DNA of 64,000 nt from assembly GCA_963920765.1 (NCBI GenBank), contig OY987242.1, positions 27,056,002 to 27,120,001 of the forward strand, given 5' to 3'. Source of the DNA: Ulota crispa. Taxonomy: Eukaryota > Streptophyta > Bryopsida > Orthotrichales > Orthotrichaceae. Positions 1 to 64,000 of this stretch are shown one piece after another. Made by a program: the position numbers and the translations under genes. How positions within the stretch are numbered: the stretch's first letter is position 1; each line of letters begins with the position of its first letter. The notes beneath the pieces were generated by a model. That model ran no database searches. It was not told the DNA's origin and saw only the letters and a list, made by a program, of their open reading frames with translations.

Positions 1-148
1 GAGCCACTAAGATTTTTTCCCTTACAAATTTCTCCTCTCATGTGAGGACACGTGGACCAAAAAAACGCTCTGAGCTTGGTTTTAGGAGTACTCCTGAAAC
101 CTTCATAGTCCCACTTTGTAAGCATATTCCCAAATTAACAAATAACAC

Positions 149-490
149 GTTTTAGAAGAAATCATGCAGTAAGTGACTAGGTCACAACAACTACACAACA
201 ACTGAATGACTATATAATAATTATGTAACAATTACAAAAAACTCAATTACAATTGTACAATTGTTGTACAATTGTTGTGCAATTGTTGTGTAATTATTAT
301 GCAATTGTTTTATTTTTGGGCCTCATGAGATCAACCCCTAGTCTTTAGAAGAAAATATGCAATAAATGATTAGGTCACAACAACTACACAACAATTGAAT
401 GACTATACAACAACTATGTAACAAATACAAAAGACTCAATTACAATTGTGCAGTTATTGTGACTAGTGTTTTATTGGGCCTCATGAGGCC
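149..490. repeat. Diverged direct duplication, about 200-bp period
   Basis: Two adjacent copies share the order TTTAGAAGAAA, GGTCACAACAACTACACAACAA, GACTATA and CTCAATTACAATTGT, and both end near GGGCCTCATGAG. The first copy carries extra short ACAATTGTTGT units. It is non-coding and its origin is unknown. Confidence 0.7.
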
Positions 491-2740
491 ACCTTGTTAG
501 AAATTTAGCCAATGTGCTTGCCTCCTTTGGAGAACTCTCCATTCTTATAAGGGCACGCAAGTGATGTCAAAACAAAACAAAAAGCATTGATTGTGATCTA
601 ATTGTTTATTATGTGTTTTTCTTCTATTATATTGGCCCAAGTGTCCATTCCATGAACATTTAAGAACTTGGGTAGAGTTATGTGAACTCAATTTTTAACA
701 TATTTTCTCAAAGTTTTGAGAAGTGGTTGACTTTTCATTCTTATCAAGTTAAAATTAATTAATGAAATCCAATAGCTAGATTTATAAATATCCTACTCAA
801 AAGTTTTTGGGTGGCGTGAGTAGCTGTGCATGAGTCCCAAGCTCACAAGGATCTCCAATTGGCCACGATTCAGTCAAGAATCAAATAGAAGATATTCTTA
901 TTCTTCAGTTTCAAAATTTCAAGGGCTTTGTGTGGTTTGCAGACACCATGCTAGAAGGCTATATACTTGATGTTCCAATTGCAATGGAAATATAAGTGCG
1001 CATGTAAAGGGTGTTTTGAAAAATATCATGATGCTCTTGCAGATAAAGAGGAATGACATGTAACTCTCACTATCAATGTTCATTTGTTTCACAATAATAA
1101 TAAAATAGGAATATTATTTTTATTTTTCTACTCCTAATTAAATTGTTTATGCCTCAGTTTCTTTTAATTACTACAAGTTTACAAAGTTATATTTTTCATT
1201 CAAAAACCAAAGAGGTGCACATAGAATATAAGTTTGTGATTCAATTGAGATGTGTATATTAAAAGTGGAAGTTGGTTTAGAGAGGTGACATGCACTCACT
1301 TAGTAGAAATCATGAAGACCTTGTATACTAGAGAAAGATAAATAATTAGAATTGTATGCATTAATTATTTTTTCACTATGGAAATATTACAATTTGTAGA
1401 AGTTGACTGGACCAATCTTTTTACCATTTATAAGTAGAGTTATTGAATATCAAGGTATTTACAATATAAGAAATAAACAAATATATTATAAACTACATAT
1501 ATTAAATTAGTAGTTAGTACAACTAAAATATTATAAACATTGAATACCATACTTTGTTAATTTAGGAAAAATATGTATTTTTTTTAGACTTTTCAAATTT
1601 ATTTTGTTAGAAGACTTTTGATAATTTAAAGTATTTATTTTAATAATTTTTAAAAAATCTTACATAAAGAATAAAATATCTTGGAGGAATCACTAAGAAC
1701 CTAACTTCATATCATGAAAATATTCTTATTAACAAAAAAATCAATGTTCTTACGATATATTTCAAAAAGACTTTTTCCCAATTCAACAAAATACGGTGTT
1801 AATTTAATTTGAAGAGGTAATAAGTAGAGATATTTAATATTTTTGTAACCTATTAGTAATAAAGATAACAAATTTTCAATATATATGAGTAGTTCAAATC
1901 AATAATATCCTTATAAATGAAATAAATTTTCAAAATTTAAAAGAATATTTTCAAAACAAAAAATCTAATACGTAAATTTTTAAATAGAAAGCTCAAAAAA
2001 TTAGTAAACACAAAAGCAAATAAAAATATTAAAAACACCTCAAAATATAAAAAAACATCATATAATATAATTGTGTAAGTATAAAATTAAACTTACATAT
2101 ACTTATACAAAATAATAAATAATGCATGTTTTACAAAATCAAAATATACATTTTGTTCTATTCTAGAAATAACACCTTTAATTTTAGATTGCATATCTTT
2201 GAGTTGCAAAATCACCTTGTCTTGTTTCTTAACTCTAATGTATTATTTTTGCTTATCAATCTTAGCATCATTTCCTTCAGTTTTGCTGTAAAATGTAACC
2301 AATTTAGAAAAACAAAGTTAGAAAAACATCTCTTCCAATATTGTATAATAATGCACTAGTATACTATCCATCGTACTGATGGGATTATGCCCCCACCCTC
2401 TATCCTCGTGCCCCTTATTATCGTGCTCCCCTATTCTCATGCCCCCATCTCCCAATGGCCCCTATCCTTGTGCCCTCTTTTGGCCGAGAGAAAGTTGTGG
2501 TGCAACTGCCAATGACTTGTTGATAAGTTCTAGTAAAGCAGATAAAAGAAAGTTAGAGATAATTTCACTTTATTCCATTTATAAATTACTTTATTCCATT
2601 TATAAATTTTTGATACTGGTCATGCCCAACCCTAATTGGTTGACCATCATTTTCTATTTCCAAACCCAATCATGCCCAACCCTAACTGACTAACATTGTA
2701 TTCAATTATATATAGAGATTTTCAATAATTAATTATTATA
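491..2740. other. AT-rich intergenic DNA, no gene seen
   Basis: I see no conserved protein, RNA gene or clear transposon end. The reading frames here are short and of biased AT-rich composition. A pyrimidine-rich patch at about 2380-2480 with CCTCGTGCCC units resembles the complement of the GA-rich array at 8.3-9.8 kb. A short direct repeat containing CATGCCCAACCCTAA lies at about 2620-2690. Confidence 0.5.
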
Positions 2741-4720
2741 ATTAAAATTATATGTTAGGGTTATGATAACATTAAGGCCAATTGCCTAACTGAGTTTCTT
2801 ATCTAATGTACAATTTTTGTATCAAAGTTATTTTATCTACTATTAACAAATAAACTCTTTGTATATAATTGTCATATTTTTTAATATTAGAGTTTTTCTA
2901 TATAGGATAAAAAAACAAGAAGGCCAATTGCCTAAATGTTTCTTATCCAATGTAAAATTTTAATATCAAAATTACTATATTTACTATTAAAAAAATCCTA
3001 ATATATAACTATCATATTATTCAATATTTAAGGTTTTCTACATGGGATAAAAATACATGAAGCCATTGCCTAACTGAAGTTTCTTATCCTAAGTAGATTT
3101 TTTTTATCAAAATTATTTTATTTACTATTAACAAAGAAAAAATTAATATGTAATTGTCATATTCTTTAACATCAAATGTTTTTTATATGGGATAAGAAAT
3201 CATGAAAGCGAATTGCCTAATTGAGCTACTTATCCAATGCACAATTTTAATATCAAAATTATTGTATCTACTACTAAAAAACACCTAATATATAACTATC
3301 ATATTATTTAACATTAAAGGTATTTTACACAGTATAAAAATACATGAAGCCATTGCCTAATTGAGATTCTTATCCAATGCCCACATAGCATGTTGTGGGA
3401 AGATATAAATTAACCTTGTGACTATATGGATAGCTATACGTGAACTGGGCCTTAGAGCTAGAACAACCAATTGCCTAACTGAGTTTCTTATCCAATGTAC
3501 AATTTTTGTATCAAAATTATTGTATCTATTATTAAAAATAATAATCCTAGTATATAACTGTGATATTATTTAATATTTAAGGTTTTCTACATGGGATAAG
3601 AATACATGAAGCCATTGCCTAATTGAGCTTCTTATCCAATGTATACATTTTGTATCAAAATTATTTTATCTACTATTAACAAAAAAATCTTAGTATATCA
3701 TTGTCATACTTTTAGCAATAAAGGTTTTCTACATGGGATAAGAAATCATTAATGCCAATTGCATAACCAAGTTTCTATCCTATGCCCACACAGCATGTTG
3801 TGGGAAGATATAAATTGACCTTGTCACTGTATGGATAACTGTACGTGAACTGGACCCTAGAGCTGGAATAGCTGCAAGTGGATTTGTTGGCGCCGGAATA
3901 TGTACACCATATTTTTTGCTCCTTGCTCTCCCCCTCTTGGCTTGTAAGAGTCTACCTCTCCCATGCACATAAGATCTAGCAAAATCATGTGTTTGCTAGA
4001 CTATGGGTCTAGGGAATACTGTTGTGGAAGGGGGAGCATGAGGGGGATGCTCATTGTCCCCTTTGTTTCCTCTTGTTGCTGCTCTTGTAATGTAACCACA
4101 CATGATAGGGCAACGTGAAAACAAAAATGGCAAGAAAAAGAAACGTTGAAAACAGGGTTAAAAATGAGCATACCGGGTGGTACAGGGCCCACTTTGTACC
4201 AAAGTTATTTTGTCTACTATTAAAAAAGAATGTTTTAATATATAATTGTCATTTGTTTTAATATTAAAGGTTTTTTACACAGGATAAGAAAACATTAAGG
4301 CCAATTGCCTAACTGAGTTTCATATCTAATGTACAATTTTTGTATCAAAGTTATTTTATTCACTATTAACAAATAAACTTCTAATATATAATTGTCATAT
4401 TTTTTAATATTATAGGTTTTCTACATGGGGATAAAAAAACAAGAAGGCCAATTCCCTGATTGAGTTTCTTGTCCAATGTACAATTTTAATATCAAAATTA
4501 TAGTATCTACTATTGAAAATTTAAAAGCTTAATATATAAGTGTCATATTATTTAACATTAAAGGTTTTCTACATGGAATAAGAAAACATGAAGCCAATTG
4601 CGTAATTGAGTTTCTTATTCTAAGTAGAATTTTTGTACCAAAATTATTTTATCTACTATTAACAAATAAACTCCTAGTTTTTAATTGTCAAAACATATAA
4701 AAAAGAACATTATGTTTTGC
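2741..4720. repeat. Tandem array, about 145-bp unit, 11 diverged copies
   Basis: The anchor AATTGCCTAACTGAGTTTCT, with variants, recurs near 2778, 2924, 3064, 3210, 3350, 3468, 3612, 3754, 4302, 4447 and 4594. It is usually followed by TTATCCAATG, then TATCAAAATTATT and TCTACTATTAAC. Two units (about 3375-3470 and 3780-3875) carry an extra block beginning GCCCACAYAGCATGTTGTGG and ending near TGAACTGG, which indicates a higher-order repeat. A 400-bp GC-richer interruption lies at about 3870-4200. No coding frame runs through it. Confidence 0.85.
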
Positions 4721-4779
4721 ATAGAGAAAGCGTACCTGTCTGTCAAAGAAGAAATGAATTGGCACCAACGGATGAGGAG

Positions 4780-5300
4780 CAGCGTACATGGAGCTGCAGA
4801 GAACAAATTGGCACTAGTGGATGAGGAGGAGGGTGAAGAGCGAGCGAGGGGGTAGAGTGAGGGGGAGTAGCGGGGAATGAAAAATAAGGGTTTTGGGTTT
4901 AAAGATGTGACGTCTTCTCATTGGAGGGGATTAGACAATGATTTTCATCCAGTTATCTATTCTGTTCATTTTTCTGCTATAGTTCATTATGGCTTCTTCC
5001 CTTCCCTTCCCTTCTTTTTGATTGATTGGTATGGAGTATGTGCTTGGTATCATAAAAGTATAATTACACTCTAGTCCATTGTCATTTCTTTCTTTTTTTT
5101 TTACTTGGGATTGGTTCAAAATTTGGCAAAACTCAACTTTACATAGGATCTTATGTCAATTGAATTTAAAAACCTTGAGTAATGGCAAAGTTGGATCAAA
5201 ATTTAGTTTAGATATGTGGGGACGGACATTTTTTGACACAATTTTTTGTATAATATAAATATTTAAGCATTAAAAAAATGAAGCTATAGAGTTAAAAACC
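4780..5300. repeat. Dispersed repeat, copy 1 (partner at 11126-11530)
   Basis: The segment from GGGTTTAAAGATGTGAC (about 4890) to AATGAAGCTATAGAG (about 5290) is repeated in direct orientation at 11126-11530. Shared landmarks include ATGGAGTATGTGCTTGGTATC, CTAGTCCATTGTCATTTC and AACCTTGAGTAATGGCAAAG. It is preceded by a short GA-rich stretch (about 4785-4875) like the array at 8.3-9.8 kb, so the GA array and this repeat may be parts of one element. Confidence 0.8.
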
Positions 5301-5624
5301 CAGGTGGATCACTTATTGCATTTTAGAATTTATGTGCGGTATAGTACAGCAAGGGTTTTATTTGTTTGGGATAAAAATTATAACAAACTTACAAATAAAG
5401 TAGAATACACTCAAAGTACTAAATCCAATATAAATATTATATCTACACTACAAATTTGGGGCATGACTTTTTTTTTACAACTAGTATAGGGGCACAAGAT
5501 TTGGAAGTATCCTATGCACAAGATTGTATCTAGTGGGTGTACAAAGCTAGTTGAGTTAAAGAAATCGTATCTACTTACAAGTCATTCCCTCAAAAATATC
5601 CATGAGATGATTAGTGGGAATTAC

Positions 5625-6977
5625 CTAAAGAGATAATGGCAAAAGCTCACTATCCATGCTAGTCTTCATAGCTAGCTTTGCAGCATAGCTCAATTTTCTG
5701 GCCATTTAAAAAAAATGTATGCCCTGGCGGATGTTGCCAATTTTTTTGTACTGTCACAAGCGAAGCAAATATATACTCAAAACTTTGTGCAACATGCTCC
5801 ATGAGACTCACCAGGTTCGCGAGGTTCATCAAAGTCTCAAAAAAGTTCAGCAACTTACTTCTTGGGTCAAGAATAACATAAAAGCCATTTCTGATAAATA
5901 TAGTGATTTTATTACTCCATACCTCTTGAGCCAGTTGAAAGGCACCCGCCGCATTTCCAGATGAAGACATGACCTCAGCAGCTGCATCAAAATCCTTCTG
6001 GTAGCAATGCACTCGAACCAAAGAGCATACATCCCTAACCTGCAGGATCCCCGCGTAAACCTCATCAACACCAAATAGGACAAACTCACACCAGGCCAAT
6101 CCATCATGGCATTCCACCAATTCACAAAATCCCCTGACCTATGTCAAGTATATCAAACAAGCTTGTATGTTTCTCAAGCTGTCTAAAAAGATTTTTGCTT
6201 GTTTTGAATCCGATTCAAGACTTGAGATAAAACTTTGAGCCATTGCTATTGAACAATGGTTTTGCACTATTTACACTGTAAAGTAACCCCTAATATGACA
6301 ACCATTTGATGCTTAGCATTTCACTTGTGTCAAGCCGCAGGTAAGAAAAAATGAAGACTAACTTACAGCACTGTAATACTCAACAGCTTCTGACAAGAGG
6401 TCGTTGGCTTCACAAAAATGGACCCACCAACATTGCAATTCAAGATTGGAGCTATTATCGATGTAATCTTGCAACTCTTTGACTTGCTGGGCGGCATAGA
6501 ACATTCGTGGGACTTCTTATCTGCATACTGCAAAAAGATAATTATAATCATACAATTTGAAGAGACAAGTGCTGAGTTTGGATCAAGCGTTTTTTACGTT
6601 TCTTGATATTCTCTAGAGAAACTTGAAATATATTACTTGTGCGTTCTTGAAAGCTCAAAGTGATGTATGGCATCCTTGTATTTTCCTCGTGCTTCTAAGT
6701 ATTTTGCATAAGAGTGGTGTGTGTTTTTGAGGTGCACGCAATCATATTTTGTAGCTACTTCTAGTGCCTTATTCCATTCACAACAAAGCTGCAAATTAAA
6801 GAAACATGGAGCTTAGAAAACTTCACATCTACAAACCTTCAATATCTGCGATATGTGTTTCTTTATAATAATTTGTTTATAAATACAATACCATACTTGG
6901 TGTAGTTGATTGAGCAGATCATATCATTTACAATTTTTGTAGAGTTGCTTCGCATTATCAACAGAAAGTCCTTTCAG
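5625..6977 (-). pseudogene. IFT140-like relic (intraflagellar transport complex A)
   Basis: IFT140 is an IFT-A subunit needed for retrograde transport in cilia and flagella. Five consecutive exons can be read on the minus strand with GT-AG sites and matching phases: 6977-6897, 6788-6637, 6520-6367, 6039-5923 and 5750-5625, about 210 codons. They correspond to the TPR-like middle of IFT140 in the expected order: YDLLNQL; VHLKNTHHSYAKYLEA; EVPRMF with CWWVHFCEAN; LVRVHCYQ with AAEVMSSSGNAAGAF; IGNIRQGIHFF and MARKLSYAAKLAMK. Four in-frame stops break it: TGA at 6926-6924 where the family has Arg, TAA at 6519-6517, TAA at 5708-5706 and TAG at 5627-5625. The N-terminal WD40 propellers and the C-terminal part are not found, so this is a truncated relic rather than an intact gene. 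Family assignment is from remembered conserved motifs. I am fairly sure of it. Confidence 0.82.
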
Positions 6978-7380
6978 CTAAATTGTAGGTATTAAAGCTC
7001 TTTGACACAACAAGAGCTTCAAAGGTGTCTTGTCAACAAAAACCAAACTTACCAATGCAAAAGTCAGAATCAACTCACGAAAAAAGCTTCAAAGCTTCCG
7101 TTCAAGCAACAATTTCCAAGTTGAACTCAGTAAATGGCAGCAAATGTGGAGTCCCGACAGCAATATATGTTAAGAGTGGAGAAGCAATGGAAAGCAATTC
7201 TCACCTTGGGTGCTATGCCTTGTACTTTCGCTTAAAATCTTGGTTCAAAGTGCCTTCCTTTTAAGTCCGGACCATATCTACCGTAGACATGGAAAAAAAA
7301 AGTTTGAAAAAGGCGGTTGACATTCTTCAAATCTTGTCCAAAGAATGTAGAACGTTGTTGGTTCAAGGGCAATGGCAATC

Positions 7381-8079
7381 TCAATCGATGTAGTAGTGTG
7401 AGATATCGTTCCACTCATTTGAGCAAATGGTTGCTCTCCGTAGGGTTTTCAAAAGAGCAAACTCTTTTGGTCCAATTGGCAATTGGACTCCAAAAGCCGT
7501 TAGATTAACCAAATTTTGCTTTAGAAACATCTCACCGTCGTTTGATAACCAATGCAACCTTTGAGCAGTATCCAACATCCACTTCCCGCAAGCCTTATAA
7601 AAGGCATTCAAAACCAAATCCCCAAAAGCACGCAAGGCATGTGACATGCCTTGGTGTACAAACAAGGTGGAATATATTACCTTGTCCTCTAATTCTCTCC
7701 CACGTTGAGTCAACAAGGCAGTTGCGGCAGCCTCCGTGGCAACCTTGGCCTTTACGACTAAAACTTTAGCTCGTAGTGCTAATAGGACATCAACCTCCGC
7801 TTTGCTCTCAAGGTATACTGACTGCTGTGAGGAGAATGCCTCCAACCCCAACCACTCACTAAGGGGGCGTATGACTACTATGGCATTCTTGCTTGCCATT
7901 ATTTGTACCTCTACAACATCCACCTTCTTCACAGATCCAAGCCTTGAAAGTTGCCCTACCCTAGCGCTCATGTGTTTCTTCACGTCTTTGTGTTTCCGTT
8001 TGTGCGAGCTTCCTACGCTCTTTTTCTTGAAGTCTTTGTTCCACTCCATTGAGAAATGTTTAGGTGGAAAAGAAGCCAT
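7381..8079 (-). CDS. Unrecognised 232-codon ORF
   Basis: One uninterrupted frame starts at an ATG (8079) and ends at TAG-side position 7381. The N-terminus is basic (KRKHKDVKKH around residues 28-37). A central alanine/leucine/valine-rich helical stretch follows, then an ordinary-looking C-terminal region with two tryptophans. I recognise no family. It lies just upstream of the IFT140 relic on the same strand and could be a transposon-borne gene, a chance ORF, or an exon of a longer gene. DNA between 6978 and 7380 holds broken frames and one possible donor (GTAAGT at about 7045) but no exon I can assign. Expression and function are unknown. Confidence 0.35.
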   Translation of the reverse strand: MASFPPKHFSMEWNKDFKKKSVGSSHKRKHKDVKKHMSARVGQLSRLGSVKKVDVVEVQIMASKNAIVVIRPLSEWLGLEAFSSQQSVYLESKAEVDVLLALRAKVLVVKAKVATEAAATALLTQRGRELEDKVIYSTLFVHQGMSHALRAFGDLVLNAFYKACGKWMLDTAQRLHWLSNDGEMFLKQNLVNLTAFGVQLPIGPKEFALLKTLRRATICSNEWNDISHYYID

Positions 8080-8344
8080 CCTGAATACATTTCATCAAAA
8101 TGAAAACCTAAATACAAATAAATAAAAACACCTACAAGAATAACTAGTTTTTAACATTAGAAAAAAAGGTTTAAGAAGCTTCAAAAAAAGGATTTGAGAA
8201 GCCAAAAAAAAGGGTTTAAAAAAACAGTGCCATAAGGAGAAGAGATGAGGTAGAAGAACTGAAAAGCAAATTTGAGTGGAGGTACCTGTATTTATAAGAT
8301 GGTACAGTTGAACCTCGATATAAATCCAACTTTTTATACAACAA

Positions 8345-9790
8345 AAGGCAAAGTGAAAAAGACACGAGAGGAGAGAGAAGAGAAAAGCAGAGAGGAGAGA
8401 AGAGAAGAGAGGAGGGAAGAGGAGAGAAGAGGAGGGGGTTTTAGAGTTTAGAGTTTAAGGATTTGCCAGAATGAGGACGAGGGGGAAGAGCGAGGGGAAA
8501 GATAATGAGGATGAGGGAGAAGAGCGAGGGCACCGAGGAGGAAGAGCGAGGGGAAAGAGAATGAGGACGAGGGGGAGGAGCAAGGGCACCGACGGGGGGA
8601 GGATTTTTAAGGTTTAGGGTTTAAGGATCTGCCAGAATGAGGACGAGGGAGAAAAGCAAGGTCATTGAGGGGAAAGAGCAAGGTCACCGAGGAGGAAGAG
8701 CAAGGGAGAAGAGAATGAGGACAAGGGAGAGGAGCGAGGGCACAGACGAGGGGAGGATTTTTAGAGTTTAGGGTTTAAGGATTTGCCAGAATGAAGATAA
8801 AGGGGAAGAGCGAGGGAGAAGAAAATGAAGACAAGGAGGGGGGGGGGGGAGCGAGGGCACCAAGGAGGAAGAGCAAGGGAAAAGAGAATGAGGACAAGAG
8901 GGGCGGAGCCAAAGAACCGACGAGAAAGAATAAGGGGGAAGAGAATGAGGACGAGGGGGAAGAGCGAGGGCACCCATGAGGATAGGATATTTAGGGTTCA
9001 GGGTTTAAAGATTTGCCAGAATGAAGACGAGGGGGAAGAGCAAGGAGAAAGAGAATGAGGATGAGGGGGAGGAGTGAAGGCATCGACGGGGAGAGGATTT
9101 CTACGGTTTAGGGTTTAAGGATCTGTCAGAATGAAGACAAGGGGGAAGAGCGAGGGCATCGAGGGGGAAGAGCGAGGGGGCAGAGTGAGGGGGAAGAGAA
9201 TGAGAACAAGGAGGAGGAGCGAGGGCACCGACGGGGAAGAGCAAGGGGGGAGAGAACAAGGACAAGGGAGAAGAGCAAGGGCACCAAGGGGGAAGAGTGA
9301 GGGAGAAGAGAATGAGGACAATGGAGAAGGGGGAGGGTACCAAAGGGGAAGAGCAAGGGGGAAGAGCGAGGAAGAAGAGAATGAGGATGAGGGGGAGGAG
9401 CAAGGGGGAAGAGAATGAAGACAAGTGAGAGGAGAGATTGCATCGATGAGGGGAGGATTTTTAAGATTTAGGGTTTAAGGATTTGCTAGAATGAGGACAA
9501 GGGGGAAGAATGAAGGGGAAGAGTGAGGGGGAAGAGAATGAGGACAAAGGGGAGGAGTGAGGGCACTGATAGATAAGAGAATGAGGACGAGGGAGAAATG
9601 CAAGGGGGAAGAACAAGGGGGATGAGAATGAGAACAAGGGAGAAGAGCGAGGACATTGAGGTGGAAGAGAATGAGGACGAGGGAGAAGAGCAAGGGCACC
9701 GAGGGGGAAGAGCAAGGGGCATCAAGCGGGAAGAGCAAAGGGGAAGAGCTAGGGGGAAGAGAATGAGGACAAGGGGGAGGAGCGTGGATT
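8345..9790. repeat. GA-rich, strand-asymmetric minisatellite array
   Basis: The plus strand is almost pure purine for 1.4 kb. Basic units resemble GAGGACGAGGGGGAAGAGC and GAGGGCACCGA. A spacer with TTTAGGGTTTAAGGATTTGC followed by CAGAATGA recurs near 8452, 8624, 8770, 9003, 9114 and 9473, giving irregular higher-order units. Long opposite-strand frames of repetitive Ser/Pro/Leu composition are by-products of this bias and are not called as genes. Such mirror-like purine tracts can form triplex or G-quadruplex structures (known chemistry, not shown here). Confidence 0.9.
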
Positions 9791-10050
9791 CCATATATGT
9801 TACTAACGTACATACTAAGAGAGTTCTCTGTGCAGATCAAGTTGTGAGGGTTTGTTGCATTCTATATATGACGATGGCAAGAATCAGCGGTCATGCCAGA
9901 GTGGTGGTGGTCTATTTTGTTGTTTCATTTGCTCTTCTGGAACTTTGTGAAGCTGCTCATGCCATCATTGAGGGTTAGGGGAGTAGTATTAATCAAAAAC
10001 TACTACTGGACAAGCTTGGTGTAGAACATTAGTAATCAAGAATCTGTGAA

Positions 10051-10466
10051 GGGAATTGATATGTGTACTACACCCTTTGAACTACTGCACCACATCCCCG
10101 AGGTAAATTTTAGATTTCTACCATCAAAAAGCTGAATTTGAAGATTTGGAATTCAGATTTGGACTTAAGGACCATGATTTAGTTTAGAACCATAAAAAAA
10201 GTTGCAATTCAACAACACCAAATGAAAAAGTTTAGCTAGGGAGAAAAGTGTTACTTTTACTTTTGTTTATAAAAAAAAGATAAGCTTTTTCATTGGGTGT
10301 TGTTGAATTGCAACTGCTTTTTTATAGTTCTAGACTAAATCATGGTTTCTAAGTCCAAATTTGAATTTAAAATTTTCAAATTGAGCTTTTTGATGGTAGA
10401 AATCCAAAACTTACCCATGGGGTGTGGTATAGTAGTTCAAAGGGTGTGGTACATATATCAATGCCC
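10051..10466. mobile_element. Foldback MITE family F, copy 1
   Basis: The element is one imperfect inverted repeat over its full 416 bp. The left end GGGAATTGATATGTGTACTA pairs with the right end read in reverse, GGGCATTGATATATGTACCA. Arms continue through TTTGATGGTAGAAATC, CATGATTTAGT and GTTGCAATTCAACAACACC to a short loop near 10235-10275. Two relatives lie at 56428-56840 and 56872-57247. It has no coding capacity. It would fold into a long RNA hairpin if transcribed. Confidence 0.88.
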
Positions 10467-11125
10467 ATCTTTGAAATGTTCCATTTGTGCTTGATCACAG
10501 TGCCACAGGTAGCTGCTTACATACTATAATTCAAATGGGTGCAATTTTATATCATCGGATTCGATGAAGAGCATTGGGTGTAATTGTCACAAGGTAAAAA
10601 GAAATTGAATTATACAGAGCTACCACATGACCTATTGGAAAGAGAGGCCCAAGTTGCACATTCAAGGTTCAAGAGTGAGGGAAGTCCTAAACCTTAAAAT
10701 CCTTCTATAATTTTGTAGACCTAACTAACATATGGAGGATGGAGGTTGTATTGAGGACAGAGCTTGGCAATTGGAGAAACAACTGGATACGCCAGCTCGG
10801 ATCTACTACAAGTACAAAGGTGTCATGTTGGGTAAGAGTACATTTAATTGAAATAGAGTATGTTCACACTTGGTGTTAGGAGGGATATTAGCAATATGAA
10901 TCAGTCTAAAGGCGTGCCCAAATGCATCTAATTTTTCTTTGCTACTACCACTCTTAACACCAATTATGAACATACCCGAAGACAAGAAAAGAAACTTGAA
11001 CTATATATAAGATCATAAATTAGGGTTTGCTTGAGGTAACGAAGACTTCATCCAAAGGTGCATTCCTAAGAACCCAATTTCAACAACCTTCCTCCAAAAC
11101 AAAGCTTGTTTCTCTATTGCCATGT

Positions 11126-11530
11126 CTTAGGGTTTAAGGATGTGACTTTTTCTCACACAGGGGCTTAGATGACAATTTTCATCCAGTTTACTATTTTGTT
11201 CATCCTTTTGTTATGGTTCCATCCTAACTTCTTCCCTTCCCTTTGATTGATATGGAGTATGTGCTTGGTATCATGAAAGTCTAATTATACTCTAGTCCAT
11301 TGTCATTTCTTTCTTTTTTTAACTTGGGATTGGTTCAAAAGTTGGCCTAACTTGACCTAACTTTACTTTATGTAGGATCTTATGTCTATTGAATTTAAAA
11401 ACCTTGAGTAATGGCAAAGTTGGACCAAAATTTAGTCTAGAATTGTGGGGATGGACATTTTTTGACACAGTTTCTTATACATTATAAAATTTTAAGCATA
11501 AAAAAAATGAAGCTATAGAGGTTAAAACCG
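11126..11530. repeat. Dispersed repeat, copy 2 (partner at 4890-5290)
   Basis: It starts TTAGGGTTTAAGGATGTGAC and ends AATGAAGCTATAGAGG, matching 4890-5290 with moderate divergence and small indels. Both copies begin with the GGGTTTAA-RGAT motif that also heads each higher-order unit of the GA-rich array, so all three probably derive from one element. Confidence 0.8.
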
Positions 11531-11623
11531 TGATTGTAGGAAATGGCAAAAATTGTTGAGCTATTGTGGTAGTTATTCTAGCAATTGTAAACAATAATGT
11601 CTCACAACAATAGGGATAAAATG

Positions 11624-11998
11624 TTAACCCTTAAATGTGCAAAAGGCCCTTTGCGACCAATACACTACAAGGTATTTTTCTTGTATTTGGAATGGATCCA
11701 CACCTCTATTACATTTGAGATCAGCAAAGAAGCAACGTATCTACTATGGCCTTGGGTTGTTTAACCCTTGAAGGGCCTAAATGCCCTTTGCGGCCGTATG
11801 TATGATTGTATGTATAGACATATTTGAGCAACTTTGAGGGCTTTTCAAAAAAATTATGCACCCGCCATCATACAACCCTTCAATATGTATGATTGTAACA
11901 ATTAATTTCTAACTGATTCAAATATCTGAATATTGGTTACAACCGTATTTGGTACTGTAGCTCGAGAGCCCAAGGGCCCTTCAGGCGTTAAGGGTTAA
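11624..11998. mobile_element. Two adjoining short TTAA-flanked MITEs
   Basis: The first (about 11624-11764) runs from TTAACCCTTAAATGTGC to TTAA and matches the 5' and 3' parts of repeats at 24929-25156 and 28142-28376 (CTTGTATTTGGAATGGAT). The second (11761-11998) runs from TTAACCCTTGAAGGGCC to the inverted end GGGCCCTTCAGG...AAGGGTTAA. They share the TTAA between them. They are non-coding. Confidence 0.65.
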
Positions 11999-12916
11999 AG
12001 GACCAAAGAGGAACCGCCAATGTACTAACAGTTTAAATAAAAACGGAAAAAATAATTATGGCATTTAACTCCAATGTAAACATCTTCATGCTATAAAAAA
12101 AAAAAGATGTTATTTTGCTTATGCATTATTTCCTTTTGCCAAAAGGAGCTTATCAATGGCTAAATACATTTTGTAGGTTAAAATGTTTGGATTGGAAATA
12201 AGGTTAAAAGCTTAACCTCTAGAGGACAATGAGCACAAATCTTGAATAACAAGTGAATGTAATTATCTCCATTGTATGGAAACTTACTAATCTCATCCTC
12301 CCATATGTTTTAAAATACTTCTGTTAGGTTTCTAATCTTCTCCCATATGTTTTAAAATACTTGCGTTAGGTTTCTAATCTTTGTATGGTGTAGATTATTT
12401 TCATAGCACGATTTTGCAATTCTAAAAATCTAAGGTGCTCCATACTCTTTTACCCATAAACGTCCAAATAAACAGTTTTCATGACAAAAAAATACTTTGT
12501 AGGCTGGTAAAAAGTCATTTTTTTTATCCAATGAAAATGATCATGGATACATGGTCCATCATTGAAGGTAAAAAGCAATCTCACTAAATGCACTTGTATT
12601 TTTAGGTAACTCAAATAGTGAGAAGATTCACAAACACAATGTTAGGTCTCATGTGGTATGCAACTTTTGGAAACAATATCAAATTGAGTGTGCATTTGCC
12701 ACACCAATGTAGCGCTACTATAGAGGCTGGCCACAATGATCAACTTAGTCTTAATGAAGATGCTAACTCTTTGTCCTTGGTTCACTCGTTCAGGGGTTAA
12801 GTATAACGATTTTAGAATAGTAGCCCAAAATAAAGATTCACTTCTATCAAAATTCTTTTAGCTAACACCTACTTAATGGAAGTTTCATAAAGAAAAAATT
12901 CCTCCTAATTTGTGTA

Positions 12917-13839
12917 TTAACCCTAAAGGACCAAGCAAAGTTTTCACCAAAAACTCTTCAAAATTGCCATTTTTAGAGCATCAACCAAATTTGAAAACAA
13001 AAACATTTATATGCATATGTGAACGTAAGTTCTTTGTAGAAGAATGGTTTTAGAAAATGTGGAAAAAAATTCAAAGTTTTCCACTAGGTGGATTGAAAAT
13101 TAGAATGGTTTGAATATTCAAAAACGTTTTGTGAAAAATCGGGCAGCTACCTTTCAAAAGGTGAAATTCCTAAGGGAAAAAGGCCATGTGGGTGGTGCTT
13201 ATGTAAATTCTTTATTCCACCTAAGTAAAGTACATGCCAAAAAAGTTTCAAATCATTTGGAGTTGTATAACATATGAAAAAAATAGTAAGTAAAAAGTAG
13301 TAGAGAATGATTCAAAACACTAAGTTGTTAAGAATTTAATTATGGAAATGAAAAATGCCAATCCCAATGGTCATAATGTTGTCATAAAAAATATTCATCC
13401 TTTCAGTTTTTTTTCTTTTTCCAAAATAATGAAAATTGAGTAAAACAAAGGACTTCAAAGTTTATTTTGGAGTAGAGAATCCATAACTGCCCACAAACAA
13501 AAAATCCTCATAACATTCATCTCGTTGATCCAAACGGAATGATTCAAAGCTTCGTACATTCACATAAATCTCCTAAGCCAATTTAAAAATTTTGTTTTTG
13601 AAAAAAGCGATTTTTAAAATTTGCCTGGGCTACCTGACAAACATAAAAAACAACATATTAGGCCATAACTTTTTACTCATAATTCCAAATGTCATGAAAT
13701 TTAGTGCATATGAAAAATAAACATTGTCCCCACATTCTATTAAAATTTCAGCCTAAAATTTGAAAAGCTCCAATCACAAGTACCTGCCCAAAATCACTAT
13801 GTTTCTTAAAAAAAGGGGGTCTAGTGCTTTAGGGGTTAA
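12917..13839 (-). mobile_element. TTAA-bounded non-autonomous transposon, copy 1 (inverted)
   Basis: The 923-bp element begins TTAACCCTAAAGGACCAAGC and ends CTTTAGGGGTTAA. Internal landmarks are shared, in reverse orientation, with 42946-43874 and 59166-60094: the frame around ACTTCAAAGTTT, GGATTTTTTGTTTGTGGGCAG read in reverse, and ATTAAGTTCTTAACAA. It holds no transposase. TTAA ends with CCC-starting inverted termini resemble piggyBac elements. This copy is the most diverged of the four. Confidence 0.75.
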
Positions 13840-14694
13840 CTCATGTTCATGATTTTTTTGTTATATACCAATAGGAGTTCTTGTAATTGATCATCTAAAC
13901 AAGTTTCATAAGGTAGAAGGCTTGAAAACCGACCATCTAAGGGCTGAAACTAAATTTTGGGGAGGTAGAACTTCTTAAAATAATTTTCAGTAAAATTTCC
14001 TTGAAAGACAAGAAGAATTGACATCTAAACCAAGTTGTTTCATATTTTTTGAAGTTTTGTAAAATTAGTTGTGAAATTTTGAAGTGAAAAGGTCACAGGG
14101 CTCTAAAATGGTGCACCTCCTCAAATGTATATCTGCTGTACATTACACAAATCTATGAAATATTCATGTACAGAATAAGAACATTTTGGAGGGTGAGCGA
14201 TTTTCGAGCCTGGACGGTTTTCGAGCCTTCTACCTTACACTACTCTCTTGCAAAATCAACTAGCTACTAATTACACTAAACAATATATTTCGTAAAGTGT
14301 GATACCTAAGGGTCAAGAGTCAACAACGACGGGAACATTATATAACATATTCTTCATACCTTTTGATACAATTACATGCCAAAGCACTTCAATCAATGCC
14401 CATGGATCTTGTGCAAAATTCCACTTTTCAAGCATTGCTCTGTACAGTACATTGCCCGCAGTACTAGGACACGATTGTGTCCCAGTCTAATAATAAAATC
14501 CCATGTCCCTTGACATAAGACCTCTAATTGGGGAAGCAAGAGATGCAAGATCTCTGCCACCACCCCAGACATAAATTCCATCATCATAACATTAAACCCA
14601 TGGATAGCACCAACTATCCAATTGCCATGAGATGGAAAGTCTCACTTACCTGGGCAAAAAGCCCCCCATATTTTTCAATACTTTTCAATATTTT

Positions 14695-17600
14695 TCAAAG
14701 AGTGGAGGAGTTGTAACTGGCGTCCACAGCGGCGATAATTTTGTTGTGCAGGGACCTTCCACAACAGGCTACAATGCCACGGTCCAGCCCTTCCAGAAAC
14801 CGACCCTTGGAGAAATCCAGAGGTCGACCGCCTGCATCGGTGACCACGCCACCGGCTTCTTGCACAATCAGCACACCTGCTGCATGGTCCCAGATCTTCT
14901 CCTTGTACCCTGTCTTGGCGAACTTCATGAAAATCTCTGCGTCTCCCCGAGCTATGGCTGCATATTTTGCCATGCTGTAAACTCGGAGTGGCTGGTTCCT
15001 GGTAACAAAAACAGAAAAATCAAAAAACACAAAATGATCATCCTTCAACAACTGTACAAAAGTGAAGTTTTGGCAATTGAACACTTGCCCTGTATTTGCA
15101 TTCAATTCCAACGTTGCACCGTGATTTTAGTCAAGTAAACAATGGAATCTGCCCCAAATTAATCCTACCACTAAAATCACAATGACCTCTTTAATATCAC
15201 ATGTAGACCTCTGTAATATCACATCTTCAGTCTCTGTTATTATGTTACTATATAATCACAAGGCCTCTCTGTAATATCACATTCCGAACTCTGTAACATC
15301 ACATCTTCGGTCTCTGTGATAGTGTAGTATCATGCTACTAAAATCACAATGACTTTTTTGATATCACATATTGACCTCTGTAATATCACATCTCCAATCT
15401 CTATGACATTGCAAATACAATCACATTGACCTCTGTAATATCACATATAGACCTCTTTGATGTCGCATCCAGTCTCTATGATATTATAAATACAATTCTG
15501 CATTCTATTCAACATATGAAAATCCTGATAAAGTTCTAATGGTGAATGCGTATCGTGGCAAGCGCCAACCGCTACCAAAGTAACTAACTTGAAAGCTCCA
15601 CTCCCCATTAGTTGCTTTTCAAATGCGGGAACGCAACAGGTTAGTTGATTTCCAACTAGCTAACGAACCTTAACACCTGAGTTGACTACTTGGCTTTACT
15701 TGGTTGGTCCAAGCAGGGTATTGAAAAATAGTATAACCTAGAGGGAGAGTCATACCACTGGTCGACTGACAGTAAACTTTCTAGGAAAATAGTTCGAAAA
15801 ATAGAAAGGAAAGAGGTTTTCTCAATTTGTCTTGAAGGTGTCTAATCAGCGAAGGATCAACTCTCTGATCCGGTATATTCTCTAGTTTAGCAAAGAAAGA
15901 CGATTAAAGAAGCTGTTGATGAAGTGATTAACGTAATGTAGGAAAGTCAAAAAACAAAAAAAACAAACTTTTGATCTTTCAATAGAGAACTCTGTCGCAT
16001 GTTAAGGTTAGTTTGTACTGTAAAGAACCCGGAGGACATCCAGCATACCATGGGGTTTCTCTCCCCGGAGGGCTTATTGACGACTCTCATAAACCCTACA
16101 AAGCGGAGCAAGTAGGATGTGACATAAGGGTGAGTCTAGTAGAAGATTTATGAAAAGGGGTTTCATATATAGAGATTGATCACATAGATCTTAGTTTTTG
16201 ACAAACACTCTAAGGTCCTCTAAACTTGCATAAGACTTCGCCACCTTTCATTATCTAAAGGTGAATTGGAAGGCTTTTATTATGCATAATAAAGAAAGTA
16301 ATTCAGAAGCTCAGAAAGACGTGCAAAGGAAAGGGGTCTGGTGGTACCTCAAACCCAAAGTGTTTGCCAGGCCGGCAGTGAAAGAATGACTGGAGTTGGC
16401 TTTCTCCACCGGTTCACAAAAGGTAGCGTCTGCCGGGTCAACAACGGAGGAGACGCACACCTCACGAGGAGCATGCACCTCGTTGAACGTTTTCCCATTG
16501 AAAATCATGGGCTGCATCCATGCTCGCCCTTCTCCTTTCTGAGCTGTCATGACACACCCCCTGTGCCAATGCCCGGGGTCTGGTGGCGCTATTTGCATTG
16601 CCATTCGGTAATACCTGTTAATAATAAATCCCAAACGTTCACTACCGTTAATCCTCCAACAGATCCTTCAAGAGAGTTTGATGGAAGAGAAGTATAAACC
16701 CGTTCACACCAAAAAGATATCTGCTGAGAGAAATCTAGGCAAGGTAAGTAGAATCGATAGTAGAGAATCCATCCCCTAGAGGTGTTCTAGAAAACCTAGC
16801 CACATCACAATTGACCAAAGCTTGCAACCTTAAATGGAGGTACAATTGACACGGCTAAGTTTTAAGAGGACGACGCTATTTTGTGAGTGTAAAACAGTGA
16901 GCCATGAGCGGTGAGCCAAGATTCTATGCACAAGAATTTTTTATGAGGTCAAAATCAATGAAAAAACTAAAATAACAGCAAGTTTTTCAAGAGATGAAAG
17001 TTTAAAATGCAACATTATAGAACCCGGTGTACACAATTATAGGTAAAATTTAGTATTTTGACAAAAAATCCAAGCTCACGGCTCACAGATCCCAGCTCAC
17101 GATACAGCATTCTCTTCAGTTTCAAGATTACCTTAGTGAGGACCAACTAGTGAATTAAAGTAACTGGAAATGGTAAAAAAACAGAATTAGGTTATGAAAA
17201 GTTTGAAAGGGTTGCTACGAAGAAGAATGCTCTATAGAGAATGAAGACATGTTTATGGGCCAGACTGCTGAAAAGTGTGTGATTATGACAAGGGTTGCTA
17301 CGAAGGAGAATATTCAATAGAAAATGAAGACATGTTTATGGGCAAGACTACAGGAAGTGTGTGATTATAAAGAGGGCAGAGATGCATACTTGTGATGATA
17401 TCCCAACCAAGCGGTTTTCATGGGAAAGTTGGGGCACCCTAAAACACCCAGCACAACTTCGCCATCATCGACAAGAGCCAGAGCCACCGCGTACTGATCC
17501 CCACGAACAAACCCTAAAGTGCCGTCCACAGGATCCAGCACCCAGTGACGCCCTTTCAGGCCACCAGGAGCAGTTCCTTTGTTGATGAACTTGAGCACTT

Positions 17601-20088
17601 CGTACGAGCACAGTGGCTGCTTCGGAGGCGCTACGCCCACCACGGAGGCCTCACACAAGCATTCGTTCACAGCATTGACGACCCGTTGTGACATGGCGAT
17701 GCCACTCTGACCCCTTAAACCCTTCGTGTCTTCCTCGGCCACCATGGGAATCTCCTCCCCTTGGAACGATTGCGAGAGCACCCAGCTCACCACTGCTTGC
17801 ACCCCCCAATCTGTTCATGTCACAAAACTTCATCAGCACCTGTTTACTCACAGTTCCACACACGGAAATCTTCACCAAGTGCTATAAACTTAACAATTCA
17901 AAGCTTGGCGTTCCAAAAAACACTCAAATTCGTCATGGACTGTCTAATGCAACGGAACAGGAAATGAAAGTTAGGGGTGTGAAACTCGAAGGTTGGGATA
18001 TATATCTATCTATAGTACTAAGTGGGAGGATTTCTATGAGTGCACCCTTTTCTAGAACCCTCTAGAACTCTTTGGTGTAAGTTGAAGCAATAAAAGACAC
18101 CCCAAATATAGAACACCAAGTGCCCTCCAACCATGCCCTTTTCCAAAATTTTCTAGAATTTTTTGGTGGGAGTTGAAACAATAAAGGATGACCTGTATAT
18201 AGAACACCAAACGCCCTCCAACCATACGCTAGGAAACCAATAAAACGCCAAGCACTCTAGCAAAGAACTAAAGAGTAGCATGGTGATGAAGGCAATTACT
18301 GTTTTTTTGGTTTCAAAAGAGGACCACAATGACAATGCATTTAGATTCTAGACCAATTGTGAGGTATTGAGTTCCTATTAAGTTGGATGTTGTATTATCC
18401 ATGCATGTCCAACTTGCACAAAGCGTGTACCCGTATTAATACTAGTGTGCAAGTACCTGCCACTGTGATTAGTGATTTGTCCTTCTTTTTGTCGGCTTTC
18501 TCCTCGTGACGGAGCAGCCTCTCCTGAACACGTTGGCTCAGCATGCACGCAAGCTGGACTGCTTGAATAGCCGCGGCCATTTCTCTCCCGTATTTGCCCT
18601 GCACATCTGGTTTGATTTTTAATTGGTCTTCTTGCAGCGAAGTTGGCCACCGGTCCCACTCTTTGGCTGGCTCCACATCCGGTGCTTGCTCTACAACAGG
18701 AAGTGGTTGTTGACCATCAAAAAGTCCCACAGTCTGCGATGGGTCGGGGTGAATGGTGACAAGGTCTTCAGGTATTACTTCCAGAAACACCGGTTCATCA
18801 CTCGCTTGTGTGTTGTAATCACTCACTACACTATCTGGTGGAGGAGAACTACTGGAAGCATTTGTGAAATTGTGTGATGCACCGTTGGAATCTGCACTGG
18901 TTGAAGGACCTGCTGAACTGCTCATCTCCTGAACAGAACAACGACCACGGTCAGAAAAACCGAGAAATTATTGAATCAAAATTAAGTATTTCTTCAGAAC
19001 TAAAGGAAACACTCCCTACTTTTGTAATTTCAAGAGTAGTAGTAGTGGCATGCCACAGGTTGAGAACAGCGCAAACTAAGAGTTGCTATTAAGCGAAATT
19101 AAGTTCTGACATACTCTCGAGTAGGAAGACAACGGTTCATTAGCTTGAGGAGCTGTTACTGGTTCAAATTGAGCTCAATTTCGCAACACAAAGTATCAAG
19201 GATTCCTTCTCACAGGGTACTCAATCCCAGTTCTCTACAATATTACGTCAGTTTCAACAAGTATGGAATACATCACCCAAAAATGAGGTAGCAAAAGTGA
19301 ATAAAATATAACGATAACTATCAGACGTGGTAAAGTAGGAAGATTTTTTATGGTTTGCCCTAATCCATACTAGTTTTTGTGTGGAAACTAAACCTAAAAC
19401 AATCGAACGGTAACAAGTCTGTCAACCAAAACAAACAAAAAATCCAATGCAGGAAAGCAATCAAGGAGAGGAAGATGTTTAACAGCAAGCCCTAATCCCT
19501 GGTACTCGAGAAGGAGACAGACACCTGCTGGACTCCGGAATGGAAAAAAATCTTGCAAAATACCTCTTCAGAAACAGAGACACCGCCACTATGCCGCAAT
19601 CCTCTGGAACCGCCTTGCTCAACCTGCACACTACCCTTGTGGTTCTCTGCAACGGGAGGAGAGAAGAGAACAGAGTCCAAATCCTCACTCCCCTGCCACA
19701 GTTTGTCCAGCGCAGACACAGACGCCACCAATTCGGTGTCTTCATCTCCTTGCTTCACTTCCACACCCCCTGCTTCGCCCTTAACCTTTTCCGGACCTAC
19801 ATTGGACGTTCCTGTGCAGCAGCTCCGTCTACTCGTGCCCCGAACGTCATAAAACACCCGTCGTCTCGTGGTGCTCAAATTCGGGAACTGCACAATCCTT
19901 GAAATCGTAGCACGGTGCAGCAGACTCGACGCTCCAGCAGGAATCCAGTGTGACGTGGACGCCATAGCCGGTGTCAATTTAGCATAAGAATTCAGAGTAT
20001 CATGGCGGAGATGACGCCGATTTTCATTGCTACCACTGCTAAACCGTTGTGTAGTAGTAAAAGCTCGGAGAAGAGAGGTGATGGCCAT
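14695..20088 (-). CDS. AHL: AHL-type 3'(2'),5'-bisphosphate nucleotidase (PAP phosphatase), five exons
   Basis: The predicted enzyme removes the 3'-phosphate of PAP (3'-phosphoadenosine 5'-phosphate), a by-product of sulfation. Exons join in frame with GT-AG introns: 20088-19564, 18928-18457, 17810-17390, 16614-16348 and 14998-14695, giving 662 residues and a TGA stop. An in-frame TAA just upstream fixes the ATG at 20088. The catalytic domain starts near residue 287 (KYGREMAAAIQAVQ). It carries ITVADWGVQAVVSW, VAEED at about 356-360, WVLDPVDGTLGFVRGD (metal-binding DPxDGT) and WDHAAGVLIVQEAGG, the two inositol-monophosphatase-superfamily signatures. All catalytic motifs look intact. The C-terminal exon matches plant AHL (GGRPLDFSKGRFLEGLDRG). 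Plant AHL/SAL proteins are about 350-400 residues, so the first roughly 285 residues are an extension. It starts MAITSLLRAF and is Arg/Ser/Thr-rich, as in an organelle transit peptide; the second part is acidic and Ser/Pro-rich. M177 in exon 2 is a possible alternative start. Confidence 0.93.
15170..15492. repeat. Minisatellite in AHL intron 4
   Basis: Degenerate units built on GACCTCTGTAATATCACAT and CAGTCTCTRTGATA repeat about ten times between exons 4 and 5 of the AHL gene. Larger modules (CACTAAAATCACAATGAC at about 15169 and 15336) suggest duplicated blocks. Confidence 0.8.
17209..17372. repeat. 82-bp tandem duplication in AHL intron 3
   Basis: GGGTTGCTACGAAG, GAATGAAGACATGTTTATGG and GTGTGTGATTAT occur in the same order at 17209 and again at 17291. 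The second copy ends just before exon 3. Confidence 0.85.
18040..18232. repeat. About 95-bp tandem duplication in AHL intron 2
   Basis: Two diverged copies share CCCTTTTC...TTCTAGAA, TTTGGTG, GTTGAARCAATAAA, TATAGAACACCAA and GCCCTCCAACCAT. Confidence 0.75.
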
Positions 20089-20992
20089 ACTTGCGCCTCT
20101 CTCTGAGCTGTACACTTATCTACCATCCTCGTCCGTCCTGAAACGCAGAGGGTTTGGCAATTCAAAAATTTTGCTTCACAAACACTCAGACTATTTACTC
20201 CCGGAGCTCGCACTCAAACTGCAAGCACCAGCACCACTTCCAGTTAACCCTAGCGTCAAATTCTACCGTCCAGGAGGCGTAATTCGGGAGAAATGAGCTC
20301 CCGAATTGCTAAGCACAAACCACAAATCACGCTCCACAACCGCCACTAACTCGATGAAAAGTACGAAACGTGGCACGTTTTTTTTCTTTTTTCAAACCAG
20401 CAGCTCCATAACTGCGATGTCTGCAACCGCTATCAGCCATCTCGAGCTCATCACTGCACACTAGCTCGGGAGGCGGTGTCGAGGAAGTGGAAAACAGTGC
20501 TTGGGAGAGAATGATCCTGTTAACGAAGATGATGATTATGCTTGATGCGGATACAGTAAGATTCACAAGTGCCGCTCATCTCGACTTCCTCATTGGACAG
20601 CCATAAAAAAGGAAACCTTTAAACCTTCCATAGATTCCTACTATTCGAGATATGCTTCATCCGTTTTAGGCTCCGTCATCCCCCATGCCGGAATGTGTCT
20701 TCGTCGACAGAGCTCTATATTTAGCACTATCCGTCAGTAGGTTCCGTTCCGTGGTCCCTTTTGCCTTTTTTGGAGAGTTGAATTTTATAAATTTTCCTAA
20801 AAGAGGAAAAGTACTTCCATGACCTTTTTCATGATGGTGCGTGAAATTCTGATGATGTGAGGATTTGAAGAACGCTGGAGAGATCGAGTGAGCTCCTGGT
20901 TTTTTGATGCGTCACTGCTGCCGCCCCTTCGCATCCATTTCTGTTCCTCTTCACCATCCTCTCTCTCTCTCGAGTGCCCTGAAGCTCAAGCA
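20089..20992. promoter_or_regulatory. Divergent intergenic region between AHL and the 20.9-kb ORFs
   Basis: This GC-richer stretch separates the minus-strand AHL start from plus-strand ORFs and probably holds both promoters. No unambiguous TATA box was identified. A minus-strand frame at 20327-20566 contains an ATG-started 37-residue peptide (MADSGCRHRS...) and could be an upstream ORF or 5' exon of AHL, but I cannot support it as a gene. Confidence 0.4.
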
Positions 20993-21175
20993 ATGGCAAG
21001 TATCGAGACTTCTCCACAGACGGCAAGCAAAATGGAGCACGATGGAGCTGCATCGGTGGCTGACAATGAGAAAGTTGGCATGCTTGGCATGTCAAAAGCA
21101 GGGTTTGCAAAGTCTCAATTGCCTGGATCATTGGTGTTGTCTTCAGGAGGCATGTTGGCGTTACCGAAGCTTTGA
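20993..21175 (+). CDS. Small unrecognised ORF (60 codons)
   Basis: The ATG at 20993 opens MASIETSPQTASKMEH and the frame closes after LALPKL. Base composition is clearly GC-richer than the surroundings, as for the neighbouring real exons. It may be an upstream ORF or first exon of a transcript that includes the ORFs at 21210 and 21798. A possible donor (GGTGAGAG) lies at about 21200. No family is recognised. Confidence 0.35.
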   Translation: MASIETSPQTASKMEHDGAASVADNEKVGMLGMSKAGFAKSQLPGSLVLSSGGMLALPKL

Positions 21176-21209
21176 GCAACTGCTGCCAAGTCCAAAACCG
21201 GTGAGAGAG

Positions 21210-21539
21210 ATGGACTGCTTCTCGTCCACCATTCAAGAGTATCAGCCCATCCTCATAGGAGCAGGATGCCTGGCCTTCGGGTACATGTATGGACGCCATT
21301 GCAGGAGCGTCATGGAAAATCCAATTGCTGCACCCACGGTGTCGGATGCTGCTTGCTGCGCTGGAACTGAGAGTTTCAATTACATCCCCGAACCTGCTGC
21401 TGCTGCAATGGTGGACCCCGAAACCATGGCAATCGTTAGGCAGTGGCTTAACCCCGCCGAAGCAGATTGGGTACGAACCTCAAAACGAAACCCTAACGTG
21501 AAACCCCAAGGATTCATGCTTTTCCAGCGACCGATTTGA
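21210..21539 (+). CDS. Unrecognised small membrane-anchored protein candidate
   Basis: This 109-residue frame starts MDCFSSTIQEYQP. A short hydrophobic segment (PILIGAGCLAFGYMYG, residues about 13-28) could be a single membrane anchor and is followed by RHC. The remainder is Ala/Pro-rich with an acidic patch. A GT dinucleotide after EADW (about 21470) could be a splice donor, so the true C-terminus is uncertain. No family is recognised. It lies between two other GC-rich ORFs on the same strand. Confidence 0.4.
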   Translation: MDCFSSTIQEYQPILIGAGCLAFGYMYGRHCRSVMENPIAAPTVSDAACCAGTESFNYIPEPAAAAMVDPETMAIVRQWLNPAEADWVRTSKRNPNVKPQGFMLFQRPI

Positions 21540-21797
21540 TTGTGCAAAACAAGATAGCAAAATCGTTACAATTTTGCGGACATTTGGTTGGAGTGCAGGA
21601 CTCCTCGGACAGAGAGCTGACGGAGAAACCAGAGCGGTGTGCGAAACGGGATCTCGAGGTCTTACCGAGGAAGAAGGAAGACATGATTTGGAACCACAAC
21701 GTATCTAAGGTGCTCGATCAATCGATCAATCTCTCCTCTTAAAGCGCGCTATCTCTACGTCGATTGCGAAGCAATTGTAACTGACACGAAAACCTAA

Positions 21798-22520
21798 ATG
21801 CAGAAACAAAAGAGCGCACCAGCAGTGATGCGGGAAGTGGTGCGAACCAAGCCCGAGTCGGACCAAGACAGCGACGACGAGCTCTTGGCGCAACGGCTGG
21901 ATTTTTTCACGAAAAGCCTGTCGGGAACACGAGCATCCATCAACAATAAGAAGAAGAAGAAGCCAAGTAGAGCGAACGAGGATCGGCACGATACAGCGAC
22001 CAGCTGCGAGGAGACCAAGAATGTGCAAGAAATCACTGCAAAGAAGGGCGTTGCGAGGTCGTTGAGTGGACTCGGTGCATTAGCCAGTCCGCAGCAGGAA
22101 GATGATGACGACGACCAGGGTGAGAGCTCTCCGGGGAGTTCTGTGGAGGATACGTGCAGGTCGCCCGAGACTGTCCACCTCGGGGATGACGATGGCGATG
22201 ATGAAGATGAGCAAGAAGATGAGGTGCTGGATCGTAGCTGTCAGGTGGAGCTTGTGAAGAAGTCGACACCAGAAACGGAGGCTGTTGCGCTCTTCCGCGT
22301 GAGCTGCACTTTGAGCAACACGTTGCACCAGCTTGTTGGAGACAACATGTCTGTGAGCTTGATGGAATCGAAGGATCACACTGGTGATGCGGATGAAGGG
22401 GGAGAGTGTGCCAATGCGAGAATGGAGGTCGACGACGCGCAGAACCATGTGGAGTCTGCTGCCGTGCGGCTTGAGCTGCCTACGAGTCCTCCGCCAGAGC
22501 TTCGTCTTCTTCACGGTTAG
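21798..22520 (+). CDS. Unrecognised acidic 240-residue protein
   Basis: The intact ATG-to-TAG frame is uninterrupted and GC-rich relative to flanking DNA. Features are a basic N-terminal part with KKKKKPSR (about residues 52-59, a possible nuclear localisation signal), acidic runs (QEDDDDDQGE at about 99-108; DDDGDDEDEQEDE at about 128-140), then a mixed segment containing SCTLSNTLHQLV. It looks largely disordered with charged blocks, as in many nuclear proteins, but I recognise no domain. It may be one exon of a longer gene including the ORFs at 20993 and 21210. Confidence 0.55.
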   Translation: MQKQKSAPAVMREVVRTKPESDQDSDDELLAQRLDFFTKSLSGTRASINNKKKKKPSRANEDRHDTATSCEETKNVQEITAKKGVARSLSGLGALASPQQEDDDDDQGESSPGSSVEDTCRSPETVHLGDDDGDDEDEQEDEVLDRSCQVELVKKSTPETEAVALFRVSCTLSNTLHQLVGDNMSVSLMESKDHTGDADEGGECANARMEVDDAQNHVESAAVRLELPTSPPPELRLLHG

Positions 22521-24928
22521 AATCTGTCGCAACGGATTTCTTTCTTTCTTCGCACACTCCATCGCTACAACAGAGCGAAACCCTGTAGCCCTAATCCCAA
22601 ACTTCGCCATGGAGACAGACCAGGGGTAGTCACACCTTCTCCGAGACTGAATCTTTCATGAAGAATGAGAAGTTGTGGAGTGGATCAGTGAAAACGATTT
22701 GTGCTAATTATTGCTTCTTTGCTTTTTTGAAAAAATGTAAAATATTTAACCAACTTTTATACTCGGGTTTGGGAGAAGGAGTAATTCAGGGTTCCACTTG
22801 ATATCACCTCATCTTACTAGTGCAATATTCTAATTTCTCACAAAATTATTATGAGATTTAGTTTTGATGAAAGGTTGAAAGCATCCAACCTTACATCTAT
22901 AAAAAAAAATGTAGCCATCCTTGCTACTCAACCATTTTTTGGTTAGAAAAAAAGCTAAGGCCACTTCATCCAAAATATTTTCACACAAAAGCCAATACAG
23001 TAGAACTGATAATTATGATTGGAACACCAAGAATTAGATTAGTTTAAGTAAGTTATTAGTTAGTTACCTTGAGGTTAGTGCTAGGATAGCACCAAGGAGT
23101 ATTACTACTATTGAATTAATTGTTTTGGTTTATGGCTGACATATGATTTGACATTGAGATTTGTGTTGTATATTAGATTATAGAGGATATTAGTTTAGAG
23201 GATATCGGTTTAGAGGAGTTCTACTGTAGTGGGTGTCAAACCTTTTTCACCCAATAAGAGGAGGTTCAGACTAACGACTAGCCGAAAAATTTTCCAACGT
23301 GATTGGTTTGAAATCAGGGTCTCGGAAATATTTGAGATTTTTTGGTAGATTTCCTTCAATTCATGTGTTGAATCTGTTTATCAAGGTGCTCTATCTGTTA
23401 GTTTCTCTATTTCATACTATAAGTATTTTTTTTAAAGATTTATGACTAGTTTTTAGCCAAAGTTTATGATTTGCAAACGGTTTTTTCTCATTTTGATCGG
23501 CTAGCATTGAACTAGCGGTCGGTTCTTCCAGGACCTTGGGCGGGCAAAATGCAAGACAAAGTGCTAGCTTTTGTGTCTCGGCAGGTCATTAGTCTAAACA
23601 GGGCCTAAGTCTGGCTGACTTCACCCCATAATTCAGTAACTTTCACATGTTATCAGGTTTCATAACTTTATCAAGCACCTCAAGAGGTGCCACTTAATTC
23701 AAATGAGTTATGATCCCTTTTTTACAGAAAGTTATGAGGTGATCTCGTAGGGGTCCCTCTCTAACAAGGTGACCTAATCTGACAATTGCTCATTGACAAA
23801 CCCGTAGGGAAGTGTCTCCTTGACTTGTTTAATGAGAGTGCACTACAGTGTGATAGGTAGTGCATGATTGCGTGTAGTTTGGGGAGCAAGATGATGGGAT
23901 AGGGAAAAGGGGAAAGAGTTGTGCAGGGGAAGCAATTAAAATTATCAAGTGGTTTGTGAAGCTTTGTGAGGGGTGACAACTCTATGGACTATTGTACAAA
24001 CAACCACTTGATAACTTTGTGTGAAATTTAGGATAAAGTTATTTGGAAATCAAAGGTTTGATACCCCCTAATGAGAGCACTTCTCTAGGAAAAATGTGTG
24101 ACTCCTCTTTTGCGAGCAGTGGAGTATGAAAAATGAGTTTACCTAGAAAATGGTGATACAATAAGAAAGCAAGTTGCATTCACATTGAAATATGAAATAG
24201 AGAGGAAGAGGGAGATGGACAAGAGACATGCATTGATAAAAACTTCATGTGCAAAAACTTCTTCATGCCCATTCTTCTCTTCTAGAGGTGAAAAAAAAAT
24301 CTCAATTTAAAAAAAATGTTATCTTTGTAAATTAAGGAGAGTGTGCCACATCCCCATTCCTTAAAGATTGAGAATGGTGTGAGGAAAGTGTGACTACGTA
24401 CCCTTATTGTTTCTTGTACCTCCCATGGACAAGAAGTCCTCATTAGGGTTTTTAGCTAGAAATGTGGGCTTTCAATCTTCAAAAATGCCATTTTCTAAAA
24501 ATAAAGTAATGGGCGTGAAGATTGGAACTCAAAAGAGAACACTGAATTGTAAGGATCACTTAAAAGAAACCAAAAAAAAATTCGACACTTTTTTGTAGCT
24601 ACATGTAAATTTGTCATTTTTTTTAAAAGCAAGGGGATGCTCAACAAAAGAATTTCAAACATTCGAAAGATTTTCAAAATCCAACCTCTCCCCTTTGGAT
24701 TTTCAAAAACCTAAAAGAAGGAAGCTTTCATGACGTGGTTGGTTACCCAAATTTTCAGCATACCTTTCAAAAACCTTTTTCAATCTTCCAATAGAAATTC
24801 CACTCTTTACTCCCCTCAATGGCCAATTTCTCAAATTTAGTATTGATTCTCGAGTAAATTAGTGCAAGATCTAGAGCTTATGTCATTTTTTAAAGTTTTA
24901 TTAAAGTAATGATGCATTTATGTAGTGT
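22521..24928. other. AT-rich intergenic DNA, no gene seen
   Basis: No conserved coding frame, RNA gene or clear transposon end was found. Short repeated phrases such as TTTAGAGGATAT at about 23180-23215 occur. Confidence 0.5.
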
Positions 24929-25156
24929 TTTAATCCATAAAGGATTGATGTGTCGCTGCGCCGCTGCAATCAGTACAATATGGGGTATTTTTCTTGTATT
25001 TGGAATGGATTCACACCGGCCTCTACTACAATTGAGATCAACAAAGAAGTTGGAGAATAAATCAAAACTTGAGATCCCAAACTAAAACTTCTTACTGGTA
25101 GCAAATACCGATTATATGACAACGTATATACTATGCCCTATGGTCCTTTAAGGGCT
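24929..25156. mobile_element. MITE family G, copy (about 230 bp)
   Basis: It runs from TTAATCCATAAAGGATT to GGTCCTTTAAGGGCTAA and shares CTTGTATTTGGAATGGATTC, GAGATCAACAAAGAAG and AACTAAAACTTCTT with 28142-28376. A shorter relative is at 11624-11764. Degenerate TTAA-type ends relate it to the TTAA-bounded elements. Confidence 0.7.
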
Positions 25157-26426
25157 AAACCCTTCATGCTTGTAAGAACCAAATTGCATATTTCCATACC
25201 AATTTAGTCAAGTAAAGTGGTCTTAAAGGTTCTTTGAAGATGATGCAAATGTTTTTGGAAAGTAGAGAGTCATTTCTACATCATGGTAGGACTCAATTGC
25301 TTTAGCAAAAAAATGGAGCCTTTTTTATATATATTTCAAAGAAATAGAGGGTAGATTTGTTTTGTCCTTGGTTGCACATAAAGAAACCACGTGAAATAGG
25401 CAACATTAAAGTTTATATACAGAGCTTGAGTGGACAAAATTCATGAAGCTTAGAAGCACTAGTTCTCCCTTGGTCCCCTCACAACTTTGATTTTTACTTC
25501 TATTACAAAAGAGGCAACATCTCTTGCATTGTGGTTCCAGGTTCCTTGTTGGCTTGGCTTGAAGCTTAGAATTTCCTTTCCACTCATAGAGTTATATTTT
25601 TGAACACTACATGATAGAGAATTCTAAATTAGAAGAATATAGCCTCTATTACACTATTTTGTTTTGACAAATCAAATTAATCTTGATTTATATAAACTTG
25701 AAAATGTACAATTAGATTTTTATGCAACTTTGTGAGATAGTACACAATTGTGTCTTTGTCAATACCTTGTGATTACTGTGCTAAATTGCATAACAACAAA
25801 ATAAAACTTGAATATGTTCTTATGTAGGGGACATTTTCAACCCCTTGAATGGCCATCTACCACAAATCATTAGAAATTCAAATGTAAAATTCTCCATATA
25901 CAATAGTTTTTGTATGTGCAATTTGTGATTATTCATTTGTAGCTCTAAATTCCTACGTCTAGATGAAAGTACAAAAACAACAGTACAAAATAGAGTTTGC
26001 TCAAAATAATAATAAAAAAACAAAATCAATTTAAAATTCAAAGTTTGCTATCACAACAAGTCCTTGCAAGTCAATAATTATGGTTAAATATGAGCGAGTA
26101 CACAACACACAGCTTCATTTTTGGAATTGAGGACAAAGATTCACCTATTCAAATCTTGAAGTTCAGATGTTCTTGTTGCTTACCATTGTTTCATTGAAAA
26201 TTAAGGCTGAGCTTAACTTGAAGTAGCCCATCTAACCTCCCATAAGACCTCTTTAAAAAAAGAGCAGATTCTCATTAGTTGCAAAAGATTTTACATCTTT
26301 GTGTGTTTACATATTATTACTTAAAGTTCTCTTCAATTTTGCATGCATCTAAGTTTGGAATGACTAACGTTTGATGTTGATAGAAAGAAGGTGATATATC
26401 TTACAAAGTTGAGAAATCCTCAACCA
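25157..26426. other. AT-rich intergenic DNA, no gene seen
   Basis: Short frames only. No homology recognised. Confidence 0.45.
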
Positions 26427-26666
26427 AACACGATATTCATTAATTTGGGAAACGGCAATTCTCAATTTGTATGTCTCCTTAATATGAAATTCTCATCTTA
26501 ATCTTGTTTGGCACACTTGTGAGAAAACAACTAATACTTTATAGACAGATGTCTCAATCTGAATTAGTCATGAAGAAGTGGATATAAAATAGGCGTGGCA
26601 TGAAATGAAAATGTGGCCAGAAGTCCCAAAATGTGCTGGAATTCCCAAATTAATGAATATTGTGTT
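26427..26666. mobile_element. MITE with 25-bp terminal inverted repeats
   Basis: The left end AACACGATATTCATTAATTT continuing GGGAA matches the reversed right end AACACAATATTCATTAATTT continuing GGGAA, 24 of 25 positions. The 240-bp body is non-coding. Superfamily is undetermined. Confidence 0.82.
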
Positions 26667-27607
26667 ACCGACTACTTCCATAAACAAAAATTGAAAAGGG
26701 AATGCTGAATTGTGAACAGGGATCCCTAATTTGTGAGCAGTGATCCTAGATTTTTTTTGTCAAAATTTACATTTACTTATAAAAGTGTATAGGGTCTTAT
26801 AGTTGTGCATCATAAACGTTCATCTCTTGCTATTTTTTAAGCTTTTCATTTGATTTTGAGCTCAAAATTGGTTCTTGCTCACAAAATCTTGACTCACCAC
26901 TCATGGGCTCACTGTTTTACGCGCACAAAATAGCGTTGTCCAAATTGAAAGCAATTGCTCTTTGGCTAATAGGTCTATTAGGGTTCAATTGGGTGCAAGC
27001 AAGGTTTTTTTTTTGGGCAATTAAAAGGCCATTTGCCTCTAAAGTAAAGGTGAGCTTCAGCCTATAGGAAAAAAAAGGGGGGGGGAATTTTTTTCAAAAA
27101 AATGTTAGATTGCAATAATGAAAATTGCATTGCAACTTAGGCTTTTATAAAATTCTTATCAACTTGAAAATTGATGCCATCATTTTGAAATTATTTGAGG
27201 TGTTACCCAATCCCATTCCATGCAATAATTATGTAATGCCAATTGTTATTTGGATATTTTCAAAAAATGGCCAATGAACACTTTTACCTACAAAATAAAA
27301 CCCAAGATGCTACAAAAATCCATACATAGGAGCCACCTTCAACTCCAACCACAAATAGTATATAGCCTGCAAGCTACAAACTATTTTCAAAAAATGCCAC
27401 AGCCATTGATCAGAACTCGGATCAGAAAACCAAAAAATAAACCCTGGGTGCAGGAAAAGAAGAGGGCAAGGGTGTGGGAGAGGGAGATGCTGCTGCAGCT
27501 GCTGCTCCAGTGCCTGTAATTGACAAAGGAATGCTGCTCCATGCTGAAATCTACAAACGGCTACGGCAACTTCCCAAATCCAGTGCAGCAGACGACTACG
27601 AGGTACC

Positions 27608-27944
27608 TCTCCACATACACCAACCATGTTTGTTGGCTCTTGACGACAGGGGTAGGAGGTTTTGCATTGAGAGAAGGTACTTTGAGGAAGTTGCCATAGA
27701 TATCTTACTCAAATATCAAGTCATCTTACAACCAGCTCTTTTTTTTTCGGCACCAAAGTGTCACTTATCCCCTCCACATACACCAACCATGTTTGTTGGC
27801 TCTTGACGACAGGGGTAGGAGGTTTTGCATTGAGAGAAGGTACTTTGAGGAAGTTGCCATAGATATCTTACTCAAATATCAAGTCATCTTACAACCAGCC
27901 CTTTTTTTTTCGGCACCAAAGTGTCACTTGTCCCCTCCACATTG
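27608..27944. repeat. 163-bp tandem duplication
   Basis: CTCCACATACACCAACCATG, GACGACAGGGGTAGGAGG, TTTGAGGAAGTTGCCATAG and GGCACCAAAGTGTCACTT occur in two nearly identical consecutive copies (ATGs at 27626 and 27789), with the start of a third unit at about 27934. In one frame a unit reads LLALDDRGRRFCIERRYFEE, so it may contain duplicated coding remnant. The few differences suggest a recent event. Confidence 0.92.
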
Positions 27945-28141
27945 GAATAAAATTGGAGGGATAAAAGTCTAGTGGTGGAAACTAGCACTTTGGTGTTAAA
28001 AAAAAAAGGCTACTTACAACACATCTAAAGGATATCAGATTTTTTTGGTAAGATTTTTTTTAGTTGTCCATTATGTGTATGATATTGGTTATAGAGGAGT
28101 ATAAAAAATATCTAGCTCATGTTCTCAAGAAGCCCAATGAG

Positions 28142-28376
28142 GTTAACCTTAAATGTTTGAGCATGCCGTTATAACCAGTACAATACAAGATATTTTCCTT
28201 GTATTTGGAATGGATTCACACATTTACTACATTTGAGATTAATAAAGAAGTTGAAATATAGATCAATACAGTCCTAGTGAGCTATTTAAGATCCCAAATT
28301 AAAACTTCTTGATGACCTTAAATACCAATTACATGGCAATGTATCTTCTATGCCATGGGGACGTTTAAGGGTAAAG
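28142..28376. mobile_element. MITE family G, copy (about 235 bp)
   Basis: It matches 24929-25156 throughout, from TTAACCTTAAATGTTTGAGC to GGACGTTTAAGGGTAA, including CTTGTATTTGGAATGGATTC. It lies between the two segments of the decayed poly-Q fragment. Confidence 0.7.
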
Positions 28377-29267
28377 ACTTCATTGAAACAGTTTGCATAT
28401 CCGATAACATTTGCAGATAGTTCTTGATTGATAATGTTATGAAGGACAGTAAGAGTGTAGACTGTTGCTCAATGATGTTCACAAGCTTTGAACAAAGGAC
28501 ATGTTTCCAATCATAAAGATAAAGGATATATCGTCTGTATGACAATATGTGGTTAAGAACTTGTTTGCTAGAATGCTACAAGTACATAATCTCTTTGTAA
28601 CATAGTTGCTTGTTAGAATTTTTGTTGGACAAGTGACGTGCACCCTCAAATGACCGCCAGTAAGATTTCAAAAAATGGATGAAACTACTCATTTGTAAAT
28701 CAAGTCATTTTGGTGATTTCCATTTGAGTGTTTTTTTTGGCACATCTAGTGTTTTTTCAAGGGGTTTTGTGTTTTTATCCAATTTTTTTCTCAATTTTGT
28801 TTGGTGTTGAGGTTACCAAATCAGACATCACCTTCACATGTGACATTTTGAGAGATCCAACGGAAGTAGAGTATGAGGATGTTGTGTGTGTGTTTGTATG
28901 TATGGGTGCAGAAAAAGAGAAGCAAGACAAGCAGTTCATATTTCTTTGGAGCGACGACAAAGCCCGTGCGGTTTCGGTGGCTGAACAAGCTTACGAGTTC
29001 CTGGAGGAAGCGATCCAAGCTATGGAGGCACCGCTACAACAGCTATAGCAACAGTAATAGCAACAGCAACAACACCAGCAACAGTAACAACAAGCAGCTG
29101 CACAAGCAAGCGGCCTTGCCTGCTGCACCAGCAGAGACTTCTCAGAGTGGGTTACCGGAGATGGCCAATTCCTATGGAGCCCCCGAGGGTACATTGAGTG
29201 CTGAATGCTGTAATTTCTGATACGTCACACTACTTTCAAATTTCAATGCTAACCAAGGTTTTATCTA

Positions 29268-29350
29268 AGGATGGTTGTTCTACATGTGCACTTTTCAAGC
29301 AAGAGCGTACTGTTCACATTAGGAGGCGTCAAAATAAGGAGGGGTCAAGA
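29268..29350. repeat. Direct repeat partner of 30637-30716
   Basis: Both copies contain TTCTACATGTG, CAAGCAAGAGC, CACATTAGGAGG, GTCAA and AGATTAGG in order. The second copy abuts the right end of the MITE at 30273-30635. Confidence 0.75.
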
Positions 29351-30272
29351 TTAGGGTCATTAACCCTTTAGAGACCACCAAACCATATTTTGGTTTGGGA
29401 GAGTGGTTTTTGGCTTATAGAGTAAAATTGCTCAACAATTTGGAAACCAGTCTTGAAGAATGCTTGTGCTCACAAGAATTTTGCATCCAACCAAATAAAA
29501 CACAATGAAAACAAGCATGTGAGTTGATAAACAATGATATTTATACGGCATAGTCTCAAAATACGTATCCATATTTGGTCAAAGATGGATCAAAGCAACA
29601 ACACAATGCATCAAACATCCAAGAAGAAAGTCAAATTTCAATTGTGCGGTCCTAAAAATTTTCAAATTCCTCAAGAAATATGCTTGTATTGTTTCTCTAT
29701 ACGGTAGTAGCATAATTGTAATATTTGAAGATCTATTGAAATGGTGCTATCATTTCATATTAAAAATTTGTTATCCTACATTTAAGGCCAATTCTTTATT
29801 GTTTTCACCAATTGGATTTTCCACAGCATTTGTTAATATTTTAGTAAAACTGTTTTTGGGTAGCAAATAAAGTGGGAATTTAGACCCTTTTTGTCCACTT
29901 AGCTACACCTTGTGATTGCTATTTTTGTCCATTTTGTGTGAAACTAGTCTTAATGGAAAGATGATAAACCCTACTTTTTAGAAATATAAGGCTCTTCTCA
30001 AGCAAAGCATGTATGAAGGAGTAATATCCAAAACTACACAAGCATGAAAACTAGAGATTTTCCACCTACAACTCACTCAATCATTATAATATTTCACCTT
30101 TAATGGTGGATCTTGTTGAAATCTTGATACTTTGCAAGGAACAAGGTATTCTTCCCATTTGTATAGTTAGATTATTAAAATTAGGTCCATATTTGATTTA
30201 GTTATTTATCCAAGTTTACTACCATGGTTTCTAATGGATTTTGTGAAAATGTGTGTGGTCTTTAAAGGGTTA

Positions 30273-30635
30273 AGGGGTGGTTCACATCAAGTCCCACATC
30301 TCTTTTTGCAAGTCCCATGTCAACATCAAATCCCAACTTTGTTGAGTTATTTAGGGCAAAGTGGAATACTAAAGAAAATTATGAATATCTTATGTAAAAT
30401 ATTGGTGGGACTTGGGTTGAAAGTTGGGTTTAGGAAAAATGGTTGATCCAAACCTTGAGTGAAGTTCCACCCTTTTTGGTGCCAAAATTTTCAAAAAGTG
30501 TTTGCCATGTGAGCAAAATACAATAAAAAAGAATGTGGGACTTGTATTGTGAAGCGTCATGTTCCAACTTTCAACACTAAACCAACCAAACACTCAAATT
30601 TTAGTGGGACATGAGATGTAGTGTGAACTACCCCT
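30273..30635. mobile_element. MITE with AGGGGTGGTTCACA inverted termini
   Basis: The left end AGGGGTGGTTCACATCAAG pairs with the right end read in reverse, AGGGGTAGTTCACACTACA. Both ends also carry GTCCCAC/GTGGGAC motifs. The 363-bp body is non-coding; the reading frames across it are composition noise. Confidence 0.7.
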
Positions 30636-30716
30636 ATGGATGGCTATTCTACATGTGTACTTTCTAAGCAAGAGCATAGGCTCCACATTAGGAGGTGTCA
30701 AAGATTAGGGAGTGTC

Positions 30717-32370
30717 AAGATAACTTGGAACTTTTGCAAGAAGATTGATTAGCTAGGTTTTTGAAAGTAAGCTGGAAATTTTTGGTAATCAATTATGTCA
30801 TTAAAGATTACTTTTTATAGGTTTTTGAGTATCCAAAGAGAGGGGCTACATTTTTTAATTCTTTTGGATGTTTGGAATCCCTTCTATTGAGCATCTCTTC
30901 GTTACCACTAAAATGGGATAAATTTGCATGTAGTTACGAAAATGAAGTGGAAGTTCTTTTTTGGTTTTAAATTTAGATATGAAATGTGTGTTATCCAAGA
31001 TTTCAATGTTCTCTTGCAATTTCTAATGTTGAAAGTAACTATTGTAAATTGTGTCTCCTATTTTGCAGGAGTAAATGTTTTTATTTCCTTTTTTGACAAA
31101 TAGCTTGTAAGGAGTATCATTCATGTTATTTTCATGTTAGTGGAAGTGCCACACAATTTTCCTTCTTATAAAGTATTCCCCAAAATATAATAAGGAATTA
31201 AAATCCTAGTTTGTTCTTTTTTTTCCAGTTGACCAAATGACTAAATTGTTAAACCAATGAATACTGTGTCTCACTTCCCAACTCCACAAGGTCAAGTTCA
31301 ACGTTGGATTCTCCGTTGAATTTCATCTTTGTTAGATTGTGATGATAAATAGAAGCACTAAAAAGGGTTCAAGAATTATGAAACGTGGGACTTGGTTTCA
31401 ATTTCACCCCAATCTTGGAGTCTCACTCTCTTAACACTAAATTTCTATAAATTTCTAGGCATTTATAAATGTAATAGAATTTGAGACTTGGAACTTGGCA
31501 CCAACCATCCAATACATAGAAGAAATCCATTTTATTATCAACCGCGATAGTACTTGTGAATAAGTTCAAGTAAATTTTCCCATTGAGGTTGTCAACCCAA
31601 AAGCATGAACTAATCAAGAACTTGTTTTTAGTCACGTTAAGAACTTTGGAGTCACATGTCTTAAAAGGGTTAGACATGCAGGGTCCCAGAAAAGCTTTTC
31701 GTGTGCACATTCCATAATAATAATAAAAATAATAATGATTTATGTCAAAGTTTCTTTTGTGAATGTCAATAACCTTTTTCTTTTCAAGCTTTTTTCTTAA
31801 GTGACCAGGAACAAGGTCCCTCTATCTTAAAAAAAATCATTTAGTTTTATTCATAACTTAGAACATTGCAATGTTTAGGGCCTCATATTGGTTGAAGCAA
31901 TGAGCTTCAATTAATAAGTTTGAAGCTTGGTCTAACAAGAAGTGTAATTAGGAGTTAAACAACTAGCTTAAAATAATCTATTGTAATTGCAACACCTTGT
32001 TATGTATTTGGAGCAACACATATCTACTTCATCTCAAAGAAGTAGATTGGAATCTTGTTACATTACAAAAATTAGTGTTTTGTGGTCAGACTGTGTTAGC
32101 ATTCCCACTTTCCACTCATGTATTTGCTCCTCCAGCATATTCTCAAATTTAACACCATTTTATAACCTAGTGAAAAAGATTGATCTAGTGCAATATGAAA
32201 CAATATTGTGTACTATCTCAAAAATAAAAATTTAGGAAACAAAAACAATGAATGTTAGAATCATTTACTAGTAGAGCAAATCATTTAAGTCTTGCAACAA
32301 CAAGAGAACTTAAACATTGATTAAGCCTGAGTTGCTTATTTTGAATGACCCAAAGCCTAATCCAACACTC
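30717..32370. other. AT-rich intergenic DNA, no gene seen
   Basis: Only short frames without recognisable homology. Confidence 0.45.
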
Positions 32371-32688
32371 TAAGGTAGGAGCACCCATAAGCGTTAGTTT
32401 AAGGGTTTTGAACATGATGAGTATTAATTAACAACTAGCAAATTATAAGATCCTATTAGGAACAGATAAATAATGATTTTGCACACTCAAATGTATTATT
32501 TGGATATTGTGAGAATAAGTTGTGAATTTTTAAAGAGCAAATTGCCATTGCACCCATAACCAACACTAAGGTTTCATGTTCACATGTTGTACATCCTTGT
32601 AATTACATTTATTCATTTCCACAAATTTTCCAAGATTTTAGAGGTGGCAGTTATGGGGACACTAACGCTTATGGGTGTTCCTACCTTA
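32371..32688. mobile_element. MITE family A, uninterrupted copy
   Basis: The 318-bp element has inverted termini TAAGGTAGGAGCACCCATAA and, reversed at the right, TAAGGTAGGAACACCCATAA, continuing GCGTTAG on both sides. Its interior (TTGGATATTGTGAGAATAAG, ACATGTTGTACATCCTTG) matches the element at 37724-38174. A TA-rich junction fits a Tc1/mariner-type target, as does the position of the second copy beside a Tc1-type transposase. Confidence 0.88.
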
Positions 32689-35600
32689 TATGTCTTTCCT
32701 TTTGTTCTACTTTGTTGTGTTCACTTGTAAAAGCTATTTTTATTTTTATTTTGTTTTTTGTTTTAACATATTTGTAGAATTTCAACTCCTCCCAATGGCT
32801 AAATACTTTACATGTTGGATTCTAATTAGGAAATGTCTAGCCTTGTTGAATAGTATAGTGCACCATTGTGAAAGTACATGTGTATGATCGATGAGCAGGT
32901 AGGCATACCACTAAATATAGGAATTGTTTGCTTTAAACTACTTTGTATATATCATCTCCATTCTTATGTAAATACATGCATGTACTAGAGTTTTCAGTGT
33001 ACTCTGAATGTGATATTTAGTATTACACACAGTAATTTAAGTAGCAATTTTTGAAGAAGGGTATAAAAAATATTATTACATATCCTATGTTTTATATCAC
33101 ACTAATTTATGTACAACAATAATATGGAGCGCTCCTCAAAACACCTCATATAGCAAAATCAAAATTTTTAATCAATTAAGAACCAGACTTTGAACATTAT
33201 ACTTTTAGATTCACATGAAAAAAACACACATTCTAGTGTCAAATATTTCCAAAGTTTGTCAAGCAAGTTTGACAAGCAATGCTTCTAAAATTAGTTGCCA
33301 AAACCTTATGCTTTGCTCACCTTCAAGCAACTTTTTGTAACAAAACTTTGGATATTGATTGAAAATAAGAATACTTTTAATAATTTGAGGTTTAATTTGC
33401 AAATAAAAGTTATCCACTCTAAGGTTAATAGCTTCCAAAATTCATTGAGTAATGTCTTTTTAAATCCTTGGCCAAAGCTTGGAACCCACTTTTAAACAAT
33501 TCAAAGACCATGATTTTGGATTTTGATTAATCAAAAAAATGGATTTTGAATTATTTATTGATGGATTTTTGTATAAAAAATCATCCGTTCTACAATAAAT
33601 AAATAAATCAAGATCCATTATGAATACGGTAGTACATGGCATTGCCTGGCACAATTTGAAAATCATAGCATAATACTTGACTATCAAGCCAGAAGAATTT
33701 CAAAGTAATTATTCTAGTGAGTCTCAAACGAGAATGAATTGATATTTGGCCTTTTTAATATATTCTCCAATGAGCGCTTGAATTCTCATTGCGTCTCAAA
33801 TTTCATGACTTATCTATATTATACTAGTACACCCTACATATTTGTTGTACCAACGGGGTCATGTCTTCCATGGCCCCTACGACATGGCCCTTGGTTCACA
33901 TTGAAAAATGTCTTATGGAATAAATAAACTCAAATTATGTTTTAGATTCAAATCAATTTGTCTCTTCATCTCCCTCCCCATCCCTTTGTATCTAAATTTC
34001 AAATTCAAGTTGGAAAAAGATTCAATGTGTTCTACCATAGATAACCTTTCACACCCAATGCCCATGTTCACTTTGTCCCTTGGGCCTCCACCAATTGAAC
34101 AACAGACATAATGCAAACCAAGTCTATTATTATATAAGAAAGGTTGGTGTGTCTGTCTCACGATAAAAGTGTCTCATGATATAATGATGTGTCATGCTTT
34201 AAATTCTCTATTAACATCACAATTTCTAATAGAGAGGGAAAAAAAGAGAGAAAAAAGCACTCAAAAGGTGAAACATCACAAAGAGAGAGGAAAGGGCACC
34301 CAAAGTGAGGGTGAAAAGTCATTGGGAAATGCAAATAGTCATTGGAATTTTAAAAGTCATTTGGAATTGCAAAGAGTCATTAAAATTCTCAAATTTGATG
34401 TCTTGAAGCATTATAAGTTTGAAAATCTCTATAGCATTGAGGTGTCTCTATGTTCCTCAAATTTTGAAACTCAAGGAAAGGGGAGGGAGAGGAAGAGGTA
34501 GCAAAAGGGTGGGTAATAAGTCACATAAAAAAGTTGTACGCGAAGTGCGTGGAGCACATTAGTTCTCAATAAAATACATGATAAACATCACATAAAAATG
34601 ACAATGAGTGGATTTTGCAGGTGCATATGGATTTTTGTTATTGTTGTTGATTCACATAAATTGGTGTAAATATATCCTTCATTTAGTGTCAATGTTTACA
34701 AAAACTTTATCTTACATATGACAATGTAAGTAGCACTATATCATGTAGCAAACACTATTTAGTACTAGTGACACTATAAAATTTATAACACTAATACCAT
34801 ATTAATGTAGGTGGTTTTGTTATTTTTCTAACTTTAATTTATCACTAGTGTGGCTATGTGCCGTTGGCCCAATTTTCACCCCCTCCACTGGTACACGCAC
34901 ATGTGGGCAAAATCCTAGCTTTTGGTGCCTAATGCAAGTTATTTGGGTCACTTTTTGGGAGCTAGGGCCCGTACGCGAGAGAGCTGAGACTCACATACAG
35001 ACCCCCTGCCGAACGGAAATTTGGTTGCAAAGGCAAGTGGGGGCAAGAAAAAAGTGGAAACCATTGAAAGTTTACGGATGCATGTGCTTCTTTGGGTGCT
35101 AAAAAGGGCCCAGTCAGATTCGCACTGCCAGATTAGTTTCTGTTCCCATGTGCGAGGGCCACATGCCCCCCATGCCATTTCTTCATGCCACCCATGGTTA
35201 AATTAGTACTCTACTTTAGTTTTAAGTGGACATCTAAATTTTACTTTAGTTGAACTTGTACTCTACCCTATTTTACAAATAACTTGTCTCTGGCCAATCA
35301 ATAATTTTCTTAATTTTCAATCCATGAAAAAATTTGAAATTCAATAGTTTTCTCATTGTAAGCCCAAATGTCACAAAACCAAACCCATGCACCCCTACTT
35401 GCTGAGAGGTTTTCCAACGGTACCAAGCACGCAACAAAGGGACACACAGTCCGAGAGATCTTAATATGACAAACATCCAAACCAAATGATTTAACTTTTA
35501 ACTTATAGATTGTTCATGTTGAATGTAATTTTTAAACTTAGTATGGGTATACGTATGTAAAGTGTGATGTTATATCAGTACATGCTGTACATATGTTGTG

Positions 35601-36039
35601 AATTTAAAATCATCTTAACAATTATGAATGACTACATTGACTTGGAAAATGTTAAAAATTACAATGTTACAGGGGTTTAAAAATAGAACGGCTTATAAAT
35701 ATCAAAATACGTCATCCATTTTTATTTCGTAAAGGCATTATTGAAAATAGGATTTTAATTACTCAAAATCAATGTAAAAATACGATTCTTTATATATGAG
35801 ACTTGTTATTTTTAAACACACCATAAGTTGTTCTTTTACTAAAACTCAGAGAGTAAAATTATCGTATTCCAAACTCATTTGTACTCTCATTATCACAACT
35901 CTATTAAAAGGAAGTTCCATACATTTGTGATAAGAAGGAATTAAAAAAACGCGTAGAATGGATTTGAGGCACCCTAATTTTTTCTTTAATGTCACTTTTT
36001 TCTTACGTGGTAACTCTACCGACCTCCATATTATCACAA
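32689..36039. other. Gene-poor DNA with a GC-richer island at about 34850-35210
   Basis: No gene is recognised. The island contains an 84-codon frame (34848-35102) and overlapping frames on the other strand, none resembling a known protein. The purine-rich patch at about 34230-34500 (GAGAGGGAAAAAAAGAGAG) is low complexity. Confidence 0.4.
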
Positions 36040-36115
36040 TCGTTTTCGGCGCGTATGCCGTTTATAGAACTGGCAGTTGACGACTTAGGGTTTCGCTGCT
36101 TTCTAGGGTTTCGAG
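36040..36115 (+). promoter_or_regulatory. Two telo-box motifs, probable promoter of a snoRNA transcription unit
   Basis: TTAGGGTTT at 36085-36093 and CTAGGGTTT at 36103-36111 are reverse telo-boxes (AAACCCTAA), elements typical of plant ribosomal-protein and snoRNA promoters. They lie about 0.7 kb upstream of the box C/D candidates on the same strand. The transcription start is not determined. Confidence 0.5.
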
Positions 36116-36746
36116 CTCCTCTCCAATGCCTTTATATTCTCCGCTCTCCTCCTTCGAACTACATCTTCGTAGTCGGCAGCTTTGTTCGGGGCAAGCAATA
36201 TTGTCCTCGCGCAGAGAAACGTGTAGGATGTAGTGTTTTGATGTCTTTATGCCCTCTTGGAGTTTCTCGCTGTTAGTTTTCTGTACTGAAAGAGGTTTTG
36301 TGATTGTTTTGTTGCTCTTGTAAACAAGTTTATGGCTGGTAGTGTTCTGAATTGAAAGAGGTTTTGTGATTGTTTTATTGTTTTTGTAACAAAAGGCCTC
36401 TGGTATCTGGTGCTGCCTGAGCAAGCCTTGTGCTTTGTAATGATGCAGCGCCTCGTAAAGGTAGCCGATATGGAAACGGTCAGGCGCGACGTGGGCTGGG
36501 CTATCCCTTCACCATTACTTATGTCCTGTCCATAGTAGATAAATTTCTTAGGAGTCTCTTTTGTTTTGTGCGTCTGCCTGTGATGGTACCTCTACGGGCG
36601 CAGTTGCAAACGGAGCTGGGACCTTGCTTGACAAGGAGAACCTCCCTAGTATTCCCTTGCATTTCTATGACGCTTATCTGTACACTGAGGTTCTCTATAT
36701 CCACTTTTGTATGTCGAGTCCTTCACAGAACCATGTGTGTAAGGAA

Positions 36747-36803
36747 GTGATGAGGAAGAATTGTCGCCCCAGTCCTATGCGGGCAAATATGCTCCCTGAG
36801 GAT
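36747..36803 (+). ncRNA. Possible box C/D snoRNA (weak)
   Basis: A perfect C box GTGATGA (36747-36753) is followed 42 bases later by a D box CTGA (36796-36799), a normal spacing. The terminal stem is poor and I cannot match the guide next to the D box to rRNA. Its position upstream of a better snoRNA is the main support. Confidence 0.3.
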
Positions 36804-36867
36804 TGACTCTTTACTTTTCTGATTCTTACATGGTGGAAATATTAGGTCGCTTGTTGTGTATTGCTTA

Positions 36868-36948
36868 GAGAACCGGTGATGTAATATGATCCGAAAACAT
36901 CTGATATCTGTGATGTGTAATTATCACCATCTTTCGACTGAGGTTCTC
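36868..36948 (+). ncRNA. Box C/D snoRNA, predicted guide for 25S rRNA (snR60/U80-like)
   Basis: This is a textbook C/D architecture. A 7-bp terminal stem GAGAACC / GGTTCTC (36868-36874 with 36942-36948) encloses C box GTGATGT (36876-36882), D' box CTGA (36901-36904), C' box GTGATGT (36910-36916) and D box CTGA (36938-36941). The guide TCACCATCTTTCG (36924-36936) is complementary to the conserved 25S/28S segment CGAAAGATGGTGA. By the D+5 rule the base pairing with T36933 is an adenosine in CGAAAG, a known methylation region served by yeast snR60 and animal U80 (from memory). The D' guide has no target I recognise. The unit probably belongs to a snoRNA cluster transcribed from about 36.1 kb. 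Confidence 0.8.
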
Positions 36949-36996
36949 GAAGCTCCTAATGCGAATTTACGTAGTCCTGTTCTGAAAGTTGTTAGT

Positions 36997-37139
36997 GATC
37001 GGATGAAGTATCGTCTACTTGAAATATTTCAGTCGTGCTGCTAAGTCTGATCTGTAAATACATGCGTTGTTGGAGGTGATAAACGTCTGCTTTCAACGAC
37101 TTGGCTCGTACATCCGAAGATACAGCAACCTCCACAAAT
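36997..37139 (+). ncRNA. Possible box H/ACA snoRNA
   Basis: Two hairpins are separated by an A-rich hinge. Hairpin 1 closes with GATCGGA (36997-37003) and TCTGATC (37046-37052). Hairpin 2 closes with GGAGGT (37072-37077) and ACCTCC (37128-37133) and is followed at once by ACA (37134-37136) and three bases. The hinge TGTAAATACATGC lacks a perfect ANANNA H box. No pseudouridylation pocket was matched to rRNA. Confidence 0.35.
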
Positions 37140-37280
37140 GAGTCTATCTGTATCTAGCTCAGAAAAATGACGATGTAAAGAATATGACAAATCAAAGCTG
37201 ACAATGTAGAAAATATGACATCACAGCAAAAAAAGTTTAACATCAAAGTTTTGAGAGCACGAAGTAACACATAAGCTAGC

Positions 37281-37628
37281 GATAGCGACACCCGTAAGTG
37301 TATAACTACGAGTTTCGGAGTAGAAAAATCAATTGATGAACTTTGAACAAATTTAATGTAAGTTACCAAGAGGAAACGAAAAATATTGACATCAATTTCG
37401 CAAGCAATTGTTCACAAAGATTTTCCAAAGTCCAAAATCACTGTAGTAGTGTGTAGGAGATGCTAAAAACAATGCAATGGGGCACTCAAAATCATCAATT
37501 TGTCACCCAAAACCATGACTTTGTCATCCAAAACCATCACTACCCATAACCAACTTTTTTGCATTTATTGGTCATTGCAGGAGTAGGCAACACCCATGAA
37601 TACACTCTTGCTTATAGGTGTCGCTATC
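37281..37628. mobile_element. MITE with GATAGCGACACC termini
   Basis: The left end GATAGCGACACCCGTAAG pairs with the reversed right end GATAGCGACACCTATAAG, 16 of 18 bases. The interior contains repeated CACCCAAAACCAT-like units. It is non-coding, 348 bp. Confidence 0.8.
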
Positions 37629-37723
37629 TTAACCTTGAAAATTTTGAAAACAAATTGTCATTAGCATCAAAAAATACATAATGCCAAAGTTGACTATGGA
37701 CATAGACTCATTTTTTGAGGCGA

Positions 37724-38174
37724 TAAGGTAGCAACATCTATAACCATCACTTCTAAAATCATGGAAAATCTATGGAAGTGAATAAGGTAGACACATCCAA
37801 AACCAACCCCTCCCCTTGATTGACCTTTAATATACCTAGCGTGTACATTTCAATTTTGAAATGTACACTCTGGATACGTGAGGTCAAAATTGGGGAGGCC
37901 CTATTAAAGGGTTGAGTATGAATGTGTCTACCTTAGATGTAATTACAAGAATGTACAACATGTGAACATGAAATCTTAGGGTCAGTATTAGGTGCAATTG
38001 TAGTTGGCTCCTTAAAAATTCACAACTTATTCTCACAATATCCAAATAATATATTTGAAATTGCAAACTCATCATTTTTCTCTTGCTAATTGGATCCTAT
38101 AACTTGCTAAATGTTTATTAATAATCATCATGTTCAAAACCCTTAAATTGATGGTTATAGGAGTTGCTACCTTA
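37724..38174. mobile_element. MITE family A, copy interrupted by a second MITE
   Basis: The inverted termini TAAGGTAGCAACATCTATAA and, reversed, TAAGGTAGCAACTCCTATAA match those of 32371-32688, and the interior is the same in reverse orientation. The copy is split at 37783-37934 by another MITE. It abuts the 3' end of a Tc1-type transposase relic: the transposase-like reading ends where this terminus begins. Confidence 0.85.
37783..37934. mobile_element. 152-bp MITE nested in MITE family A
   Basis: Termini TAAGGTAGACACATCC and, reversed, TAAGGTAGACACATTC flank a short pyrimidine-rich body. Removing it restores the continuity seen in the uninterrupted copy at 32.4 kb (...TTGTAATTACAT joined to TTCAYTTCCA), so the insertion point is directly visible. 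Confidence 0.85.
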
Positions 38175-39095
38175 TGTACAATGTGGTCAAAATCTTGTCC
38201 ACTTGCTCAATCTAGCATACTAGCATATAATCTCTCAAGCAACCTTATAGTAATAGCTCTAAAAGTTTCCAGCACACATTCACATAATTGTAGAAGACCT
38301 AACTTACATAAGGAGTTGGGTGAGAATTCAAAAAGTATTTGAGAATTGTCCAACTATATTCTATAGGATTTAGTTTTGGAGATTGAATTGGCCACTCTAA
38401 AACAAAAAATGGTTGCTTCAAAAACTAGTTTTGAACAATCTTTGCCTTATGAATAGGAGCATTATCATGTTGGAAAATAACTTCATCAAGGTTGAAAAAC
38501 CCTAATCATTCCAAACTCAATTACAAATCTCCAAGTCAGATTGAAATATAGTCCTTTGCATTTAAATGGCCACTCACCTTTTATAAATTGCCTACACCTC
38601 TAGAAGACATGCAACTACACAACATCATAGATCCTCCACCATGCTTCATTGTTTGCTTCACAATACAATTAGATAAGCCTTGTTGTCATTGACCCAACAC
38701 CAAGTCCTCCCATCTGCATTGAAACTATTTATCTTTGTTTCATCACAAAAAACAACTCTCCCAATTGTCCACTCTCTATTTTTGTAAATTGTTGCAAAAC
38801 TTAGCCTCTTCCGTGACAAACAAGGTTTTGGCACCTTCTCACAAGTGCTCAATCCGACATCTCTCAAGGCATACCGCATTGTGTTATTACAAAACCCTAC
38901 TTCTCTTACTTCTCTCAAAACTTTTGCTGCTTGAGATGTCGTTTCCAGCCCTCCAACAGTGACTAAATGCACTGCATGCCGTCTCTCCAAAGGGGTAAGA
39001 ATCTTTGGAGCTTGTCCTTTTGGCAATTCTAAGCTACTACAATATTTTTTCCTCACTCTATTCACTATACTATGTAAAAATCTAAGAGTATGCAA
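38175..39095 (-). pseudogene. Dead Tc1-type (DD34E) transposase
   Basis: The 5' part (39095-38658) is an open frame with a helix-turn-helix region (LTPLERRHAVHLVTVGG, NNTMRYALRDVGL) and the first catalytic Asp in VVFCDETKINSF, followed by DGRTWCW. One frameshift (about 38672) leads into TMKHGGGSMM and CMSSRGVGNL. The second Asp lies in FQHDNAPIH and the Glu in LNPIEYSW, with 34 residues between them, the Tc1 spacing. In-frame stops at 38581-38583 (TAA), 38538-38536 (TGA), 38523-38521 (TAA), 38508-38506 (TGA), about 38428 (TAG) and near 38207 (TGA) disable it. The TAG aligns with a Trp usually found in the family. The element is defective. Plant mariner-like elements usually have DD39D, so DD34E is of interest. 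Confidence 0.82.
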
Positions 39096-39220
39096 TCTCT
39101 CTTGTACTCTAAATACCTTTCATAAAAAGAGCAACAATATCTCCTACTTTCTCTTTTAAAATTGGCTTCATTGCCAATCTTAGCTTCTAACACCACAAGA
39201 ATTTTTTTTTGTAGTAACAA

Positions 39221-39320
39221 GTCCAAATTGACTAAAATGTCCAAATTGACAAAAATTTGACAAAACATGTCCACATTGACAAAAAAATGTCCAAATCAAC
39301 ATGATGTGCAAATTGACATT
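39221..39320. repeat. GTCCAAATTGAC short repeats upstream of the transposase relic
   Basis: Five or six degenerate units of about 19 bp (GTCCAAATTGACTAAAAT and similar) lie just upstream of the transposase start. They may be subterminal repeats of the element or a local microsatellite. Confidence 0.65.
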
Positions 39321-41143
39321 GCTCCCTTGTAGTGATAAAGAACACAATATGTTCCACAAGAGAGAAGAGAAGAGAAACCACAAAAAAATTCATCAAAAAA
39401 CACAAATTTTCTAGGTTCTACTTTCATCTAAAGTTGCAAGAAACCTTACCTTGAAAAACGAGTCTATGAGGATACACGCTCATGTGTAATCCTCACTCAC
39501 AAGTAAATACTAAGAGGCTAAAACACCATATCAACTAAGTGTATGCATGAGTGCATGAAGATTAATTCTAAAAAAATTGAGCTTAATCCAAAATTAGCTG
39601 AAAAAGCTAGACACAAAAATTTGAGCTGTTACACAACATTGCTCATTTGTTGAGGTTGTTGTATAATACTAAGAGATGATAACTATGAAAATCAATGTAG
39701 GACTTTAAAAAATACAAACTCTAAATAAGTAGCTAAATGTCCAATAGACTATCAAGAAAGTAAATTAAGTTGTTGTAAGTTAGAAATTACTTAGCTCAAA
39801 TATAATCATACTTTGGAATATGTTTTACCACACCTTTCTAATGAGTTGTACAAAAATAATTTGTCAAGAATGTACTAGTTAACTAAACAAGAAGAATTTA
39901 CTACAAACTTAGTTGTGAATTGTGCTATAAAATTTTGCCTAGAATTCACAAGTACATTTTAGATGTACACAAACACTTGGTTCAATAATCAAATTAAAAA
40001 ACGACATCCTTTTAAATCATTAAAAAACCTAGTGAAATTATGAAAATTCAAAATTTTATTATTTACAATTAAAAATATTGCTTAGTATGATCATTTGTTT
40101 AAAAGTACGTTGGCCAAGTGATCATGCTAATATACAATAATTGAAGTTTAATGACTATGACATGTATACTTTAATAGAATTGTGGAAATAAAATAATGTG
40201 AATGTTTTCCAAAGTTAACATTTAGCTCAAAAGTATCTTCAAGGAACCAATTGGGTAATTCATAGCAACAAAGGGAATCCAAATAACCTCTAAGCTGTGA
40301 TTGATTGCATTTTTTAAAGTCCACTTTAACCATCTTTAACTTCAAAATAGCCAATTGTTATTTTTAAAGAATTTCAAATTTACATTAATGTGCTTGTCAT
40401 TATATTGACTGAAATAGATTTCTTAATAAAACTTTGGCTTTAGTCTTGTTGTATTGATAAAGTGATCATGAGTTCAAACTTGGCATTAGCAAGGTGCTTA
40501 CCATCATAGTACATCCAACTATGTTAATGATCAAATGACCTTATTACCACATGAGGAATCAATAACTTCTTGAGGAAAGGAACCTTAGTACTTTACAGGG
40601 TCTACTTCCATAAAGAGGCATTAGTGAAGAAATTTGCCATTTAGGTTTATAAGGCTTAAATAATTAAACCATTTCCAAGAGTGGCTTAGTTCACAAAACA
40701 TTAGCAAAAACATGATTCACATAAAATAAGTTTTAAGACTCACATTTGATTTAATTTGTCATAGAAATGACAGGTACAACCAAGTGTGAGTCTTTAAAGC
40801 TTAATTTAAGCAAACCATATTTGTATTGGTGCATCCTTTTATAATGAAATAATCTTTTTCATTATTTTTATAGATATCACTTAACCCCTATGAGCATCTC
40901 TTGCCACCACTAAAATGGCCCTGGAAATAGATTTGTTGCCAGCCCGTCACGGCTTGTAGATTTTGAGTTTCCTACAACACTGCACTTGCAAATATATAGG
41001 TGCAGAGCCTCCAAAATCAGCCACAACAACACCAAATTTCAGATTTCTACATGCCCCCTTCATGGCTCCTTGCATGAACTATTTACGCACATACTTGCGC
41101 ACATGAAAGGTGTAGATTGTCATAACATCACTCCTCAACCAAG
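39321..41143. other. AT-rich intergenic DNA, no gene seen
   Basis: Only short frames without recognisable homology. Confidence 0.45.
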
Positions 41144-42025
41144 TGTACTATGGCCTCCAAGCTAGTTTTGTTCACCTTGTTTTATCCTTCAATTTTTTTG
41201 GTATTTTATAAAATAAAATTAGCATTTTAGATTCTTGTACCATTATTTTTTAATTCTTACTCAAGTCCAATCAAGCATACCAAATTTTGAGTTTCAAAAA
41301 ACCAAAATCCTAATTTTGGTGAATTGTATTACATGATATTCATGGTTTTACATGATAAATGATTAAAAAAATTTGGTAATGAATTTTTGAGGTTTGATTG
41401 CACGGATGCATAGGAAACATCCATACCCACGTCTTTTCTTCTAACAAGCATCTCCAAAAAAAATTATAATTCCTTCTATGTAGATTTTATTGATGAAGTG
41501 ATTACAATCAAATCTTGTAAATTAGATATTTCTTCATGGTAATCATATTTTTTTGTTTGATTTATACAATATAATTAGATTTGAATCTTTGAGCATAATG
41601 ATATGGTTATTTCACCAAAAACTAGTTAAGAGTACATAAATCTCTCTTTTACAAAATTTGATCATGATCACTCCAACGTTAAAATCTACATAGAAGGAAT
41701 TATAATTTTTTTTGGAGATGCTTGTTAGAAGAAAAGACGTGGGTATGGATGTTTCCTATGCATCCGTGCAATCAAATCTCAAAAATTCATTACCAAATTT
41801 TTTTAATCATTTATCATGTAAAACCATGAATATCATGTAATACAATTCACCAAAATTAGGATTTTGGTTTTTTGAAACTCAAAATTTGGTATGCTTGATT
41901 GGGCTTGAGTAAGAATTAAAAAATAATGGTACAAGAATCTAAAATGCTAATTTTATTTTATAAAATACCAAAAAAATTGAAGGATAAAACAAGGTGAACA
42001 AAACTAGCTTGGAGGCCATAGTACA
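41144..42025. mobile_element. 882-bp near-perfect palindrome (foldback element)
   Basis: Arms of about 346 bp (41144-41489 and 41680-42025) are inverted copies with few differences, around a 190-bp loop. The left end TGTACTATGGCCTCCAAGCT is matched by AGCTTGGAGGCCATAGTACA at the right. Shared arm landmarks include CCATACCCACGTCTTTTCTT and its complement. A diverged relative lies at 57400-58054 (GATTTGATTGCAYGGRT, ATTCATGGTTTTACATG). It is non-coding. A transcript would form a long double-stranded RNA. Confidence 0.93.
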
Positions 42026-42945
42026 TATGCAACATGTTCTAAAGTAGGTGCAAGCCTTGAATCTTTTGGGCTGCATGAGAGTTTCAAGTCACGCCCAGCC
42101 ACTTCACGCAAGTTCACACCATTGTCTCCTAGAAAACTCATTAAACCCCTAAACGCCCAATTGACCAATTTTTGGTTGCTGCCCTTTTTTTTGGGCTGCC
42201 TAAAATGAAAAAAAAAAAAATTGAAAAAATTGAAAAAAACATCATATAGAAAAGCGGGTCTACTTCCCAACCCAATTTGAATCATGTCAATCCAAGTTAA
42301 ACTCTATCAAGGAGAATTTTTCAAAGAAAAACACTTCAATATTTGCTAGTGTTACAAAATTTACTATTTTGGGAAACTAATGATGTTCTCTCCATCAAAA
42401 CTATTGCATTTTTAAACTTTCAAATAGAATGTCTATTTTAAACCAATCATACCAAATTTCAAACTGAATGAATAATTCTTAAAATTTTGATGAATATTAA
42501 ATGGTAAATGAACTTTTTTTGAATGTTTGACCGTATGAATAATTACTAAACATCATGATTCTTATTTTCTCTTTAGAAGCAACCTTCATCAAAGTTACAA
42601 AAGTATCATTTTATAATGCATCTATGTTTTGCCCTTACCCCTCTGGCGTTTAGGGGTTAAAGGGGCCTGGTGAAGTGGGTGGCAGGAGATGCTCTAAGAT
42701 TCATAGCCTTGATCTAATCAGCTATTCCAAAATAGTCCTGCATGATGCATTTTATAATGAACCTTAACCCTTGAGCGCCCTAGCAATAGGATCATGTCGT
42801 TGGGGCCCACAACTTTATCTCACTTTTTCTTTTAATTTGTACGGTGAAAACAATCATGGCTGGTCTTTATTAACAGAGAAGGTAGTCCTTTTTCAAATCC
42901 TGCGGTCACTTTTTTTGGATGTAATTTTCCAAGTTGTGGTGGCCA
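42026..42945. other. AT-rich DNA, no gene seen
   Basis: It contains isolated TTAA-type motifs (TTTAGGGGTTAAAGGGGCC at about 42648; TTAACCCTTGAGCGCCC at about 42764) that may be ends of decayed TTAA elements. Confidence 0.4.
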
Positions 42946-43874
42946 TTAACCCCTAAAGAACCAAAGTCCCCTCGAGGGACAAATGGGATTTTGGGCATGT
43001 ACCTATGGCTAATCTACTTTTTATGATTTTCTAAAACTTTTATTGAAGGTGGGGAATTCAAAGATCTATGTGGGCATCTAATTTTTTCTTCATTCTGACA
43101 TTTGATGAAGAAGCTATGCATGAATTTATGAAAAATGGTATTTGAGGGGCAGCCAAAAACTGCTTTAAAAATTTCATTTTTTTCAAATTAAAATCTGAAA
43201 TAGGTTCTTTACACTTATATAGATGTAGGGAGCTTTGAATCATTCAATTTTGATACATCATATGAAAGTTATGAGGAGTTTTTGTTTGCGGGCAGTTCTA
43301 GATTCTCTACTCTAAAAGAAACTTTGAAGTCCTTTATTTCACTCAATTTTCAATATTTTGAAAAAAAAACAAAACAAAAGGATGTAGATTGTTTATCACA
43401 ACATTATGACTATTGGGATTTGCATTTTTCATTTTCATAATTAAGTTCTTAACAATTTAGTGTGTTGACTCATTCTCTACTTCTTCTTACTTACTATTTT
43501 TTTCCATGTGTTGTATAGTTCCAATTGATTTGAAAAGTCTCCCACACATACCTAACTTGGTCTCCTACATGGGAAAAATAAACCACAACTTTGTGCAGAG
43601 TAATTTTTTTGATCTAAGAGTGGTGAAAGCCTTCTGAAATTTCTGGGCAGCACCAAAAAAAACTCAATTCTGCAATTCAGATGTAAATATCTCACTCATT
43701 TTTGTGTAGATTGAGCGGAATTTTCTACCGCGTGTACCTTTTGTAGTCTACTATAAGATCTTACGGTTGAATTCTTGTAAAAAACTTTTTTTGTTACCAT
43801 TGTACTTGCTTCCCCAAAAGTGGCAGTTTTCTGTGTTTTTCACATAAAAAATGGCTTGGTCCCTTAGGGGTTAA
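42946..43874 (+). mobile_element. TTAA-bounded non-autonomous transposon, copy 2
   Basis: The 929-bp element begins TTAACCCCTAAAGAACCAAA and ends GGTCCCTTAGGGGTTAA. It is almost identical over its central and right parts to 59166-60094 (for example GCGGAATTTTCTACCGCGTG and ATAGATGTAGGGAGCTTTGA in both), so the two copies are young. There is no transposase frame. The TTAA borders and CCC-starting inverted ends resemble piggyBac. Confidence 0.88.
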
Positions 43875-45389
43875 ACCCCCATTTTCTCCTAAATCCAAAA
43901 ATAACTTTGGGCGCTTAGGGGATTAATTAATTGTAAAAAATGGAGAGAATTTGAGAGCTATAGGGGTTAGGAAGTAAAAAATGAGTATCTATGAAAAGGA
44001 ATACATAGGGAGACGGGCCCTAGATAATCCACCCAAAATAAACAGTGGATCATGATGCTCACCAACAATCCCAAAATTGGCTAAAATTTGCCCAGATTCT
44101 ACCAAAAATCCATCTACGCTACAAGTACATGCAACAAATCTTCAAAAAAAAGGAAAAAGAGCAGATAATCAAACTTGTGCGAGGAGGCGGTCAGGATCAA
44201 CGCTCCCACATCAATCGCCACGTCGCGTCCGTCAGCTCTTGGCAATCTAGCGTAATTGCCAACTTCCGATCTGGGCCGTTGCTAGGTCGCCTTGGCGGCT
44301 ACTGCTGCACCATCCGATTTGCGACCCCTCCACCTGCACAAGTAGAGAAGTAGCATTAGTAGGCTCAGTATGAGCGACTAATGACAAGTGTACATGTGTC
44401 TGCTTAGCATTGTTGCTTGCTCTGCAACGGCCTCACAATTATTTGTTTTAGCCGATGATTGCTTAGCGATGGCAGACTTGGCAGATTTGGCGCTTGGCTG
44501 GCAAAGCTTGCCAATTTGCCAGGGGTTTGCCAGACTGCCACAGATTCGTTGCTGCAAGATTGCAAAAGTTAAGGTTTCCTTGCTTCATCATTCAATCTTG
44601 GATTCTTCATCTCTTAGTTTCTGACTCATTTTTCTTACATCTTCCTTGAGTTCTTTCTTTTTCAAATCTTTGCCTTTGTGAGTTTGTGTTGCTTACCTGC
44701 TCTGCGGCCTACGTCACGCAGCCGTCGTTTTCGGTTTGAAATCAATGCTCTCCTAGCCCCACCGTTCTGATACTTTTGTTTTTGTGTTCCGTGGCCACCA
44801 CAAGCAACAAGCATTGCAAGCTAGAGTGAAAATCTAGAGGCTGCAATCTAGCCTCAGGCATTCATTGCTGGTTTGAAATGCTGCATTTCTAAGGGGATGT
44901 GGAAAATTTCGTAAATGGTGCCTGGATCTCTGACGGTGTCATCCGCGAATCCGCGTTCCAAGCCAACCCCCGGCCCCCTAGGCTTAATTGCTCACATTTG
45001 TGAGTTTTTAAATTGCTGCTGCCGCACGTGGTAGAGCACTCAAACTCCGCCATTTCTATTTGTTCTTGATGTTTTCTTGAGCATCTGCGCTGTTTTTTTG
45101 TTCATTTTTGCTTTAGTTTGTTGGTTTTCGTGCTGTGTTCTAAACTTACAAAGCCATCTTTCTGTCCACCATCTCTCTCAGCGGCTAAGGCATTTGGGAA
45201 CGAGGGTTTTGTTTCATTGGGGTTTCATTGGAAATGCACTTGGGTTGTAGTTCTCATTGACTGGGAGGGTTTATTTTGTCTCATGTTGGCCTAGTGTTGC
45301 CTATTTTGTGCAATGTTGCTTACTGCTTACTTTCCGAGGCTCTATCCAATTACGTTGTGGTAGTGTGGATCTGTCCCATGCCACCTTGA
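43875..45389. other. Intergenic DNA, GC-richer from about 44.2 kb
   Basis: A 102-codon frame (44045-44353) and a short frame at 44388-44624 are not recognisable proteins. The stretch could include the 5' end of the hAT element, but I could not identify its terminal inverted repeat. Confidence 0.4.
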
Positions 45390-48300
45390 CTGAGACTTCT
45401 TGAAAACTTTTGGTTTTGGACCTTTGGATCTAGCCGGAACAATAGTGGTATTGGAAAGTACTTACCTACTTCTAGCGTCAATGTCACGCATGTCTTCGAG
45501 ACACATTTGTCCGAACTAGCGTCACAACCTGCACCTAAGGGGGGGCTTGCCTTTGAAGTCACCGTTTTGTCACCAACTCCTACTCTCAATCTTGAAGTTG
45601 TGGAGGTGTTGAATGATAGCGAGTGTGTCTTTGGTGGGTAGAAGGAGTTGGAGGCTTCATGTACTGCCAAAAAAAGAAGAAAAGTGACCCCCAACACTCT
45701 AAACAGACGCTGGCAAGAGGTGTGGGCTTGCAAGTACGCCTGGGCTAAAGCTGAGTTCAATGAGGAGGGAGATTTGACTAGCGTCCTTTGCCAAAGTTGC
45801 ACTACTGTCAGTGGAATGAGGAAAGTGATGGTGCCAAAAGGGGATAACCTCAAAAAGCATGAGGAGAAGAGGATCTGCCGCACAGATAGAGTCCCCCTCC
45901 CCCACTTGAAGAAAAGTGAAACCTTCCTTAGTGCTGATTGCAAGAATGTACGATATTACAAGATTTGGGCAGCGTGCAAGTAACCAATGATTGTGCTTGA
46001 TCTACTTTTAGTACGCTTGGAGGGTGAGATGAAGAGAAAGGGAGTTCAATTTTCTACCCTTTTTCAAGTTTTAACACATAGGCGCCCAATGTGTGATCAT
46101 GAGCTTGAGCAATTCCTCCTAAGGCATTTGAAAGTTAAACACTTGCCTAGGAAGCATTGGTCTGAAACTAATGGGTGGGAGATGAGTGAGCATCTCCATG
46201 GTTCTGTTTTATTGGCTTTGAAGAATGTTGTTCAATCTGCTAGGTTCATCTCTATTAGTTCTGATGAGGTAACAGCTACTGACAACTCCTCTTGGATTTG
46301 TGTGCATGTGTATGCTATGCAGTCTTGGGAGAGAATTCCTCACTTGTTGTTCTTATCTTGTGTATTGGAGAGTGGGACAGCAGACTATCTAACCAAGGTT
46401 ATCATGGGTGCTTTGATGTGTGCGGGAGGACTAACTAGGGAGGAATTTCGAGGTAAGTTGGTTTGTTTTGAGGGAGACGGAGTAAACACATTTCAGGGCC
46501 CAAAGAATGGGGTTACAACATAAATAAGAGAGAAATGGGCTCTCTTCACCTTGGGGGCAAGTTATGCATCCCATAGGGTGAATCTGGTGGTGGAAACACT
46601 CTCCAAACACCCTCTAATCTCTTGCCTAGAGAGCATGTTCCAAGCCGTTTATTCATACTTTTGCAAGAGTAACAAACGTCATGCAGAGCTGCAAAAGCTT
46701 GTTGACCTCATGGAAACTAAGGGCAACAAAATGAAGCGCAATGTGGAAACTAGGTGGATCTCCATGCGCAGCCTAGCCTAAAGAGTAATGTTTGAATACA
46801 AGACATTGATGGTGAAAATGGGCCAAGACATGACTAGGGGGCCCAGCCACAAGGCCATTGCTGCAGCAAGGGACAACTTTGATTTCTTCTCAGACATTGA
46901 GGTTTTGTTGTCCCTTGCTTGTTTTCTTCCTTTGTTGAGTTGTGTTCATTCTTTGGTGAAGTTATCTCAGGTACGTGATATTTTTATATGTGATTTTTTA
47001 CAAGCTATTAAATTGTGTCAAAGTGAGTTGGCAAGACTTTTTGTTGATAGATCAACTTCTTACAGCACTTTAGACTTCAAGACTTACAATGACTTGATAA
47101 TGCTAAGCTATGAAGACCTTCCTCTCAAATGCAAGGAGATGCCAGAGGACATTGCTATGTCCTACTTGTTTTTTGATTTTGAGATCAATCAAGTCTTTGG
47201 CCAATGCCATGACAAAGAAAGTGGCCAGCACAAGTTTGTCACACGTAAGGAGTATCAACAAATCCAGCATAGCATTGAACAACAATTTGCAGGTTTGAAC
47301 TCCTTTCTTTGTTTTTGATTTTGAAATTGTTGTGATAAAATGCTAGCTATGTTTTTTTGTCATTTTGTTTACTTAATTATGAATTTCTTCTAACTTGGAA
47401 TGTGCTGATTTATTGGCGGGTGAGGTTCCATTGATTTATTACTACATCAAATCTAGGCTACTTTTGAGTTTTGAATGATCAGGTTTGATAATCTGATTTT
47501 TCATGGTGTCATGTGTTCAATTATGGTTTGAGTTCAATGTAACCAAAATATGTATTGAGTTGTTGCTGCCTTTGGGCTCCTTCTTTTCTTACTCTGTCGA
47601 TTCTTGCTTGTCTGTTTCAATCATAGGTCATGTTCTTCGATGTTCAATGTTACGTGTTGAGAAAAAGGCAAAGTTTGTGGTTTTGTATTTTTAGTTTTGT
47701 AACGTTTTTACTAGTTTTCTTCTTTGGTTCTTTAATTTCCTTTGGTCTCTCATGTTCATTAGGTTGAGGGTTGGTTTGTCTCAGGGAAAATGGTTTGAAG
47801 TAAAGGAGGGCGAGTTTCAAAGTTGGTTATTTTTAAAAAAAATTCCATTTGTTTCCTCTTGAAGTCACTATTGTGTTTGCTGGAGAATTAGTGCTTATTG
47901 GTTTGCCTTGGCAAAACAAGCTGGAGGCCTTGGTTTTGTGGATTAATGACTCCATTGGCTTTTCATTCCATTCAGAGTAATCCTAAAACCTTGATTTTTT
48001 GGATTAATGATTTGGTTGGGTTTTTATCCTTTTCAAATATTTCTTGTTGAATTCAATTTCATGTTTGCTCTTCATTTGGTTTGTTGTTGGAATGCTGGTT
48101 TGCCTTGGGAAAAAAGAGGTAGGGCAGCATTTTTGAAGATTCCGACTTACTTGTTTCTTGATTTCTTGTACTTCTTCATTATTTAATTCACTTTGCTCTT
48201 ACCTATTTAGTTGGTTCTTTATTGGTTTGCTTTGGAAAAATAAAATGTTAAGGCAATGGTTCTTTTTTTTTCTGACTTGGTTGGTTTCTAGTGAGTGTTT

Positions 48301-48959
48301 GTCTTTTTTATGCAGATGTTGCACAAAACCTCTGTGACGAGCTTGACAGCAAATTCCCCCAGCAAGAACTTCTAGATGCATTTGGCATTATTTACCCTCA
48401 ATATTGGAGGTAAGATGGGGCAAAGGAGAGTTTTCCTACTCACTTGGAGATTCTCAAGAAATTCTATTGCCATGTGACAACCTTGAATGGGGATTCCTCT
48501 AGAGGGCCATCCTATACTGTTCCAGAAATGCTTTCTGAGGCACACTTGCACAATCAGCAAGCATTGTTCAAGATTACTATGAAGGCACAGAGTGAAGTTG
48601 CATGTGGCCTTCTTTTCTAGCAAAACCCAATTGTAAAATTGTGGAAGACTCTCTCCCAATCGTGCCACTTGACCAAACTAATTTTAGAGTATTTTAAACT
48701 CGTTGAAATTGGTTGTTGCATGGTTTTAGGATCAGTGGAGGATGAAAGGTGTTTCTCAACACTTAAATTTTTGAAGTCTTGCCAAAGAAATTGTCTTGGC
48801 ACGCACTTACCTCTTGCGGTAAGTATGTTTGGTCAAAAATATTACACATTAGAAAACTTCCCTTACAAAGAAGCTATTGACTCTTGGAGGAATGCCGTTA
48901 AGGTGGGACGCCAAGGGGATGTGTACACCAAGAGGTGGGCTGCCATGGATATGTGGTAA
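45390..48959 (+). pseudogene. Dead hAT-type transposase with one intron
   Basis: One reading frame continues from about 45390 to 47292, then across a GT-AG intron (47293-48315) to TAA at 48957-48959. Order of parts: a basic, BED-like N-terminal region (RRWQEVWACKYAWAKAEF, CQSCTTVSG, GDNLKKHEE); the RNase-H-like core (ISISSDEVTATDNSSWICVH, CFEGDGVNTFQGPKNGV, SHRVNLVVETLSKHP, ETRWISMRSL); and the C-terminal dimerisation region (GSVEDERCFSTLKFLKS, NCLGTHLPLAV). This architecture fits the ZNF862/hAT-like family common in plant genomes. Six in-frame stops break it: TAG 45639, TAA 45981, TAA 46521, TAA 46779, TAA 48411 and TAG 48618. Several stand where relatives have Gln (as in GVTT-stop-IREK). 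No frameshift is seen. Start codon and element ends were not found. Confidence 0.85.
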
Positions 48960-49162
48960 CCCTAAAGCACATTTGTATCCTCAGCATGTGTCATTTCAAT
49001 TTCACCCTTAGTTTTCATGAGGTCATGCTAGCTTTGCAATTCCAAAGTGGATCCAAACTTCAAGGTTTACCAAATTGGCCCTTACATGGAGTGGTGGATG
49101 ATGGAGCGTGGAGTTCAAGGCATGCAAGACCGGAAGTGGAATTTGAAGCAGCTTCTAAACCC

Positions 49163-49275
49163 TACTCCTAACTTAGTCTACTAGTGTGTGCTTGTTTGTC
49201 TAGTGTTGTGTGCAGGTCACTAACTTAGTCTACTAGTATGTGCTTGTTTGTTTAGTGTTGTGTGCAGAACACTAA
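49163..49275. repeat. 54-bp tandem duplication
   Basis: CTAACTTAGTCTACTAGTRT, GTGCTTGTTTGT and TAGTGTTGTGTGCAG occur twice in succession downstream of the hAT relic. Confidence 0.85.
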
Positions 49276-49479
49276 CACTGCAATTTGGGCAGTCTTACAC
49301 TCTTGCAAGTTGGGTTCAATCCCCAAGTTAGTGACATGAGCTTTTATAATGATGAATGTGCAATGTAGTTGCATACTTATTCATTTCTTCTTTGCCTTTC
49401 TTGAAACATGTGCATTTCTATGTTGCCAACTTGCCATAGTAAGACATGTTTTTGAATTAGTTTTCAACTTACACTTGAG

Positions 49480-49730
49480 CAAATTTGTTGCCATTAAGTT
49501 CCATTGAGTGTACACTTAGTGTAAACTCAATGGAATTTGCTTGAGTGTAAACTCAATGGCAACAAATCTACTTGAGCCATTTTGTTGCCATTGAGTTTAC
49601 ACTTAATCATATTTGTTGCCATTGAGTTCCATTAGTGTTCACTTGTAGTGTAAAATGAATAGTATTTGCTTGAGTGTAAACTCAATGGCAATAACTTTGC
49701 TTAAGGCAAATTTCATTGAATTTTCACTCA
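49480..49730. repeat. Interleaved inverted repeats of TTGCCATTGAGTTTACACT
   Basis: The motif and its complement (AGTGTAAACTCAATGGCAA) alternate at least six times with CTTGAG and ACAAAT spacers, so the stretch can fold into several hairpins. It is non-coding. Confidence 0.75.
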
Positions 49731-50299
49731 AACCATAAATTCAAATTTGTTCATTTAGTTCATAGTTTCATACTTAAGCAAGTTTCTGCCATTGAGTTCA
49801 CACTTTCTTTTGCTACTTCATACTTCACACTTGAGCAAATTTCACTAAAAATTTTGCAAGTACTTCATATGATATGCAGTCACTTAGCAATTTCATCTAC
49901 ATCTGTTCAAGAAAATAGCATTGGATGATCTCCACAAACATCAGCAGGATCGCAACTTGCCTTATAAAAATATAAACAAAATCACAACTTGCACACTACC
50001 TAGGAAAAAGTAAATACACAAAATTTCACCTTTTTTAAAAGCAGGTATCTGCCCTGTTCTCACTGAAAAAGTTGGTTCTAGCAAAGACAGCAATTTGTCC
50101 GGGAGGCCTGTAGACCAAATGCGAAAATTGGAAAATCAGTTCTGGGATCGCTGATGCTCACAAATAAGCAGAAGTCATGGCGAGGTGCATGGAGTCTGAC
50201 ATCCACATGCCTCGACATCCACAACCAATCGTAGCCGTCGATCTCCCAACCACAAAGCGACGGCTTCTAAAACTCGACAACAACATACATAACCACGTA

Positions 50300-50598
50300 A
50301 GATCTACGCAGACTCTAGATGCTCTGCCCTAATTCACGGTCAGTTCTCAGCCGTCGGATGAAGAATCGGACGGCTATAAGATCGCCGCTGGGACCGCCTT
50401 TGCAACTAGATCTTTGCTGCTGCGTTGCCGTGTGCGAGGGTGGTGGTGTCTTGTGGAGAAGCCCGCGGCCACCTTCATTCCCCTCTCTCAAGTTTTGCGG
50501 AGTCACGGCTGTGCTCGTCGGGACGTCTGCCGCTCCTTGCGTCGTCGTTGTTGTTGCCACTGCCGGTGTTTTTTTTTGTCGCAGCCTCGCTTTTCATC
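50300..50598 (+). promoter_or_regulatory. eIF5A 5' region
   Basis: This GC-rich stretch precedes the eIF5A start codon. A TATA-like GGCTATAAGATC at about 50371 is followed by a pyrimidine-rich leader (TTTTTTTTGTCGC) just before the ATG. No experimental start is available. Confidence 0.4.
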
Positions 50599-52087
50599 AT
50601 GTCTGACGACGAGCACCACTTCGAGTCCAAGGCCGACGCCGGAGCGTCCAAGACCTTCCCTCAGCAGGCCGGAACCATCCGCAAGGGCGCTTACCTCGTT
50701 ATCAAGAGCCGCCCCTGCAAGGTCCGCTCCCTCTCTCCCTCTCCTAACTTAATTTCACGCCTGTTTTCCTGTTTGTCAATTTATCGGCCTTTTTAGAAGT
50801 TTGCGTAAGTTGTCGCTGTGGCGATGCCTTTTTTGCGTGCTTTGTGGTTACGAGGGTTTCGGTTATATCTCATATTACTACGGTTGTGTCGTCATTGATA
50901 TGATCCGGCAGTGGATATGTGTGGCGACAATTTATCGGCCTTTCTAGAGGTCCGCGTAAGTTGTCGCTGTGGCGGTGCCTTTTTGAGGTTGCGAGGGTTT
51001 CAGTTGTGTCTCATGTAACCACGCGACGCGGTTGTGTCATCATTGATATGATCCGGTAGTGGATATATGTGTCGAAGTTTGGGGAAGAGAAATCCGAGAT
51101 TTGGAAGCTTTTTTCGGTTTTGCGGTCTCTTAGGGTTTGACTTGTAATTTATGATATCCAATTTTTTTTGGTGACAATGTATATTTTGTTTCCGATGGTG
51201 ATCGGCGTGGTTTTTTCGCATCTAATTGTGGTGGAGATATGATGTTTTCAGGTCGTTGAAGTTTCTACCTCGAAGACCGGAAAGCACGGACACGCCAAGT
51301 GTCACTTTGTTGCAATTGATATCTTCACCGGGAAGAAGCTTGAGGATATTGTGCCCTCTTCTCACAATTGTGACGTGAGTGAATACTATCATCCCGCGAT
51401 TGTATCATGCATGGCTTAAGCTTAATTATGTGAGCTTATTGTATCAACTTGTTTTTGGAAGGATCTCAATTATTTTCTTGTTCCATCAGGTTCCTGAGGT
51501 GGTGCGTACCGATTACCAGCTTATCGACGTGTCTGACGATGGATTTGTGAGTATTGTAACTTCAATTCTGGATGTTTTGAAAGACCCTGTCCACGTGTCC
51601 GCATCCTTCTCTTTCTTTCTTTACCTTTATTATAAGTTAGTTCGCCTTTTTTGTTGATCCCCGATGTATCGACTATGTACCTCGTGTTGTGGAGAGATTC
51701 CTTAGTTAGGTTGTGACGCGGAACCCCTTCTTTGTCTTTACTGGAGGATACTTATGAAGTGTTATGTGTGTACAGGTGAGTCTCCTCACCGATAGTGGTG
51801 AAACGAAGGATGACCTGAAGCTGCCAACGGACGAGGCTCTTCTTTCTCAGGTATTTCTTTTGAATCTACGCTTGTTATATAATTTTCGCTTTTGAAGGAA
51901 CTTTAGTGTGTGCAGTTGTCTTAATTTTTCCGAAATTTCTTAGGGTTTTCTAACGTGTAGTACAATCGTGTTTTTATAGCTCAAGCAAGGTTTTGGTGAA
52001 GGCAAGGATCTTGTCGTGACCGTGATGGCCGCTATGAATGAGGAGCAGATCGCTGCCCTGAAGGATGTCGGAGGCAAGAACAATTAG
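50599..52087 (+). CDS. eIF5A: Eukaryotic translation initiation factor 5A, five exons
   Basis: eIF5A relieves ribosome stalling, for example at polyproline, and aids termination in the cytoplasm. Exons 50599-50721, 51252-51374, 51490-51546, 51776-51850 and 51980-52087 join through GT-AG introns without phase breaks into 161 residues, the usual family length (about 158-160 in plants). Landmarks: [17 protein letters not shown] start; [19 protein letters not shown], where Lys52 of KTGKHG is the expected hypusine site; [29 protein letters not shown]; and the C-terminal [19 protein letters not shown]. The gene ends with TAG exactly where relatives end, which also shows that TAG is a stop in this genome. 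It looks functional, with intact splice sites and no disruptive codons. Confidence 0.97.
50778..51075. repeat. About 150-bp tandem duplication in eIF5A intron 1
   Basis: AATTTATCGGCCTTT, GCGTAAGTTGTCGCTGTGGC, GCGAGGGTTTC-like and CATTGATATGATCCGG occur in the same order at about 50778 and 50929, with about 10% divergence. Confidence 0.88.
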
Positions 52088-53728
52088 ATATCTGCAGTTC
52101 CAGCAGGCATTGAAGGCAGTGATGTGATAGGTTATTCTTATTTTCTTATGTGGTACTGGATGGCCCATGATGTTTATTTCATATCTCGGTTTGAGAGAAA
52201 GAGAGCTACTTGTGGATGAGGTCATCGGAGGCCATACACGCTACTCTCAGGAAGTCGTTCTCCGTCCTACTTGAATGTCAGGTGTCAATGTAGGATGTGT
52301 AGAATGTCAAAGGAAGAGTTTAGAGAGGGTGCAATCAGTCTCGGAAGGCAGGGAGGGAGTCTGGACTTGTGCTGCCAACAGTTATCAAAATGGAATTGCT
52401 GGTAACAATTAAGCCATTATAGGATGCATTTACTGTTGGGGGTGTGAATTATGGATTTATAAAGTTTGCGGAATCTTTTGCAAAGAGTAGAGATTTGTTT
52501 TCTCAAACTGTTTGTAAGATCGTTAGTGCGGTGCACGTTATAGATTTTTTTCCAATTTAGTTGCCTTGTTGCGGTCGTTAGATTCTGGAGCTAGTCTATT
52601 GTTGGCCTATCAGGCAAAGATTATTTTAGGGTCGTAGCACAAGCTGTACGTGGCTGTTATATTTACCATCTGCGTTTTCTGAGGGTACAGTTATTCGTCG
52701 TCAACTACCAAAAGTCTAGTGCCTAGGACAAACCCCTCTTACAAATATCATGAAACTGATGCTTCTTAGATCTAGGACCTAGCCTATCTGATATCTTTTC
52801 CTGCCCATTTAGCCGACTGAATGATCTTGTACTATTTCTAGTTACCCTGCACCTCAGTTAGAGTCCTGCACAGGATTTGAAGGATTTTGTATTCTGTCTG
52901 TCCTCTTTCGAAGAAGGTGAGGCTGTATCATATTGCGTTGGTGATCTTTGGTAGACATCCAATAAAAATTTGGATAAAAGTAAGAAAATCTGCAACTCGC
53001 TGCTTTTTCTTGCAGCACCTTATGATTGGAAAATCTATTTATAATCCACCTTTCTCGTGGTCAAGTTTATCCACCAAGCGTTATGACATACGCTACAGTT
53101 GCTATGTCCTCAAAGATTCCCTGGCTTCTTGTCCTTAGTGCAAGTGTTCCAAAAGTTTGGTGGTGTATTTTACTTTCCAAAATTTTAAATTAAAATCTAA
53201 AAGGCAACAAATTCTTATTAGAGCTGAGCAATGGTTTTCATATTGTAGTGTGATTATATTTTTTGGATTAAAAAAATGCTTAAATTTGATGTGTGTTGGA
53301 TGTTATCACGGAATAAAAGAACTTTTGGAGAATAATAGTAATGAGATGCACAATACACGCCAACTACTTATTACTCCATCCAAATAATGGGACTTTATAA
53401 GCTCATTCAAAACGTCATTCTATTAGTCCTACACTGAATATTGCATTTAGGTTGCCTTGACGATTAGATTGCCTTATCCAGGTAAATTACCTCATGGCTC
53501 ATCACTTGACCATTTGGAGGTGCATGCAACTTTCTAAATATTTAGATTTTACATGATTTAGGAGGTGTTCGTTTATTTTTTTGAAGCTTCATTGTAGTTG
53601 AGAGGCCCTTTAAAAATTGTTTGTTGTAGGAATTTTTTAGGAAAACTATTGTAGCAACATTAAATATTTATATAGTGTGAAATGTGGAGAAATTAGTGTG
53701 GGGTAACTTTAACACAATATTCACTGTA
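52088..53728. other. eIF5A 3' region and AT-rich intergenic DNA
   Basis: The first few hundred bases are less AT-rich and probably include the 3' UTR. No further gene was recognised to 53.7 kb. Confidence 0.45.
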
Positions 53729-54044
53729 GGGAAACATGGATACCCCTAAAGTTTGCCATATTTACATAGATACCTCTTGTTTTTCATGAATTACACAAAT
53801 ATCCTTGATCCATATTTTTCAGATGTTTGTTATATTGTGCATGTCACTTCTTTCCTTTGTGTGCATGTTGCTTCTCTTATATTCTATTGCACTCCTTGTT
53901 TTAGCATTGGTCATGAGAGAAGTAGTGTGCACAACAAATCACATGCCTGACAATTATGAACCAAGGCTATTTGTGTGATTTTTGAAAAACAAAGGATATC
54001 TATGTAAATATGACAAACTTTAGGGGTATCCATGAAAATTTCCC
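53729..54044. mobile_element. MITE with about 75-bp inverted termini
   Basis: The left part GGGAAACATGGATACCCCTA, then AAGTTTGCCATATTTACATA, is repeated in reverse at the right end (TATGTAAATATGACAAACTT, then TAGGGGTATCCATG). The arms extend to ACACAAATA. It is 316 bp and non-coding. Confidence 0.88.
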
Positions 54045-56427
54045 TTGTTTTCAATGGTTTATGGATCAGAAGAAAATGTGTTTTTAAGGCTTACAACACT
54101 ATGAGAGAATTTGAGGAATGATAATGAACTCAAAGCCCGTCATTAGTTTGTTAGAATTTGTTGCAACTTTACAAAAGAAATAGTGTTGTCTTGTTAGTTT
54201 GATTTTGGGGTTTGGTTGTGTTGTTTGTCTAACATCTAATGTTGAGTATGATAAATATGTGTGTGTGACATTTTTGTTCAACAAGGCCAAATTTAACAAT
54301 TGAGATAATTTGAAAGTTTACTTTAGATATGACCCAAATTTTAGAATCTAATAAGCGTTTATTAAATTGAGATACTTCAATAAAATAAAACGTTAATATG
54401 TCAAGATCGGAAATAAAGCAAGTAAAAATCAACTTTAAAATTGACTTTATTAGACGAATGGAAGGCTCTTGTCAGTCAGTAACATTGTGTTTGTCGATTT
54501 GTCGCCAGGTCTGAAAAGACAACCCTAAAGATCAAAAAGAAATTTTGATCAATAAAAAAGATTGAGTTATTTTTTCATTCATGCATGCTTTGGGTATTCT
54601 GCGTATTCTGCGGCTCATAAATAACAATATGGCAATGAAAAAACAATTGTTTATCTTTATACTAAGATCTCAAAATTACATGCACATAGTGTCCAAAAAA
54701 GGAGGCCTTGAGTATGAAAGGGAAGGAGGGAAGGGAGGAAGTCGAGAATGAGGGAAAAATAAAAATAAATCCAAAACATTTGGTGGTTGACGGAACCTGG
54801 GCCCAAAAGTAATAACAATTAGAGAACCACTCAACTTTTTGATGTCCTCATTTTGGTGAAGTCAGTGGCACCAAGTCATGACATCAACCCTTTGCTCAAG
54901 ATTGGGAAATTTATAAAACAAAGGAGTTATGTTATGTGGTAAGGTAGGAGAGCTCGTGAATCGATCACCTCAGGGAAAGTGCGATTGTGTCGAAAAATAA
55001 GGGCAGCTTAGCGAAATGGAAGTATTTTTGGTAGAAAGTCAAAGGAGAGTTATGTGGCCATTTAATATGAAATTTTCTGAGTCAGTATGAATTAACTATA
55101 ATTTATCAAAGCAAGAGATGCATAGGCAGCTATTTTTGATAGTAGGTGGTAGCATTCATGATTCAAAGGCGGCTCGTAAATGGGGTACATGGGTTGAATA
55201 AGCAACCAATACAAAATTGAGAATGCTCCAATAAGACCCTTAAAACTTGCAAACATTCATTCCATATTCTAATACTCAAATTATGATTGAAAACACATTT
55301 TCATTTATTTTGGTATGACATATATTTTACTCAAAAACAAATCTCAACACATAATTACAATCAATAAGCACACTCAACAGTGGCTCATGTCACTCTCTTA
55401 GGTTCCTAAAATTGTGCACGCACAAGTACAATTTCTGAACATAAAGAATGTGACCCACTTAACCCCTCACTGCCCATGGTACTTTTGAGTATCTGAGAAT
55501 TTGCTTGAAAGTGAACAAAATGCCGGCATTTTGATCAATCTTATCAATTTTCTTTGAAGCACAGCTGTACAAATTCAAAGTAGACATGTTATAGATCACA
55601 TAGGAAAGAAATCACAATAATGTCACTTGTGGATTGAAAGATTATAATGTTTGATCATGAGGGTGTTAAAATTGCGAAAGTGATTTGAACTCTTTCAATC
55701 CTCTTTTTGCATCTCAAACCTAAAACTGATGGTACCAAAAAAAAAATAAGTATGTAAAGTATAACATGTGTAACCCCAATCAATTTACGGCTTCTCAAAA
55801 TCTAGTTTACGATTTTTTTAATTGAATTGTTAATGGGATTTTTTCTCCAAGTTTTAGTGTACTTGAAGCTCATATCCAAGAGCCTTCAACACTAAAAAGT
55901 GAAGATTTACAATGGCCTTGCACAAAATCTTGAATAGACAAATCACTTTAATTCATTTCCAAAAATAGACTCCTAATACTAAAACTAGACTTTAATAAGA
56001 ATTTAAAAATAATAATAATTACTAAAAAAAATCTTGAAAAAGGTCGGGCAACTTTGAATAAAATTAAGAGAGGCCTATTCAGGCCCCTTGGATTGTGAGG
56101 GATTAAGAAACTTTATATATTGTTTTTGAAACCCCTACAAGGGATTCTAAATGCCCTAATGAAGTTCGAGCCTCCTACCTTAGCAATTTACGGTAGTACA
56201 GTAATGCTCTCAATCTTAATTCTTACTTATGTTTGTAATCATAGTTCTACGTGTATACAGTTTTTGGGCATCAAGACATAACCTTAATGCAACAAGATTC
56301 AAAATTTTAAAGTTTTGTTCAAGTGTTTGGTAGCATTATGTTAAACTGGGGGGAATTTAAGTAATTGCAGCTCCTTTAGCTACTTACCAAATGATGACTT
56401 GATAATTCTTTTTGATGAATAAATATA
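54045..56427. other. AT-rich intergenic DNA, no gene seen
   Basis: Only short frames. No recognisable RNA gene. Confidence 0.45.
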
Positions 56428-56840
56428 GGGAATTAATATGTGCACACCGGGGTTGATATTTGCACACCTACTAGGAGGTAAATTATAGATTTCTATCATC
56501 TAAAAGTTGAAGTTGAGAATTTTGAATTTAGATTTGGACTTAGAGACCATGATTTAATCTAGAATCAAAAAAAATATTGCAATTGAACAACGCTCAATGA
56601 AAAAGCTTATTTTTTTTTATAAACAAAAGTAAAAAGTAACACTTTTATCCCTAGCTAAGCTTTCATTGAGTATTGTTCAATTGCAACCTTTTTTTAAAGT
56701 TTGAAACTAAATCATGGGTCTCTAAGTTCAAATCTAAATTCAAAATTCTCAGATTCAGATTTTTGACAATAGAAATCTATAATTTACCTCCCAAGGGGGT
56801 GTGCAAATATCAACCCCCCGGTGTGCACATATCAATTCCC
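56428..56840. mobile_element. Foldback MITE family F, copy 2
   Basis: It runs from GGGAATTAATATGTGCACAC to GTGTGCACATATCAATTCCC, inverted throughout, with the same arm motifs as the copy at 10051 (ATGATTTA, GCAATTGAACAAC, TTTATAAACAAAAGTAAAA). Confidence 0.88.
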
Positions 56841-56871
56841 TAAATATAAACATATATGTATATATAGTAAA

Positions 56872-57247
56872 GGGAATCAATATAGGCACACATAGGGTTT
56901 GTTATATGGACATTGGGGGGGGGGTAAACTTTAGATATTCACTAGCAACAAGTGAATTTAGAAAATTTGAATTTAGATTTGGATTTACAAACCTTGATTT
57001 AGTTTAGAATCACAAAGGAGGTTACAGTTGGACAATGCTTAGTGGAAAAGCTTAGGTCTTTTACAAACAAGGGTAAAAGTAATAATCTCCACTAGACGTT
57101 ATTCAATTGTAACCTCCTTTGTAGTTCTAAACTAAATCAAGATCTTTAAATTTCAATTTGAACTCAAATATTTCAAATTCAACTTATTGATGATAAACAT
57201 CTGAAATTTACCCCCATATAACAAACCCCAAGTGTGCCTATATTCCC
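56872..57247. mobile_element. Foldback MITE family F, copy 3
   Basis: It runs from GGGAATCAATATAGGCACAC to GTGTGCCTATATTCCC. Arms pair through TAAACTTTAGAT-like, TTTAGTTTAGAA and GGAGGTTACAGTTGGA motifs. It lies 31 bp from copy 2 in the same orientation. Confidence 0.85.
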
Positions 57248-57295
57248 TAAATTAATAAGTAGCATGTATAGAACCCAATAGGAAATACATGTACT

Positions 57296-57403
57296 ATACA
57301 ATCTCCAGAAAGAAGTTTGAGTTTTTCCTTTTTCGCCATTCAAACAACTTGCATAATATTGAACATAATTGGAATTTTTGTTCTCTTGTATCATTGACAT
57401 TAA
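57296..57403. repeat. Left arm of an inverted pair (partner 60953-61063)
   Basis: TACAATCTCCAGAAAGAAG, GCCATTCAAACAACTTGCAT and TCTTGTATCATTGACATTAA recur in reverse complement at 60953-61063 with few changes. Both arms end exactly at a TTAA that borders inserted elements. Confidence 0.88.
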
Positions 57404-58054
57404 AGTCTTTTGCGGTTTTGATCAAGCGTGCCAAATTCTAATTCCAAAAAACAAAAATCCCTAGTGAATTCTTTTAATAATATTCATGGTTTTACATGGT
57501 AGTTGATTAAAAAATATTGGTGATGAATTTTTGAGATTTGATTGCATGGGTATGTAAATAACGCCCACAAGCACATTTTTTGTGTTACAATAAATCCCAT
57601 TAAACAACAAATATATGATTTATGAAGAATTTTATGTGAGGTATGGTATGACCAAACTTTGTTAAATAGATATCTCTATTCTGAAATTATTTTTTGGCAA
57701 AGTAATCATATTATCATGCTCAAAGGTACAAACTTGATCATAGTGTGCAAGTCAAATAGCAAATTCTAATCCACATAGAGAAATGTTTATTTTACAATAT
57801 TTGGACATAGTTGCCCAACAATGAATCTCTAAGAAAATAATTTTGAATTTTTTTGGAGATTCTTGTTAGAAGGAAAGTTGTGTGTATGGATGTCACCTAC
57901 ATACCCATGCAATCAAATCTCAAAAATTCATCACCAATATTTTTTAATCAACTATCATGTAAAACCATGAATATTACTAAAAGAATTCACTAGGGATTTT
58001 TGTTTTTTGGAATTAAAATTTGGCATGCTTGATCAAAATTGCAAAAGATTTTAA
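57400..58054. mobile_element. TTAA-bounded foldback element related to the 41.1-kb palindrome
   Basis: Left TTAAAGTCTTTTGCGGTTTT and reversed right TTAAAATCTTTTGCAATTTT are both followed by GATCAAGC. Arms (about 57404-57570 and 57885-58050) share ATTCATGGTTTTACATG and GATTTGATTGCATGGGTATG with the 882-bp palindrome. It shares the TTAA at 58051 with the next element. Confidence 0.8.
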
Positions 58055-58132
58055 CCCCTAAATACCCAATGGTATTTTTCCCATTTTTGGAAGGTAGTTT
58101 TGAAGTTTTGAATTGTCCTTGTAAGATCATTA

Positions 58133-59074
58133 TTAACCCTTGAAGGCCCAAGCCCTTTTTTTTATGAAAATCACTCAAAACTACCACTTTTGGGGGAGTG
58201 AGGAGAAATGTAATTTTTGTTTTTTTGGAAATCCAACCGGAAAATCTTGCCCTAGACTATGGGAGGTACTTGTGGGAAAAAAATCAGCTCATTCTAGTTG
58301 TAGAGTGAGATATTGACATTTGAAGTGAAAACAAAAGTTTATTTCCGTGCTGCCCAAAATTTTCAGAAGCCTTTGATGGCTCCTATATCAAAAAAATTGC
58401 TTTACGCAAAGTTGAGGTTTATTTTTCCCATGTAGAGGACCAAGTTAGGTAAATGTGGGAGAATTTTCAAATGAAACAGAGGTGTGGATTATACTATAAA
58501 ATCTTGCAATGCCATAAGGTCATGAAATTTGCATATACACTAAGCAAAATTGGAGGATTTATGTAAAATTCAAAAACCCAAATTACTTTGATCTAAATGG
58601 TGAAAACCAATGAATCTTAGTCTACTACAACTTGCAAAAAGAAAAGTCAAAAAACAAATACACAAAGAGCTCAAAAAAGTAAAGCAAATTTTTTTACAAG
58701 AGGCAAAAAGAATGGAGGTTTGCGTTTTCCATACCTACCTGCAAACTAAAACTTCTCATTACTTTCATCTCATCTATTAGAATTGAATGATTCAAAGCTT
58801 CCCAAATACAGAAAAAATTAAAGAACCAATTTCAAATTTTTGTTTACAAAAGTTGCAATTTTTTTTTGCTGCCTGATTCTCCCTTGTTTTTCAGTTGTTC
58901 ATGCATAACTTCTTCAATAATTGTCAGAATGAAAAAAAATTAGATTCCCACGGAGATCTTATAATTCCCCATCTTCCATAAAAATTTCAGGAATCACACA
59001 AAGTAATTTAGCCATAGGTACCTACCCAAAATCCCATTTGTCCCTCAAGGGGACAATGGGCCTTTAGGGGTTAA
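58133..59074 (-). mobile_element. TTAA-bounded non-autonomous transposon, copy 3 (inverted)
   Basis: The 942-bp copy runs from TTAACCCTTGAAGGCCCAAG to GGGCCTTTAGGGGTTAA in reverse orientation relative to copies 2 and 4. Shared landmarks read in reverse are CTATGGCTAAATTACTTTG, TGGGGAATTATAAGATC and CCCACATTTACCTAACTTGG. It is more diverged than copies 2 and 4. Confidence 0.82.
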
Positions 59075-59165
59075 ACATCAAAACAAAAATGTAACCATTG
59101 AATCTTGAACTTCAAGGTTTCTAGATGGCACTACCCAAAAAGAATCCAAAATGGCCGCGTAGATT

Positions 59166-60094
59166 TTAACCCCTAAAGGACCATAGTCCACTCGGGGGAC
59201 AATTGAGATTTTGGGAATGTACCTATGGCTAAACTACTTTGCGTGATTTTTTGAAACTTTTTTTGAAGGTGGGGAATTCAAAGATCTATGTGGGCATCTA
59301 ATTTTTTCTTCATCCTGACATTCATTGAAGAAGTTATGCATGAAAACTTGGAAAAAGCTGCTCCCCGGGCAGCCAAAAACTTCTTTAAGTTTTTTATCTT
59401 TTTCAAATTAAAATCTGAAATAGGTTCTTTACACTTATATAGATGTAGGGAGCTTTGAATTATTCAATTTTGATACATCATATGAAAGTTATGAGGAGTT
59501 TTTGTTTGCGGGCAGTTCTAGATTCTCTACTCTAAAAGAAACTTTGAAGTCCTTTATTTCACTCAATTTTCAATATTTTGAAAAAAAAACAAAACAAAAG
59601 GATGTAGATTGTTTATCACAACATTATGACTATTGGGATTTGCATTTTTCATTTTCATAATTAAGTTCTTAACAATTAAGTGTTTTAACTCATTCTCTAC
59701 TTCTTTCTACTTACTATTTTTTTCCATGTGTTGTATAGTTCCAATTGATTTGAAAAGTCTCCCACACATACCTAACTTGGTCTCCTACATGGGAAAAATA
59801 AACCACAACTTTGTGCAGAGTAATTTTTTTGATCTAAGAGTGGTGAAAGCCTTCTGAAATTTCTGGGCAGCACCAAAAAAAACTCAATTCTGCAATTCAG
59901 ATGTAAATATCTCACTCATTTTTGTGTAGATTGAGCGGAATTTTCTACCGCGTGTACCTTTTGTAGTCTACTATAAGATCTTACGGTTGAATTCTTGTAA
60001 AAAACTTTTTTTGTTACCATTGTACTTGCTTCCCCAAAAGTGACAGTTTTCTGTGTTTTTCATAGAAAAAATGGCTTGATCCTTTAGGGGTTAA
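59166..60094 (+). mobile_element. TTAA-bounded non-autonomous transposon, copy 4
   Basis: It begins TTAACCCCTAAAGGACCATA and ends GATCCTTTAGGGGTTAA. It is near-identical to copy 2 over about 700 bp. The 74-codon frame inside it (59633-59857) is AT-rich noise. Confidence 0.88.
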
Positions 60095-60806
60095 GATATT
60101 TGTGATTGAATGATCATGAGTATGGAATTTGCTTTTTTTGGAGCTGCCCAAAACTTCTAATGCAAATTGGCAACTTTTGGATACAAACTTGGGAAAACAA
60201 CCACTTAGGATGCTTTAGTATTTATTGTTGTTATTTCAAACCAATGGCCCCTCTTCCAAATCCATGACCACAATTTCACAACTGAGCCTGCAACGCAACT
60301 ATCAAAATGCAACCATTCAATACAAAGAAATTTTCAGCTTCAATTATTGACCAAAAAATCATTATGAATGAAATAATTTTCAATGGTAAATAGATTCTAA
60401 TTTTTATAACAAAGATATTCCAAGTGAAATTAGTCCAAAAGCACTTTTTGTTAAATGTCAAAATTTCAGTGAAAAGGCCCTTATTGCCCAAGGGAGTGCC
60501 CAAAGGAAATCTTCACCTTTTTCTCAACTTGATGCCCATCTTTTCAATGTGGCAACTTCTCATAGGCTTTGTGATACTATTCACAACACTATTCATGATA
60601 GAAAATGTATGCTTGTAGTTAACCTTCCACCAAAAACAAATGGAATAAGATATGAAGAAAGTTGAATTTGAGCGGTGAAGCTAACTTCAGTGCGCAACTT
60701 TTCCAAAAAAAAATCTCAAAACAAGAAAATATGTGCCTACAATAGGGTTTCAAAGTTTCCTGAAATTTTTTGGACACTAGAAACTGGTGCCTTGGGCATT
60801 TAGGGG

Positions 60807-60956
60807 TTAACCCCTAAACAACCATCGGGAGTTGCTCTACAAGATTATATTTTCTGAAAATACCCTTGCAATCGAACTGTTGAACAATGCGTTTCACAAG
60901 ATTAGTATACGGTGGACATACAGCCACAAAGGGCGTTTGGGACATTTAAGGGTTAA
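60807..60956. mobile_element. 150-bp TTAA-bounded MITE
   Basis: It starts TTAACCCCTAAACAACCATC and ends GGGACATTTAAGGGTTAA, with ends imperfectly inverted. It shares its left TTAA with the outer element and its right TTAA with the inverted arm at 60953. Confidence 0.65.
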
Positions 60957-61063
60957 TATCAATGATACAAGACAACAAAAATTCTAATTATGTCCAATAT
61001 TATGCAAGTTGTTTGAATGGCAGAAAACGGAAAACTCAGACTTCTTTCCAGAGATTGTACATA
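60953..61063. repeat. Right arm of the inverted pair (partner 57296-57403)
   Basis: This is the reverse complement of 57296-57403, starting at the shared TTAA (TTAATATCAATGATACAAG). The pair brackets about 3.5 kb of stacked elements. Confidence 0.88.
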
Positions 61064-62008
61064 ACTTTTTGAAGCTCAGACAATGTAAAAATGGAACAAA
61101 AATGAGAAGGAACTTGAAAAAACTTATTTTTGTTGGTTAAAATCAAACACAACATATGATCAGCCACAATGAAATTTGATTGTGCATCCAGCTTTTGGAG
61201 CAAGAACCTTCGCAGGCGGAAGTACAGAAAATTCATCAAAATTACGATGGTACATAACAACCTAACGTTTAAATGATATTTTCTACTCTCCCACCTCTGA
61301 ATTCCGCATGTCCACTTTATTTTTGCACTAGCAATATCCCTATTCAATTTACATGTCAACCAAAGGACCAGAGGGTGCTACAACCATGGCCATCCAGAGC
61401 TAAGAGTCTGACAAACCTGAAAGGACGTGATGTCACCAAAAAAGGTATAAAACCTAAAATACCCAAAGAAACAAGGGCCAAGTATTACCAACCTAAAATA
61501 CACCCAGGGCACCAGTATGTTTTATTCACAGATAAATAAAAATTGATGAAAACTTCTAGAATGAACAAAATCTATACAAATATTAACGTTACAAATGTTA
61601 AAATTGGGTCAATTCCTGTACAGTCAACAGCTCCGCCGGCAGCAGCTCCAACAGAGTCATGTCGCAACTCTATTCTCAAACGATAGCCAACTCTGCACAG
61701 AAAACGGATTCTATTAATTGATGCATTCGATCCACAAAGAAGCCCTATGGATATCTGATGAGACTTGTGATAACCTGCATCCTCAATTTGTCCAGCCCAA
61801 ACAGCTCAGAAAATAACAAGACCTCGTACTGGAAAAACAAATACTCACCTTCTGCAACTCAAATAAGTAATAAAAAGCCGATCTGGTCAACAGCGGAGCG
61901 CCGCAGGGTTTGCATTGAGGATGCTAAGCCAGGCCCCAGATCCTGCCCAAGTATAATTTCTTGATACCATTACACAAGTATACATTTAACCAATTAGTCA
62001 TTTCAGGA
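61064..62008. other. Region downstream of ATG2, no exon assigned
   Basis: Short frames on both strands do not match the missing ATG2 C-terminus. A possible acceptor on the minus strand near 61951 precedes an open stretch I could not assign. Confidence 0.4.
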
Positions 62009-64000
62009 CTATTTGGAGTCCCGTTTCTCCCTCTTGTACATTGAAGATACTCGTTTGAAACTCTTTCGCATCTCATGCAGAAGATGATGTTGCTTCAAAT
62101 AATGCTGCGCTGGCGAGACTACAAGCTTGGCAGCGCCAGAACCCACAGCATACAGTGGTCGAATGGGCCCAGCTCCCTGCACAAACTTGAAAAGCTGGTT
62201 TTGGAGAATATCTTGTAGCCACTCATTTAGAAATATTCTTGAGAAACTGCTCAGTCCATGCACTCCGGCAGCCTTCACGTGTTTTAACTGGAGCTCAATA
62301 CCCTGCACAACAACGCTCACTTAGTGACTGTGACGATGATAGTCCGATTTAAGTCACGAGACTAGTGTGTCAAACGAAAGCAGGAAAATATGAAAATTAG
62401 CAGAAAAAAGCATTAAAAAGTGTACCTTCCACTGAACCAAATTCACAAGTTCAGCATAATTGCCGGCTTTCAAGGCTGCTAGGTCCACTCTACGAGGAAG
62501 ATAATCCACACGAATGTTGAACGGAAGCACTTCAAACATCTGTCATCATGAATCATCGATGGTCAGAAAGACAGTCACATAAAATAAATGTCCAAGTTTC
62601 AAAAACCATACAATCTCCGTGCCGTTTGATGAAAGAGAGTTCACCAACACAAAGAAAACTGGTTTAGTAAGTATCTATAAACACTCATGCAAATTCGGGA
62701 ACAAACAAGGTAATAAAAATGTGGTAAATGATCAAACAAGTGAATCATATATAGGACAGGATACGACGCGTCAAAGTACCTGGAAAAAGGGTAGCAAGGG
62801 TTCTGTAGGAGAATCAGTAAGATTGGAGCCGACTGAAGGGTTGGAACTGAATGAAGATGCCCTGGACAAATTTAATTCTTCCGATAACGTTCCTTGGCTG
62901 GCACAGAACTGCGAAGAGAAAAACTTGCTGCAGAAATCAAGGTGGCGTTGATCTAAATGAATCCGAATGGGTAGGAGTGCAAAAGATACCCTGCCACCAC
63001 AAACAATCCCATCAATTAATTCTTGGAGGATTCAATTAAGACAAGCATCAATGTGCGAAATAGCACAGAATTTCTAAATTAGAAATAGACCACACTACAA
63101 AGAGCGCTTAGGTCCAGACTAAATTATCACACAAGTCTCCTATAACCACATCGCACCCTTGAATGCCATTCGAGATAAATAAGCGCAACTTCTGTCGTGA
63201 TCGAGGTTAAACCGTCCAATATTCTAAATTCAACAGTACAGTCGAGTTTCTATAATTCAAAGTTCGTGCAAAATATAAAAATCGTTCAATTTCTAGTCAA
63301 CAACTCACCTGTATTCTTCTAACACGTCCGTAGGATCTGGTCGGACAGCATCCATATCTATTTTAACGGCTTGAGATGACGTTTCTCGAGGCCGAGACGC
63401 CACATGGTGATAGCCTACAACCTGTAAAAAGAAAAGGAAGGAACAAATGATTAAGTGAAAATCTCATGTCCTTCTTGTCCATACTTCCAGGAGATATTCC
63501 AGAAAGGAAAAGAAAAACAACGCGAGCAATAGGATTACGACAGTGCAACACTAAAATACCCAACCGAAGGTGTGAATTCTTACAGTTTTCCACGGAGCAT
63601 TGGGGCTACAATCAAGGACTCCGAAATTGGAAACCGTGACAGTCAGCTTTGAGGCATAAAGTTCGGTTGTAGGGAATAAGTCGTACTGCACATTCACCCC
63701 ATTTAGAAACAACTCTAAGCAAACGCTTGGTTTGCGACTGCTTTCACCAGCAGGTGCACGCGTATTCCAGTCAGGATCCTCATCCCCAAATGGCCAGTCT
63801 GAACCCTCATGGAGGCGCCATTTCAAGCTCATGTTCTGTAAAACCATACGACCAACTGACTTGGGGTACCGCTTTGGGAGACCCAGTTTGACCACTTGCG
63901 TTTCTAAAGGAACATGATCCTCAACAATGTTCGGCCCATCGCCTTCGTACCAACCACCCCCAGAGGCACCTGTACGTGGAGGGTTTTTGAATGGTCCATT
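62009..64000 (-). CDS. ATG2: Autophagy-related protein 2 (ATG2), 3' part, gene continues beyond the window
   Basis: ATG2 is a chorein-type bridge protein that moves lipids from the endoplasmic reticulum to the growing phagophore. Five exons join in phase: 64000(partial)-63584, 63421-63309, 62990-62780, 62539-62426 and 62304-62009. Motifs in order: [143 protein letters not shown]; and [14 protein letters not shown]. These follow plant ATG2 through the conserved C-terminal block. The frame then stops (TAG 62011-62009) after [15 protein letters not shown], where relatives have roughly 200 further residues. That may be a real short end, an alternative 3' exon, or a truncation. No stop or frameshift lies inside the five exons. 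Confidence 0.92.

Follow-up and report, generated by a model that had tools for sequence, protein, structure and literature searches.

TTAA-bounded elements with piggyBac-type ends in a moss genome, and long same-ended relatives that enclose a piggyBac transposase

The window analysed here (the whole stretch of 64,000 nucleotides of Ulota crispa DNA) contains four copies of a TTAA-bounded element, which were found where the original prediction had placed them, all four starting with TTAACCC and ending with GGGTTAA (923, 929, 942 and 929 bp, respectively). Three of them (copies 2, 3 and 4) are insertions into two older repeats, themselves TTAA elements, and further TTAA elements are also present; neither this nesting nor the fifth element (29360-30273) had been noticed in the original prediction:

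12917..13839, (−) relative to copy 2: copy 1, non-autonomous TTAA element, 923 bp
29360..30273, (+): fifth TTAA element, 914 bp, of a different family (TTAACCCTTTAGAGACC / TTAACCCTTTAAAGACC)
42764..43926, (+): older host element of copy 2, TTAACCCTTGAGCGCC...GGGCGCTTAGGGG(A)TTAA, approx. 0.24 kb when copy 2 is subtracted; its right boundary is approximate
42946..43874, (+): copy 2, 929 bp, TTAACCCCTAAAGAACC...GGTCCCTTAGGGGTTAA, inside the 42764-43926 element
58051..60810, (+): older host element of copies 3 and 4, TTAACCCCTAAATACCC...GGGCATTTAGGGGTTAA, approx. 0.9 kb without them
58133..59074, (−): copy 3, 942 bp, nested within the 58051-60810 element
59166..60094, (+): copy 4, 929 bp, nested within the same element, 91 bp from copy 3
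60807..60956, (+): 150-bp TTAA element, the left TTAA of which is the right-end TTAA of the 58051-60810 element (GGGGTTAACCCC junction)

Inverted ends had been attributed to all copies. They can be aligned over 19, 18 and 25 bp in copies 2, 3 and 4, respectively. The left end of copy 1 is short of one C (TTAACCCTAAAGG), and the best local alignment of this copy falls elsewhere than at the ends. The piggyBac feature of inverted ends starting with CCC beside TTAA was observed in the four window copies and in six of six further genome copies (L003-L008), which also have the form TTAACCC...GGGTTAA, and the window as a whole holds 25 occurrences of TTAACCC/GGGTTAA, where trinucleotide frequency would predict approximately 8. 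The four copies belong to one family: an alignment of 929 bp gives 94.7% identity between copies 2 and 4, copy 3 is 75-77% identical to these two across both outer stretches of approximately 350 bp, and copy 1 is 82-85% identical to them across approximately 320-370 bp of the middle.

The resemblance between copies 2 and 4 had been taken as near-identity and as a sign of recent movement. The near-identity holds for an internal tract of approximately 656 columns (6 mismatches, 99%) but not for the outer parts, as the first approximately 233 columns contain 38 of the 49 mismatches and the last approximately 53 contain 5. A recent local transposition giving rise to one copy from the other would be consistent with their separation of 16 kb and with copy 4 being the best match of copy 2 among 40 scored genome places (95% versus 93% for the next), but it is made unlikely by this uneven distribution of mismatches and by the behaviour of six other copies, pairs of which differ by 6-8%, with no such tract in the two pairs profiled. 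Because the 99% tract lies between divergent ends, ectopic gene conversion of the internal tract seems to fit better than recent hopping, and a conversion-like mosaic takes the place of the proposed recent movement.

The genome-wide search with the ends, suggested as a check with the original prediction, yielded 4,072 + 4,082 = 8,154 exact matches to the 17-bp end TTAACCCCTAAAGGACC in the 275 Mb genome, and 0 + 0 matches to the same string read backwards. For CCCCTAAAGGACC, a TTAA directly precedes the sequence in 8,154 of 9,597 occurrences genome-wide (85%). The many isolated TTAACCCYTWAAG motifs that had been reported are not seen in the window, where each of the 5 exact matches forms an end of one of the four copies; their abundance is instead a property of the genome (22,383 matches versus 69 in the backwards control). 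Among the first 100 places listed, 17 facing end pairs less than 1.5 kb apart were found, 13 of them spanning 903-963 bp, against an expectation of 4.7 from strand shuffling.

Nesting made it possible to read empty sites, here never-occupied paralogous sites in copies of the host repeats elsewhere in the genome, for copies 2, 3 and 4. The repeat hosting copies 3 and 4, which has the end type of the piggyBac element L022, is uninterrupted across both insertion points in 40/40 scored genome copies, and that hosting copy 2 in 39/40, the 40th being the filled site itself. In the ten host-repeat copies fetched for each site, a single TTAA was found at the copy 2 site in 10/10; at the copy 3 site TTAA was found in 7/10 and GTAA in 3/10, and at the copy 4 site TTAA in 9/10 and TCAA in 1/10. 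Thus, for three of the four copies TTAA is the target and is duplicated upon insertion; since single-TTAA empty sites were recovered for copies 2-4, neither another target duplication nor conserved sequence extending past the TTAA was encountered. The fifth TTAA element (29360-30273) is itself repeated: of 40 genome places scored, 39 hold a further complete or almost complete copy (88-94% identity).

The host, predicted to be a plant, can be narrowed to a moss by its LEAFY DNA-binding domain, 103 of 105 residues of which are identical to PDB 4bhk (E 7.5e-72), which we take to be Physcomitrium LFY1, the next matches being 9fwy (E 6.9e-51) and 2vy1 (E 2.6e-49), the latter presumably from Arabidopsis. 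This moss-type domain identifies the host as a moss. Animals are where piggyBac is best known, and contaminating animal DNA in the assembly might be suspected. However, piggyBac matches are present on every one of contigs C1 to C11, and a copy of the copy 2 host repeat (C4:16273398-16273636) lies 1.7 kb from a LEAFY match (C4:16275377), with a moss-like LEAFY DNA-binding exon 3.6 kb beyond that match. These chromosomal positions and the proximity to LEAFY refute contamination, to which we assign a practically negligible probability.

The search for a transposase led to two longer elements with the ends of the window copies:

C5:24506226-24515054: element A, 8,829 bp, enclosing a PF13843 (DDE_Tnp_1_7) transposase
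C9:12440860-12449389: element B, 8,530 bp, enclosing a PF13843 (DDE_Tnp_1_7) transposase

Both start with TTAACCCCTAAAGGACC and end with its near inverse. With respect to copy 4, the left end is 91% identical over 182 bp in A and 80% over 177 bp in B, and the right end 76% over 359 columns in A and 73% over 368 in B. Copies 2-4 share approximately 180-210 bp of left end and approximately 355-530 bp of right end with these 8.5-8.8 kb piggyBac elements, and their middle, between the shared ends, is non-coding. The transposase of A was found to match T. ni piggyBac (6x67, E 6.8e-20) and piggyBat (9c0f, E 2.2e-14). In alignments of the transposases of A (stops read as X) and of L022 to these solved structures the three catalytic aspartates (DDD) are present, those of A being the Asp of ‘tiDE’, ‘DNff’ and ‘gvDvaDq’. 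A predicted zinc-binding Cys-rich C-terminal domain is intact in B, with the pattern CxxC-CPxC-C-C-H (CVVC...YCPSCG...C..CFQKFH); it is frameshifted in A and has one Cys changed to Trp (CPSW) in L021, and similar C termini occur in L022 and L025. The DDD-type piggyBac transposase looked for as a check on the original prediction is, therefore, found in longer same-ended elements.

TTAA duplication and short inverted ends are not sufficient alone as proof of piggyBac, and the copies could belong to another TTAA-duplicating superfamily, such as the TTAA-specific Sola3, and resemble piggyBac at their ends only. Against this stand the two same-ended elements, which enclose a PF13843 transposase (with the three catalytic Asp in A) and no further exact TTAACCC end; an origin from Sola or another TTAA-type superfamily is largely refuted by these coding relatives and is highly improbable. 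A and B could instead be composites, in which a piggyBac element lodged in a larger repeat bearing the ends of the family. Nesting is common here, as A and B each contain other repeats, including palindromic ones, in their left 5-6 kb. However, the two elements, which are 65% identical in DNA and reside on different chromosomes, have the same arrangement, with the PF13843 domain starting at nearly equal distances (approximately 2.85-2.88 kb) from the right end; a third relative, L021, shares this right end, approximately 3.1 kb from its domain start; and no internal pair of TTAACCC ends, searched as exact rather than degenerate ends, could bound a lodger. We regard a composite origin as very unlikely.

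The ends, the empty sites and the same-ended transposase elements support the piggyBac interpretation originally given to the family, and, with the catalytic residues and the abundance that were also observed, the four copies are almost certainly non-autonomous, internally deleted DNA transposons of the piggyBac superfamily in a moss. The original observation as a whole is partly confirmed. A transposase encoded by the long elements, with its DDD core and Cys-rich C-terminal domain, would act in trans, binding both ends, excising the non-autonomous element and re-inserting it at a TTAA, leaving TTAA on either side. Such a transposase would have moved the copies by cut-and-paste chemistry. piggyBac serves as a footprint-free vector in animal genetics, and excision of the moss family would presumably be seamless.

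Since the right ends of A and B are only 72-76% identical to those of the window copies, the two elements are cousins rather than direct parents. Among 105 of 577 candidates scored, the transposase of A and its 17 best matches (at least 50% identity) all carry at least two stops that were read through, so that its subfamily looks decayed. The same sample yielded no intact member of the matching transposase subfamily and, therefore, not the actual mobiliser; the stop-free sequences closest to A are two partial matches (46% identity, C2:36.77 Mb). The family may be inactive at present. In the genome, 10 of 120 PF13843 match rows are free of stops. L054 was rejected as an intact transposase, the region of its second Asp being scrambled after DNF. 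In L053 none of the three Asp motifs is lost; they are spread over two open frames with an intron-like gap between them.

Among 20 of approximately 116 scored transposase loci, read with 4 kb flanks, 7 had convincing paired ends before extension. Seven end types and the A/B type give at least eight piggyBac end types in the genome. An apparent left end of L021 (TTAACCCCTAAATCATAAAAG at 1075) is a poor partner of its right end (14/20 bases), and the best-scoring end pair of L038 (15/20) was dropped as unreliable because a separate 0.9-kb element of the 29360-30273 family occupies that place. A control of the piggyBac search on 14 genomes gave 0 matches and carries little evidential weight.

With at least eight end types, and with the exact ends of a single family numbering over 8,000, the genome shows that piggyBac can be native to a land plant and present there in bulk. 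We consider it an even bet that piggyBac has undergone a long-lasting, diversified radiation in mosses, in waves stacked one upon another, comprising numerous coding lineages and, for each of them, a separate set of non-coding derivatives. If so, no endogenous piggyBac colonisation on such a scale would have been documented before in a land-plant genome, and either inheritance from early green plants or horizontal transfer would be implied. Nested insertions order the history of the moss genome in layers, and the genome offers plant-adapted piggyBac ends and transposases for comparison.

To our knowledge, piggyBac, well known from animals, has seldom been described in plants. In the portions of the sources at hand, a land-plant transposon review gives six TIR superfamilies in plants, with the word piggyBac absent (PMC9033089), and cabbage-looper piggyBac is reported as used in rice, with Physcomitrella then still to be tried (PMC5505980). 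Other partial texts place PiggyBac among the superfamilies present in all taxonomic groups studied (PMC4438587), report its isolation from plants as well (PMC10813416) or mention it when listing plant superfamilies in general terms (PMC10794571), and, as far as these portions go, they count against strong novelty. No title among the matches listed from the open-licence PMC literature concerned an endogenous moss piggyBac. In the portions of moss genome papers at hand, the word was matched twice in one (PMC10619864), once as the verb ‘piggybacking’, and occurs 0 times in two others (PMC6723128, PMC13120521). The moss family is a new member of the known piggyBac superfamily in an unusual host.

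Among seedless land plants, the repeat table of the C-fern genome, in the portion of the paper at hand, carries the same PiggyBac label (1,230 copies, 122 kb; PMC6890710), as an entry that gives neither ends nor empty sites nor a transposase, all three of which were found in the moss. As in the piggyBac-related MITEs of animals (coral; PMC2872659, in the portion at hand), the moss copies are non-coding and presumed to be moved by the transposase of a coding element; unlike those described there, they are long (approximately 0.93 kb), reside in a land plant and present several end types nested in one another. With T. ni piggyBac (6x67) and Myotis piggyBat (9c0f) they share the TTAA target with its duplication and inverted ends starting with CCC, which the available text of PMC10813416 gives as a general piggyBac trait, and with the superfamily the PF13843 transposase with its DDD triad and C-terminal Cys-rich domain, although the similarity of the moss transposases to the solved ones is distant. 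They differ from T. ni piggyBac, an element of 2,472 bp (PMC10803768, in the portion at hand), in the moss host, in the length of the long elements (5-9 kb) and in their thousands of non-coding derivatives.

The repeats of the window are well supported as a genuine piggyBac family in an unusual host. The four copies, originally described as TTAA-bounded repeats of approximately 0.93 kb with CCC-starting inverted ends, have exactly the coordinates given, TTAACCC...GGGTTAA being present in 4/4.

TTAA-bounded elements of the window
Copy 1: 12917-13839, − strand (relative to copy 2), 923 bp, TTAACCC...GGGTTAA
Copy 2: 42946-43874, + strand, 929 bp, TTAACCC...GGGTTAA
Copy 3: 58133-59074, − strand, 942 bp, TTAACCC...GGGTTAA
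Copy 4: 59166-60094, + strand, 929 bp, TTAACCC...GGGTTAA
Fifth TTAA-bounded element: 29360-30273, 914 bp, separate family with TTAACCCTTTAGAGACC ends
Host element of copy 2: 42764-43926, TTAA element, approximately 0.24 kb without copy 2

The inverted ends align over 19 bp (copy 2), 18 bp (copy 3) and 25 bp (copy 4); in copy 1, where a C is missing from one end, the best local self-alignment is internal. On the opposite strand, copy 3 is 75-77% identical to copies 2/4 across approximately 350 bp at each end, and copy 1 is 82-85% identical to them across approximately 320-370 bp of the middle. TTAACCC/GGGTTAA occurs 25 times in the window versus approximately 8 expected. The many isolated TTAACCCYTWAAG motifs that had been described are not found within the window, where 5/5 exact matches are ends of the four copies, while their abundance genome-wide is real (22,383 versus 69 for the backwards control).

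The assembly comprises 274.8 Mb in 157 contigs, 11 of them apparently large. With copy 2 as the query, and 40 of 9,968 candidates scored, the top 40 rows (including copies 2 and 4) each match it at 90-100% identity over most or all of its length; three further rows are partial. The suggested genome-wide search with the terminal sequence was productive, with 4,072+4,082 exact occurrences of the 17-bp end TTAACCCCTAAAGGACC (control, 0+0); the 13-bp end without TTAA was found 4,753+4,844 times (control, 2+1), so that TTAA precedes 85% of the 13-bp ends. In the first 100 listed places, 17 facing adjacent end pairs are less than 1.5 kb apart, 13 of which span 903-963 bp, versus a mean of 4.7 and a maximum of 12 facing pairs in 2,000 strand shufflings of the same places. 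TTAA is present on both sides of 11 elements (copies 1-4, the fifth window element and six from elsewhere), whose 10-bp flanks outside TTAA differ with the exception of two of those six (L003 and L004), which carry AGGGG or AAGGG beside the left TTAA and look as if they abut another TTAA element. For the family of the fifth element, 39 other full or nearly full genome matches were obtained among 40 scored, and it is also present at 3/20 fetched transposase loci (L024, L034 and L038).

Insertions are layered: the older TTAA elements that received the window family have end types unlike its own, two in all, and TTAACCCCTAAATGCC, one of the two, is also that of the piggyBac element at locus L022; back-to-back elements share one TTAA (GGGGTTAACCCC at 60807-60810). 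Copies 3 and 4 lie 91 bp apart within the older element 58051-60810, whose first 439 bases, with both copies excised and a single TTAA kept per site, are uninterrupted at 91-92% in all 40 genome copies that were scored out of 1,811 candidates. In the 10 of these 40 that were fetched, the copy 3 site reads TTAA in 7/10 and GTAA in 3/10, and the copy 4 site TTAA in 9/10 and TCAA in 1/10. For the host repeat of copy 2, 39/40 scored matches are continuous across the site, the remaining one being the filled site itself, and a single TTAA is found in 10/10 fetched copies. The empty sites sought for copies 2, 3 and 4 were therefore recovered, and the target of the family is TTAA, duplicated on insertion; the element proper terminates at CCC/GGG.

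A genome search for the piggyBac transposase domain PF13843 gave 120 match rows above the cut-off (116 of 528 candidates scored), and 20 of the approximately 116 loci were read with 4 kb flanks on each side. Convincing TTAAC end pairs 5.0-6.0 kb apart, found by script with 14-19 of 20 bases matching and judged by the analyst, are present at 7/20 (L019, L020, L022, L023, L024, L026 and L037), each with its own end sequence; those of L021 (14 of 20) and L038 (15 of 20) were discarded as unreliable. L019 and L028 have approximately 5,027 bp in common at 90%, with limits that coincide within a base with the TTAA ends. The right end of the window family is present at L035 and L036, and a 4-kb extension reached the left ends, yielding elements A (C5:24506226-24515054, 8,829 bp) and B (C9:12440860-12449389, 8,530 bp). 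Compared with copy 4, the left ends are 91% (A, 182 bp) and 80% (B, 177 bp) identical and the right ends 76% and 73%, respectively. Besides their own ends, no exact TTAACCC end was found inside A or B. L021 has the same right end approximately 3.1 kb from the domain start; its left end was not found. Element B (L036/L040) also contains an 875-bp near-perfect palindrome, 94.7% self-complementary, and in L021 a simple tandem array directly follows the transposase gene (5530-6129); it matches itself every 52 bases, and its translation is a THTYIHTYI-like run.

The A transposase, translated with X at each stop, matches the piggyBac of T. ni (6x67, E 6.8e-20) and piggyBat (9c0f, E 2.2e-14); for that of L022 the values are E 1e-24 with 9c0f and E 9.8e-20 with 6x67. 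Both carry an Asp at each of the three aspartate positions of the solved piggyBac core, which we take to be D268, D346 and D447. The search for a coding copy with a DDD-type transposase led to A and B, which share the family ends and enclose PF13843. In B, the core is followed by a Cys-rich tail (CVVC...YCPSCG...CRGCFQKFH), in which one Cys reads Trp in L021 and which is frameshifted in A. A has at least two stops, as does each of its 17 best matches (at least 50% identity) in a search that scored 105 of 577 candidates, so this subfamily looks dead; the two nearest stop-free matches in that set, both on C2, are partial and reach 46%. Of the 120 PF13843 rows, 10 are free of stops. Two of these 10 form one locus (L053, C1:1180300-1182500, 1-2201), in which the three Asp motifs are all preserved across two open frames divided by an intron-like gap; it could be either a domesticated gene or an open element. 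The L038 frame is open, but its third Asp is Asn. From the listings, the impression was gained that in-frame stops of decayed transposases are more often TAG/TGA than TAA, which would be expected if methylated repeats decay by C-to-T changes. Copies 2-4 retain both ends of the long element, as a transposase acting in trans would require; by analogy with established piggyBac chemistry, such an enzyme would cut at the ends and insert at TTAA.

The similarity of copies 2 and 4 (94.7% identity) had been taken to imply recent movement, a reading that is not borne out. Of their 49 mismatches, the first ~233 alignment columns hold 38 and the last ~53 hold 5, leaving 6 for the ~656 columns between. 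Divergence is 6-8% in all 15 pairs of six other genome copies, and approximately 10% between copy 4 and those six. Nine pairs were profiled along their length, two of them from the 15, and both of these lack a comparable 99% internal tract. Since this tract is flanked by divergent ends and the copies lie 16 kb apart, it reads as gene conversion.

As to the host, 103/105 residues of a LEAFY DNA-binding exon (L052) agree with PDB 4bhk, presumably a Physcomitrium protein (E 7.5e-72), and four other LEAFY chains match it far more weakly (E 6.9e-51 and up); of the PDB entries, 2vy1 is, we assume, the Arabidopsis protein. This match, TTAA duplication, the PF13843-enclosing A and B with the same ends and the aligned aspartates of A uphold the claim of piggyBac in a plant, here a moss. 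The 11 large contigs do not agree with the 27 chromosomes of Physcomitrium. One window ORF matches IFT140/172, which would be consistent with a plant whose sperm swim. Fragments of an inositol-phosphatase-family gene (PF00459; 14695-17802, −), a snoRNA U31b match (36743-36825, +; 51.7 bits) and the beginning of an eIF5A-like gene (50425-50796, +) were also observed. An ORF at 38658-39095 (−) resembles, by eye, a Tc1/mariner transposase fragment; its Pfam search returned no family at E <= 0.01.

With Repbase outside the scope, no title among the literature matches listed concerns an endogenous moss piggyBac. PMC9033089 gives the number of plant TIR superfamilies as six, with 0 occurrences of the word piggyBac. 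PMC6890710 reports 1,230 PiggyBac copies in the C-fern genome, and PMC4438587 places PiggyBac among the superfamilies present in every group studied; piggyBac in plants is thus already on record and not unheard of.
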